Assembly: GCA_030272155.1 (NCBI GenBank)
Contig: CP126195.1
Location: 744,001 to 808,000 of the forward strand
Direction: 5' to 3'
From: Tetradesmus obliquus
Lineage: Eukaryota; Chlorophyta; Chlorophyceae; Sphaeropleales; Scenedesmaceae
DNA length: 64,000 nt
Shown here: piece by piece, positions 1 through 64,000 of the stretch
How the letters are laid out: every line of letters begins with the position of its first letter
Position numbering within the stretch: position 1 is the stretch's first letter
Translations under genes and position numbers: made by a program
Notes under the pieces: model-generated
The model's input: only the letters and a program-made list of their open reading frames with translations
Told to the model about the DNA's origin: nothing
Databases searched by the model: none

Positions 1-827
1 GGCCATGATTGCTGCGCAGGCTTGTTCTACTGCACGCTGGTCCAGCACGAGGCTCTCTCCCTTGCCGTATGCCGCTGCTAGGTCGGCGGCTGACAGCTGG
101 TACTTTGGCGCACTGTTGCCTGTATTGCTGCTGCCTGCTTTGCAGCCACGCCTGCGACAATACAAGGTGGGAAGCGGGCAGGCGCGAAGCAGCAACCCAA
201 CTCATAACAGCTGTGCTGAAGCTGAGACAGCTGCACGTGTATGGTGGAGCAATATGCATGGTGCCATTCAGTTCAATGGCAGGCCCACCCATCAACAGCT
301 GACCAGGCAACATGCACTTGCATGATGGGCAGAACCAGTTGGGCTGCTGGAGTCAAGTTATGGTGCATAGTCACCATCCTTGCAACTGCCAGCTTGGGCC
401 TGGCTGCTCATCGAGTCATTCAAAAGCCTGCCTTAGCCAGCAGCAAGTTAGCAAGTAACACTGCTAAAAGGCGGTAAACCATAGTTCAGCACCTGTATCG
501 GCCGATACAGTTACTGAATTACACTAACCGCATTGCAGCAGCATCACTTGCCCAACCGGCTGCTGGCAACCACACCAGATCAGCTGCCCCGTTCAGCAGC
601 ACCACGCCCGCCTTTCCGCACCTGACTTCTGAAGTGAGTCGTGCAAGGTCTGCAGGAAGCAGCGGCTCCTCTGCTCCAACTAACTCTGCTAGCCTGTCTG
701 CGAGCACGCTGTGCTGGCCAAATGCGTTCAGGTACGGTTGGGGCGCCTCTGCTGCTGGGGACAGAAGGCAGCAGCTGCTGAGCAGAAGAGCGACCAGGAG
801 CAGGACCAGGCTCGATGGCTGGAACAT
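1..827 (-). CDS. Partial gene for an unidentified secreted protein (runs off the window edge)
   Basis: The likely start is at 827. The first residues (MFQPSSLVLLLVALLLSSCC, then LLSPAAEA) form a clear signal peptide: a hydrophobic stretch followed by a small-residue cleavage site. The following segment includes QPYLNAFGQHSVLADRLAEL and PLLPADLARLTSEV. A plausible donor (AG then GTGCGG) ends this exon at 622. A second coding-looking block, acceptor near 97, reads LSAADLAAAYGKGESLVLDQ and continues off the left edge. The two do not join in phase directly, so a middle exon between about 100 and 620 is missing from this model. I do not recognise the family. The signal peptide is the only functional statement I can support: entry to the secretory pathway, or a type I membrane protein if a membrane segment lies beyond the edge. 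Confidence 0.35.
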
Positions 828-3368
828 TTAGGATTGACCTGGGATGTTAACACAGTAGCAGTGATAGTTTGAGGGATGGTAAGCACAGTGGCTAATTCAA
901 CTCCTGTGCAGGTCAGGTGCTGCTGCTGTGTAGCTCACCCTATATGCTCGGCGCAGCTGAATAACAACTACGGCGTTTGCAAACACATGGCATGAGCGGC
1001 TGAGTCGACCGGCTGACTTCGCTTGAAGACGAGCAGAAACGGGGCACGGACTATGGTTCTTGCGTGCTGTCTGCGTGCAGCACCTACAAAAGCAATGCAA
1101 CTGTTGTGTAACGTAGATCGACGCTGCTTGCGCTGTGTGCTGTGGCTCCACGAAAACCTAGCCCACCTTGTTAAAGGACAGTGCAGCAGTGCAGGCTGGG
1201 GCAATACTGCAAGGCCACTGAGGTAGATCTGCAGGCTGTGACTTACAAACTGTATCGCAATGTGCCAGCAAACCTAAACATCGCGCGAGTACCGGAATGA
1301 ACTGTACTGGTAGCAGTACACACAGCAGCACTACTGCTGCATGCGCTGCGCTACTGGCAGTGCAGCAACACCAACAGTCAACTATACGCCATCAGCAGAG
1401 GTACCTGCTGTGGGTGCAACAATGCTGTGCATGTCTGCATGCGCAGGTAGCCATAACGCTTGCACAAATCGCCATGCCACATGCATGGGCCGTGCACGAT
1501 GTGCCATCATCACTGCGCAAACCCATACCACATCATGCGTTGATGCATATAACTCCTGAACCGTCCCACCGTCGACCTTAACTCCTTCCAGGTTTGAATC
1601 TGTGCCTGCTGTCAAAGCCACTCTGGCTTGCATGTTGTGCCTGCCCTCAACAGCATTGCCAACACTGCTGGCCAGCAGCACACCCATGGGTATGAAGACT
1701 GCATACTACAATAGTGATGCGGGTGAAACATAAGTAAACAAAAGCCAACAGGAAACAGATGGACACAGCAGCGTGAGCAGCAGCGCAAGTGACTTGCCAC
1801 CCAGGTAGCACTGCTAGCCGTGACGGTCAGTGGCTGACAGCATGGCGGTACACAGCAGATGATGGCCATTTGTGGCAGAGCCACATTGCAGGCTTCGCCG
1901 TCTGCTCAAATGACAAACCCTTACAAAAGAAAAATGGGTTAAAGCGTAAACGGCGTCCAAAGTTGCTATCACTCGCACCTTGTGCAAGGGACGTTGCTGC
2001 ATGCCTGCAGCCCACGGCGCTGTTCAGCAGCCCAGTGCCCAGTGGGCCCGGCTGTTGCTTTTCAGAACTTTGGACACCCACACACTAGCTGTGGTGAAAC
2101 TGCGGGGCATGCTGAGAGAAAATGTTGCTTAAACACAATACGAAAATGGGATCAACCCTGCATAATACTAAATGCCTTGTCATTCGCAGCCTCTAGTCCT
2201 GTCGTGCTCAGCACGAGCAGTGCTACTGCTTGCTCCTGCGTGTACAGTGCTCAGCATCTGCATGGCAGAGCATGGACATCCAAAACATCGAAAATGACTT
2301 CAATACCAATTTGTGAGCGAAGAAATTCACGCATCGGGGACACTACGACAGCATCGAAGAGCACGTCACAGCACACGCCGCGGTCGCGACTGCCTGCACG
2401 GTTGCCCCCTCATTTGGGTATCAAAAAAATTCCAATAATAAGATCTATCACAATCTGTTGTACAAATCAGCAGAAAATGCTTCGACACTGCCTGCTCCCC
2501 TGTTCCTGTCACTGACCGGGTTACTGTGTCAATTGGGGCGGAAGGGTTCACGGCCTGCTCAGCATACGGTGGGGCGGTATTGATGTGTCCATTGCAAACC
2601 TGGTTATAAACAAACAGACGGCTCCTTGTATATGCCCATCTTGATGACTGAACCAAATGTTACTCATGGCCCATGCCGCGGTGGCTGCCAGTGTGGCTTG
2701 CAGGACCCCAGCACCTTGCGGTCAGGCCAGCACATGGGCACTGCATGACACGCAAGCCATCCAAAATAACCGGAAAAATACTGGGTAAAAACAACGACAC
2801 GTAGCGTGTCACACGTCACATGACCTTTAGTATATGCTGGGCATGCTGTGATATAACAGCATGGACACAGCGGGGCTGCATCACATAGGCACAACGGGGC
2901 TGCAAGAGGACAAAGCACATGCGTTTCACTCTTAAAGGGTCAGTTTTTGATTGAAGCGTGCATGCTCAAAAAGGTGGCAGCAGGCGCGGGTGTCTAGCAG
3001 ACGCAAAGTGTCAACCAAGTGACAAAACGGTACACAGATGAGTAGGTTGCTGTTGCTGGCACCAGCTGCTGTACGCTGAAGCTTCAACATCTCCATGCAT
3101 AAGGCCCAGACAGCACTGCCACGCGCACAGCATTTCTGGTGCTTTATCACCGCACACATTCCCTGCTGCCCTCACAGCCACATCCACCCATGCCACATGC
3201 AGACACTCTCCCTACCTTCGCAGCAGCTGCTTCAGAGAAATGCAGCCAGTGCTGCTGCGCAGAGCAACTGCTGCGCCGCACCAGCAAGCCACGCACCCTT
3301 GCGCTCGTCTAAGAATCACCCTTTTTGAAGAGGCCATGTGGCGCCTCGTCCAGAGCAGCAGCACTGTG
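828..3368. other. Stretch without a supportable gene
   Basis: Both strands hold only short open frames with no recognisable domain and no chain of phase-compatible exons. The longest (about 1982-2515, plus strand) has a composition typical of chance frames in this CAG-rich genome. The region probably holds the promoter of the signal-peptide gene ending at 827 and the 3' flank of the gene at 3642-6161. I see no RNA gene or element in it. Confidence 0.4.
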
Positions 3369-3694
3369 CTCAGGAACAGCTGCTTCAAGAAGGCGGGCAT
3401 GGGAATGAGGCTCTTGAGCGTGCCACGTCAGCAGACAACACACTACTCTGCTCCCCTAGCCAGGCCCCATGGCTCCTCCACAAACAGAAAAGCGCCCTCA
3501 GAACAGCTGCTTCAGGAAGGGGGGCATGGGGATGGGGCTCTTGAGCGTGCCGTCATCAGGCAGTTCACCCTCCCACTGCTGCAATTACTCCCCAGCAGGT
3601 CGCATAGCTATTCTCCAATAACAACTGAAACAGCAGCGCCCTCAGAACAGCTGCTTCAAAAAGGTCGGCATGGGGATGAGGCTCTTGAGGGTGC
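3369..3694 (-). repeat. Three copies of the stop-codon end of the 3642-6161 gene
   Basis: The last ~55 bp of the terminal exon, coding for SLIPMPTFLKQLF and its stop, occurs at 3641-3694 (the genuine end) and again at about 3497-3552 and 3369-3424, spaced 144 and 128 bp apart. The extra copies lie downstream of the stop in gene orientation. They differ by a few substitutions. They are non-coding duplicates of the 3' edge of the last exon. Confidence 0.8.
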
Positions 3695-3805
3695 CCGCCA
3701 CCTTCTCGGCGCTCTCGGGAATGATCTCGGTGAAGCTCGTTTTGGCCAGCTCCTTGGCCAGCTGCGTGCACTCGGCATATGTACTGCACGGCAACCCAGC
3801 AGCAG

Positions 3806-3893
<88 letters not shown>

Positions 3894-6161
3894 TGTTATT
3901 AGAAAGATGTGAAACCAGCACTTTCATGGTAGCTGCATGCTGGACACCAACACGTGTGGTTCCTGGCTTGTTGGGTCTTGCAGACCATCGGTACTGATGA
4001 CAACATCAGTGAATTTGCACATGCTAAGGACCAGGATCTCGGTAAAGCTTGTTTTGGCCAGCTCCTTTGCCAGCTGCGTGCACTCAGCATACGTACTGCA
4101 CGGCAACCCAGCAGCAGGAGCAGCAGGAGCAGCAGATGTTGTTGAAAAGAAGTGCAACCAGCAATTTCATGGTAGCTGCTTGGTGGACACCGATACGTGT
4201 GGTCCCTGGCTTGTTGGGTCTTGCAGACCATCGGTACTGATGACAACAACAGTGAACTTGCAGATGGTGAGGACCAGGATCTCAGTGAAGCTCGTTTTGG
4301 CCAGCTCCTTGGCCAGCTGGGTGCACTCGGCATACGTACTGCATGGCAACCCACGAACCCAGCACAATGATCCTGGGCATCAACGGAACAGCCAGGACCT
4401 TCAGGGTGACTTGCTCGACTGACGATTTGCCTGACAGCTGCGTAGAATTTGAATCTGCCATCTACCTGAGCTCAAGCTCCTTTGGTTGGAGGTGCCTGCT
4501 GTGCTGCTGACACACAAAAGAGGAGCTGGGGAGTGTGGCTGCAGCATGTGTGGTCCATGCGTGTGGAACTGTAATGGACAACTGACGCTGGCAAGCCGCT
4601 GTAAAGATGGACATTCTGGCATGAAAAATGCAACTTTACGCACCTTCAAGCATTGCTGTACCACCTGCAGCCCCCCTCACCTGCTGTACTGCTCATCCAC
4701 TGCCTCCATGATGATAGAGCGCGCCATGAGCTTGTGCTTGTTGCTTTCCAGGACTGACACGTCATACGGGTTGTCATACAGCTGCGAGATGGCTTCGAAA
4801 GGAATGTCGATGTCATTTTCTGCGCAGTGACGCTCAAACTTGATGACACCCCTGCAGTCCAACACACAGGGTGTTGCCAAGAGCATTATAGTTCACCTGC
4901 CACGTCCTCGAGGTGCGTGCCAATTCAACAAGTCTTTGCCGCAAGTGCAACGTTTTGAGTTACACTGTTCGAGTGTTACATGTTGAACAAGATAGCAGCT
5001 GCATGCATTTGCAGTGCTGCACAGCAGTGGCTGTGCTGACAAGCATGTGCTGGCTGGCTGGTAGGCGGCGAGCTAGCTAGCTGGCTGGCTGGGTTGCTGA
5101 CATGACATACGCCAGTGCTCAATCGTATCATACTTGCACTCTGCACTGTGCGCAAGCGTCAGTTGCCGACTTTCCAACAGGCTGCTTGCGTGGCTGGATG
5201 TTTCTTGGGGTGTGAGGCTGACTGTTCAAGCGGGCGGCTGCTGGCCCGCGCCCTGCCTCTACCCACCACCTGCAAACGCCGAACACCTGCTGCTGCTGCT
5301 GCTGCTGCTGCCGCCGCTCACTTGCGCTCCGCCAGTGCCTTGCCGTGCTGCTGCCACTCGTGCATCAGCAGGTGCTTCCGCAGGCTGACCACTGCATCAA
5401 TGTAGTCCTTGTCAAGCGACTCGTCCAGGCGCTTGCAGCTGCAGCACAGCAGCCAAGTGGCACAGCAGCGATGTACAGCAGTTGCATATGGGCCAGCTTA
5501 TGTGCCTGTGGTTATGTCCTGCCATCAGAGGGCTTTTGGTGCAGATGGGGATGACTGCACAGCTTCGTTCATGCAACAAGAAACACACAGGTACGCAACA
5601 CATATGCAGTGCTGAGCAGGCTATCAAACATACAGCTGACAAGACGACAGCTTGACTATGCCGTGCCAGTCAAAGGCGGTGCCCAGGCATTTGCGCCCCT
5701 GCTGGTTTTCAAAAGCAAACGCTCCAGCTTATGTCATTACAATGAGTGCCTCAGGCTCACCTGGTGGAGATGTCGCCCAATGTGTCCCTCACACTGTCCT
5801 TGATGGCATCAGACAAGTCGTCTATGCTCAGCAGGCTGCTGCCAGGACTGCCTGCAGTCTTGACAATGATGCTGCTGCTGTTGTCACTGCTGCCATCGTT
5901 GCTGCCGCCCACTCTATTGCCACTGCTGCTGCTGCTGCTGCTTGTGGAGGCCAACCTGCACAGCACCGCAGCCCTGCTGCTGCTGCTAAGGACACATCCT
6001 GGGACTATTACCGAGGACCTCAACACTTTGTTGCAGCTGACTGAAGGTGCAGGTCTGGGAGCACGCTGCGTCACCAGTGTGCTGCTGTTGCTGCTGCTGT
6101 GCGAGCTCAAGCAGGCAGTACCAAGCGCCTTGGGCTGCGCAGTACACCGAAGAAGCTGCAT
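3642..6161 (-). CDS. Unidentified protein of 276 aa with a possible organelle leader
   Basis: Four exons join in phase: 6161-5761, 5438-5322, 4851-4681 and 3783-3642 (831 nt). The first ~100 residues are rich in Ser, Arg, Ala and Cys with few acids (for example SSSSRAAVLCRLASTSSSS), as in a mitochondrial or plastid presequence. The rest looks like a soluble helical protein: SLLSIDDLSDAIKDSVRDTL, LDESLDKDYIDAVVSLRKHL, KFERHCAENDIDIPFEAISQ, ESNKHKLMARSIIMEAV and ECTQLAKELAKTSFTEII. It ends SLIPMPTFLKQLF. I do not recognise the family and assign no function. The exon 3 to exon 4 junction completes an AGT serine codon, which supports the join. Oddities are the CTG repeat just upstream of the last acceptor, two acceptor-side copies of the last exon in intron 3, and two stop-side copies downstream. 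A missed intron inside exon 1 or a different start is possible. Confidence 0.7.
3726..4338 (-). repeat. Three copies of the acceptor edge of the last exon (3642-6161 gene)
   Basis: The genuine acceptor lies at 3784/3783 and opens the exon reading TYAECTQLAKELAKTSFTEI. The same acceptor plus ~57 bp of exon recurs with exon starts at about 4095 and 4338, all upstream in gene orientation (spacing 312 and 243 bp). After the GAGATC at the end of each extra copy the sequence changes to intron-like sequence that is shared between the copies. The repeat unit is therefore intron plus exon edge. Confidence 0.8.
3807..3892. repeat. Uninterrupted (AGC/CTG)~28 microsatellite
   Basis: 86 bp of pure AGC triplets on the plus strand. 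In gene orientation it is a CTG run ending about 24 bases before the last acceptor of the 3642-6161 gene, where a polypyrimidine tract is expected. The two duplicated acceptor copies at about 4096 and 4339 carry only a few or no triplets at the same place, so the expansion happened in this copy. Confidence 0.95.
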
Positions 6162-7752
6162 GATACGTTTGCGACCTGTTTACGACGTGCGAAACAGCTG
6201 TGGCTGTGCTGTGGGTGCGCGCACTGCAGCTGGTGCCACCCACTCAGCAGGTGACCCGAAGCAGCTAACTGCAACTTGTAGCTGTATTGAGTATACACGC
6301 GTAGGACATGTTTGTACTTTAGCGTTTGCACGTGCTCTTGGCAGATAGACAACGTACACGCCCCGTAAGACCTACAATCGTACTCAGCGCAACAAGTTAC
6401 CCACGTGGTGTGACTCGATGGCGGTCAAAAAAAGCCCCGTCGCAGGGTAACTTCTCTGAAGAATAGGCAGCACAAGCAGGGGAAATGCTGTGCCCTGGCA
6501 ACCATGCGGCAGGGGGACTTATGCAATTCCTTATACTGCTCCTCAGCCAGGTCACCATGGTCTACACGGGCCGCTGCGATGACAAAGCCCTGCACATGCA
6601 TGAACCCTTGTGTTGAGCCAAACTGCTCAAAACACAGGCAATCCCACCAGAAAGATGAACAGTATTCTTGAATCACCACCACGCACAACAGGCTTTGATC
6701 AGCCACCTTTTTTTTGATCAGCCACCTTGAGGCATCAACTGCCACAAAGCAACAACTAGGTGCTTCGTCTGCAATTAGGCACAACCGCAGCAAGCATATC
6801 ATGCACCAGCACACAGCAGCAGCACTGCTGCTAGTGACTACGCGGTGCGATGCTTGTAAGGGTAGCTGCTGCTGCTGCTGCTGCTGACTGCCCATGCAGC
6901 TGTGTCGACAATGGCCAAAAATCGCAGGGATGCCAGGAGCAATTTCAAAGGTTGCCAATGTGCTACCCGGGCGGCTGTGTCACAACAACACTGCCCACAC
7001 ACAGGCAACCAGTGAGAGGTCGCCAAACAGCATCTGCACAGCAGCACATGCATGAGACAGCAACTGTAAAGCAGCATTTGCACAGGACGCGCGTGCTGCT
7101 GCAGCCTGCAAAGACAATGCTGCTGCCGACTCAGCAGCAGCAGGCCCCAAACCCCACAGCACGACACCAGGTAAAAGCAGATCAATTGCCGGCAACCCAA
7201 CCGCTGGCGCAACATAACAGCAGCAGGAGAAGCACAACTGCAACCGCCAGCGGTGCCGTCAGCAGCCACACCAAGCGTATGGGCCAGCATGTGCACCAAG
7301 CCTACTGCGTCGCACCAGGCCAGCAGCCCTGCAGGATATGCACTGCCGACATGGCACCCTGGACATGCTCTGTGTAAAGACGTGCAGCAGCACGATGTGC
7401 TCTGCGCTGCACGCATGCAGCGCACGACAGCCAACACCTGCTGCACCATGGCATCTCTGACCCTGGGCGCATCGCGCAACGCCCTGCACTGCAACACATC
7501 AGCGCTCAGACTACACGCATGCGCTGCTGCCAGCAGATGGCATTGAAACCCAGGTGCCGACTGCGGCAACTGCAGCGCCGCTGGAGCCGTCGAGCAGGGT
7601 GTCCGGCCCCGTGTTGCTTGCCTTGCGTCAATTGTCAGCAGCCAAATGTGATGCTTCCTGCTCCTCCTCCCCATCCCCAGCTGCAAAGCCGGCCTCAACC
7701 TCACATTGTCGCTGCACCTACACCGCCACCACAGACAAGCCAGCTGCTGCGC
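6162..7752. other. Intergenic stretch; no gene supported
   Basis: It lies upstream of the 6161 start and downstream of the cysteine synthase 3' repeats. Long frames here (for example 6838-7704 on the minus strand) are Cys/Ala/Gln-rich translations of GCA/CTG-rich DNA, with no domain. It probably contains the promoter of the 3642-6161 gene. A diverged relic of the cysteine synthase stop-side repeat may begin near 7570. Confidence 0.4.
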
Positions 7753-8157
7753 CTACAGCAGCGTGTCGGGCCCCGCCTTGCGCGGCGCGCAACTTGCTGA
7801 CTTGACTGAATCACCAAGCGCTAAAACATCCACCTGCACTTGCTAAGCCCCTCTGTGCTGCAGCCAAGCCATCCGCTGTGCCTACAGCGGCGTGTCGGGC
7901 CCCGCCTTGCGCGGCGCGCTGCCCCAGCTGTCAGCACCTGCAGCTGTATCACCTCCTCAGCCGCCACTATATGACCCCATGCGTGCGACTACAGCGGTGT
8001 GTCTGGCCGCGCCTTGTGCATCGCGCTGCCCCAGCGAGTGTCAGCAGCCACCTGAGGTACGGACCTCACCAGCTTCAACCGCACACCGGCCTTCCAGCAC
8101 ATCTGCTGCTGCGGCTACAGCGGCGTGTCAGGCCCCGCCTTGCGCGGTGCGCTGCCC
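7753..8157 (-). repeat. Four copies of the stop-codon end of cysteine synthase
   Basis: The last ~43 bp of the coding sequence, reading [12 protein letters not shown] and stop, is genuine at 8115-8157. It recurs at about 7989-8032, 7882-7925 and 7753-7790, spaced 126, 107 and 129 bp, all downstream in gene orientation. The 7989 copy is the most diverged. Translations of these units on the plus strand give the repeated CRAPPCAARCPS-like strings, which are not a protein repeat family. Confidence 0.85.
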
Positions 8158-11100
8158 CAGCGCGGCATGGCCTTCTCCGCATCAGCGTCAAAGCTCCACA
8201 GCGTGTTGAACAGCACGGTGCTCAGGTAGCGCTCCCCAAAGCTGGGCAGCACGGTCACCACCAGCTTGTCCTTGTTCTCAATGCGGCGAGCAACCTTCAA
8301 TGCGGCAGCCACCGCAGCACCTGCAACGCGGCATAGGAATCACCAGCAGGAAGCACGGCAGCAGGATGAGCGCAGGCGGCCAAGGCAGATGGTTTGAGGG
8401 TGGGCAGCGTCCGTTGAGCCTTGCAAACAACCTGATGCGGGCCGGCAGCGCAGCTGGCAGAGGAGCAAGGTTGTGACAAGCTGGCAGCACGGTCACCACC
8501 AGCTTGTCCTTGTTCTCAATGCGGCGCGCAACCTTGAGCGCGGCTGCCACGGCGGCGCCTGATTTGTGAGAACAGGCACAAGAAGAAGCAGGAGCAGAGG
8601 AGTGAGTGGTTTGAGCGTGAGTAGTGAACATTCTGAGCGTCCTGGCAAAGCAAGGATGCCGCAGGCCTGCATTGGCAGACAGCTGGCAGCAGAGTCACGC
8701 TCAGAGGCGAGGACAGGGGCACAGTCACCACCAGCTTGTCCTTGTTTTCAATGCGGCGAGCAACCTTGAGCGCAGCCGCCTCCGCAGCACCTGCAATGGG
8801 GCATGTTCGCATGAAGCACAGCACAGCAGCAGAGTCAATTCTAGAGATCACTTGGAAGTCACGGAGTTCTGCAGAAGTTACGGAGGCCTGCAGAAGGCAA
8901 TCCAGCAGACAAACAAGGCGCGTTTGCAGCTTGATGCAGCAGAGACAGAGAAGCTGAGCTGGGCAGCACGGTCACCACCAGCTTGTCCTTGTTCTCGATG
9001 CGGCGCGCAACTTTCAGTGCGGCCGCCACTGCAGCGCCTGCAGCGGCGCAGAAAATGTGGGGAAATCACGGCGCAGCAGGAGGAGCAGAGTCACTTACTT
9101 GAAGTCAACTGAAGCCTGCAATTGCAACAATGCGGAAGAACAGCGAGGTTGAACATAAGGATGACATGGCAAGAGCAAAGCTGGGCAGCACGGTCACCAC
9201 CAGCTTGTCCTTGTTCTCAATGCGGCGCTCAACTTTCAATGCAGCAGCAACCGCGGCACCTGCGATGCGACATGTTTTGGGAAGCACAGCGCAGCAGGAG
9301 CAGCAGCGTCAGTTTCTTGGGGTTGCTTGAAGTTACGACTGCAGAAGTTGCGGAGGCCTGCAGCAGAGAGATCCAGCAGACACATAAAGGCGCATTTGCA
9401 GCTCGGTGCACACGGACAGAAAAGCTGAGCTGGGCAGCACGGTCACCACCAGCTTGTCCTTGTTCTCAATGCGGCGCGCAACCTTGAGCGCAGCAGCCAC
9501 GGCAGCGCCTGCAGCGGCGCATAAAATGTGGGGAAATCACGGCGCTGCAAGAGAACAGAGTTAGTTAGTTGAAGTCGACTGAGGCCTGCTAATTCAACAA
9601 TGCGGAAGAACGGCAAATGCAGAACCAAGGAGAGGCAGAACCAAGGAGAACCACGGAGAAGCAGAGGGGGTGTGTGCATTGTTGTGCGGTGAACAGAAGA
9701 CACGTTTGGTGTTCACAAAGCAGAGCAAAGATGCCGCTGGCCTGTGATGCAGATGCGGCTGGGTCTGGTTGTATAAGGACGCAGGAGGCCCTAGGGAAAG
9801 AGTCGATCCCGACGCAGCAGCACTGAGCTCGCAACAAGCAGACCACGTGCTGCCTGCCTACCAGCCCCTCCTCCAGCAGTCAGAACAGAGCATAACATGT
9901 GGCATGTTATGTATCAAGCTGATAACCACATAATGCACCACATGCAACACGCACCGCTGCTGATGCCTGCCAGCAGGCCCTCCTCCAGTGCCAGGCGCCG
10001 CGCCATCTAACCTCGCCCCACATCACCAGCAAAGTCCAAACTTATTTCGTAATAATGTCATGTAACAAATGTAACACGCACCGCTGCTGATGCCTGCCAG
10101 CAGGCCCTCCTCCAGTGCCAGGCGGCGTGCCATCTCCACTGCCTCCTTGCTGCTGACCTTGACCACCTCATCCAGCAGCGACGTGTCCAGCACCTGCGTA
10201 ATGAAGATTACAATGTTTATTTATACGTCACCGCTGATGATGCAAATAGCATCGGCATGCTGCATATGTACACAATACTACCCAGAGCATGCACACATAC
10301 CTGAAAGCACGATGTACAGGCAAGAGTGGGCATGCCTAAACTGCAGCGTACAGTGGACGATGTTGCTTGCAACACTCAGCGCCGCACACGGGACACAACG
10401 CCTGCGCCTACCAAAAACGTCGCATGGCAATGTTCCATCACAACAAACAAAAGTAACATGCTCCTGCCCAGCCGCACCTTGGGCACGAAGCCCGCCCCGA
10501 TGCCCTGGATCTGGTGGTAGCCCGGCTTGCCACCTGACAGCACGGGGCTCTCAGCCGGCTCGACCGCCACCAGCTGCACAGCAGGGTTCTGCTCCTTCAG
10601 GTAGCGCCCAGCTCCTGCAGCACGCACAAAGGCACATACACAGTTAGCAACAGAACTTCTTGTACTTATTAAATGTTTCTTGCAACTGCTGCACACCAGG
10701 GTTCTGCTCCTTCAGGTAGCGCCCGGCACCTGCATCAAGCGTAAAATTACAGGGCAGAGTACAATTAACATGCCGTTTGCGAGTGTGCTCAAACCTGCAG
10801 TGTGCATTGCGCAGGCTCTCGGCAGCCTCCACCGCCACCAGCTGCACATGGGGGTCCTGCTCTTCAGGTAGCGCCCGGCAACTGCCCCAGCATATGGCAA
10901 GCATGGTTCAAAAGGGAAATCACATCAACAAGTAGCGGTGGTAAACACGCTGCACAGCAGGGCTCTGCTCCTTGTAGGTGCCGCCAAAATGGCGCCACTG
11001 TGAAACACGATGCACACTTGCAGCCCGCACCTGTGATAGTGCCGCCAGTGCCCACACCCGCCACCAGGATATCCACAGTGCCCGCAGTGTCTGCCCAAAT

Positions 11101-13122
11101 CTCTGGGCCCGTGGTGGCATAATGGATGGCTGGGTTGGCGGGGTTTTCAAACTGCTGCAGCATGTAGGCATCTGCCTGGCGGGATACAATCTCCTCTGCC
11201 TTGCGGATGGCCCCTGTCATGCCCTGCGAGCACAAAATCAAAGAAGCAGGTGCACAGGGTGCAGAATCTCTGTATAATGCCATTGAAAAGGGTTAATCTC
11301 CTCTGCCTTGCGGACGCCCCCTGTCATGCCCTGCGCGCACGAATATCTTGCAGCAGGTGCACAAGCGCCAATGTGAGTGTCAGGCGCTGAGTTGTAACAG
11401 AAGTGCCAATTGCAGACAGACCATGCGATGGTGCAGCCTCACTGCGCATGCGCCCTGCAATGTGCATTCAGCAACGCATCCACGCGCTGCATGCAAACCC
11501 ACTCCAGCCTCAACCAAACCCGATTCAGCTGAGCTGGGCTCCACCAACTCAAATCAGCTCAACTCAACTCAACTCGAACTCGACTCGACTCAGCTCACCT
11601 TGCGGCCCTCGGTGAGCACCAGCTCAGCCCCGAGTGCCTTCAGCAGCACGCGCCGCTCTATGGACATGGTGTCGGGCATGGTCAGCAGCAGCCGGTAGCC
11701 CTTGGCGGCAGCAACAAAGGCAAGCCCCACGCCTGTGTTGCCGCTGGTAGGCTCCACCTGCAGGCATGCAATTGGAAAATTTCGTAAAAAAAACCTGCGA
11801 ATTAACATGCGTGTAACGGTCATTGACTGTATTTGGACGAGCCTTCGTCAGTCATCCTCTGTGCGCTGCATGCCTGCCACGAACAAGTGTGCTGCAGCAC
11901 GATTCTGCTGGCTCTGTTGCGTGCGTGAGCTGCTGAACAGCCCTTGCAGCATGCTCCTAGAGCTCGACTGCAATGCAAGCTCTAAATGCAGCTGTCTCTT
12001 GTGGTTGCAAACAACGTTGCTGCTGCTGCTGCTGCTGCTGCTGGCTCACCAGTATTGTTTTTCCTGGCGTGATGAGCCCCTGCTTCTCTGCTGCATCAAT
12101 CATGCTGAACGCAATGCGGTCCTTCACGCTGCAGGGGCGGCAGCAGCAGTGCAGCATCAACAGTAAGCATATCAGCAGCTGCATCAGCCACAGCAACTTG
12201 ACAGCAGGTCGTAGCAGGTGACAGCACAGCCAGCTGGCAGCCCGACACAGCTCAGTGCAGCATTATCAACTGCTGCTGCTGCTTCTTGAGCAGTATGCAG
12301 GTGTACAGCAAGTTCCATGCTAAGTGGTGTGTGTGGCTGGCATAACAGAACAGACATGCATGGATTTGCATGTGGGTGTGTGCTGCGCTGGATATGCATG
12401 CATGCCGGCGCTCTCAGCGACACCGCCGCAGCATGTGCTAGCACTGCCTACTGCCATCACAACAGCACCTGTAGCATCGAGCTGCAACAGTTGCAATGGC
12501 AGCTGCAGTGCCTGTCTTACTGCTGCCACTGCAGCGGTTGCAGCTGCCGTTCCGACTCCTGTGGAACACTTCAGTTGCAGCAGTACGTTGCTGATGCAGC
12601 TGGGAAGAAGCCTAGGAGCTGCTTTACACAAGCTTTTCAAACAACCTGTTCAAAATCAAGCTGCCGATGCAGATACTGCAATGAGCCCCTCAGCAGCTGC
12701 CTACCTGCAGCATGGCTGCATCAGCTCCAGCTTGCATGCCACGCGCGCATAACAGCCAGGGCCCTGCTTCGTCACGCTGTTCAGGTACACCTGCCATTGC
12801 AAAAGCCAATGTAAACATACGTGCAGCTTGGGAAACAAGTCACAACTCTGCTGTGTGCAGCGCCCTGTCGCCATGCGTCCTGCGAGCGATCTACAGCAGC
12901 AGACGTAGCCCTGCTTCTCACCATGGGTGTGTTGCCTATTAGCTTGGTGGCATCAGGTGCTATGTGGTGAGCGTGAACGCCAACGTCTTCATTTAACTCT
13001 ACGGAGGCAGCTGCTCTGACCCTTAGTGTCCTGCTGGGTGCTGCTCGGCAGTGCTGAAGGCAAGTTCCAGTGGAGTGACCTGCTCTAGTGCCTGCTGCCC
13101 GCAAGCAGCGTTGCTGCTGCAT
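8115..13122 (-). CDS. Cysteine synthase (O-acetylserine thiol-lyase), plastid type
   Basis: Makes cysteine from O-acetylserine and sulfide with PLP, the last step of sulfate assimilation. Eight exons join in phase: 13122-12922, 12790-12705, 12128-12050, 11757-11599, 11223-11031, 10614-10478, 10193-10082 and 8320-8115 (1,173 nt, 390 aa), the usual size for a plastid form. Residues 1 to ~45 are basic and Ala/Ser-rich, like a transit peptide. Visible motifs: [11 protein letters not shown] (60-71), [11 protein letters not shown] with the PLP lysine at about 98, PTSGNTGVG at about 125-133, GTGGTITG at about 233-240, [30 protein letters not shown] near 318-325 and [13 protein letters not shown]. 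These are the diagnostic blocks of the fold-type II family. Exons 5, 6, 7 and 8 all have edge duplicates in adjacent introns, and the stop end is repeated downstream. Location as plastid rather than mitochondrion is inferred from the leader. Confidence 0.95.
8248..9508 (-). repeat. Six-copy array of the acceptor edge of cysteine synthase exon 8
   Basis: A unit of ~220-250 bp carries an acceptor CAG plus ~80 bp of exon 8, reading [20 protein letters not shown] and onwards. Exon starts are at 8320 (genuine, followed by [11 protein letters not shown]), 8558, 8790, 9037, 9259 and 9508. Spacings are 238, 232, 247, 222 and 249 bp. The five extra copies lie in the intron after exon 7. They lose homology after VTVLPS, so they cannot complete the protein. 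Most differences fall at third codon positions. Confidence 0.9.
9852..10193 (-). repeat. Donor-edge copies of cysteine synthase exon 7
   Basis: The end of exon 7 ([18 protein letters not shown] with donor GTGCGTG) is genuine at about 10082-10135. It is repeated at about 9955-10009 with the donor kept, and a much weaker relic lies around 9852-9885. The copies are downstream of the exon in gene orientation, as expected for donor-side duplication. Confidence 0.75.
10561..10995 (-). repeat. Acceptor-edge copies of cysteine synthase exon 6
   Basis: The genuine exon 6 starts at 10614 ([20 protein letters not shown]). Copies of its first part occur at about 10689-10735 ([14 protein letters not shown]), 10811-10885 (longer, with a one-base deletion that shifts the frame) and 10946-10985 (diverged, [10 protein letters not shown]). 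All lie upstream of the exon in gene orientation, in the intron after exon 5. Confidence 0.8.
11291..11333 (-). repeat. Acceptor-edge copy of cysteine synthase exon 5
   Basis: An acceptor CAG followed by a frame reading [13 protein letters not shown] matches the start of exon 5 ([13 protein letters not shown], beginning at 11223). It lies about 107 bp upstream in gene orientation, inside intron 4. It is a single extra copy. Confidence 0.8.
11520..11598 (-). repeat. Degenerate GAGTC/GAGTT repeat at the exon 4 donor of cysteine synthase
   Basis: In gene orientation the intron starts GTGAGCTGAGTCGAGTCGAG and continues as GAGTT and GAGCTG units. The repeat begins at the donor itself, so it may derive from multiplication of the 5' splice-site sequence. 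Confidence 0.6.
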
Positions 13123-13561
13123 GACCGCTGCAACAACTGTAGTTCAAAGCGGCAATGAATTCAGAACTTTTGCGAGCAAAGGCTCAGTGCCAGCCAAGGC
13201 GATGCTTCCGGTGTGAAGTGATCCAGCTGCTGCTGTGCAACGTAAAGCTTATGTGCTTTCCATTCGGGAGATCCAGCAGTAGCTGGGTCAGGGAGTGCTA
13301 CGAAGCGTCCTCTAGCTGCGAAAAACGAAGCCAGGGCTTGTCACATGTCTGTGTTGTGGCATTACCTGCTTGCAGCGTTCAACAATCTCGACAGCGTACT
13401 TTCGCTTGCTTCCGAAAGTACAAGCCAATCGGACCAAGGACGCTCAACTTCTGAGTTCGAACCGCTGACAGTACAACACCCAGCAGAAGCTTGTGTAGCA
13501 TGATCTTGTTATAGCTGAATGCAGCACGAGTAGTGTGTGATGAGCGTTCTAAGGAGGTTGC
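13123..13561. promoter_or_regulatory. Divergent intergenic region between cysteine synthase and the VPS38/UVRAG-like gene
   Basis: 439 bp separate the minus-strand start at 13122 from the proposed plus-strand start at 13562. It must hold both promoters if these starts are right. I recognise no specific box. The assignment is by position only. Confidence 0.4.
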
Positions 13562-16500
13562 ATGACACCTCCTATGGAGCCCTGGGTGAGCGAGCGGCAT
13601 AGATCCAGGCTACTGTTGCCAGGATACCACAACGGTGTTGTAGGGCTTCACATGCACAGCAACCTATTGCAGCCAGAATGTGGTAGAGCCAACATAAGAT
13701 GGTTTTGGCATGACAACGTCCTAAAGTGCAGCAACATCATTTGGCACTCTTCCTGTGCTCGTCCTGCAAGCTGCCTGTGCAGCTGCCTGTGTCCAGCTTC
13801 CCTAGCATGGTGCATGTTGTTCAAAAGCATCACAGCGGTAACGCTGCATTACATATCTCCATCCGCAACCCTGCAACCCTCTAGCAGCAATAGTTAGTGG
13901 GCCACGTGGTCCACTTATCATTGCAGCCTCAACATGTAAGCCATGGCACTCACAGGCGACACATTGCTTCCACAACATGAGCTCTTGGACGAAGTCGTTG
14001 GACAAACCCCACAGCATGTTGGGCACACTGCAGCTCCCACAGCAAGCATGTGCTGGCTTCATGCAGCTGCCTCGCATCAATTGGGTGAAGGAGTCTTCCC
14101 CATTGTTTCACTTGCAAGCAACCCTGCCTATCCGCAATGCAACCGCACACACGTTGCTGCGTGGGCACTGCCACTCAAAAGCCAGCACCAGCAAGGCTGG
14201 CCGCAACTGCAGCTGCACCAACCCTCACACACATGTGTGGGCTGCACTCAAATGCTGTTGCCGTTGCGTTTTTGCCGCTTTCCCTGTCCTGCAGCAACCC
14301 CGGCTGCGGCTGCGGCACCTGCAGGCAGTGGCCCTGCACACCTTCAGCCCCCCACTGCCGCTGCCACGCCACGCACAGCTGCTGTACGAGGTCAGCCTGC
14401 TGCCGGCTGGCGCAGAGCAGCAGCAGCAGCAGCTGGTGTATGTCAGTGAGCAGGTAAGGAGAAGCAGCAGCTGTATCGCAGTTCTGTGGTTTCTGCACCA
14501 TTGTGAGCGGCTGGGGCAGCTGACTGATTTTGCTTTGTGGTGAGGTACATGTGCTCACAACAACAAGTATGAACAGATTACTGCTGCTGCTGCATGCGTG
14601 CAGGTGCCGCTGCAGCATGCTCCCAGCTGGCAGCCATTGGACCCGCAGGCCTGCCTGCTGCCGCCAGCAGCACTGCACACGCCGCTGCAGCCGGGCGATG
14701 CACTGCGGCTAGTCATCAAGGCAGTGCCGGCAGTGCCAGCACCAGCAGCATCAGCAGCAGCTGGAGGTGCAGGGCCATCTGCTGAGTCAGCGGCGGCGGC
14801 AGCGCTTGCAGCGGCGGCAGCAGGCAGTTGCGGTAAAGCTGCCTGCACTGTGTGTGCAGCTGCTGCAGCTGCAGCAGCAGCTGATGCGGGCGGGAGTGCA
14901 GGAGGGTACGGCAGCAGGTATGCTGCGTGCTGTGCTGTACAGTGGCCTGGCATTAGCTGCCCTTGGCAGGACTTTGCCATGCAGCAGCAGCAGCAGCAGC
15001 ATGCCGCAGGTGAGCAGCAGCAGGGGGCTACCACTAGCAGCAAGCAGCAGCAGCGGCAGCAGCAACACGACGAGCAGTTGGTGTACATCAGGCTGGTTGA
15101 TGGTCAGTTCCGGGTGTTGCTGCCGCGGCAGCTGCAGCAGCTGCAGAAGCAACAGCAGCAGCAGCAGCAACAGCGGGATACGCAGAGATTTGCAGCACAG
15201 CAGTGCACAGTGCTGCCCACTAGCGTGCAGCAGCAGCAGCAGCAGGGGTCAGGGCTCGACCAGTGCGAGCATGCTGTGAAGGTGCCGTGTTATGGCGACA
15301 GGTGCAGAGTTGTGGTCGACCAGCAGGCAGCAACATCATCAGCAGCAGCACCAGCAGCAGCAGCAGCACCAGCGCCGGCAGGCAGACACAGCCACAGCAG
15401 TGGCAGTAGCATAGGAGCAGTAGTCGAGCAACTAGTCAAGCTGCAGTACATTGGTGGCAGATGGAAGCTTGAAGTTGTGCAGCAAGCGCAGCATCAAGCA
15501 CAGCTGCAATCGCCGCCGCCTCTGCAGCAGCAGCAGGCCGAGGCTGCTCTGCGGCCCAGCACACCACCACCCGCTCCCCGCCAGCCGTCACAGCAAGCCG
15601 GCCACTCCCCAGCAGTCGCAAAGCAGCAGCAGCAGTGGTCCGAGGTTTTGCTGGCGAGCCCCGTGCAGCAGCAGCTGAGCATGGTGCGGCGCGCTGCCAG
15701 GCACAGCCGCACCAGCAGCGGCTGCAGTGAAGCAGCACAGCAGCTGGAGCAGCAGCTGTTGGATGTGTTTGAATCAGGCGCTATAACAGCTGGTGCTGGT
15801 GGTAGTGGTGGTGGTGCTGCTAACAGTCAGATGGCAGGGCTGGCTGCAGCAGCAGCAGCAGTGGTGGGCAGGTCACCTCGCAAAGGTTCATTGTTTGGTC
15901 CTAGCAGCTCAGCTGGTGCTGCTGCAGCTGCTGCTGCCTTCGGCACTGCTCGACTCGCCAGCACAGCTGCTGCTGTTGCTGGCCAGGGGTCGAGCAGTGG
16001 ATCAGGGCAGCCAGCAGTAGCGCTGAGGAAAGAGGCCAAGCAGTGTGACCAGGATCTGATGAAGCATGAGGAGCAGCAGCAGCAGCAGCAGCAGCAGGAG
16101 GAGGAGCAGGCTGTTTGTCACAGCTGGCTAGAGGGGCAGGCGGCAGCAGCAGACACGGCAAGCCCTGCCAGAGAGTTGGCAGCAGCAGGCGTCACTATAG
16201 ATTTGCAGGAATGCGAGAAGTCACCAGGCAGCTACATGCCATTGGCAGAGCCCGCAGCAGCAACAGCAGCAGCAGCAGCAGAAACAGCAACGGCAAGCAA
16301 CGGCGGCAGCAGCAGCAGCAGCGTGGCAAGCGTCACACTTTTCGACTTCACTTTCAGCCTGCATGCTCTGCAGCCGCTAGACCCTGCTGAGCTGGCACAC
16401 CCTAGTGGCGGCCTAAACCCCGCCGACCCCTCCGCTAAGCCCAACCGGCTGGTGCTGCAGTTGGGTGACAGCCTGTACACCCTGCCACCACCCAGCCCAA

Positions 16501-19500
16501 AACCCCAGGGGGCCTTAGATGCCGATGGTTTAGGTTTGAACGAGGATGGGGAGTACGAGTGGATCAGAGATCAAGATGCTGGGGTGGTGACGTCATCATC
16601 CGCTGTGCCGCTGTTCCCAGGGTATAGGAGTGCTCTAAACCCTCAAGGTCTGCCAGGGTTCAGGCGGCAACTCAGTGCAGGGCACAAGCAGCTGCCATCC
16701 GTCAACAAGCAGCAGCAGCTGTTCAGGTGCGAGGGCTGGGGGGCAGCAGGAGGACAGCACAGCATCTGTTCTGGGTAGCCAACAGTTGACATGGGCGCAT
16801 CACTAACACATGTTGTTGATGGAACGCCTGCATGATCAGTTCACTTCGATTACCCTAGTGTTGTGCCTGCCCCATGGTGCAACACCTCGTGACGTGGCAT
16901 GTCACATTGCAATGTGGCTCAGTGCTCGTGGGAAGTGTGTTGAGTGCATCAATGGTAAGTTGGGGGCTGTGTGGATGTGTCTTACAGCCTAGTGCAGCTC
17001 TCATTCTTGCCTCACACACATGGCTCATGCTGCCACCGCCAAAAAAAGGCTGTCACTGCCAAAAAACTGCTGCCACTGCCAAAATCTGCTGCCACTGCTA
17101 ATTTCTGCTGCCACTGCCAATATCTGCTGCCACTGCCAATATCTGCTGCCGCTTCCGCCACAGGTGGATGCTCAGCAACTCGACAGGCATCCTCGACAGC
17201 TTGGAACACCAGTATGAAGAGGATGCAGCAGCAGCAGCAGACCTGGCAGGCAGCGGCAGCAGCAGCACGGGTGGTGCCCTGGGCTTTTTGGGAGCGCTGT
17301 TCAGCCGCCAAACCCCGGAGCTGACCCCTGCACCTGCAGCAGTAGTGCCGGCAACACAGCAGCAGCTGGGCGTGCAGCCGTCAGAGCCAGCTGCAGCAGC
17401 AGAAGCAGCTGCAGCAGCTGAGGCTGAAGATGCTCCTTCTCCTGGTGTGTTGCTTCCTGGAGGCAGCAGCAGCAGCAGCAATGCAGGTGTTACTGGCGGC
17501 AGCAAAGCTGGTGGCATGCATCGCAGGTGGAGCAGTAGCGCATCTGCAACCGGCTTCATGACACCTCCTGCAGGAGGCTCGCCAGTGGCTGTAGCAGCAG
17601 CAGCAACAGCACGGCATCGCCGCTCTGCAAGCAGCAGTGGGCTGCCTGCTGCTTCTGTGCACAGCCTGCTTGCTGGTCCTGCTGCGGCTGATGCAGGAAA
17701 CCAGGGCAGCAGCAGCAGCAGCAGCAACATGCGTGTCACTGCTGCTGGCAACGCCTCTCCTGCAGCAGCAGTTGGCAGCAGCAACAGCAGCTTTGCCAGG
17801 TCCAGTACGCCTGCAGCAACTGGAGCCGGCAGTACTGCAGGTGCTGTCACTGGCAGCAGCAGCAAGGCTGGTGCTCTAGCTCTGGCATCAGCAGATTCTG
17901 CTGCAGTTTCCTTGTTCCAGTCCTTACCAGCAGCTGCAGCCGCCGCAGCTGCAGCAGCAGCAGCGGGCAGCGGGGTTGGTGGTGCTGCTGCTGGTGGCGT
18001 GGAGCGTGTGTATGACACGCGCGAGTTCACTGCAGCCACGCGGCGGCTGGTGCTGCTGCACCAGAAGCTGGCAGAAGTGAGCGGCAGGTGAGGAAGGGAT
18101 TGGACAGATTGTTGCCGTTGACACGTAACAGTACAATGCATGCTAACCAACTTGGTCTGGCTGCATACAGCGCGGCACGCTAACCATCGGATAGCCGGCT
18201 TGCCAGCTTCAGCGCTAGACGCATGCAAGTCGGTCACTCGTCTACAGCTCCCTGCAAGGAAGGGGCCCCAATAGTGCTGAACACAGCTGCGTATCAAGGA
18301 CCCCGTTGCTGCATCGACTACGATCAAGCAAGCCGTACTGCCTTTTCTGTTTCACCGCAGGCGCCTGCGGGCGCGCCAGCGGGTTGAGGTGCTGCTGCAG
18401 CAGCAGGCAGCAGCGCGGCAGCAAGCTGCAGCCCGCCACGTCAGCATGCGGCGGCTGCAGCAGCAGCAGGCGCTGGCGGCGGCGCGGCAGCGGCAGCTGG
18501 CGGCGGCCCAGGGCTGCCTGCAGCAGCGTGGCGCGGTGCTGCTGGCGCATTGTGAGGCGTTGCAGCGATGTGCAGGTGTGTGTGAGGATAGGCGGAGGTC
18601 ATATGCGTGCTGTTGCCGTGCAGTTGGGGTGGTGCTGTGGCACAGCAGTTCCGTCATACATGCCAACTGCACTGCAATGCAGGCGAGTTCCCGCCATCCT
18701 GATGCGCAAGCATATTGACATGCGAAACAGGGTAGGAGGGAGGCAGGGCCGCAGTATTGGGTGCCCAGGCTTCTGCTGGCACTATGCAGACACACCACAC
18801 ACCCATTCACATTTGTAACGTTTGTGGGTACAAACTCCCATGCTACACAACTCCCTTTGCCGTGCTCGTGCTGCATGGCTGCAGGTGCTCTGGCTCAGGC
18901 TGTCGGCCGGTTGCGTGCCGCTGCTGGCGTGTTGTCAGGGCCGGAGAGCGTGGGCCGCTGGCGGGCGCTGCATGCGCAGTTGGTGGCGCGGCGCAACAGG
19001 CTGGTTGCGCAGCTGGCAGATGCCTACCAGGTGAGCAGCAGGCCAAGCTTAGACATGCAATGCCGGCGGAAATTAAAGAAAAACGTATCGAGGCGGCCGG
19101 ATTCGAAACCCTGATCGCAAAATATGACGTTCATGGACGCCAGGTTTGCTGTCATCGTCATCAATTCCTGATCTCCCAGGATCGGATGGCCGAGCGGTCT
19201 AAGGCGCACGGTTCAGGTCCGTGTCCGAAAGGGCGTGGGTTCGAACCCCACTCCGGTCAACGGATACGCCAGAGTGATCTGGCACCACCTGGAATACAGT
19301 TTTGCATTTTGCAGATGGCTGGCCTGGTCTGCCACAGGCCATTCCAGGCCTGTTCACAGCTACTGCTGTGCAGGAGCTGCCTGCATCTGGTGTTTTTGTT
19401 GCAAGGTAATTGCCTATGCACATCCTGCCACCCCTCTTCTTCCTGCATGTGGTGTGTATGATCTATGTTGGCCCTCACATAAGCAGTGTTAGGAACCTGC

Positions 19501-20927
19501 AACACAACTTGGCTGTGTCATTTGCTGTACAGGTGGGTCCCGCAAACTGGTCACCCCTTGCTGCACCTCCGCTTGCACAGCAGCTGGATGCCAGCTGGTG
19601 GGCCATCAATGCTGCAGATGCTGCTGCAGATCTGAACAGCGACTCAGCAACGGACCTGCAGCAGCAGCAGGCAACAGCAGCAGTAGTCCAGCAACCCCAG
19701 GAGTTCCACTGGCCTACCGATCAGCAGCAGCCACCATTGCAACAGCAGGCAGGGGCACCTGCCATTCAGCAGCCACAGCCGCCAGCAGCTGTCACCCCAG
19801 ACAAGCAGCAGCAACAGCAGCAGCAGCAGCGCCGCCAGGCAGACCATCACCGGTTGCTTGTAGCAGGGCTGGAGCTGCCAGCAAACTTGTCCAAGCGAGG
19901 CCTGCAGGGCAGCATGGGCTGGGGAGGGGACTTTGATGAGGAGGCAAGGGTGGCAGCAGCGCTCGGGTATGTTGCACACATGGTGCAGCTGCTGTCAGTG
20001 TACCTTGATGTGCCGCTGCGCTACCCGCTGCTGCCGCGCAGCAGCAGGAGCAGCATCCTGGACCCTGCCCCCACACACCACCAGGGGCTGGAGGTGCATG
20101 CCAACAGGCGCTTTTGGGGCTTTGGCATGGGGGGCGGCAGTGACGGCCACCACCCGCAGCAGCAGCAGCAGCAGCCTAGCAGCAGCGGCGGTGGGGCAGA
20201 CACTGCTGCAGGCAGCCGCGGCGGTGCGCCAGCAGCAGCAGCGGCAGCAGCAGCAGGCGACAGCAGCAGCCCCATGCGAGGGCCACTTGCACGTAGCGGC
20301 TTGTCAGCAGCAACAGCAGCAGCTGACCCACCCAGTGCAGCTAGCAGCCCCGCGCATGGCCCTCAAGCAGCAGCAGTAGCAGCCGTAGCAGGCAGCCCCA
20401 GTGGCGAAGCCCCCAACTCTGCACATGCATTGCCAGGTTCGGAGGCTTCCCTAGCAGATGCAGTAGTGCAGCAGGGCGGCGAGGGGGCAGCAGCAGCATC
20501 AGCAGCAGCACCGCTTGAACTGCCGCTGTACTACATTGCGGGTGACCGCACTCGCTTTGCATATGCCATCTTCCTGCTGAACAAGGACCTTGAGCAGCTG
20601 CTGCATGCACACGGCATGAGCAGCGCGGGGCCCAACCAGGTGCTGGCAAACCTGTACAAGCTGATGACAGCAGCAGCATCTGCGCTGCCTGCAGCACCGG
20701 CAGTGCCACCGCAGCTGCCTCATGCAGGGGGTGGCACAGCTGTGGATGTTGCACCAGGTCGGGTGGCCACTGCTGCTACTGCTGTGGGTGCGAGTACAGG
20801 TGCAGAATGGCTGCAGCTGCTGCCAATGCCGCCTGTAATGCAGCAGCAGCAGCAGCAGCAGCAGCGCAGCCTTGTAAAGGGGGACCAGCAGCAGGCTAAG
20901 GCCTCTGTCAGGCCTGACAGGGCTGTT

Positions 20928-20958
<31 letters not shown>

Positions 20959-21713
20959 CGCCCAAGCAAGAGCAGCAAAGCAGCTGGAGCTCGTGGCTAT
21001 GGGGCAGACAACAGCAGCAGCAGCAACCATCACAGGCTGTGGCACATAGTAGTGCTATGGCTCACCCGCCTCAACTACAGCAGCAGCAGCAGCCGCAACC
21101 GGCCATCAGCACCTGGGACTGGAACCAGTTGATAGCGCAGCTGCCAGATGCAGAGCAGCAGCGGCAGCAGCAGCAGCAGCAGCAGCAGCAGCCGCAGCAG
21201 TCAAACCTGGCTTCAGGCCCAGAGCACAGCACTGCGTATGCACCCAGCAGTAATTTAGCACACCAGCAGCCACAGCAACAGGATCCCGTGCTTGCAGCTC
21301 AGCAAGCTGCAGCAGCAGCTGATGCAGCCACAGCTGCTGCCGAAGCTGCAATGGCAGCAGCAACAAAGCTGCTGGCACAGCAAGAGCAGCAGCTGCAGCG
21401 CTGGGAGCAGCAGGGGCAGCCGGGCAGTCAGCAAACCCATATGCGGCCTGATACTGGCACGGCACCCTGGGCAGGTTCACACGGCTGCAGCAGCGGCAGC
21501 AGCAGCATCTGCAGGGCAGAGGAATCACATTTACTGCGGCAGCGGCAGCAGCAGGGCGTGTCAGCAAGCGCTGCCGCAAACGGTGCTGCCAGCAATGGTG
21601 GTGGCGATGGTGCTGGTGGCAGCAGCGGCGGCGGCATTGGGGGCCAGCACGGCCCTGGGCGTGCCAGGTCAGTGGCCTCTCTGCTGAGCCTGCGGTGGTC
21701 TGGTGATGCATAG
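13562..21713 (+). CDS. VPS38/UVRAG-like subunit of the class III PI3-kinase complex
   Basis: Expected role: complex II with VPS34, VPS15 and Beclin-1/ATG6 in endosomal sorting and autophagosome maturation. Proposed exons: 13562-13585 (tentative start, MTPPMEPW), 14295-14453, 14604-16726, 17164-18087, 18361-18575, 18885-19030 and 19533-21713 (5,772 nt, 1,923 aa). The N-terminal C2-like part reads QPRLRLRHLQAVALHTF and later VTLFDFTFSLHAL and NRLVLQLGDSLYTL. A coiled coil follows (RRLVLLHQKLAEV, RRLRARQRVEVLLQQQAAAR, to AQLVARRNRLVAQLADAYQ). The BARA-like C-terminal part has EARVAAALGYVAHMVQLLSV, DVPLRYPLLPRSSRSSILDP and RTRFAYAIFLLNKDLEQLL. These match UVRAG-type proteins better than ATG14. 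The protein is several times the usual length because of Gln, Ala and Ser tracts. Exons 2-7 are well supported. Exon 1 rests only on phase and a GTGAGC donor; the frame is also open upstream from 13977. Confidence 0.75.
17041..17160 (+). repeat. Minisatellite leading into an acceptor of the VPS38/UVRAG-like gene
   Basis: About seven tandem units of ~18-21 bp of the type CTGCTGCCACTGCCAATAT run directly into the acceptor CCACAG at 17163. The units make up the pyrimidine-rich end of the intron. Confidence 0.85.
19180..19259 (+). tRNA. tRNA-Leu (anticodon CAG)
   Basis: 80 nt fold as a class II tRNA. Acceptor stem GATCGGA (19180-19186) pairs with TCCGGTC (19252-19258), with one T-G pair. The D stem is GCC/GGC. 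Anticodon stem CACGG/CCGTG (19207-19211, 19219-19223) encloses the loop TTCAGGT with anticodon CAG (19214-19216). The long variable arm is TCCGAAAGGGC. T stem GTGGG/CCCAC encloses TTCGAAC. The discriminator base is A. CAG reads the leucine codon CUG, and the long variable arm fits leucine. There is no intron. It lies inside the intron 19031-19532 of the VPS38/UVRAG-like gene, same strand. Confidence 0.95.
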
Positions 21714-21900
21714 AAGGGCCCGTGTTCCCCTGGAGCGCCTGTGGTGGTCCTGGCGACGACAACAGCACCATCACCAGCAGCAGCAGTATGCATAGAGGGG
21801 CTTCTGCGCCTAGAGCGCCTGCGGCTGTCCTGGTGAATGCAGTAGCAGCAGCAGTTGGGGCCTCGCTGCTCGGCCTTCAGTGGTCTGGTGCTGCGTAGAG
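21690..21900 (+). repeat. Repeats derived from the stop end of the VPS38/UVRAG-like gene
   Basis: The coding end (SLLSLRWSGDA and stop, 21680-21713) is followed by related units at about 21785-21835 and 21860-21900. Shared strings include GCATAGA, GAGCGCCTG, GTCCTGG and CAGTGGTCTGGTG. They are diverged stop-side copies with a period near 80 bp, downstream of the gene. Confidence 0.6.
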
Positions 21901-22740
21901 TGGTCCCTGCAGCAAAGCAGCGATCCGGTCATTTGCTGCACACAAGCCACCATGTATGAGGATGTTGGGGTGGCAACATGCTTTGAGCAAGCAGCTGCTG
22001 CTGTTGCGGAGTCGCCTCCTGGGCAAGCTGCTGAGCTGTCTGTGGCTGTGGTATGCCACCTATTTCTGGTGCGGTGGAACCTGGGCACGTGGGTTGTTAC
22101 TACGTCCTACAATGCTGGCAGCACGTCATGCTTTTTATGCAACGTGCTGCATGATGCCGCAATGGCATGGCTGGCAGCCTCCCAGCAGCACATGCTTGAT
22201 GCTATGGCTTGATGAGTAACATGATGATGATGATGATGAGCACATGCTTGACGGTGCTGGAGTTGTAACTTGGCAACAAGTTACCTTGTCAGGCACTGAA
22301 AGCAGGGTTGTGCTAAGAATTGGTTAGCTTAAGGGCGCTGTTTATTCTTTGATGCACGTGTCCCAGTCTTGGGTTATGCAGGTACTGCATGTATTTCCAA
22401 AGGCTGCTGCATCACCTACCACCTGGCCTGACACGGTGAAGCTGTCTGGCCAGCAGCTGCTGCCTATGTGGACTCACGCCTGTGCACAGGCTGCCAACGC
22501 CCCGCCACCCCTCACAGAGCGTTACTTGTGCACCAACTGTTTTCGTAGCGCTATATGGCGTGTATCAGGCCAAACATGGCTTAGCCGGGGGGCAGCTACC
22601 GGCGAAGCTACCCGTTCGCTAACCCGCCTCCCGGAATCCCTGCTTTGGCAGCCTACAAAAGCCCGGCACTTTGTGTGCACCAACATGCAAGCAACAAGCG
22701 CGCTCATCATCTTACAACCCCTTTCGTAAGCAAAAGCAAG
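21901..22740. other. Intergenic stretch before the 22741 gene
   Basis: It contains a (GAT)n run at about 22221-22240. A phase-open frame around 22381-22735 could be 5' coding or untranslated sequence of the next gene, because an in-frame ATG also exists at 22645. No domain is visible and I see no RNA gene. Confidence 0.4.
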
Positions 22741-24227
22741 ATGATGAGCTTTTCCCGCTCCCACTGCGCCAAGGCACCACGCAACTATGGCTGCAGCAAG
22801 GGCGCGTACACAAGCGGGCCAAGATTCAAGAAGGACACCATCAAGTCCCGCATCATCAGCGCAGCTCAGGCCCTGCTGACGCCCAGTGGCCCCACGCACT
22901 GCCCGGTGGACCCCGACTTTTCCGTGTCCCCCAGGACGCTGGAGCGCTTCACCGTTACTGTGCTGCTCACTGCCCTGGGCTGCTACTCCCTCCAAGAGTA
23001 CTTCGAAGCTGCTGGGCACATCGACAACGAGCACCACTGGCCGCAGGTGAGAGCAGCACAGCAGCAGCTTTGCAGCTCCTCAGGGCAGCTGCCATGCACT
23101 GCCTGGCCTTGTTTCACTGCTGAAAGTAAAGAAAAGCAACGTAGGTATGTATCACATGATTTCCATGCCATCACACTACCAGTCTCCGACCCCAGCTGAC
23201 ATGCTGTCTGCTTCTGCTGTTTGCCCGGCTGCTGCTGCAGGTGGAGGCGCCCAGTGATGAGGAGTGTGAGGCAGCAGGCTGGCCCTTCACCACCACCACC
23301 ACCACCACCACCCCTCCTGCCCTGCAGGCCGAGTCCACATCTGCACTGCAGGAGGAGTCCACCACCACCACCCTGCAGGCCGAGGCCACCCCTGCCCTGC
23401 TGCCTGCCACCACTGCTGACAGCCTGCCTGCCACGGCTGACAGCAGCATTGCAGCTGAGGCAGCAGCAGGCCTGGCTGCCATTACTACCACCACCCTACA
23501 GGCCGAGTCCACACCTGCGCTGCTGCCTGCTACCGCTGCTGACGGCCCGCCTGTCGCAACGGACAGTAGCATTGCTATCGAGGCAGCAGCAGGCTTGATT
23601 GCCACCCTCACCAGCACCAGCACCACCACCAGCAGCAGCAGCGCTTCCACAGCCACCATCCTGCTGCCTGCCATCGACTCCTTCAAGGAGTGGAGGAAGT
23701 TCCCTTTCTTCACTGCCAGCCACACCTGTACTGCTGCTGACAGCAAGCCAATGGCAATTCACACGCCTGCGGCTGTGGCTGCTGCCACACCAACATTCTT
23801 TGTGTATGTGGAGGCTGACAGCAGCAGCGACTGTGCACCTGTCGCTCCAGTCTGCTGCAGCACACTGCACCAGCAGCAGCAGCCAGAACAGGCTGATGCA
23901 GCAGGTGCAGAGGGCCACACCTGCCACAGCCTTGCGCCTGCTGCTGCAGCAGCACCAGCAGGCAAAGCCAAACAGCAGCTGCTGCAGCTGCAACAGCCAT
24001 CTGCTAGCTGTGACACAGCTGCAGAGCTGGCAGGTGTGGCTGACAACTTGCAGCAGCAGCATGCCCTGCACGTGCACCGCCTGCCTGCAGCAGCAAAAGC
24101 AGCAGCAGTTGCGGTGGGTGGTGGTGGCAGGTTCAGCAGCAAGGCATCTAGCTGGCTGCGGCATGTATCATGCAAGCTGTTCAGCTGTGGGGCTGGCAGC
24201 AGCCTGAGCAGGGTGGGCTGGATGTAG
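22741..24227 (+). CDS. Unidentified protein with Thr/Ala/Gln-rich repeats
   Basis: Two exons, 22741-23046 and 23241-24227, join in phase 0 through GTGAGAG and CTGCAG splice sites (430 aa). The first ATG of the ATGATG pair at 22741 is taken as the start; an in-frame ATG at 22645 would add 32 residues. Exon 1 looks folded: GPRFKKDTIKSRIISAAQAL, LERFTVTVLLTALGCYSL, EYFEAAGHIDNEHHWP. Exon 2 begins VEAPSDEECEAAGWPF, then has a run of eight Thr and imperfect repeats of TTTTLQAEXTPALLPATXAD (X varies). The rest is Ala/Gln-rich with a conserved-looking stretch IDSFKEWRKFPFFTASH. No membrane segment or signal peptide is evident. I do not recognise the family. Confidence 0.55.
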
Positions 24228-24900
24228 GCAGTTGTCGCTGGCTGCTGGTAGTGTTGAGCACCAGTGATATGTCATGGTTGGTCAGCGTTGTTGCTGGCCT
24301 CCTGTTGTTGATTGTTGTTGATTGTTGTTGATTGTTGTGGTTTGTTGTTGGCCTCCCGCTGTGTTGGTTGTTGGCATTGTTTGTTGTAGGTTGTCGCTTG
24401 CACGCATATGCATTGGGGTTGCATCATCATGGCTCATGTCACACACACGCACACTATGCAACGCCACCAAAACACATGTTGCAGGAAACATCTGCTCTTC
24501 TATCCAGCTGCATCAGCCGCCATGCTTGGTATGTCAGCAGCCTGTCCCAGTGTATCCTTTGTCGGCCAGACATCCAGGCATTCAAGCTGCATGTAGAAAT
24601 ACACATGGCTGAGCCAAGGCCAGTGACCGCCTCAATCAACTACCTGTGACGATAACCTTACGTGTGGCACTCAGCAGAAACCATTGCTTGGCAGTAACAC
24701 ATCAGCTTACACACTGCGTGATATGCCAACATCACAAGGTACATCAGCACAGCCATCACATCACCTTGCTCTAGGGCGCTTTGATCTGCTGCCCAATAAG
24801 TGCTGCTGCCGTTTTTTTGCTGGCTGGTCCTGTCTAAAAGCGCTCTCACCTCCTGCTGCCCAAACTCCAGTCAAAGGCCAAGCCGTATCCACCCATGCTG
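24228..24900. other. Convergent intergenic region with a TTGTTGA minisatellite
   Basis: It separates the 3' ends of the 22741 gene (plus) and the GNL1-like gene (minus). A TTGTTGATTG minisatellite occupies about 24302-24352. No coding exon was found. Confidence 0.6.
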
Positions 24901-27900
24901 TCAAGCAGGCGGCAGGAAAGCCAGGCCCATGCCTTGCTGCCCGCCTAGTGCCGCACGCAGCAGCCAGTTTGCGGCCCTGCAGCAGCATACAGCACAGAAA
25001 GCAAAGGCACCGTCAGGCTGGCCTACAACATCACCAGCAACCTTGCAAACCAAAGCATCCAAAGCATCCAGTGCACACAAACCTTCCGCCCTCACCAACT
25101 GAGTACATAGCATCAACAGTGCACCAGAACATATATGCAAGCATCTGCAAAAGCCTCTCACCTGTACGTGTCCAGCCGCCCGCTGCGTGGCAGCACCCAG
25201 TGCCGCTTCTCAGCCAACGCCTCACACAGCACCCAGGGCGACCAGCCGTCAGCACCTCCCTGCACCACCACACTGCTGCTGCCGCTGCTGCTGTTGTTCA
25301 CAGCTGTGTGGCTCTCGCTGTCGTTGGCATCTTCATGCACCTGCACCTCCAGCTGCTGCTGCTGCTGCTGTGGTTCGCCTGGCTTGCTCAGTGCCAGCCG
25401 CTGCTGCAGCCTGGGCCAGCTGGCTGAGGCCAGGTAGCGCACCACTGCATACGGCTGGCGGCAGCTGGCAATCGGGTAGCTGCCAAACAGCACCTGCGCA
25501 GCATGTGTGTGCGGCAGCAACAAAGAGCAGCACAGCGTGTGTAACAGTGGGACATGCTGCATGTGCACAGAGCATACCAGCACTAGGTGTGGAAGGCTGT
25601 CAAGCAGCGCATGCACCAGGGCGGACGCCAGTAGTATTCAAAACCACCAATCCACATACATGTAGCCTGTCAAGCAACACGCGCAGCAAATGAAGCCACA
25701 CCTGCATTGGCAGCGACACGTCCAGCCGGGGAAACACGATGCCGGGGCAGTCGCACAGCACCAGCCTGCTGCTCATGAAGTGCGTCTGGTAGTGCTTGGT
25801 GCGCCCAGGGTGGCACGACACAGCAACCCTGCACCACGTAAAACACAGCAGTGACACATCAGTCAGCCCACTCAGCTCAACGCCACTATGAGGTTGCGCA
25901 TGCTGCACTATAAGACAGCCTGTGCGGCGCTCAGTGCTGCCGCCAGCAAAGGAGCAGTGGAGGCAGCAGCAGCTTGCAACCCGTGCCAAATGCACATGCC
26001 CAGCTTGCAGGCAGCTGCCAAACATGCATGATTGATACATGATTGCAGTAGGGGCCACAGCTCACCTGTGTGTGCCCAGCAGTGCATTTAGCGTGCTGCT
26101 CTTGCCCACATTGGGCTCCCCCAGCAACCCCACCACCACAGGCCCGGCATCATGCTGCCAGCTGAGCGCAGCAGCAACACCAGCTGCTGCTGCAGCTGCA
26201 TCCGCTGCTGCTGCTGCGCCATCTGCGCTGCTTGCAGCAGCAGTTGCATCAGCAGTGCGGCTACTGCCACTGCTGCTGGCTGCAATAGGTGCTGCCGCAG
26301 TCTTGGAAGACAGCTGTCGCTCCAAGGTGAGCCCTTCTAACAGCTCATGCACAGCCGGCGCTTCCTCATCACTCTCACTCTCTTCGTCACTGTCAACTCT
26401 CCTGTCACTCCTGCCAGCACCATCAGCCTTGCTGGCTGCAGCCAAGCCAGCCTGCCCAAGCTTGACACTGCCCCGCCCTGCTGATAATGCTGCTGCAGCT
26501 CTGCTGCTGGGCTTGCGTGCCTGGTGCTGCTGCTGCTGTTGCTGCTTGGCTCTGCTGCTGCCGCCGCTTCTCTTGCCTGCTTTCCTAGAGCCAGCCTTCC
26601 TGCCTGGCTTCATGCTCCAATCATCACCAGCATCACTGTCAGCATCACTGCCAGCATCATTGCCGCTGCCTGCTGCATCCAACGCTGCCTCATCTTCTGT
26701 GTCAACGCTGCTGTCCACGTCTGACTGTGTCTCGGCATCTGTGTGCTGCTGCTGCAGGTGGCGCTTGGCATGCAAGTTGCGCCGCAGGGACTCGGCCAGC
26801 AAGCCATCTGCACGTTGCGGCAGTGACGCGTCACGCCGGGAGGGATTGAGGTTGTTAGACGGTTAATACATGTAACAGCACGTCGCACCAAGCCAGCAGC
26901 AAGTGGCATGATTGGCAGGTAGCAATGCAGTCTCAGCCTGCTACACAGAAAATAGATGCAGATCACATGATGCAAGCACTGCTGCTCAGGCAGCAGACAC
27001 CGTGGACAAGCAGTGCGTGCCAGCTGCAACTCATCAGCTAGGCACCAGTTGGGCGGACGACACCATTGGCAACTGGCACGCGTCATCACGCAAAACGCTC
27101 CACACAACAGCCAGCCAAGACTGCCTCAACGACTCAAGCGCCCCAACCCAATTATTTGATTGCGCACCTATGCTGCTGCCGATGAAGTCCTGCACCAGCA
27201 CCTGCTGGCCCCCACGCTCCACACGCTGCTGCAGCACAACCTCCAGCAACTGCAGCAGGCACACATACAGCAGCAGACAAAACACCAAATAACATTAGGA
27301 GAGCATGCATATGACGTGGTTTCCCTGCAGGAAGAATGTATGTTGTACTGCATGCGTGCACATCTGCGCACTTGCCATGCCAACAAGGCAAGGTGCTTTT
27401 GGTCAATCAAATGCAGCTTGCCCAGGAAGCACCAGCAGTCATCTCAGCTGTATGGCAGCACGATTATGCACAGCTGCTGCTGCATGTTCCGGCGAAAGCA
27501 GAGGCCATGTTCGCTGCGCAGCCAAGATTGGACCAGCACCAACACTCACCTGCCTAGCTGCCGCCTCTGCCTGCCCTGCTGCTGCAGACACTGGCACTAC
27601 TGCCACGCCCGGCAGCTGCTGCTGCAGCCAGGTCTTCCAGGCTGCCGCTGCTGCTGCAGGCACCAGGTCACACTTGTTCAGCAGCAGCACCAGCGGCAGC
27701 CCGTGGTGCTGTGTGATGTGGCGGTACAGCGCATGGGAGAAGTGCAGCAGCGGGTTCCTGCAGCAGAGACAGCATAGCTGGCAGCGTCAGCACCAGCAGC
27801 CGATGTACAAAGTGCCTGCCAGCAGAACCACTAGCAGCAACTACAAACGCAGCCAATGCATTGCGTGACTGCATCTGAACAGCACGGCGTCAATCGGCTG

Positions 27901-29422
27901 GAGGTCCTGTGGCAAGCATGTGTGCTGTCGCGCTTCAGTCAACCGCAGCAGCAGCAGCCAGCTCAAGCAAGCGCTGCCATCCCATTACGCACCTCGCATC
28001 CACAATCATGAGCACCAGGTCACTCATCTCCAGCGTGCGCCACAGCTGCCGCCAGAACTCCAGCCGGCCCTCATAGAAGCTCAGCCGGCCGACACCCCCG
28101 GCACGCGCGCTGCTGCCAAAAGCACCAGCAGCAGCAGCAGCAGCAGTGCTGGCAGCTGATACATCCGCAGCTGCTGGGCCACCTGCATCCGCTGTTGCTG
28201 CTGCTGCCTTGTGCAGCAACCCCTGCTGCCACTGCAGGAAGCTCTGCTCCTCTAGCGCATGCAGCTCCTCAGCAGAGCTCACCACACCCTGCAGCAGCAG
28301 CAGCAGCAGCAGCAGCAGCGGCAGGGCTGTTTCAGAGTGCGGGCGCAACAGGCAGTGAGTGCTGTTGCTCGGGTTGCCTTTCTGCCTATGACTTCTGGCG
28401 CTGCTGTGCTGGCCTCGTACACCTGGAGCGACGTGAGAGCTTTGTGCAGATGACCCTTACATGCTGTTGCAGATCACAGCCCTTTTTCTAGCTTGAGCTG
28501 GCATCACGTGCTGCATCCTGGTAAGGCGGCTGGCTGAAAGGTACATGTGCCAAATTTCCCTCTGCTCACCTGCCAGGCTGGCCTGGTCGGCATGTCTAGC
28601 GCAAAGCCCTCAGGCGTGAACCCCACTTCAGCAGGATCTAAGCGCGGCATGTACACCACACCCGCAGCTGCTGCTGGTGTGGATGCCTCAGCAGCCGTTG
28701 CTGCACTGTTGTCAGTGCCTTGTATCGGCTCTGCTGCTGCTTCAGCTGCAGCTGCTGGGCCAGCAGCGGTGAAAGGGGCCGCAGGAAGTGCTACCAGGGG
28801 CCGGTACTGCAATGGCTGTGTGGGGTCGTCAGCAGTACTGTCACGCGCTCGTTGCTGCTGGCGGTGCTGCTGTTGTGTGCCAGCCGGGGCACAAGGTATG
28901 CTGCCTGTAGCCGCAGGTGCTTTGCCTGCCTGCAGGTTGGTGTTGTTGCTGCTGCTGCCATTGGTTGCACTGCCTTGCTGCTGCTCCTCATCCGAGGACT
29001 CAGCTGCTGCGCCCTTCTGCTGCCGCTTCCATTTCAGGTACTCCTGCAGCCATGACCAGTAAGCCCAGCCAGCCGCACATGTGAAGCAGGCACCACCACC
29101 TGCGCTTTTTGGGGCACGCAAAAGCAAATGCAGAACTCCCAGCACTGCACTTGCAGGAAAGCTGCTGCAGGATTGATATTGGCAGTATGTTGCAGTTCAA
29201 ACCACTGGCTGCGGCTGGGTGCATGACTGTGCCAAGCCAGCGACGCTTTACAGTCCCTCTTGCAGGAGGACTCACCTTTTTTGCCTTGGCGCTGAACGCT
29301 CCTTGGCTACGTTGCCAGGCATGAGAGCCATCATCTGCTGCTGCTTGCGCCGGTGCTTCGCTAGCACCTGCCTGCCTACGTGGCAGTTTGTCCGCTTGCT
29401 TTTTGGACCTATGCTGTGGCAT
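24901..29422 (-). CDS. GNL1-type circularly permuted GTPase (HSR1/MMR1 class)
   Basis: Nine exons join in phase: 29422-29276, 29043-28570, 28288-27993, 27757-27550, 27249-27168, 26807-26066, 25828-25702, 25493-25162 and 24976-24901 (2,484 nt, 827 aa). G motifs occur in permuted order: NKCD (G4, 333-336), GEPNVGKSS (G1, 632-640), then DCPG (G3, 676-679). Other GNL1-like blocks are the basic start MPQHRSKKQADKL, LSFYEGRLEFWRQLWRTLEM, SDLVLMIVDAR, CHPGRTKHYQTHF, GSYPIASCRQPYAVVRYL, CEALAEKRHW, and DTYRAANWLLRAALGG close to the C-terminus. Relatives act in ribosome biogenesis or nucleolar processes; that role is inferred from family. An acidic, Ser/Ala-rich insert of roughly 200 residues sits between the G4 and G1 parts and makes the protein longer than animal GNL1. 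A CTG run abuts the exon 3 acceptor. Confidence 0.92.
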
Positions 29423-30437
29423 GATGGCTGCCTCCCGCTTTGTCAGCTGCTGACGGGAGCTGTCACATGCATAAATCCAGTGATGTAGGTGCTGCAGCGA
29501 CAACTGAGGCAGTTGTTGGCCTGTAAGGACGCAGTCAGCAGGTTGTTAGGGGTTCCTTAGATCACAGGCTACAGATACTGCGGTTGCACGCAGGGAGCTG
29601 CTAGCCTGACAGTGGCAGTACATCATTGCTGCCGCAGCAATGCTCAGCGAGCCTGACAGTCAGCAGACACTGCACAACGTCTATTAAGCACGGTTACTGC
29701 TTCATACTTACCAGTTCTTGCGTAAAGCGCATCAAGCACCTCAGTGCAAAGGCATCAGCTGCCAACACCAGTTCCCACCTGTCGCACAACCTGCTCCTCC
29801 CACACAACTGCGTGGCACTGGGCATGTTATCAACGAAAGAAGTTTTGAAGACATGTGTCTGATATTTGCCCCATTCAAACTTGTCAGCTGACAGGGGTTT
29901 GCCGTGCCTTGCAGGGTTCTTTCGAGCTTCGTTGGCAAGGTCACTGCCCGAGCTACACTCTGGCAGATCAACAAAGGAACAGCATCTTAAGCGGGTGCCG
30001 TTTGACAAGCTGTGGGATCGTTGACAATTTGCACGACTTGGTCTCCCTCGCACACGCACACGCATCCACTACTCCGTCAGGCACGCTGATTGAGCTAAAA
30101 AGATAGCGTATAACAGCAATAGTAGTGACCTTGTAACACGTGCACGCAGCTAAACACGTCTCTTCAGTTCGCAGGAGGACAGTAGAAGGTGAGTGAAGCA
30201 ACGATATGCTGTTCTCTAAGATGGCTTTGTCTTACTTGTCAACCGGCTTGTTAGCAGGCGAAGCAACCATTTGTTTGACTATGATGGCTCTGCATGTAGC
30301 AGGCCTGCAGGCGTGCCGCTGTCCAACAGCATCAGCACCTCAACACCTGTTGGAACTGCCACTGCCGCCATACAGGCCCCAAAGGGCTTTCAAGGAGCTC
30401 GTACCTCACAGCAGTAATATATCAGCACTCATCCATC
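29423..30437. promoter_or_regulatory. Divergent intergenic region between the GNL1-like gene and VTI1
   Basis: 1,015 bp separate two opposite starts, so both promoters should lie here. A 123-codon frame on the minus strand (29694-30065) is not Gln/Ala-rich, unlike most chance frames here, and contains ARKNPARHGKPLSADKFEWG. It could be a small gene or transposon remnant, but nothing else supports it. No promoter box is recognised. Confidence 0.4.
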
Positions 30438-32739
30438 ATGGATGACCCCACTGCTCTGTTCCGCCAGTACGAGACAGACTACTGCAACAAAAGCACAGAC
30501 ATTTCTCGCAAGATAACATCCATAGCCAGCCTCACAGGAGGTGGGGGTCGGATAACTTGGAAAGCTGCACAGGCCTGACCACTGCTTGTGCTTCTGATTG
30601 CTGCTTCTTTTTCTGGTACCTGCAGCTCTCTTGTGCTATATAGACAGCAACAGTGCCGTTGTGTAGGTGAAGTGTCGGGCAGGGTGCACTGTTAGCCTGT
30701 CGCATGCAAGCCCAATATAAATATGCGGTGCCTAGCTGATGCACTTGTTCTGCATGTTTGACTGCTGCTGCAGAGCTGCGGAGGAAGAAAGTGTCAGAGA
30801 TTGAGGCAGATGTCAGGGAAGCAGACAATGTGGTGAGCTTCCTGCAAGAGTAGCTGTGTAACGCACACCTGCAGCAGCAGCTGCAGCTGTGAAAAAGGAG
30901 GCTTTACGCTAGTTGAGCATGGTTGAAGTGTTGCAGCTGAGCAGCATCAGCTGAGTGCTCACTGCAAATGGGCGGCTGAGCGTCGAAGCTGGAGCAGCAG
31001 TCTGTGAACAAGTTGGACCAGCACTTGCAGGAACAGCACTTGCAGGAACAGCTGCCCCTGGAGAGAAAAAATACCAGTTGTGCGCGCTTATACAGTGATA
31101 ACCTGTTTTTTATGAGCAGTAGCAGCAGATGACTTTGGGGCTGCAGTTCTCGCTGCTTCCAGTTCTGCTGCCAACTGCATGCTGCCCCCAACCGCCTGCT
31201 GCTGCTGCCGCATGCTGCTGCCGCCGCTGCTGCTGCTGCTGCTGCCGCCAGGTCAAGCGCATGGACATGGAGGCGCGCAGCCTGGCCCCTGACAAGGGCC
31301 GGCCGCTGCTGAACAAGGTGCGGGAGTACAAGGCTGACCTGGCATCACTGCGGGAGCAGCTCAAGCAGGCGGCAGCAGGTGAGGCTGTGTTTAAGGGTGC
31401 TGGGAAGAGGAGGAGGGTGGGGCAGCGGTATGGCAGGCAGGCTGGTAGCAGCAGACTGCCAGGCAGGCTGACCTGGCGTCACTGCGGGAGCAGCTCAAGC
31501 AGGCGGCAGCAGGTAAGGCTATGTCGTCGTGCGCGGGTGTGCAGCAGGGGAGAGGGGGAGGGTGGGCAGTGAGCAGGCAGGCTAGAAGCAGCAGACTGCC
31601 AAGCACGCTGATGTTGCCTAATCTTAAGAGCAGCTCGAGCGGCAGCAGGTAAGGGTGCTGAGGCCAGTAGGCAGGCCCGTAGCAGCAGCAGACTGCTAGG
31701 AAGGCTGGCAGCAGCTTTGCACATGGCGTGAACTGGAGTTTGCCGTATGCTAATGCCGTGCTTGATGCAGCCAACCATCCTGCAGGTATGCACTGTTGCC
31801 GATGCTGCTTCCTCTTCTGCTGCAGGTGGTGGCAGCGAGGATGCAGCAGCGCGTGCAGAGCTAGGCCTTGGTGACAACTACTACAGCACCAGCGCAGGGC
31901 AGCGCGACCGCATGCTGGCTGCCACGGAGCGCATGCAGAAAACCTCAGACAGGCTGCAGGTCGGCAAGCAGCAGCTGGCAGAGACTGAGGTGAGCAGAGC
32001 AATCAGCATGATGTTAGGCTTCTTCTGCGTGTTAGCTGCGGTTCCTGGATTTGTGCTTGTGAGGTTGTGCAGCAGCAGGCGTGTGGGGCTGTGCTTATGC
32101 AGCCTGTGACACTGCGGCACTGTAAACTCGCTCGCTTTTCCGTAGGCTTACTGCTACCAGGCTGCGCATGTCATGCAATGCTAGCCGAGTTGCGCGCATA
32201 CCTCCTTGCGCTGCTGCTCCTCCCTTTTGAGGAGGGCCCTTTTGAGGAGGGAGAACAGTCACAGTACTGATTCTGCTTACTTATGTGCTTGCAGGAGCTG
32301 GGCGTGACAATATTGCAGGACCTTGCGCGGCAGCGTGAGACCATCACGCATGCGCGCGACACGCTGCACGGCGCTGATGACAACATCAGCAAGGCGCGCA
32401 AGGTGAGGCTCTAAGTGAGTGAGCACGCCCGGCTGCATGTGCCAGGGTAGAGCTGGGCAGGCTTCTGTGGTGGTTCTGCCAGACAGGTTGTGTGATGCAC
32501 TGTGATACATTGCTGCTTGCACATGGCTGCTGCTGCGTGTGGCTGGGGCAGCTGCTACTTGCTGCACTGCACAGAGTTTGCTGCACTGCACCCTGCCTGC
32601 TTGCTTGTGCCTCTGCTGCTGCTGGCAGGTGCTGGGTACCATGAGCAAGCGCATCGTCCAGAACAAGATCATCATGTTTGGCATCGTTGCGTTCCTGCTG
32701 GCGGCCATCTTCCTTATCATCTATGTGAAGCTCAAGTGA
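30438..32739 (+). CDS. VTI1: VTI1-type Qb-SNARE
   Basis: Membrane-anchored SNARE for fusion in Golgi, endosome and vacuole traffic, pairing with Qa, Qc and R SNAREs. Six exons join in phase: 30438-30540, 30774-30832, 31252-31378, 31826-31989, 32295-32402 and 32629-32739 (672 nt, 223 aa, the normal family length). The N-terminal three-helix domain starts MDDPTALFRQYETDYCNKST, DISRKITSIASL, as in Vti1 proteins. The SNARE motif runs from about 135 to 198 and includes DLARQRETITHARDTLHGAD and NISKARKVLGTMSKRI. The C-terminal anchor is IIMFGIVAFLLAAIFLIIYV followed by KLK at the very end, so almost nothing lies on the lumenal side. Exon 3 has two donor-edge copies in the next intron. Confidence 0.95.
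31336..31648 (+). repeat. Three copies of the donor edge of VTI1 exon 3
   Basis: The end of exon 3 (DLASLREQLKQAAAG with donor GTGAGG at 31379) recurs with donors GTAAGG at 31513 and GTAAGG at 31649, spacing 134 and 136 bp. The second copy is nearly identical over ~47 bp; the third keeps only the last part. The shared flank (GCAGACTGCCA and GGCAGGC strings) shows that the unit is exon edge plus intron. Confidence 0.9.
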
Positions 32740-34559
32740 TGATGACCTGGCAGGGCTCAACTCATCCAAGCATGTTCTTGACTGAGCCATGCGGCTGGTT
32801 GCACAGCCACGCGGCAGCGACAGGTGCACCCACCACCTGAGCACTGGCGGCCTGTGTGCAGCGCTGGTGATCCCGTGCTTGCATCGAAGCTCTGACTGTA
32901 CTGCTGCTGCTGACGACATGTTCTAGCAGCTGCTCTTGTACTATGTTACTTGGAGAATGCTATGCATGCTTGCTTGTGTGGTATTGCTCTGCATGTTGTG
33001 GTGAAGCCTGCAACGCCAGAAATTTGGCATCTTTAGCGGGATGAGCAAATCAACAGCGCGTGACGCTTGCTGTTCATGCGTTTGAGCAGATTGACCGGGT
33101 TGACAGGTACTACAGCTTGTTGTGCTCGCTGGTCATGCGCTCAAACGGTTTTGAGCGAATGAAGCGAGCAAAACAAGCGGTGGTACATGCCACACGTTCA
33201 ATTCGTTTCAACGATTGAACAGCAAGTGCAGCAAGCGTTGTGCAGCGAGCTGCAGCCCAGCTGGGTGGTGCACCTAGTCACTAGGTGTGACCACGACCAG
33301 AAGCCTTTATATCTCAGCCTTCCCGTGGTATGTGCACCTGGTATACCTGTGTTCTGCTACTGAGCATATTATCATTCATTCTACGCAGTCTAATACGGCA
33401 TTTAGTAAGTCAACATTTTCCACCTGTACCACTGCAGTTGTGCACCCCATGGCGGGAGGCAGTGCCGAACATTGGAACATCAGATGTGGTTTCCGGCTGG
33501 CGCGGCTTGAAAATTCCTTGCTCTCTAGTTTTGAGTGCCATTTGGTTTAACTTTTTTCAATTGAAGCGTTGGCGGCGCGTTTGGAGAATGCGAGTAGGTG
33601 CCAACTGTCGTCACGCAGTCGCTGTCGCAGACCAAGCCGGCCGAGGTACCTGTAACCTGCCCAAAACACGACTGCCACTTTCCAAACGTTCACATAAACA
33701 AAATCATGGAATAAAAGCGTCGAATCACATACTCGCTCGAGAAGAATCGTTCAGACCTGCAGAACTTCAAACGGCAACAGCAGCCACTGCCAACATGTAC
33801 AGCAAGCCATCCGTGCGACTGGCAGTCTTCGGCTTTGCTACCCTTCTGTGCATGTGCTGAGCTGGAGGTGCGGCCTATCCAAGCAGCTGCTGCGTTTGCA
33901 GCTTGAACATGCCTACTTTGAGCACAGCAGCGAGTTTGCTTGCTGAGTCAGCTGTCAGCAAACACTGCTCCGCAACCATGCGCGGCAGTTGCAGCTGCAA
34001 CTGGCCCAGGTGTCTCTGTCTCCAGCTGAGCTCATTTCACTGCTGCTGCCGCCTATGCTGCTGCGTTTGCACGACACATGTGCAACACAACAACCTAACC
34101 AAGAAGACTACACTGTCAGCTTGCGCCACAGCACGCCAGGCAATGACATTACTTGCGGGCAGAAGGACTACAAGGGCAATCCGCAGCCCTTCTGCAGGGT
34201 GTTTTCAAGTGGTTGCTTGTTACATACCTCTGACGCCCTTGCTAGGCCTGTCATTGCCCTTTTGCATCGCACAAAGAATAGACTAAGTGCAAGCAGACTT
34301 GGCTGCTGCTGCTGTGCTGCTGTGCAGCGCATGGTGCTTGTTACAGGCTGAGCTTGCAAAGCCTGCCATGTGAACTAGCACCCCCAGCCAAGTCACAACC
34401 AGGCAGTACAACAACAGCCTTCATGGCACTGCAGGCGCAAGTGCAGGGCGCTTTATAGGCCATCAAATGACTACTAGTACATAGTATGTAGGAATACAGT
34501 AGATGTAAAACTGCAACACCATGTGACAACAGCCAAATACCATGTGACACCAGCCAGCA
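32740..34559. other. Gene-poor stretch with a cluster of palindromes
   Basis: No coding exons are supported. Three short inverted repeats sit close together: 33138-33157 (CGCTCAAACGGTTTTGAGCG, near-perfect), 33196-33220 (GTTCAAT...ATTGAAC) and 33271-33287 (CACCTAGTCACTAGGTG, perfect around a central C). They could form hairpins or mark an unrecognised mobile element. Confidence 0.5.
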
Positions 34560-36775
34560 AGACCATCTACTCCACCGTGTGGTGATCCACCATGTGGGGA
34601 CAGCAGCATGGTCATCTGCTGTGGACAACCCCTCCTGCAAGCATCGCGCTTTTCAGGGTGTCAGCAGCTTCATAACATGACAGAGATGATGATTTTATGC
34701 ATCATGCCATGCAACAGCAGCCAGATCTAATATGTAGCAACCGCCAGCATGGTAACCATGTGGCAACAGCAGCATGGTCATCTGCTGTGGACAACCCCTC
34801 CTACAAGCATAGAGCTTTCAGGGCGTGCGCAGCTTCATAACACAACCAACGGTTTCATGCGTCAGATTATGGAACACAAACCCGATGCACCATGTAGTAG
34901 TAGCCAACAGCACTACCATGCCGCAACAGCCACATGGTCATCTGCTATGGACAACCCCTCCTGCAAGCACAGAGCTTTTGGGGCGTCCGCAGCTTCACAA
35001 CACAACCCAGGTATTAGTTGTCTTAGTAACAGTTTCATGCGTCAAACTTTGTGATATTAGTAACAGTTTCATGCATCATGCCATGCAACAGCAGCCATAT
35101 GCATCATGCAGCATCAGTCAGCAGCACCATCATGCGGCAACAGCCACATGGTCGTCTGCTATGGACACCCCTGCGAAGCCTTTGAGCCGCTGCAGCCGCT
35201 GCGTGGCTCGGCTGTCTACTGTCTCTGTTGTGCCGTTGCTGACTTGCTTCAGGTCTTGCTTTTGTTTGCTACTTGAGTGGCTGTTACGTGCCGTTCCGCT
35301 CACATCACAAGACAGGCGGCCTGGTTTCCCTATAGCTGCAGCTGAACTGCTGCTGTTTGTGTTTTATGACCAGGCCTCCTATCGTTTTGTGACCGACTCG
35401 TGTATATATGCCGCTCGCCTCGGCTTTCTTAGTGTATGGATTGCCTGGAAGTATGGTTTTGCCGTTATGCAACATGTTGCATGGTTGACATGGCATTAAA
35501 TCTACATTGCTGCTGCTGCTGCTGCTGCTGCTTGTCTGATCGGTCTCGGAGTCCGACTCTGACTCAGGCTTGAAGTTTGCAAGGCCTGTGCAGCAGTTCA
35601 GTCACTTCAAGAGGCCAGAGTCGACTATGGTCACTGAAATGTCCAGTCGCATGTCCAGGCATGTCCAGTTGTATGGTGTGCAACTGGACATGCCACATGG
35701 CATGTCCAGCGTGAGACTGGACATGGCCATGTCCAGTTTGCTGCTGGACATCGAGCAGGTGACTGGACACGCAACTGGACAAGGCAACTGGACTTTCAAA
35801 CAATGCAATATAATTACCTTAGATAAAATGTAATATATGCAATAAACATGTTTTCGAGGCAGCGCAGCGAGATCGAGGTGCTCGGGTTGGCGCCCTCGAC
35901 TCCCTGGTGCCAAGTCACTGCAGCTGCAGCTGCTAAGTGGGCAAGTGGCACATGGGCTGCAACACAATAAGCACGCAACTGCAGTTGCTGCAATCTCAAC
36001 AGAAGCTGGCAGCTGCTGTACTACAACGTTGAAATTGACACAAAACGCACGAGCTTTTGGGGCGTCTGCAGCTTCACAACACAACCCAGGTATTAGTAGT
36101 CTTAGTAATAGTTTCATGCGTCAAACTTTGTGATATTAGTAACAGTTTCATGCATCATGCCATGCAACAGCAGCAATATGCATCATGCAGCATCAGTCAG
36201 CAGCACCACCATGCGGCAACAGCCACATGGTCGTGCTATGGACACCCCTCCTGCAAGCAGTTAGCTTTCAGGGCATCGGCAGCTGCACAGCATAAGTGCT
36301 GTTCATGCGACATATCATGTAGTACAAGCCAGATGCATCATGTTGTACTAGCTAGCAGCACCACCATGTGGAAACAGCCACATCCACATCATCTGCTGTA
36401 GACAAACCCTCCTGCAAGCATCGAGCTCTCAGGGAGTCCGCAACTACACATCACAACAACATAAATCCCGGATTCATGCATCATGCCTTGCAACATAACC
36501 CAGATGCATCATGCAGCAACAGCCAGCAGCAACAACATGTGGCAACAGCGTCTGCTATGGACACCCCTCCTGCAAGCAGTTAGCTTTCAGGGTGTAGGCA
36601 GCTCTCAGCATAAGTGCTGTTCATGCGACATATCACGTAATGCAAGCCAGATGCATCATGTTGTACTAGCTAGCAGCACCACCATGCGGAAACAGCTACA
36701 TCATCTGCTGTGGACAACCCCTCCTGCAAGCAGTCAGCTTTCAGGGCGTCGGCAGCTTCACAACGTACAACAATG
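34560..36775. repeat. Interrupted ~160-bp satellite
   Basis: A unit containing CATGGTCATCTGCT, TGGACAACCCCTCCTGCAAGC, GCAGCTTCACAACACAACC and TTTCATGCATCATGCCATGC recurs. Landmark positions are about 34622, 34788, 34949, 35162, 36239, 36400, 36559 and 36711; most spacings are 152-166 bp. Between 35162 and 36050 the array is broken by ~0.9 kb of unrelated sequence. The ~180 bp before the break (34975-35155) is almost repeated after it (36052-36233). Confidence 0.85.
35638..35792. repeat. Array of alternating TGTCCAG / CTGGACA motifs
   Basis: Within 155 bp there are five TGTCCAG and five CTGGACA motifs plus a final CTGGACT. One pair forms a perfect 14-bp inverted repeat, GGCATGTCCAGTTG and its complement, with a 9-base loop (35658-35694). 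Others form shorter hairpins such as around 35724-35750. It lies inside the segment that interrupts the satellite. Confidence 0.9.
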
Positions 36776-37114
36776 AAATATTTATGCATTATACCCCAGC
36801 ATAAGCCTATGTAAGCGTGCCAGCAACTGCAGACATACGTATGTATACTCTACCTCTTGGCCTTAATGACCAGAGCCTCCTGATATGCAAGCAGTGCTGT
36901 GCCCCTCCCCCCACACACACACCATGCTTCATTCAAGCTGATAGTGATCAAGTGCTGGTACCTGAGTAGTACAACAACGCAAGCGTGAGTAAACTGTTCT
37001 GTCCATTGCTGCAGGTCTGAATAGCTGACTGCAACGTGCCCCATGCTGTGTCACGGTGTGGTATGGCTGCTGTGTGGCTGAGCATCATTGACTGGCGTGA
37101 TTATGCATAATGGC
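36776..37114. other. Short intergenic stretch
   Basis: Lies between the satellite and the point where homology of the minus-strand SET gene ends. Includes a CA-rich patch near 36908-36921. No gene seen. Confidence 0.5.
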
Positions 37115-37309
37115 AGTGAATATCTCCTGCATATCTTGCCAGGAATCTGACTGCCCACCACTGCCAGCTGCTGCAGCACCAGCAGCAGCAGCAGCAGCAG
37201 CTGCACCAGTGCCATGGCTGGTGCCAGGTGCTGCTGCGCTGCTGGCGCCTGCAGCCTTTGCCTCAGCAGCAGCCTTCTTTGCTGCTGCCGCCTGCGCTTG
37301 CCACTCCTC
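37115..37309 (-). pseudogene. Former coding sequence after the premature stop of the two-module SET gene
   Basis: Downstream of the TAG at 37310-37312 the same frame stays open and still matches the paralogue: EEWQAQAAAAKKAAAEAKAA, then Ala/Gly-rich sequence, then SDSWQD. The paralogue reads EEWQAQAAAKKAAAEAKAAG ... SDSWQDVVHWVKEHGAV. Homology ends after SDSWQD at about 37115, which marks the edge of the inverted duplication. Confidence 0.75.
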
Positions 37310-40300
37310 CTACTGCTTCACCAGCAGCGACACCTGCTGCTGCACAGCCTCCTGGTCAAGACCATACGACTTGATCAACCGCTCGATCTCTGCTTCCAGC
37401 GCTGCAATGCGGCGCTGGCGCCACACGCGCATCTGCGCAAGCAGCATGCCGCCCCTGTCGTACGGGGATGGGTTGACCGCTGCAGCAGCGTGGTGTCCCT
37501 CAATGGAAGTGAGGTTGGTGTGGCGCACGACGAGGCGGGAAACCTCTGCCAGGGCCTGCTGGGGTGTTCCTGCAAGCAGAATATGAGCAGCAGCAGGGGA
37601 CGGATGCAATGTACAAACCAGCGTAATGTCAAAAGACAGGTTCGCATCGTTGACGGCAATGGCAGCGGCAGTTGACTGTCATACTAAACTGGATGTGGAT
37701 TCAGCCGCAGCGACCGCCAACACTTTGGCATTGCAAGGATTAATGCTGAATGCATGGCATGAGCTGGTGATGTGTGAAAGGATGTCGACACCATGTGCAA
37801 GGGGCAGCCAGCAGTGTCGTGGAGCATGCCTGACACGAGTGCTGCATACACCAGGGATGCATCAGAGCAAGCTGAGGATGGATCACCACCTGTACCAGGC
37901 GGCCTTGAAGCTGATCAGCCATCCTGCACTACCAGCTCACCTGAGAAGGCCTCCGGTGCTTCATGCCCACTCTTTGGCGGCGCCAATGGCTGCTTGGGAT
38001 CAAAGTCATGTCGGTCCATGCCATTCAGCTCCAGCCTCTCTGCCCTTCCTACTGCTGCTGTTGCAATTGTGTTGTCCTGCAGCAGCACCCCATACTGCAG
38101 CAGCGCCACGTCAGGCAGCAGGTAGCCGTAGCTGCTGCACACCTCCTGCCCTGCTGCCACATCAGCTCCTGCAGCCCAGACGATGCACAGGTCATCCTCT
38201 TCCGCCCCTGCCTCCTGCTGCGGCTCCTGCCCTGCTGCTGCCTGCTGTGCTGCAGCGCTGCCTGGGCAGTAGTTGAGGTAGTCAGCGTGGGGGCAGTTGT
38301 TGTTGACCTGGTGGCTTGCCAGGCCCATGAGGGGCACCATGAAGCTGCCGTACTCGTACGACACCAGCCGCGCGTTGAGCTGCGGGGGCGAGGGTGTTTG
38401 CAGGAAAGCAGCCAGCAGTCAGGAAATGTTGCGTAGGGCTATTGAAGTGATGCAGCATGGATTGCACGCCGCGCTATGCAAGCAGCAGAGTAGGTACGTG
38501 CTGAGTTTTGTGCATGCATAACTCATGCATGTACGAAACGACGCTGCACATCCAGGTTACATTACTTGCGAGCAAGAACTCCGTTGTTGCAAAGCACTTG
38601 CCACACACTGGAGGGTCATGTAAGGCACCATGCTGGGCCTGCTGCCCTTCTTGCCTGATAGGTCTAAGGGATTCGTAGTTGGGGGTTCCACCAGGGGTTT
38701 GTAACCAAAAACCCCAACCTGTTTCCCCTCATGTCATGCTGTGCCGCCCCTCTCACCAGTCCTGCTGCATGGCGCAACTCGTGCAAAGTCAAGCTGCTGT
38801 CAATTGCCTCGATTGCTGGCCTGTGCTTGTCCCAGGCAATGACAAGCTCTGCTTGGTATGCGTTGATGCCAGTCTCCTGCAGCCAGCAACAGTGCGACAA
38901 GCATATTAGGTATGCCTCATCTTGTCATGCATTGCATGGCGGTCGACACTGTAGAAAAAGCTGCTCAATTGCCGCAAGCTGACGTATCCAACTTGCAGCC
39001 GAAACGTTGTACTAGCAGCTGGCATCACATCCACATGGGTACTGCATGGGTACTCACCACTGCAGGGTCTTGAATGAGCCGGAGATAGTCTGGTGGGATG
39101 CCATACAGCCCTCCGACTGTGCCTAGCGGTGGCAGTGCGGCATACAACGAGCGCCAGAAGGCAGCCGTGCTGCTGCTGCTGCCGCTGCTGGCGTCTGCTG
39201 TGGCTCTGCCTGCTGCTGCCTGCTCTGACTGCTGATGCATCTCCAGCATAAACCGCACAGCGATGTCCTGCAAGCATCGAATTGCACACAAATGCCAGCA
39301 TACATTGGAAGGCTTGTCAGCAACGGGCACCTGCTGTTGTCAGACTTCTTGTAAAAGGACACACTACAGGGTCCTGCGGAAGTTGATGCCACTAGCTTAA
39401 GACACACCAAGAAGGCAAGCTGCTGTTGCAGTTCTGTTGTGGCTGCTCTGCAGGTGCAGCAGGATGCAGCAAGGCTCACCGCCATGCCTTTTGGACCAGT
39501 GGCGACTCCAATTGTGTGCTTCAGGGGCATCACTGCCAGCGCATCTCCTTCTTTTACATCCCTGGTCGCAAACACTGCGCTTGGCGGGAATCCTGCAAGC
39601 AGAGCTGCTGGATGGGTGCTGCTGCTGCATGTGCCGCGTGCTGTGGCGTCAGCATTGCAGGACCCTGTGTCTGTGGTTGATTTGACCGTGACGTTCAGCT
39701 GCGGCACAGACACAAGCAGGTGCGGCAGGACACAGCAGGGTGCGGGGCCAATGGCGTTGTTGCTAAGGCTGAATCTGTAATTTGCTTGCCTCTCAGAGTA
39801 GAGGGAGAAGGGAGGAAAATGATGCCCAGCATATTGAAACCTAGCCGCACATGCATCTCAATTACTGAACAGCTGTGCGGCAACACAGCACAGTAGATCA
39901 CATGCACATGTCACTCGGCTTTTAGAGCATGTGTGGGCAGCCCACCTGAGCGCCCTGCTTCTGCAGTGCAGCAGTGAAGCTATCATAAGCCGACTGCGGC
40001 AGGCCTAGGCCCAAGCTCTGCAGCTGCTGCACCCGCTCCTCTGCTGCTTGCAGCCGCTGCAGCTGCCTTTGCAGCCTCTGGATTTCTGCAGCGATGGCCT
40101 CCTGCCGCTGCCGCCTCCATGTCAGCATGGCCTGCAGGTAGCAGCCGCTTTCATCGCGAGGGTGTGGCTTGATGGCAGCTGTCATTTCTGTGTCACGTTT
40201 GACCAGCGTTGACTGCAACAGCTGCAGGCGGTACAGCTCTACAACAATGGCAGAGGGAGTGCCTGCAGGAAACAGCACAACAGCACAAAGTATCACACTC

Positions 40301-43300
40301 GTTCTCAGTGATCAAAAGCATGTGATGCGTCCTACTGCACTGACCAAGCAGGCAGCACCATCTCCATCACATAAACAGCATGTGTTACAAACACATATGT
40401 ACATCACACAGCAAACTCTGGTGATGCGGCTGCATTGCTAGTTAACGCTGGTCAAACGCACCTTCAAACAGCAGTGGCCCATGCTCGCCTACTGGGGGCT
40501 CCTCCCAAGGCTCTTCTGGCTTGAAGTCATGCCTGTCAAGCCCTGCAGCAGCACAGATGCATGAAACACGATTGAGCTGCAGTACAGGGTGTGATGCACT
40601 TCAGATGCCTAGCTGCTGATGTGATGCACCGCTTTCAATTCCTGCGTTCAAAACCACGACAGTCTCCTCACCTGATAGCCGATGCTGCACAGACATTGAC
40701 CCAGCCCCAGACTGCAGGAAGCCGTACTGCAGCAGACTCCTGTCCTGCAACATGAACTGCAGCATACACACATCATGCCCACAACGTCAGCATATGAACC
40801 TGTGGAGCGCTTGGTACGTGAGGCGACTGGTGCAGCATACAGCAAACTGTCGTCTGTGGCCAATGCCAGCTGCCATGCAAGAGGACGGCCGACAGAGAGA
40901 TTTCTGCTGCAATCACAGCACATCTGTGACAGCTGAACTCTGGCAAGTCTGGTGGTGTATGTTCATGAACTCCAACTGAGTTAGCAGCAGACATCAGTGT
41001 ATGCCGCAGGGCCTTCCCTAGGCTGGCACTGCCTGAAGTTTGCTGCTGCTTGCTGCATCTGGCACACCTTGTAGAAGATGCAGACTTCATCACCCGCTGC
41101 GAGCGGCTTCCCTGCACGCCACACCATGCAGCGCTCGCTGCTGCCTGGCCTGCATGGCTCCACGGGGTGTGTATTGTTGCAGTCGTTCCTGCAACGCAAA
41201 TGGTGAGGGCACAGCAGCTCAAGACAGGGTGCATGTCATTGCAGGCGTTCCTGCAAGGCAAGTGGTGAGTGCACCGCAGGGCTTTACAGGGTGCATGTTG
41301 TTGCAGGCGTTCCTGCAAGGCCAATGGTGAGGGCATGGCGCAGACCAGCAGATCAGCTCAAAGACAGGGTTTTTGTTGCTGCAGTTGTTCCTGCAAGCCG
41401 GGTGAAAAGCATGTGGCGCAGATGAGGTGCATGATCTTTTTGGTTCAAGCTGCTCTGACTGCAAGAGGTTGCAGTGAAGATGCCAGGTTCACAAACAATG
41501 TGTCTGCCGACAGCAGCGAACGCTGCTGACATCAAGCACACTGAAGCAATCTTGTTTGTGTGGCAGTTGCCGCCCCACTAAGCTGGAGCACCTCCAGCAG
41601 CAGCTTTGACCATATCTCCAATTATTCTGCCAGATGTACACAGACAGCAGACGGTCGACTACTGCTAATCAAACGTTGACCCACCGGTGGTTACCCATGT
41701 CAATCAGAGGCACCATGAGCGATCCATCATCGCCCGTCTCGATCAGGCGCGTCACTAGTAAGGCCATGGCATAGCGCAGATCCTCCAAGCTTGTTTCAGG
41801 GCCCAGTTTTGCCTGCAGGGTCTGTTTGTGCTGCTGCCAAGCTTCTTGCAGCAAGTCTTGGTTGGCAGCAATGGCCCGCTCCTGCAAGCGCAAGGCCAGG
41901 CAGAGTCAGGGTTGCCTCATGTGGGCGGTTGCATCAAGGCAGCGCCTGGCACAGCACAGCCCTATAAACCCCGCAGCGCCAGGGGCTCTAGTTCCCATAC
42001 CGTTGACAAGAGTTTGTCCATCGGAGCATCCAGCTGGTACTGTTTATGGGACAGCTGCGGCCGCAGCTGCCTAGGGTGCATGCGCAGCTGCCACATATGC
42101 CCTAGCAGGGCCGCTTGCAGGAGCAATGCCTCACCATTTGCGGAATGCTCTGCATGTATAGCTCACTGCAGCTTGCGAGTCATCAAGTGAGAGTGCTTGC
42201 TGGGAGTGGATGTATCCAGACAATTGCTCACCGTAGGTGGGTTCTGCACCAGTGGAAGGTATGACTCTGGGAAGCTGTGCATCGTCCATATCTCTGACCG
42301 TTTGGGCACGGTTTGGTAGTAAAGTTGTAGGGGACTGCTGCTGTTGGCCATGTCCAACAACAGGTGTACAGCAGCCTCCTGCAAAGCCACATTGTAGGGT
42401 GTACATATTGGTACTGCTTGCACAACGTCAAACACAGGCTAGCGTGTTACTGAAGCGGACGCCCTGACTGCAATCTCGTGCCAGTGGCAGATGCTATTGC
42501 ACGTACAGCAACATCTGGCAGATGCTGTTGCACGCACTGCAGCAGTTGGCAGATGCTATCGCTCGCACTGCAGCAAAACATCACTGGCGTTGGTGCTGTC
42601 AGGCTTGTTACAGTTACTCTCCAGTGCATATCCTCTATGTCAGGTGAAGGCAGAATATGCTCAGCCAACTGCGGTGGATATTGTCATACCAAATGCCAGC
42701 TCCGTTCAGCTGCGCCACACCAGTCCACACTGAATCTGGCGTCATCAGGAATGATTCTGCAGCTGTCACACAAGCGCATGGCTATGGCTGGCTGCAAGCG
42801 CAGTAACAACATCTCAGCGGCATGACTCACCTCTTGGACAAGCAGGTCAGTGTCTGCAGCTCTGAAGGCAATGGACAAGGGGACTTTCGCCAGCACGTCA
42901 CCTGCACCAATGTGCCAGCAGCAGCAGCAGCAGCAGCAGGAGCAGCGGAAGGAACACAAACATCTGCATGGTTTCTGCGCATGTTGCGTCAATGCTGCTG
43001 GGTCAGAGTGCTGCAGCTGGATGAGAATGCTGCATCACACAGTTCCGCCTGCACACACTTAGTTGGCTTCACGCAGGTGGAACATTGAGTATGGTGCATT
43101 TGCTCTGCATTCAACTGCTCAGCACCATGCACATATACAGTGCTAGCTCAAGTTTGGGAGGTTTGGTAGTTCACGGGGTTGTGTTTTTTACTTTGGTCGT
43201 CACCAAGGCCATCACACACCTACAGCAAAGGCCCTGGGTGCCCAAGTGCTCCTGCCAGCCTCTGCTGTGTCCTTCACAACAACATTTACCTGCGAGGCGC

Positions 43301-43856
43301 ACAGAAGCCAGTACTTTTTGAATCACAACCTGTTAGAGGGTTACCAACTGGCACATGCATCGGTGCAAGTTATCAACTACAGCGGAAGAGGTGACGCGGG
43401 TGTCAACGTGTGCTTTCTGTCAGGGTGGCGGTGCTGCCTCTCCTGACAGTTGGTTGGTTAGCAAAGGCATGAACCCAACCATGAGCACCATATGATACAT
43501 ATGTATACGGACTCAAGACCAAATAATGCACGCAATGGGCTGGCCACAGCACAGCAGAGTGCGTATGTATGAGCAGTTGCGGGTGTGTCATGCCATGTGT
43601 CTGATGTTGGTCGTACCTCCCCGCCTTTTTCCACAATCCAACTGATGATGCGCTCCACTGGAGGCCAGCTCTGTTTGTCAGGCAAGTTAAATGCTGCAAC
43701 TGGCGCCTCCTGTGTCAAATGCTTGCCAGCAGCTGTGCCTTGCGCCACCTGCAGTGCTGCTGCTGATTGTGAAGTCCCTAAAGTCAAGCAGCACGCCGAC
43801 AGCAGAGCTGTCACTAAGCTAATTCTACTAACGGAGAGTCGCGTACGATCAGGCAT
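37310..43856 (-). CDS. Two-module SET-domain (Rubisco LSMT-like) protein, truncated paralogue
   Basis: Fourteen exons join in phase: 43856-43617, 43289-43220, 42901-42831, 42378-42232, 41881-41685, 41188-41068, 40756-40672, 40542-40462, 40262-39946, 39698-39480, 39267-39058, 38876-38757, 38379-37941 and 37569-37310 (2,577 nt, 858 aa). Exon sizes equal those of the plus-strand paralogue in ten of fourteen cases. The leader has a hydrophobic stretch ISLVTALLSACCLTLG. Module 1 has the SET N-part (GDVLAKVPLSIAFRAAD) and MVPLIDMGNH with Asn-His intact. It continues with AGDEVCIFYKFMLQDRSLLQ, YGFLQ and a helical arm WRRQRQEAIAAEIQRLQRQL. Module 2 has VPLMGLASHQVNN, where Ser replaces Asn. The reading frame ends early at TAG 37310-37312. 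Expected activity is AdoMet-dependent protein lysine methylation, but the substrate is unknown. Confidence 0.85.
41163..41400 (-). repeat. Four copies of the acceptor edge of exon 6 (two-module SET gene)
   Basis: Exon 6 starts at 41188 (NDCNNTHPVEPC). Upstream in gene orientation the acceptor CAG plus ~22 bp of exon recurs with starts at 41250, 41312 and 41400, reading like NACNDMHPV, NACNNMHPVKPC and a decayed form. Spacing is 62, 62 and 88 bp. The plus-strand paralogue has no such copies at the matching place (46631). Confidence 0.85.
42481..42577. repeat. ~33-bp minisatellite in an intron of the two-module SET gene
   Basis: Three tandem units containing TGGCAGATGCTRTYGC and GCACTGCAGCA. 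It lies between exons 3 and 4 of the minus-strand gene and has no obvious counterpart in the paralogue. Confidence 0.75.
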
Positions 43857-44231
43857 GGCTGCCTGCTGCCTCAGTTCTCAACCACCTCCCGCTCCGGTGG
43901 TTTTGCCCGACTGCCCACGTGGTTGCACTACCGAACCGTGAAAAAGAATCCACTACAACTAATACTGACAATTCTTTTTCATTGTGGTAACCTGCAGCTG
44001 ACTCCAGGCAAAGGCAAGGACGCTGACTGTTGTCGCTCGTTCCTCAAGAAGTGACATGCCGTTCAAACTCCCCATAACACCATAACCAAATGCTGTCAGT
44101 TCTTCTTTGCAGCTACTACAAGAGCTATTTGTATGATATGCTAGTTTGACCGCTGAATTTGCACACAAGAGGGCAGTTGGGCAAGCTCACCGGAGCGGGA
44201 GGTGGTTGGGAATCTAAGGCAGCAGGCAGCC
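43857..44231. promoter_or_regulatory. Bidirectional promoter between head-to-head SET genes
   Basis: 375 bp separate the two start codons. Both ends are near-perfect inverted copies: CATGGCTGCCTGCTGCCT reading in from 43856 mirrors AGGCAGCAGGCAGCCATG ending at 44234. Homology continues ~60 bp inward through CCACCTCCCGCTCCGG and its complement CCGGAGCGGGAGGTGG. The unique centre is about 43930-44160. The repeated ends are the shared 5' untranslated and proximal promoter sequence. No specific box is recognised. Confidence 0.8.
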
Positions 44232-45096
44232 ATGCCTGATCGCCATAGAGGTACCGGAAGCACAACATGCTACATTTCGGCGTTGCTGTGGGCTTGCTGC
44301 TTGACACTACGGACTTCGCAAGCAGCTGCGGTAGCAACGGCAGCAGCAGCAGCAGCAGTACTGCATGTGCCGAAAGGCGCCTCTGCTGGCGAGCGTTTGG
44401 CGAAACAGGCGTCACTTCCAACGGTAGATGTAACTGATGGAGAGAGCTGGCCCCCAGCTGAGCGCATGAGAAGCTGGATTGTGGAGAATGGAGGCGAGGT
44501 AAGACCCACATGGCATCTCATGCTTGTCGCTGATCAACCACATGCACTACATGCAACCTGCCGTGCTGTGTGATGGCATCAGAGGGCTAGCAACACGGCT
44601 GTTAAGTTAAATGTTGCAGTAACCCACGAATGACGGTCTATGCAAGGGTGCGATGTCCATGGCCTGGCTAAATCACTGTCGCATCAACTGTCAGCAGCAT
44701 CCGCGGCACCAGAGAGCATGTGGACACTCGCATCACTTAGCCTGCATGTGCAGCCCAGAGCTGGTCAAAATATATGGCAGGACTAGTCGTTTCTTTGTTT
44801 GCAACTGTGCTGGCTGCTGTGTGCCGCGCAGGTCAATGTGGTTGTGAAGAATACAGCAGAGGCCGGCAGGAGCACTTGGGCACCCAGAGACTTTGCAGTA
44901 GGTGTGTGACGGCCAACAGAGCAAAGCAAGGAATCACCAACAGCAGCCATAGCAAAGCAGTGCTTAGGTATTGAAGAACCACATCATAACCACTATGAGG
45001 CTGCAGTCTGTGGTTTGCCAGCATTAATGCAGCAGGAGCAGAGGTCAAAGCAACAACACCGCTGCTGGCAGATCCCTTTGCAATGCTGCTGGCACC

Positions 45097-45133
<37 letters not shown>

Positions 45134-48100
45134 GCTCATTTGCAGGTGATGTGCTGGCGAAGATTCCTCTCTCCATCTGCTTCAAAGCAGAAGATGCCGA
45201 CCTACTGGTCAAACATGTGAGTGCCGTAGCTCAAGCATGCACTGCAAAGCCTGCAGCCAGCAACAGCAATGTTTTAGCGCATTTGGTGCAGCACTGACGC
45301 TATGGCAAGCATAGAGGAGTCAACCGGAGTGAGCAAGAATGGTTTCCGTGATGCTTGCTGCATTGGACACACCGAGTGCTGCCTTGGCCTGCAGAAGCAA
45401 TGCAGTTGTAGCGAGTTCAAGCCAGGCACGCTGCAGCAGCCAAAATGCCAGTGATGTTGCGGGATGGCAGCATTGGCAGCAGTGATGCATGAACTGCTGC
45501 TGTGCTGCATGCGCGATTGGCATCAACCGCTCCCACGAATGTGCAGCAGTCGCCTTCACTTCAGCACCGTTCTCTTCACGCCCCCTGCACTCTAAAGCCG
45601 CTTTCTGCATATGTCAGCCATCCAGTAACATCACATGCACTTTGTGCTGCAGGCTGCTGCTGCACACTTGTGGTCCGACATCAACAACAGCAGCAGCCCT
45701 TTGCAGCCTTACTACCAGGCCCTGCCAAACAGGTCAGAGGTGTGGGCCATGCACAGCATCCCAGAGTCTTATCTGCCACTGGTGCAGAACCCGCCAACGG
45801 TGAGTGAGCAGCTGGCGATGAATTTGCCGGCAGCAAAAAGGGTTTGTGCAGCTAGCCAGCAAGTTTGCTAGGCTCGCAGCTGACAGTGCTACCGACAGGA
45901 TAAGAAGCACTCACCAAAAAAAATCAACAAAGCAAGTGCATATGTTGCAGCTGCTGCTGACAAGGCTGTCCCAGACGCACTTTAATAACTGGCTGGTAGA
46001 TCCATACCAAGACGTGGGACGACTGCATCTGCTTCAAAGCTTACCGGGTGTACTATGCCAAGTGCTGCCCTCATGCTGTCACACAATTGTCTGCTTATTT
46101 CTTGATGACCCTGGCACACTCTTGCGCTTTGCAGGAGCGTGCCATTGTCGCCAACCATGACAAGCTGACAAACAGCTGGCAGCTGCATCAGGAGCAGCTG
46201 CAGGCAGCGCTGGGCCCTGAGACAAGCATAGAGGACTTGCGTTACACTATGTCATTGCTGGTCACGCGCTTGTTTGAACTGGGGGAGGATGGGCTGCGGC
46301 TGGTGCCTCTGCTGGACATGGCCAACCACTGGTGAGTTTGACCGAAGTTTTACCATGTTTGACCATAGTTGACCAGCAGATGAAATGCTGTTGGCAATTG
46401 AGGGGGTGGCAGACACTGCAGTAGGGTCGAGTGCACTGCTGGAGGCGAACAGGCAGAGTGGAGCAGCAACCCTGTAGCCAGGGATGCTGTAAATTCATAC
46501 ATGTCAGCAGCGTTGGCTCGTATCTCCTGTCACCGTCACAGCATGGACATAGCTGTTGAAGCTGATGCAAAGGTAGCAGCACATGGTACCGCCTGCTGAC
46601 GTGTGCATGCGCTGTCCAACCGGCTTGCAGGAACGACTGCAACCACACACACCCTGTTGAGAAGTGCAGGCCAGGCAGCAGCGAGCGCTGCGTGGTGTGG
46701 CGGGCAGCAGAGCCCCTCGCTGCTGGTGATGAGGTCTGCAACTTTTACAAGGTAATGCTGGTGCAGCAATCAGCAGCAGCCAGCTCAAAGTGCTTCAAGG
46801 GATCCCTGGGAGGTTTACTGGGCTTGGGCCATAAGCCCATGTCTTTTTGCCAAAGTACAGTACACCAGCTCGCACCAAATCTGATTATGCTGTAAGAGCC
46901 AGGCCAAGTTCTGCAATTTGCCTCAGCTGCTATGCAGTTTATGCGCTGCTGGGCGCAGCACTGCTAGCAGTTTGTTTTCATCACTGAACCTCTGGAGCGG
47001 CAGCTTGGCACAGAACAGCATCATTATTGCGCAGCTACATCGCATGCTGCGTTAACCACGGCGTCGACGAAGCACTGCACGCGTGATGCCTGGTGTGTTC
47101 TGCATGCTGTGTGCTGCAGTTCATGCTGCAGGACCGGAGTGTGCTGCAGTATGGCTTCCTGCAGTCTGGGCCTGTGGAGCACCAGCTGTCAGGTGGGGAG
47201 CCTGAGTTTGAATATGGGTCAAACCTGCTACTGCTGTCACGGCACACTTTTGGTAACAAGAACATGACAGTTGAATGTGGTGCGTGCACCACTCCCAGAA
47301 CCTCACTAAATAGCTCAGTTCTGATGCATGCCTTCACATTCAAATCTGTATTGCATGATTGTGCATCTACTGCTGCTGCAGGGCTTGACAGGCCTGACTT
47401 CAAGCCAGAGGATCCTTGGGAGGAGAAGGAGGCAGGCGAGAATGGCCCGCTGCTGTTCGAAGGTGAGTTTGACCAGAGCTGCAGCTTGGTCGACAGACTG
47501 TCTTTGTCACGTGACGCACAGTGTTGCCAGCACTGTTGGGTTCTGCCTGCCTGGTCAGCACAGCAGCACCGAAGATGGACTGCCAGCAGTTGCTATGCAT
47601 GCCCTGCAAAAAGAATGCTTCCCACTCAAAAGATCCTGTGTTGCTGTGCTCTTCTCCTGCAGGCACACCCTCTGCCATTGTTGTAGAGCTGTACCGCCTG
47701 CAGCAGCTGCAGTCAACGCTGGTCAAACTTGACGCAGAGCTGACACCTTCCATCAAGCCGCACCCTCGCGATGTCAGCGGCTACTACCTGCAAACCATGC
47801 TCACATGGAGGCGGCAGCGGCAGGAGGCGATCGCTGCAGAAATTCAGCGTCTGCAAAGGCAGTTGCAGCGGCTGCAGGCAGCTGAGGAGCGGGTGCAGCA
47901 GCTGCAGAGCTTGGGTCTGGGTCTGCCGCAGTCGGCTTATGATAGCTTCACCGCTGCACTGCAGAAGCAAGGAGCACAGGTGAGCCGCCTAAAGGCGCCT
48001 TTGCAAGCACTGTAGTTGCGACAAGTTGTACGTTTGACAGTACCTGCTTTGCTGTCCTACTATGCTGGAGTTAAGCATGTTATGAGCACTCTATGAGCAC

Positions 48101-51100
48101 ACAAGAAGCTTGGTTGACGGCATTCGACACCATACAAGCAGCACATCAAATGTAATAATGTCAAATGTATATCCCATCTGCAAGTCCCCACACATTGCTG
48201 CATCCTATGACAGTGCTGTCTCCTGCTCCTCCTGTGCCAACTGTTGTGCTGCAGCTCAACGTCACTGTCAAATCCACTGCAGACAGAGGCTACTGCAAAG
48301 CGGATGCCACAGCCAGCAACACATGCAGCAGCCGCATCCAGCCAGCAGCACTGCTTGCAGGATTTCCGCCGAGCGCCGTGTTTGCAACCAGGGATGTCAA
48401 AGCGGGAAATGCGCTGGCAGTGATGCCTCTTAAAAACACGATCCGTGTTGCCAGTGGTGCTGAAGGCCTTGCGGTGAGGGCTGGCAATCACATTTTGCAA
48501 CTGCATCGGAGGCAGGACACATCTGCCCCGGCAATTTGCTTCAGCTTCAGCGTTGCTTATGCTGCGGCTGGTTATTTGAAATTTGGCATGTTCCAGCGCT
48601 GCATCCTTTTGGCGTTTCTCACATCAACAAGCACTAGCACTGCCAACAACGCCACAAGTTTGGGTGATGTGTGTATCTCTGCGTGACTGCATGTGCTTGC
48701 AGGAAACTGCTGTGAGACTCATGCTGGAGATGCATCAGCAGGGATCGCAGGCTGCAGCAGGCACTGAAAAGGCAGACGCCAGCAGCGGCAACAGCACTGC
48801 TGCATTCTGGCGCGCTTTCTATGCTGCACTGCCCCCGCTAGGCACCGTTGCGGGAGTGTTTGGCATTCCACCAGACTACTTGCCGCTCATCCAAGAGCCA
48901 GCAGTGGTGAGGCATCACACTATATGTACCTGATGTGATGTCAATGTCAGCTGGTAGCAAGATGTGGCAGATATTGCTGAAAGGCTGCAGCGCTCTGCCA
49001 GGTCGCCAACCGGCTCCCTGACGCGCCAACTTGGGCGGTGCACAGCCTGTTGCGCAGCAGTAGTCTCCTCAACTGCCCAGTGACAGCGCCTGTAGTCTGC
49101 ACTCCTTTTGGTATCACCGCTAACGTGCGGTAATTTTGTAAGGCGTGCCTTCAAACGCACAGGCTGCTTTGGTTCTCAATGCTGCTCTGCTCGTTTCCGC
49201 TGCGGGTTTGCAGGAGGCTGGCATCAAGGCGTACCAAATAGAGCTGCTCAATGCCTGGGATAAGCACAGGCCAGCCATTGAGGCAGTGGACCCCAGCCTG
49301 ACACTGCAGGAGCTGCGCCATGTAGCAGGGCTGGTGAGACGGCAGCAGCAGCAGCAGCAGCTTGTGGACTCATGAGCTGCATCATGTTTCAGATACCTGG
49401 TAGGCAGCAAGGATCCGATCAATCTTTGACTGTTGTTGTGTCCTGCAAGCGGCTACCTGACAGCTGGCTGCTTCTCTGCAAACATCCTCGCCCCTGCAGC
49501 TGAACGCGCGGCTGGTATCGTACGAGTATGGCAGCTTCGTGGTGCCCCTCATGGGCCTGGCAAGCCACCAGGTCAACAACAACTGCCCCCACGCTGACTA
49601 CCTCGACTACTGCCCAGGCAGCGCTGCAGCACAGCAGGCAGCAGCAGGGCAGGAGCCGCAGCAGGAGGCAGGGGCGGAAGAGGATGACCTGTGCATCGTC
49701 TGGGCTGCAGGAGCTGATGTGGCAGCAGGGCAGGAGGTGTGCAGCAGCTACGGCTACCTGATGCCTGACGTGGCGCTGCTGCAGTATGGGGTGCTGCTGC
49801 AGGACAACACAACTGCAACAGCAGCAGCAGGCAAGGCAGAGAGGCTGGAGCTGAATGCAATGGACAGGCATGATTTCGATCCCAAGCAGCCCTTTGCACC
49901 CTTGAAGAGTGGGCATGAAGCGCCGGAGCCCTTCTCAGGTAAACAGACCTGGCTCGATTGGACCATAGGTTTGAAGCTGCTGATTTCAGCCGCTGGTGCC
50001 CATCCTCAGCTCCCTCTACGCGATCGCCATAGTCTGATTGTGCTTGCAGCTGCTGTGGTTGGCTGTCACATGCAGCACCACCATCGCAGCCAGCTACTGC
50101 CACTACAGCTGACTTAGCATTTGCAGCATCACACTAGACCTTTTGGCGCCTTACTGCCCTGCTGCTGCTCGAATCCTGCTTGCAGGAACACCCCAGCAGG
50201 CCCTGGCAGAGGTTGCCCGCCTCGTCGTGCGCCACACCAACCTCACCTCCATCGAGGCGCACCACGCTGCTGCTGCGGTCAACCCATCCGCGTACGACAG
50301 GGGCGGCATGCTGCTTGCGCAAATGCGCGTGTGGCGCCAGCGCCGCATCGCAGCGCTGGAAGCAGAGATCGAGCGGCTGATCAAGTCGTATGGGCTTGAC
50401 CAGGAAGCTGTGCAGCAGCAGGTGTCGGTGTTGCTGCTGGTGCAGCAGCAGCAGCAGCAGCAGGAGGAGTGGCAGGCGCAGGCAGCTGCAAAGAAGGCTG
50501 CTGCTGAGGCAAAGGCTGCAGGTCCCAGCAGCGCAGCAGCAGCAGGCAGCCAGGGGGCTGCTGTGAATGGTGCTGCTGCTGGTGGTGATGAGGAGTCTGA
50601 CTCCTGGCAGGATGTTGTGCATTGGGTGAAGGAGCATGGAGCTGTGGTGAGCTGCCCTGCTTGTGCAGCATCTTTTGAAAACTGTGCGCATGAAGTGAGG
50701 CAGTGCTGTCATTTGCTTGCTTGATGCTAATGTGGCAGCTGTTATACCCAATGGATGGACCTTAGCCCTGGTGCGCCTGCAGCCTGTCCTGCCCGCGCCT
50801 GCTGCTGCGTGCTGTACAGCTTTTGTATGAGGTCAGTCAGCTGAATCAAGCAAGGAGACGTCTTTGTGCAGACGCAAGCGCAGCATTGACCTTGCCGTCT
50901 ACTGCATCATCGTAGTTTGTGTAAGGAATCCATGTGTGCATGTTCTTACTCCTTGCAGGTCAACGTGGACGTGCGCTATGTGAGCCCAGAGGCGGGCCGT
51001 GCAGTGTAAGCCTTGTGCAGCCTGCTGCTTCGTTACCAACATCACATCCCTGCCTGTTCTTGCTGATTTCCGGCACAGGTCAATGTTGATGTGCGCTATG

Positions 51101-54100
51101 TGAGCCCAGAGGCGGGCCGTGCAGTGTTCACGCAGCGCGCCATGAAGAAGGGCGAGCTGCTGGTGGCACTGCCGCTGGACCTGGCCTTCAGTGCGGCCAA
51201 GCACGGCAGCAACGGCCCCAATGAGGTGAGTTTGTGTTTGCGAGTGTCACTCACATGTTGACAGATGAATGTAGTGGGGGCCTTGGGATGTGTGAAGGAA
51301 TGGCTGCTATTGCTGGTGGCGCTGCCGCTGGACCTGGCATTCAGTGCAGCCAAGCACGGCGGCATTGGCCCCGATGAGGTGGGTTTGTGTGAGGCAACAG
51401 GATAGTAAGCCCTGTGAATTTTTGTGCTCACAGCAGAACCCTGCACTGGCCTGCTTCGGCAGGCTTATTGTGTCTTGCACAGCCCCATTCCTACAGCACT
51501 ATGCAGTGCCGCTGCCCGCCCATGCCCAGCCCTCGCCGCTGCCGCTGCTGCTCTGGATCTTGTCTTGCTGCGTTGTGCTTATCACATCCTCCGTGCAGCT
51601 GGCTGCCGCCAACCTGCTAGGCATGATGGCGGACCAGTCCAGCCCCATGCAGACCTACTTCGCATCACTGCCCACAAAAGAGGAGCTGCTGTCACCTTTG
51701 GTCAGCATGCCGGAGGAGTACCTGCCGCTGCTGCAAAGTGACTTGGCGGTGAGTGGCAGCTCAAGTATTGAGGTTGCTGCCAGATTGTTGCACAGCGCCG
51801 TTGGATGACCTGATCAACGCACTGCTGCTGCTGTACCTAGGAAAAGGCAGCAACAGTAACAACAGGGTTACCTGCCGGCCATGTACTGCCAGTCCACTGC
51901 GTTTCGTCAACTCCAGAGCCAGTAGTGCAATGGCTGTAGGCCGCGCCAGCTGTTGTTATGTGACAGCTGCTGAGCCAGAATGTTGTAGCCGATCTCTCTT
52001 TAGCACAGTTTGTTTTCCTATAGTTTGAGCTGAAAGGCTGAATACGCGTTGGCACAGCAGCATTCTCCTGCACTGCTGTGCATCCTTGTCATCCAGTTGT
52101 TGTTCAGACACATTTGCCTGCTACACAGATGCTGACTCCGAAGAGGGGTGGACATGTGCTTGCAGGTCGAGTCTGTCAACATCTTCCAGCAACGTGTGAA
52201 TCAGTTCTGGGAGGCGTACCAGCCAGATTTCCAGGCGCAGGTGCCTGGTGTTACCTTGGAGGACTTCAAGTGGGCAAGGGCGCTGGTGAGTGCTGCTTGC
52301 TGGTCAATGTTTGACCAACATATTACTGTCTGCTGTGCTTGAGGACTGCAGGGCATTACATCAAGGTGTATGACTGCTGTATTGCACTGTTTGTGCCTGC
52401 ATGCTGCTTGTAGTGCATGCCTGACAGTCAGACCACGCATCACTGCGGCTGAGTGCCAGCCCAGACACACTTCCGGCCGAGTTCTGCTAGTTCTGTTGTT
52501 ATGCTCACTAAGGCCTGTGCCTCTGCTTCTTTTCCTGCTGTTTGTGCTCTGTGCAGCTTGCCACTCGCTTCTTTGGCGGTGATGCAGAGCACGGCAACAT
52601 CCTGTGAGTGCGGTGTCAGTCAAACACATACAGTGCAAACGGCGCAGCACGCGCTTAAAACCAGCAATGCCTGAAGCAAAGAACTCCTGCCAGGACAGCA
52701 GCTTGTGCCCCAGGACCAACAGAACTGCTGGCGGATGTGTGCCCCTGGCAGCTCTTGCTGATGCAGCACATATGGCTGTAGCACCTTGTGCCAAGATCCG
52801 GTCAACTCACGTTCATTCCAGCACAGCGATACCGGTTCATGAGCCCGCCTGCTGACACAACTTCTAAACATGCAACCCGTTGTTTTGCTGCGCAGCCTGC
52901 CACTGCTGGACATGGCCAACCACATGCGGCACTGCCCCAACTACCAGGTTGTCTCGCCCTGCCCAACAGATGAGAGCAGGCGCTGCGTGCACTGGCTGGC
53001 CGGCAGCTACCTGCTGCCTGGGCAAGAGGTGTGCACCTTCTACCAGTTCATGCTCAACGACAGGACCATGCTGCAGTACGGCTTCCTGCAGGTGAGTCCC
53101 TTAGTAACATGTTATAACATTGGTTTCAATTATCATGTTATAACAGTGGCTTGAAATATCATGCTGGCTGGCTGGCAGCTACCTGCTGCCTGGCCAGGAG
53201 GTGTGCACCTTCTACCAGTTCATGCTCAACACATGTTGCAGTACGGTTTCCTGCAGGTGAGAATATGTGTAATATGTTACAACAATGGCTTGAACTATCA
53301 TGCTGGCTGGCTGGCAGCTACCTGCTGCCTGGTCAGGAGGTGTGCACCTTCTACCAATTCTTGCTCAACGACAGAACCATGTTGCAGTACGGCTTCCTGC
53401 AGGTGAGAATGTTTGTAATGGGTTATAACAGTGGTTGACTTTGTTATGCTGGCTGGGCGGCAGCTACCTGCTGCCTGGCCAGGAGTTGTGCACCTTCTAG
53501 CAGTTCATGCTCAACAAAAGGACCATGTTGCAGTACGGCTTCCTGCAGATGAGTCCATTTGTAACATGTTGTGTTATAACAGTGGTTTGATATCTACTGC
53601 TGTCTGGCTGGCAGCTACCTGCTGCCTGGCCAGGAGGTGTGCACCTTGAAGCGAGGCTTGTTGTAAATAGTGAAACAGTGTAACTGCTTCTCTTGTCCCT
53701 GAACTGTTGCTGCTGTCGCTGCTGGCGTTATTGTTGAGCCTGCTTGCTGATTGCCTGTATGTGCTTGCTGTGCAGTCTGAGATGCCAGAGCTGCACACCC
53801 TGGACCGAGCAGACTCGGGCAACGTGTCAACGGCATGGACGCAGTACCATGGCAACAAGTTTGGCCCGCCGCCGTTCAACGGTGGGCTGGCTTTATGTGT
53901 CCTCAGAACTCTGACAATGACACCCTTTTGCTGAGCACGTGCTAATATGCGTTTCACTCTGGCATTTGTGCACTGGTTCACGGCTCGTTGTACGCTAACA
54001 AAAAGCCAGTGGAGACTGTGAAACGTGCATTGCTTACTGCCCTGAATCACTCGGATGGGTGATACTGCCTTGTTGCAGGATCCCTCTCAGAGACGCAGGC

Positions 54101-56656
54101 AGAGCTGGCACGCCTGAGGGCGCTAGCAGCTGAGCTGGTATCAGGCGATGCCGCTGCAGCTGCTGCAAAGCCAGTTGCAGACGACGCAGGCGGCCGCCTG
54201 CTCAGCTTGGGGCTGCGGTGGCGGCAGATGCGCCAGGAGGCAGTGAAGCGTGAAGTGTTGCTGCTGGAAGCCAGGGAGCAGCAGCTCAAGGCCGGCAAGC
54301 TGCCTGGTGTTGTTGAGAGGTTCATGTCCTGGCTGGCAGAGAACGGAGCACAGGTAGGGTGACGGTACTGACATGCCTTGATGCTGCGTGTAGCCAGATT
54401 GCTTTCGCAGCCGCATTGTGTCTGTATCCCGTGCGTGCATGCCTTTCTTGTAACAGCGCTGCTGCTGCAAGATGCCGCTGCTCTGTGATGTTGCGTTGCT
54501 GCGCTGCAGGTGCATGAAGCGGTGCAGATCAGGCAAGATGGCGGCAGCTACAGCTTGGTTGCCACTGGTGTCATTGCAGCTGGGCAGCACCTTGCAGTGA
54601 TCCCTCTGAAGACTGCTGTCGCTGTCTACACTGGAGACTTGCTGGTGGGTGTTTGATAATGTATGCCAATGCGTTTGCTGGTGCATGCAATGTGCTTGAC
54701 ATTGCCTTGTGCATTTCCTGCAAATCTGGTTTACAGGAATCACCAGCTGCAGCTGCCCTTCTGGAGCAGAAACAAAATCATAGTGACAGCTGGTGCATAA
54801 CACAGTACCAGCGCTGAAATGGCATTTGAAATGGCGCCACCAAGTGCATGTGCCTGTGCCACCTGCGCTGCATGGTTGAATAACAGAATCATGCCCTCTG
54901 CTGCTCTTACATGCTTGCAGGATGAGGCTCCCCGGCTATGGAGGGATATGATCCACCCAGCCAGCCCCAGGCGGCCCTACTGGGACATGCTGCCAGCCAA
55001 TGGCAGCGTGTTTTCGTACTACAACCTGCCGCTGCAGTACCTGGGGCTCATCCAGCATGCATCTACGGTGAGCTGATGGGCTGAATGCCACTGAATTCAA
55101 ACGGTGTGAGCGGAGCAGCAGGAGCAGCGGCGAGCTGCAGTGCAGGTGGTGTAGCAGGCTGCGATATGTGTACTTGGCAGCAGCTGGGCGTGATGTAAAG
55201 CTGTGCATAGACACCCCTGAACTCGCAAGCTGGGTGTTCAGTGCAGATGCAAATTGCTGTGCATGTGTCACAAGACCACCCCAGGAATTCCTTTGCAAGC
55301 TGCAACATATCATACCCCGACATGTCCAGACCCTCACAATTTTGGAGTGTGCAGCATATGTGTGGCGAACAACCTGCTCTGTGCCGCTGTGCTATGCAAC
55401 ATGTGCTTCTGCTTTCATCCTGCAGGAGGAGTCCATTGCTGACATGCGTGGCGACATCGAGGCGTTTCTGCAGGACAACCCAGAGATCCTTACCAAGGCA
55501 GAGATGACAATCGTGGATGTGCTGCATGTGCTGTCTCTGGTGAGTGCTAAGCAGTGCCAGGCAGCAGCGGCTTTAGTAAGCCCACAGGCCGCGAAGGCGT
55601 TTCAATTAGCCAACTGAAGATACCATGCAAAGCATCTGACACTGACATATCAGCTGGAGTGTACCATACTTGATGCAACACATCAAATGCAGCAACACCA
55701 CCCAGCTTGCCCTGCTGCTGTCTGCATTGCAACATCTCCTGCAGATCGCCATACGTGTGTATGAGTTCCAAAGGGAGGGCACTTTCATGATTCCATTTGT
55801 TGACCTGGCCAAGCATTGCAACGGCTGCACCAACCGCCTGGCAGTGCACCGCTGCGGCCCGATTGATGCCTCGCCCAGTCCTGCAAGTGATGCTGCTGTC
55901 ACCTCATCAGATGAGCTATGCATCTACTGGAAAGCTGGCTCTGCCATTGCAGCAGGCGAGGATGTGTGCATGGGACATGGCTACCTGCTGCCTGACCGGG
56001 CGCTGCTGCAGTATGGCTTTGTGCTCAGTCAGCAGCAAGCAACTGGCAAGGCAAATAACGGGGCGGGACAGCAGCAACAGCTGCTGGAGTTGAGTGCAGT
56101 TGACCGCCATGACCTGCCCACTGCTGTAATGCCATGGCAGTACCGGCTGGAAGCCAAGGGCCCACCCCCGGCATTTGCAGGTGAGTACTGATACCACGTA
56201 TGAGTCAGGTTTATGCAATATCTCCCTGCAGGCTGTTACCACTTGGTTGCCTATGCCTTGCTGCAGCACTGCAATGCTGCCTGTGCGCTGCCTGTGGTAT
56301 AGCAGGGCACGAGGACGCATGATGCTGTACAACAAGCTTGCAACTATTGGCATTGTTGCAGCTACCAGTAGTCCTCGGTCAATTTACGAAGGGAACTCCC
56401 AAGAGCAACATCTGCATGCGTGCCTATGTCGCTGTTTGCAGGCACATCCAAGCAATCAGCAGCAGAGCTTGAGCGCCTCGCCAAGCTAGCAGCAGCTCTA
56501 GCTGCGGGCGATGCTGCTGCAGCTGCTGCAAAGCCAGCACCTGGTGATGAGTCAGGGTTGCTGCTGAGCATGATCAAGCAATGGAGGCAGCAGCGGCAGC
56601 AGGCAGTGGCTGCTGCGATCAAGGGCCTGCAGGCATCAGCATCTGCAGTGGTATGA
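44232..56656 (+). CDS. Tetra-SET protein: four tandem SET/Rubisco-LSMT-like modules
   Basis: Twenty-six exons join in phase: 44232-44498, 44832-44901, 45146-45216, 45653-45799, 46135-46331, 46631-46751, 47120-47192, 47382-47462, 47663-47979, 48255-48473, 48703-48906, 49214-49333, 49500-49938, 50186-50646, 51079-51225, 51599-51748, 52166-52285, 52557-52603, 52896-53091, 53776-53881, 54079-54353, 54510-54644, 54921-55067, 55426-55539, 55745-56180 and 56442-56656 (4,875 nt, 1,624 aa). A hydrophobic leader precedes module 1 (~72-448), 2 (449-929), 3 (930-1276) and 4 (1277-1624). Each has an N-part like KKGELLVALPLDLAFS, a core, GxxVCxxY...LQYG, and a helical arm with a WRxxRQE-like motif. SET Asn-His: LLDMANH in module 1 (~249-250) and module 3 (1092-1093); GLASH in 2; DLAKH in 4. 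Module 4 also has GHG for SYG. Family activity is AdoMet-dependent lysine methylation; substrate unknown. No stop or alternative gene end lies between modules, but a cDNA is needed to exclude separate transcripts. Confidence 0.85.
50959..51378 (+). repeat. Both edges of exon 15 of the tetra-SET gene duplicated outward
   Basis: The genuine exon is 51079-51225. Its acceptor and first ~48 bp (VNVDVRYVSPEAGRAV) are copied upstream at 50959-51009, ending in an in-frame TAA. Its last ~65 bp (LVALPLDLAFSAAKHG..., donor GTGAGT) are copied downstream at about 51312-51378 with donor GTGGGT. The middle of the exon is single copy. Confidence 0.9.
53000..53646 (+). repeat. Five-copy array of the donor edge of exon 19 (tetra-SET gene)
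   Basis: The genuine edge (GSYLLPGQEVCTFYQFMLND, then RTMLQYGFLQ, donor at 53092) is followed by copies at 53165-53256 (internal deletion), 53304-53402 (intact frame, donor GTGAGA), 53453-53548 (in-frame TAG, donor lost) and 53606-53646 (truncated). Ends are spaced 165, 146 and 146 bp. All lie downstream in the intron before exon 20. Confidence 0.9.
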
Positions 56657-57052
56657 ATGCTGTAGTTTATATTATATTATGGGCATGCCAATCATGCTGA
56701 CATTCTTTTCAAACAAAATAGCTTCTGCAGTATTGTTTGCGTACTAAAATGCTGATGACATTCATGCATTGTTGCTGTGCACGCAAGCACATTGGCTGCA
56801 GCTGCAGCTGGCGTGTCAGGCCGCCCGGATATAATTAATCTGTGCCCATGCTTTCATGGTAAAGATTGGTTTCCCAATGCACGTGACTTCTCAGCTGGTC
56901 AATGGATTTGTGTGTGTGTGTGTGTGAACATGGATTGCACCCAGCATGCATGCTGCCTGATGGCATGCCCTGGACATGATTGTGTCCACTGCAATTCAGG
57001 CCTCAGTGTCCAGAAAAAACTAAATCCTTAAATCATATGCTCAGCATCAGAA
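56657..57052. other. 3' flank of the tetra-SET gene
   Basis: AT-richer than its surroundings, with TATATTATATTATGGGC near 56670-56685 and a (GT)n run at about 56912-56928. No gene seen. It probably holds the polyadenylation region of the tetra-SET gene. Confidence 0.5.
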
Positions 57053-57457
57053 TCCATTACTAAAAAGAAATACGGTCCGTCAGTCAGTCAGAAGCCTGGC
57101 TTAGGACCTGGCCGTTGAACCCCAGGGCGATTCGAAAATGTGCAGAGGAAGCAAACGAGAGCGCGAGAGCAACAGATGAACGTTAGTGTAGAAATGTGCA
57201 ATCGTTTCGAAGCCGTGGGCTGGGTGCAGCGGTGTTCTGTTGCTGGGGTGCTATGCAAAACATCACGGGCTACAGCAGGCAGTGAGGCAACAATATCTGA
57301 AAAGCGATGGCGTGAGACTATTAGGCGAAAGGCGAACGGGATAGGGATGATCATGGGTGGCTTCTAAGATTGCAGGTGTTGCAACTGCTGCCCTGAGCAA
57401 CAAGGGTGCCTCCCGTAATTACTAGATAGGAGTGACGTAGTCACGGGAAACTGCTAG
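57053..57457 (+). mobile_element. Non-autonomous Helitron-like element, copy 1
   Basis: 405 bp starting TCCATTACTAAAAAGAAATA and ending GGGAAACTGCTAG. It has the Helitron hallmarks: 5' TC, 3' CTAG, and a 13-bp palindrome GTGACGTAGTCAC whose end lies 9 bases before CTAG. The base before the element is A. There are no terminal inverted repeats and no coding capacity. The 3' end abuts copy 2 directly (CTAG then TC). Family assignment is inferred from these end features; no Rep/helicase is present. Confidence 0.75.
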
Positions 57458-57876
57458 TCCATTACTAAAAAGAAATACGGTCCGTCAGAAGCCTGGCTTA
57501 GGACCTGGCCGTTAAACCCCAGGGCGATTCGAAAAGTGCAGAGGACGCAAACGAAGGCGCGATAGCAACAGAAAAAGTTAGGGTGGGCACTTGAAATCGC
57601 TTCGAGGCCGTGGGCTGGGTGCAGCGGTGTTCTGTTGCGGGGCGCTACTGCCAACATCACGGGCTACAGCAGGAACAGCAGGCAGTGAAGCAACAATAAT
57701 TTAACAAGCGATGGCTAGAGACGAATACATTAAGCGAAAGGCGCACGGGGTAGGAATGATCATGGGTGGCTTCTAATTGCAGGTGTTGCAGTTGTTGCCT
57801 TGAGGACAGCACCACCAAGCAAGGGTGCCTCCTATCCTTACTAGATAGGAGTGACGTAGTCACGGGAAACTGCTAG
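57458..57876 (+). mobile_element. Non-autonomous Helitron-like element, copy 2
   Basis: 419 bp, same ends as copy 1 (5' TCCATTACTAAAAAG, 3' CTAG at 57873-57876) and the same GTGACGTAGTCAC palindrome. The next host base is T, so the pair sits between A and T, the known Helitron target preference. It differs from copy 1 by scattered substitutions and indels; for example the TCAG triplication near the start of copy 1 is single here. Confidence 0.75.
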
Positions 57877-58161
57877 TATACGCTGATTGCGCTTGAAATC
57901 ACTGTCACACCTAACACCTCGTCACACGTTTCAAATAGCTGCGGAGGATGTACGCGTCAAGCCATGGATGGAACCCATGTTTCTTATGGAATGCTAGCAC
58001 GTAGTTTAAACATGCAGTATATGCGTATGTGAGTTCGTTGCAGCGACTACGGCAGAGCCCTAGCATCGATTTTCTCGCCTGAACTCTTTGCATCAAACGC
58101 CATTATGTTTCCTTGACAAATTGAGATTCTCTGGTAGTGGCGCTGCCACAAGTGCGGCAAC
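57877..58161. other. Upstream region of the protease gene
   Basis: 285 bp between the Helitron-like pair and the proposed protease start. It probably contains the promoter. No recognisable box. Confidence 0.4.
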
Positions 58162-61100
58162 ATGGGCGTCGCACTGCCATGCCATCAGAAGCAGCTGTCT
58201 TTGTGGCTACTGGCCCTGCTCATGACGTGGTGCGTATTTGCAATTGCGACACCCTTGCAGCATATCATTCAGACACGTGTCTTTCAATCAGCGCCAGCCA
58301 CAGCCGCGTCTGCTGGCAGTGCATCAGCACTGTGCACTCTGGCTCCCCTGAAGCAACACTACTGGCCTTGAGGAGCCAAATTCCTTTTTGATTCATGCCC
58401 TTGCCTTTACAGGAGCATAGCCACTGCGGTGCAGCTGCCTGATGGCAAGGAGTCCTGGATCATCATGTTCAAAAAGGTGCCCAGCGAGTGGGCCAGCCAG
58501 CAGTGCTTCTGCTGCACTCAAGTGCTGTCAGGCCAGGCAGCAATGTTGCCAGCACTAGCTATGTCGAGTGTAGCTAGAACAAGCTATGCTCTATCACTGC
58601 TGCCTACAACAAGCAACGCTTCGCTGCATGTTGTTGCAGGGTGTGGACAGCAGGCAGCTGTGGGACAAGCTGTGCCCCACAGTGGGGATTGGTGACAACC
58701 CCAGGGTGAACCTTTACAGGAATGGAGCAGCCAGCACTATTCCAAACTTTGGCATCTCTGCTAGCTTGTCCTCCATCAGCTGCACGGCCCTGTTCAGCCA
58801 CTTGCTGAATGGTTTTGCGGGTGAGCAGCAGTGCCTGAGGCAGCAGATACACACCACCTTGCTCAGCTGATGCAGGCTTCAAATTGATTTGACTAGGATG
58901 TACAACAGCCGAAATAGCAGCTGTCAACCTCACATACCACTGCACCCACAGCAGCAACCATTGCAACCTCGACCAGCGCAAGCAGATGAGCCACATAGCT
59001 AGTTTGCATTCACCAGCTCAGCACATAACAGTGAGCTGGTGTCAGCAACTTGCTGCAGTGCACGTCACACCACGCTTGTTTTTCGCATACATCCTGCAGG
59101 CACATTCACTCCCAAGCAGCTGGATGAACTGAAGACGGTTTACAAGAGCAGCATTGACTACGCCATTAGCGACAAGCCTATCAAGGTACTGATAACAGAA
59201 GTGGCACCCATTGCTGCACCCTGTTCACTGTCTGCGCTGAGCACAGCCCACAGAGCACGTCCGCTAGGCAACAGCGCATGGCGGCTGCTGGCATTGCTAT
59301 GCTCCAACATATGTAACACCTGCCTATGGCGCATCCTGCAACTGCAGACAGACGAACCGCCAAACCAGCTAGGCCCTTCCTACTCATCTTTTTCCAGGCA
59401 CCTCATGGCAGAGCAGCACAACGCCACATGGGGACTGGACATCCTCGACCAAGGCACCCTGCCGCTTGACCACATCTACCACTACAGCAGCACTGGTGAG
59501 CCAACACTGAGAGCTGTGCATGACAGTGCGGAATCGTGCTGAGGGAGCTTGTCAGAGGCGTGCAAGGTTATGAGCTGCAGCATGACTGGAAAGGCGGTGT
59601 ACCATCTCTCGCGTCTGTGCCAATCCTCTGCTTTTGCTGCTGTCGCTCTGCCGCACACATGGAACCAAACAGGCACAGGGGTTCACGTGTACGTGCTCGA
59701 CACTGGCATCAGGACAACACATGAGCAGTTCTACGACCCAGTTGCCAAGCGCTCCCGTGCACAGCATGGGTTTGATGCAGTGTCCAACAGTGGCAGCAGC
59801 GAGGACTGCCATGGCCATGGATCACATGTTGCAGCAGTTGTAGGAGGTGCGTCGGTTTTATATTGAGGCTGACATGGCCACCCTTTCGCAGTGCTGCAGC
59901 ATGCACATCACGTATTTCGCCAGCTGCATGTTCATCTATCTGCTTCAGAGTTTGCTCTTGTCATAACCAGGTTACCTCAGATCAAGTTTGGGACCGTGGG
60001 CCTTGCATGGATTGCAACATGTCACCATGCCTGCAACATGTCAACCATGCCTGCAACATGTCAACCATGCCTGCAGGGAAGACATATGGTGTGGCCAAGA
60101 ATGTCACACTTCATGCTGTGCGAGTGCTGGCCTGCGATGGTACTGCCCAGCTGTCTGCTCTGCTCAAGGTGAGTACCGTGGTGAAGTAGTGTGCAGAGCT
60201 GGCATCACTGACCCTCCAGGCAGGCCGCACACATGGCACACATATGCTGCTTGTGGGGTAGCTAGTGATGGCTTCGCCACCTGGCTGCTGGCTCTGCATC
60301 ATAACCTGCTTCGCTGTTTTTGTTTGCCGGTGCACAGGGGCTGGAGTGGGTAGCCAAGAACCACATCAAGCCGGCGATCGTGCACATGTCCATTGAGGGG
60401 GGCTACAGCAGCCTGGTCAACAAGGCAGTTGATCAGCTGATCAAGACACGCCATATGCATGTGGTGGTATCTGCAGGTGAATGGCCTGCTGAGTTTCGTG
60501 ATAGCAGATTTACCTTGCAGACAGCTGCTTTGTTGTTTAGGCATATCATGCTCTTCCTACGGCATGCACTGATCCTCCGACCGCTGTCCTGCAGGCAACA
60601 GCGGCAATGATGCGTGCCGCGCTTCACCAGCCAGTACCCCATCGGCGGTGACAGTGGCAGCTATTGACCAAAACATCGCCCGATGGGCATACTCCAACTG
60701 GTGAGCATTTGTTGCGCAGCCGCACCAAAGTAGACTGCGTTGCCTGCTTTTGACACAGCAACTGTTGCTGCTGTATGGTTGTGATAGTGCCTGGGTACAG
60801 GTGCTTTGCTCAGGCTGCTCATTCTGCCCTGCATGTTTCTGCAGGGGTGGATGTGTGGACATATATGCTCCTGGTGTCTCCATCCTGAGTGCTGTCTACA
60901 CAAATGACACCAGCACTGCACTCAAGACTGGCACAAGCATGGCAGCGCCCTTTGTCACTGGGGTTGTTGCTACATACTTGGAGACACATCCAGTGAGCAC
61001 AGCAGCCAAGCTGTAAGGAGGATGCAGGAGATCCACTGTTACCGCAGAGTGAGCAGATTGAACCTGCAGGCTGCGACACACCGATGCATGTACACACAAT

Positions 61101-63662
61101 ACAGAACAGAGCAGGCCAGAACAGGCCTGGCCAGGCCAGAAAAGGAACGGCTACTCACTGTGTGTGTATCGCAATGCAGGGAGCCTCACCTGAGGAGGTG
61201 CAGCAGCTGCTGTACCAGAGTGCCTTACGCGGCAGTGTGACTGATGACCCGCAAGGCTTTGGCACCATGTGGCCCAACACCAACCCCGGCGTGCTGGACG
61301 TGAGCTCAACGCCCAACAGGCTGCTCACAAACAACCTCAAGGCTCAGGTGGGCTGCAGCCGGCAGTTTTGCTGACGTGCAGCACATTGGCAGCAGTAGGC
61401 GGGTGATGTCGGGTATGCTGCTGATGCGATTCTGGATGCCTGGGGTCACACTGTTGATACCATGAACATGGCGGACAGCCCCGCTTTTGCAGGTATGCTA
61501 CTTGCAGCGTGTGTTGATGCAAAGTACGCAATGTTGGTGGTGCTGTGCATGCAGTTTTCTACCCATAGCAGTGCCCGGTACTAGCACTAGCGCTGACAGC
61601 AATCTGCTGCTTGCCTGCAGGCGCTGCTGGTACCTGGCAAGCTGATTGTCAACTCCAGCAACAGCCAGCCCCAGCAGGTCTCAGTCAGCCTCACAGGCCG
61701 CCCGCAGTCAGCAGTGCATGTTGACATCAGCGTTCCAAATGCCTGGGATGGCGCTGCCATTGCTAGCGTGTCCCCAAGCAACCTGGTGTTCCAGCCTGAC
61801 CGCTGGGATGTTCCGCAAACGATTGAGCTGCAGCCTAAGCTGGCATGTGAAGGAGACTACTATGTGATGCTGAACTTCAAGTGAGCCGCTGCAAGCCTTG
61901 GTATCGCCAGTGACCTGCTGAACCACATGGCGGTTAGTGGCCTGCAGCTAGCCTAATGTTGACTCGGCTTATATCAAATGTGGAGCAGCGTAACTGGCAG
62001 CTTTACTGCATAGGATTGCGGGTGGTGTGCTGTGTGTTACTGCTGTTACCCATCACATGCTTGCTTTCACTACATGGTCTGCAGGGGAGAAGGCAGCATG
62101 TTCCCAGCCACGCACACGGTGTTTGTGCAGGACAACCGCACACGCTCTGGCGACTCTGCTGCAGTGCCGCGTGTCATCAGCCAGCTGCCATTTGATGACA
62201 CCGGGGACAGCTCATCATTTAATGATGACTACGGCTGCCTGGCGACGGTGTGCATGCAGCAGATTAAATACACTGTGTGCTTGTCTGTGGCATAGTGTTT
62301 TTGAAGCAGCATGTGATGGCACACTGGCAGTTGCTGCAGTCCTACTGGCAAGCAGCGCCTGCAAGCCATTCGTGCAGGCTGTCAAGCAGCATCACTTGTA
62401 TGAGTTAGCTTGGCTCATGCTTTGCCTGCCTTTTTTGGCTGTGTTGACTGCAGGACCAGTCCCCTGACGTTGTGTACAGCTTCAGGTCTTCTAGCGATGT
62501 TGATGCCACCATCAGCACATGTGGCTCTGGCTTCGACACCAAGCTCATTGTGTCAGCCAACCCAGCTGATCCGAGCACGTATCTGTGCAACGATGACGAC
62601 AGGACGTGTGCCAGCAACACTGCCTGCTCCAAGCTGGATGTGCTCTTCAAGGTGCGCTAGCAGCTGTGCTTGTGTCAGTTGCAGGCATCAATGCTTGGTG
62701 TTTGGGCTGATCTCGAAAGTCCCGTGCTTGTCAAGCTGAGTATTTAGGCGTAGTGTTTTGATCGAAATGTACAGCAGGACCTGATCTCATACCCTCTGTG
62801 TCTAGTTGGCACATGAGAAGCCCTGTGGCGGCATTGCCTTTTTTGTTTGCTGTCTCATCAGCTGCTGCATGCTTGCAAGTTTCACATGACGCAAGTTGTC
62901 ATGCTGGCTGTTGGCTGCCTGCAGGCTGGAATCACCTACTACATTGTCATTGATGGTTATGCGGGCGCATCTGGCGAGTACAAGCTCAGCGTCACCTGCA
63001 GCAAATGCGCACAGCAGCAGGTGCCCAGCGTGTCTTCTGCCTGGCCTGATGCAGTGGCAGTGCCAATTGAACCGCCAGCTGTTACTGGCCCGGGTCTGTC
63101 AAATGCGGGCCTGGATATCATCAGCCGCCGTGCGCCCAGCACCAGCCGCAGTACAAGCGGTGGGGGCATTCTCACCACCGGCAATGCATGGTCTGGCAGC
63201 ACTGGCAGCACCAAGACTAACACTGGCACTTCCCCCAAGCCATCAACTGGTTCATCAAACCCTAGCCCAACTACGAGCAGCAGCAGCAGCAGTGTCACCA
63301 CTGCCCGCACTACCATCGGCAGTGCGGTCACCACCAGCACCACTGCGTCAGGAGTTCAGTCCACAGCAAGCACTACTGCAACAGCCAATGGGTCAAGCAC
63401 CCTGCTTCAGGCTCGCAGTGTTGGTGGACGTCTGCTGGTTCGCAGCAGCAGCAGCACTGGCTTCAAGCTTGCTGATGATGCTGCAGCGGACGGGACATCA
63501 CCGGCTGCAGCAGAGCCTGCTGAGGTCCTTTCTGTTGCAGGCGACGCCCGATCACTGAAAAGTGGCAGCATGGCTGCTGGCAAACCTGTGGCTGATGAGC
63601 ATGGCTCGTGCTCAGCAGATGGTACGCTTTGCAGCCACGCCCTGGGCAAGAAGCAAAAGTAA
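58162..63662 (+). CDS. Secreted subtilisin-like serine protease (S8, proteinase K-like) with I9 and PPC domains
   Basis: Fifteen exons join in phase: 58162-58229, 58413-58476, 58640-58820, 59100-59185, 59348-59495, 59673-59846, 60077-60168, 60338-60476, 60595-60700, 60845-60992, 61180-61347, 61621-61880, 62085-62247, 62454-62651 and 62925-63662 (2,733 nt, 910 aa). Signal peptide LSLWLLALLMTWSIATA, then an I9-like propeptide (SWIIMFKKGVDSRQLWDKL, NGFAGTFTPKQLDELK). Catalytic set: VLDTG (Asp192), CHGHGSH (His231), AGNSGND (oxyanion Asn319) and GTSMAAP (Ser384). GLEWVAKNHIKPAIVHMSIE resembles proteinase K. A beta-rich region follows, then a pre-peptidase C-terminal domain (~545-690: ISQLPFDDTGDSSSF, DVVYSFRSS, STCGSGFDTKLIV, LCNDDD, YYIVIDGYAGASGEYKLSV). 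The end is a Ser/Thr/Gly/Ala-rich tail of ~220 residues, probably O-glycosylated. Exon 1 and exon 2 donors (GTGCGT, GTGCCC) were chosen by phase and fit to the signal and I9 pattern; they are the least certain. Confidence 0.9.
60012..60076 (+). repeat. Three-unit minisatellite at an acceptor of the protease gene
   Basis: Units of ~20-21 bp, CTGCAACATGTCAACCATGC, repeat three times and end in CTGCAG, the acceptor of the exon at 60077. Each unit carries a CTGCA core like that acceptor. Confidence 0.85.
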
Positions 63663-64000
63663 TGCAGCAAGGCCATAAATCGATGATGTTATTAGAGGCA
63701 GGGAAGTTCCTGCAAAGCAGTAGCCTGGCCACAGCAAAGCGGCACAACGCGTGCAGCCACTGCTCATGGCCAAGGGGGCAGGTGCATTGCGGCAGAGCAG
63801 CCATAGACACTCTCAGCAATGATCTGCCCAGCGAACAAATGTTTCAAGGACCTGTGAATGCTTTGCATCGCCTGCTTGACACTGCAGCTGATGTATGGGT
63901 GAACTGCTGAAGTGACAAGTCACTGCTTGATTTTGGTGGGAATGCAGCATGGCTAAATGAATGACTGTGTGACGGTCGTACGTTCAAGGTATTGGCAGCG
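63663..64000. other. 3' flank of the protease gene
   Basis: 338 bp after the TAA stop. Short frames only. No further gene or RNA recognised before the window ends. Confidence 0.5.

Follow-up and report, generated by a model that had tools for sequence, protein, structure and literature searches.

Background

In the SETD3/SETD6/LSMT class of SET-type proteins the described members carry one module per chain: SETD3 (an actin-histidine N-methyltransferase), SETD6, the plastid enzyme Rubisco LSMT, and PAP7/pTAC14, a subunit of a plastid complex, the plastid RNA polymerase. To our knowledge, the places known for SETD3/LSMT-class SET enzymes are the cytosol, the nucleus and the plastid; a literature search on secreted SET proteins yielded a single general review. 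Green-algal chains with several SET domains have a precedent: a Su(var) class IV-C protein of Chlamydomonas reinhardtii carries two, together with SAD_SRA and PreSET, and is a histone-type protein of different layout (PMC5725981). No description of a multi-module chain of the SETD3/SETD6/LSMT class was found in open-licence papers; the sequence of the four-module chain is already public (UniRef A0A383VSU2).

Gene structure and module homology

The window analysed here is a stretch of 64,000 nucleotides from the chlorophycean alga Tetradesmus obliquus. An independent exon model of the plus-strand gene at 44232-56656 (Table 1) reproduced the predicted 26 exons and 1,624-aa frame without internal stop (coding sequence of 4,875 nt including the stop; every intron GT-AG). 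When A0A383VSU2 (hereafter P0001; T. obliquus, 1549 aa, four modules) was mapped on the window by spliced alignment, 26 exons were again obtained, 24 of them identical to ours; the other two differ at their outer ends only, because an internal Met is the start of P0001 and the alignment, being local, breaks off a few residues early. The distant protein P0002 (~43% identical) gave 16 exons as in our model and 10 differing ones. The 26 exons thus very probably form a single chain from one nuclear gene, presumably expressed as one full-length transcript.

Table 1. Features of the four-module gene and its head-to-head paralog (positions within the window).
Feature	Position	Strand	Content
Exon 1	44232..44498	+	Signal-peptide-like N-terminus (~aa 1-30, cleavage site guessed), spacer, first helix of module 1; our model
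Exon 2	44832..44901	+	Module 1; our model and P0001 mapping
Exon 3	45146..45216	+	Module 1; our model and P0001 mapping
Exon 4	45653..45799	+	Module 1; our model and P0001 mapping
Exon 5	46135..46331	+	Module 1 up to DMANH motif (equivalents of SETD3 N278/H279)
Exon 6	46631..46751	+	Module 1: four-Cys signature and Tyr (equivalent of SETD3 Y313)
Exon 7	47120..47192	+	Module 1: LQYGF (equivalent of SETD3 F327)
Exon 8	47382..47462	+	Module 1; our model and P0001 mapping
Exon 9	47663..47979	+	Module 1 C-terminal part, linker, module 2 first helix; junction under strong purifying selection
Exon 10	48255..48473	+	Module 2; our model and P0001 mapping
Exon 11	48703..48906	+	Module 2; our model and P0001 mapping
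Exon 12	49214..49333	+	Module 2; our model and P0001 mapping
Exon 13	49500..49938	+	Module 2: four-Cys signature, degenerate pocket (ASH, SYG, YGV)
Exon 14	50186..50646	+	Module 2 C-terminal part, Q/A-rich linker, module 3 first helix
Exon 15	51079..51225	+	Module 3; our model and P0001 mapping
Exon 16	51599..51748	+	Module 3; our model and P0001 mapping
Exon 17	52166..52285	+	Module 3; our model and P0001 mapping
Exon 18	52557..52603	+	Module 3; our model and P0001 mapping
Exon 19	52896..53091	+	Module 3: four-Cys signature, pocket intact (DMANH, FYQ, YGF)
Exon 20	53776..53881	+	Module 3; our model and P0001 mapping
Exon 21	54079..54353	+	Module 3 C-terminal part, module 4 first helix
Exon 22	54510..54644	+	Module 4; our model and P0001 mapping
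Exon 23	54921..55067	+	Module 4; our model and P0001 mapping
Exon 24	55426..55539	+	Module 4; our model and P0001 mapping
Exon 25	55745..56180	+	Module 4: four-Cys signature, degenerate pocket (AKH, GHG)
Exon 26	56442..56656	+	Module 4 C-terminal part, TGA stop; P0001 alignment ends at 56647
Minus paralog	37310..43856	-	14 exons, 858 aa, modules 1 and 2 only (m1, m2), head-to-head with the plus gene
Shared intergenic region	43857..44231		375 bp between the two start codons, inverted-repeat arms

P0001 is a second public record of this gene (98.3% identity across 1,546 aligned positions; identical residues 327/332, 427/430, 341/344 and 351/360 in M1 to M4), so the four-module chain was already in the databases. 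Its model is short of 78 residues at the N-terminus, and the entry is uncharacterised, labelled just as a SET domain-containing protein, in a cluster of 14 member sequences.

The four modules (M1, residues 74-413; M2, 432-846; M3, 914-1254; M4, 1260-1617) are mutually homologous, with BLASTP E ≤ 1.9e-26 in all 12 ordered pairs, and profiles of even-type and odd-type modules matched over 332 columns (probability 100, E 3.7e-71). Introns at alignment columns 17, 116 and 192 (phase 0) and 452 (phase 1) are common to all four modules and one at column 247 to three of them, which exceeds chance expectation. These comparisons, together with the P0001 mapping, uphold the predicted four homologous modules in one gene and one frame. 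The modules would derive from one SETD3/LSMT-class module through repeated internal duplication. The even modules do not form one clade in the best tree (M4 stands beside C9, 73/64); a constraint uniting them was compatible with the data (AU test, p 0.321), so that an origin of the chain by doubling of an M1-M2 pair is plausible.

SET-class membership and the cofactor pocket

Profile A5, comprising seven of the 12 odd-type or single modules (m1, N1, S1, X1 and C6b1 omitted), matched the structures of SETD3 (E 5.7e-14, SET plus iSET part), SETD6 (1.6e-9), Rubisco LSMT (4.5e-9, SET part) and PAP7 (5.3e-9), and M3 alone matched SETD3 at E 9e-5. The N-H, Tyr and Phe pocket positions are the same as in SETD3, whereas the four-Cys spacing of the algal modules is absent from its aligned stretch. 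The match stops near position 240 of 341 and leaves the C-terminal LSMT-like domain of SETD3 unmatched (residues 350-475; PMC8537074). Rubis-subs-bind (PF09273), the C-terminal helical substrate-binding domain of LSMT, was found neither in the four modules (E up to 1) nor in eight family modules (E up to 10) or three whole proteins (E up to 1). Helices were predicted in this region at low confidence, and a diverged substrate arm may therefore exist; AlphaFold2 models of P0004 and P0002 from three-row alignments were unusable (mean pLDDT 35.2 and 31.8). Of the predicted unit of SET domain plus Rubisco-LSMT substrate arm, four times repeated, the class kinship stands (by the A5 matches) and the arm was not detected.

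The whole chain of P0001 scored 33.4 bits (E 6.6e-8) against Pfam SET (PF00856), above the gathering cut-off of 22.4 bits. In the module-by-module profile check that had been proposed, M1 (14.7 bits) and M3 (14.4 bits) fell below this value and M2 and M4 gave no match, and PF09273, as said, was absent. Eight family modules cut singly (best E 0.0066) and the whole proteins P0002 (18.2 bits) and P0004 (19.2 bits) also stayed below the cut-off, and none of the 17 SET matches of a six-frame genome scan lay inside the window.

The even modules behaved differently. Profile A4, comprising four of the six (m2 and C6b2 omitted), found no SET structure, its one match (E 0.18) being an unrelated protein, and M4 alone matched none either; no SET core is recognisable by profile in M2 and M4 despite clear homology to the odd modules. 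At the equivalents of SETD3 N278/H279/Y313/F327, M1 and M3 have N-H-Y-F, M2 has S-H-Y-V (with the tyrosine retained) and M4 K-H-H-F. Over 18 modules, the outgroup row excluded, the first three residues are all intact in nine of the 12 odd-type or single modules and in none of the six even ones; the exceptions are S1, C6a1 and C6b1, S1 being scored as not intact, though its N-H stretch resembles a retained intron. Since H279 of SETD3 touches the cofactor by its main chain, the significance of the neighbouring N-to-S (M2) and N-to-K (M4) changes is presumed from general background. Having lost pocket residues and matching no SET structure, M2 and M4 do not fit the claim of four methyltransferase units and are probably non-catalytic, while binding of the cofactor by M1 and M3 is favoured with some reserve.

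N-terminus, cysteines and the proposed reading

The plus protein begins with a signal-peptide-like hydrophobic 12-residue core (hydropathy 2.16), as judged by hydropathy only. N-terminal values of at least 2.1, a threshold fixed after the values had been inspected, occur in four of eight proteins (plus, minus, P0002 and P0004) versus five of the 172 internal Met positions that these eight contain; the N-termini of the minus paralog and P0004 resemble that of exon 1, and P0001, whose model starts inside and lacks the signal-peptide part, has 0.89. The Cys spacing 9/variable/16 is kept in 17 of the 18 modules, and disulfides may form among these cysteines. Glycosylation sequons number 11 in the plus protein (4.4 expected; reached in 5 of 1000 shuffles) and 6 in P0002 (1.5 expected; 4 of 1000), with no clear excess in the minus paralog (4; 148 of 1000). 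The N-terminus, the fixed four-Cys spacing and the sequon excess suggest that the protein is secretory and not a Rubisco enzyme of the plastid, and a secretory location of the four-module protein seems the better choice. This address and a cofactor pocket fit together uneasily, unless the cofactor is imported. Land plants have a Golgi cofactor transporter that serves pectin methylation (PMC9946043, PMC12881853), so that SET-type methylation in the secretory pathway would not be absurd.

The best explanation, to which we give roughly an even chance as a whole, is a secretory four-module chain in which catalytic-type M1 and M3 are paired with degenerate M2 and M4. M1 and M3 would keep an intact S-adenosylmethionine pocket and a catalytic-type tyrosine; M2 and M4, each placed after a catalytic-type unit with linkers between, would hold the substrate or stabilise the pair. 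The protein would most likely enter the secretory pathway, and its substrate, at a guess, would be an endomembrane-system or cell-wall protein. The fuller version, in which a single chain held by disulfides combines two pairs of catalytic unit and pseudo-enzyme into an endomembrane or cell-wall methyltransferase of the SETD3/LSMT class, is put forward tentatively and is rather unlikely as a whole. A multivalent or self-regulated enzyme is possible.

Rather unlikely too, and the strongest competitor, is a chain in which no module is still a methyltransferase and the SET fold now serves as a disulfide-stabilised binding or structural repeat, e.g., in the wall or the secretory pathway. The signal-peptide-like start, fixed cysteines and sequons would suit it equally, as would the sub-threshold Pfam scores of singly cut modules and the pocket residues already gone from M2 and M4. 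Against it, the whole P0001 chain clears the SET cut-off, and N-H-Y has stayed intact in nine of 12 odd-type or single modules despite strong divergence, which suggests selection on the pocket.

Paralogs, public relatives and alternative gene products

The TAG stop of the minus paralog falls within the linker toward a lost module 3. Between the plus and minus genes dN/dS is 0.25 (850 codons). It falls to 0.044 (dS 0.50) where module 1 joins module 2, a stretch (aa 400-460) with 59 of 61 residues identical; by this measure the linker is under strong constraint. Elsewhere in the genome, two C6 genes have two modules (C6b with an in-frame stop, aligned with X there), and C9, C14 and C17 look single-module within the 9-18 kb examined; all are our own spliced-alignment models with provisional N-termini. 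The list is a lower bound, as the genome was queried with modules 1-2 only. Among seven other ORFs of the window that were scanned, one gave a weak match, to ATG14, below its cut-off.

In another genus, P0002 (HT031_006815, Scenedesmus sp. PABB004) has modules 1-3 in colinear order, a signal-peptide-like start and the same Cys spacing; its public model holds three modules, the first without the N-H motif, perhaps via a retained intron. Its second module, S2, groups with M2 and m2 (100/99) and its third, S3, with M3 and C17 (100/99). Among ~8,000 best word-sharing candidates scored, the whole chain retrieved P0001, P0002 and P0003; with ~8,000 word-sharing candidates scored in each case, P0002 retrieved itself and P0001 only, and profile A1 (eight of the 18 modules) only P0004, P0005 and P0006. 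Further relatives may lie beyond these candidates.

Intronic poly(A) sites between modules might yield one-, two- and three-module isoforms beside or instead of the full chain, which we consider improbable. TGTAA, the chlorophycean poly(A) signal, is present in all three inter-module introns (chance ~0.024, intron lengths ignored), and the first one downstream of the plus-gene stop lies at 2,655 bases, a pattern that speaks against a single four-module transcript. Shorter forms also appear viable, given the two-module paralog and C6 genes and the single-module-looking C9, C14 and C17. However, TGTAA occurs in five of the 22 other introns too (8 of 25 overall) and is missing from the matching intron of the minus paralog, whose stop lies 2,964 bases from one. 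The candidate break points 47979, 50646 and 54353 are exon ends, and each of those exons already encodes the opening helix of the module that follows. Upstream of exons 15 and 22 the open frame (12 and 21 bases) contains no Met, while the 96 open bases before exon 10 contain two; separate production of a downstream module is hardly feasible for both reasons.

Slightly less probable still is the earlier idea of a plastid or cytosolic four-module LSMT/SETD3-type enzyme that would work at multiple positions of a single large substrate: the profile kinship with Rubisco LSMT, SETD3 and PAP7 favours it, but the even modules are degenerate, no substrate-binding domain was found by Pfam scan, and the N-terminus is by hydropathy signal-peptide-like and not transit-peptide-like, which does not point to a plastid role on Rubisco. 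Four separate tandem genes joined by artefact, although the family includes tandem and inverted copies, are very improbable and largely ruled out by module boundaries inside exons 9, 14 and 21, besides the missing Met before exons 15 and 22, the lack of a fresh signal peptide ahead of modules 2-4, the constrained module 1-2 junction and the colinear protein of Scenedesmus.

Significance for the family

The one-module-per-chain trait of the SETD3/SETD6/LSMT class is broken at this locus, and the number of modules varies from one to four among paralogs and close relatives, with the introns marking their shared origin. The split into intact odd and degenerate even modules, which for modules 2 and 3 recurs in another genus, offers a natural test of how a covalently tied pseudo-enzyme partner works. 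Should the protein prove to be secretory, the question would arise whether SET-type methylation of proteins takes place in endomembranes; were it a methyltransferase there, enzymes of the SETD3/LSMT class would not be confined to the cytosol, nucleus and plastid.

Gene model of the plus-strand chain

The window is 744001-808000 of contig 5 (GC, 0.562). On its plus strand, our own exon model joined 26 exons (44232-56656) in a single frame into a protein of 1,624 aa with four modules (M1-M4), with GT-AG introns throughout and no internal stop. The best protein match, P0001 (A0A383VSU2, T. obliquus, 1549 aa), was 98.3% identical over 1,546 aligned positions, and its spliced alignment also gave 26 exons, 24 of them identical to our model, which reproduces the single frame of the original prediction. 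As a control, the plus-strand protein used as query recovered the 14 exons of the manual model of the head-to-head minus-strand paralog (the last exon nine bases short). Residues identical between P0001 and the window numbered 327/332 in M1, 20/20 in the M1-M2 linker, 427/430 in M2, 54/57 in the M2-M3 linker, 341/344 in M3 and 351/360 in M4; M4 was thus the most divergent module, and none of the four was broken.

Features in the window and paralogs in the same genome
Feature	Location	Strand	Description
Minus-strand paralog	43856 to 37310	-	14 exons, modules 1 + 2 (m1, m2); own exon model
Two-module paralogs	C6, tandem pair		Genome search
Second C6 two-module paralog	C6:2302545-2308990		In-frame stop inside LQYGF motif (spliced-alignment model); may be a pseudogene or mis-spliced model
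One-recognised-module paralogs	C9, C14, C17		9-18 kb fetched around each
Exon 15 partial duplicates	50956-51007; 51311-51390		Flank exon 15; 94% and 90% alike; the first runs into a stop
Exon 19 copies, intron 19	53136-53660		Four partial tandem copies of exon 19 3' half, spacing 139-151 bp; three are 80-93% like the copy at 53275; by eye, some have a GT donor-like site at their end; potential alternative or decoy exons
Direct repeat downstream of plus-strand gene	57053-57877		~400 bp, two copies, blocks 76-100% alike; no match in Rfam scan
Repeats downstream of minus-strand paralog	34500-36800		Units of type 'gcttgcaggaggggttgtccacagcagatga' (by eye)
Subtilase gene, next downstream of plus-strand gene	58160-60000	+	Peptidase_S8, E 2.2e-7, 59-aa piece; hydrophobic start ~58162 (by eye)
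tRNA gene	19180-19259	+	Rfam, 51.5 bits

Identity of the modules

M1-M4 were mutually similar in every pair (BLASTP, E 1.9e-26 or lower). We compared 18 modules, six of even type (M2, M4, m2, S2, C6a2, C6b2) and 12 of odd type or single (M1, M3, m1, S1, S3, N1, X1, C6a1, C6b1, C9, C14, C17). S1-S3 come from P0002, N1 from P0004, X1 from P0003, and C6a1/2, C6b1/2, C9, C14 and C17 from the paralogs on those contigs. The odd-type profile (M1, M3 and five relatives) matched SETD3 (5.7e-14), SETD6 (1.6e-9), Rubisco LSMT (4.5e-9) and PAP7/pTAC14 (5.3e-9), always within their SET and iSET part. The even-type profile (M2, M4 and two relatives) had no SET structure match, nor had M4 alone; it aligned with the odd-type profile at E 3.7e-71 over 332 columns. 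With Pfam SET, the whole P0001 chain scored 33.4 bits against a cut-off of 22.4 (best stretch in module 1), whereas modules taken singly, P0002 and P0004 stayed below it; a six-frame scan of the whole genome (104,662,953 bases, 17 contigs) gave 17 matches, zero in the window. Rubis-subs-bind matched neither single modules nor whole proteins in Pfam scans. Four homologous modules, the odd ones of SET class, are thus retained from the original prediction of four SET plus substrate-arm units, but not a SET match for the even type or a recognised substrate arm.

X1, of odd type, is the lone module of a 2,595-aa protein (EukProt gene5019-5260_t) and sits close to its end; the protein looks mostly coiled-coil and is perhaps a fused gene model.

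Alternation of the cofactor pocket

SETD3 N278, which presumably has a role in the pocket, stands directly before H279 in the aligned D-M-C-N-H stretch. The cofactor contacts of SETD3 include H279 (main chain), Y313 and F327 (PMC8537074). At these four positions, M1, M3, m1, S3, C14, C17, N1 and X1 read NHYF, C9 NHYY, M2 and m2 SHYV, M4 KHHF, S1 RRYF, S2 NPLA, C6a1 DHYY, C6b1 DHFF, and C6a2 and C6b2 RHHM. N-H-Y was intact in 9 of the 12 odd-type or single modules vs none of the six even ones, counts that represent fewer than 18 independent events because the rows share ancestry. The module tree placed the ten odd rows on one side (80/88) and grouped the five M2-type rows (99/98) as well as M3, S3 and C17 (100/99); it gave M4 no settled placement.

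One gene or separate genes

At the start of every module stands a helix-like stretch with G-A or G-G as its last residues; in modules 2-4 this stretch is encoded in the exon closing the preceding module (exons 9, 14, 21). Introns of M1-M4 coincide at alignment columns 17, 116, 192 (phase 0) and 452 (phase 1), M2, M3 and M4 share another at column 247, and the full intron set is identical in M2 and M4. An in-frame Met upstream was absent for exons 15 and 22; exon 10 had two. Between the plus-strand gene and the minus-strand paralog, dN/dS was 0.25 over 850 codons; it fell to 0.044 (dS 0.50) in the 61 codons where modules 1 and 2 meet, and therefore the joint itself is under constraint.

A point against a single transcript is that TGTAA, which serves these algae as poly(A) signal, lies in each of the three inter-module introns and in 8/25 introns overall (chance 0.024, lengths ignored), and the first one after the stop is at least 2,655 bases away; shortened isoforms, truncated in the inter-module introns, are therefore possible besides the chain. 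Against this, the matching junction intron of the minus-strand paralog contained no TGTAA when scanned, and the stop of the paralog likewise lies far from one.

Paralogs and relatives

At 43% identity, P0002 (Scenedesmus sp. PABB004, 1164 aa) aligns colinearly with modules 1-3, and P0004 (Scenedesmus sp. NREL 46B-D3, 575 aa) reaches from the N-terminus through module 1 into the beginning of module 2. The predicted four-module layout is present in P0001 of T. obliquus; the public model from Scenedesmus sp. PABB004 has three modules. The start codons of the two head-to-head genes lie 375 bp apart, and inverted-repeat arms span the shared region. Past the TAG of the minus-strand paralog, remains of the linker that would lead to module 3 can be read (EEWQAQ...SDSWQD), and a search with M3 and M4 (30000-37500, E up to 1) gave no match beyond exon 14; the paralog therefore looks like a cut-down copy of a once longer gene. 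The paralog list, drawn from a genome search with modules 1-2, is a lower bound.

The chain is already public under the name SET domain-containing protein, and its record describes it no further. Searches of the open-licence literature gave no account of it or of its family in these algae, nor did papers on multi-SET proteins (e.g., PMC5725981, PMC6971037, PMC3814326, PMC11376236), although absence is not thereby proven. One Chlamydomonas Su(var) protein carries two SET domains (PMC5725981), compared to four modules here.

Signs of a secretory location and proposed working

Four cysteines with spacing 9/variable/16 occur in 17 of the 18 modules (X1 is gapped there); the spacing was not found in the outgroup P0005. 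A hydrophobic N-terminal stretch is present in the plus- and minus-strand proteins, P0004 and P0002 (best 12-residue hydropathy 2.16-2.70). Hydropathy reached 2.1, a threshold fixed after the values were seen, in 4/8 scanned N-termini (P0001, P0003, P0005 and P0006 lay below) vs 5/172 internal Met positions of the same eight proteins. N-glycosylation sequons numbered 11 in the plus-strand protein (4.4 expected; 5/1000 shuffles as many), 6 in P0002 (1.5; 4/1000) and 4 in the minus-strand protein (2.2; 148/1000). The hydrophobic N-terminus, fixed cysteines and sequon counts together point to, but do not prove, the endomembrane system, for which the chain is a candidate.

The main rival reading is that the SET fold of all modules has turned purely structural. 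We consider it most likely that the chain consists of two pairs, in each of which a pseudo-module comes after a catalytic-type SET module, and that it is probably sited in the secretory pathway; a Golgi cofactor transporter is reported for land plants (PMC9946043, PMC12881853). In such paired modules, M1 and M3 would bind the cofactor and methylate, and M2 and M4 would serve substrate positioning or stabilisation.
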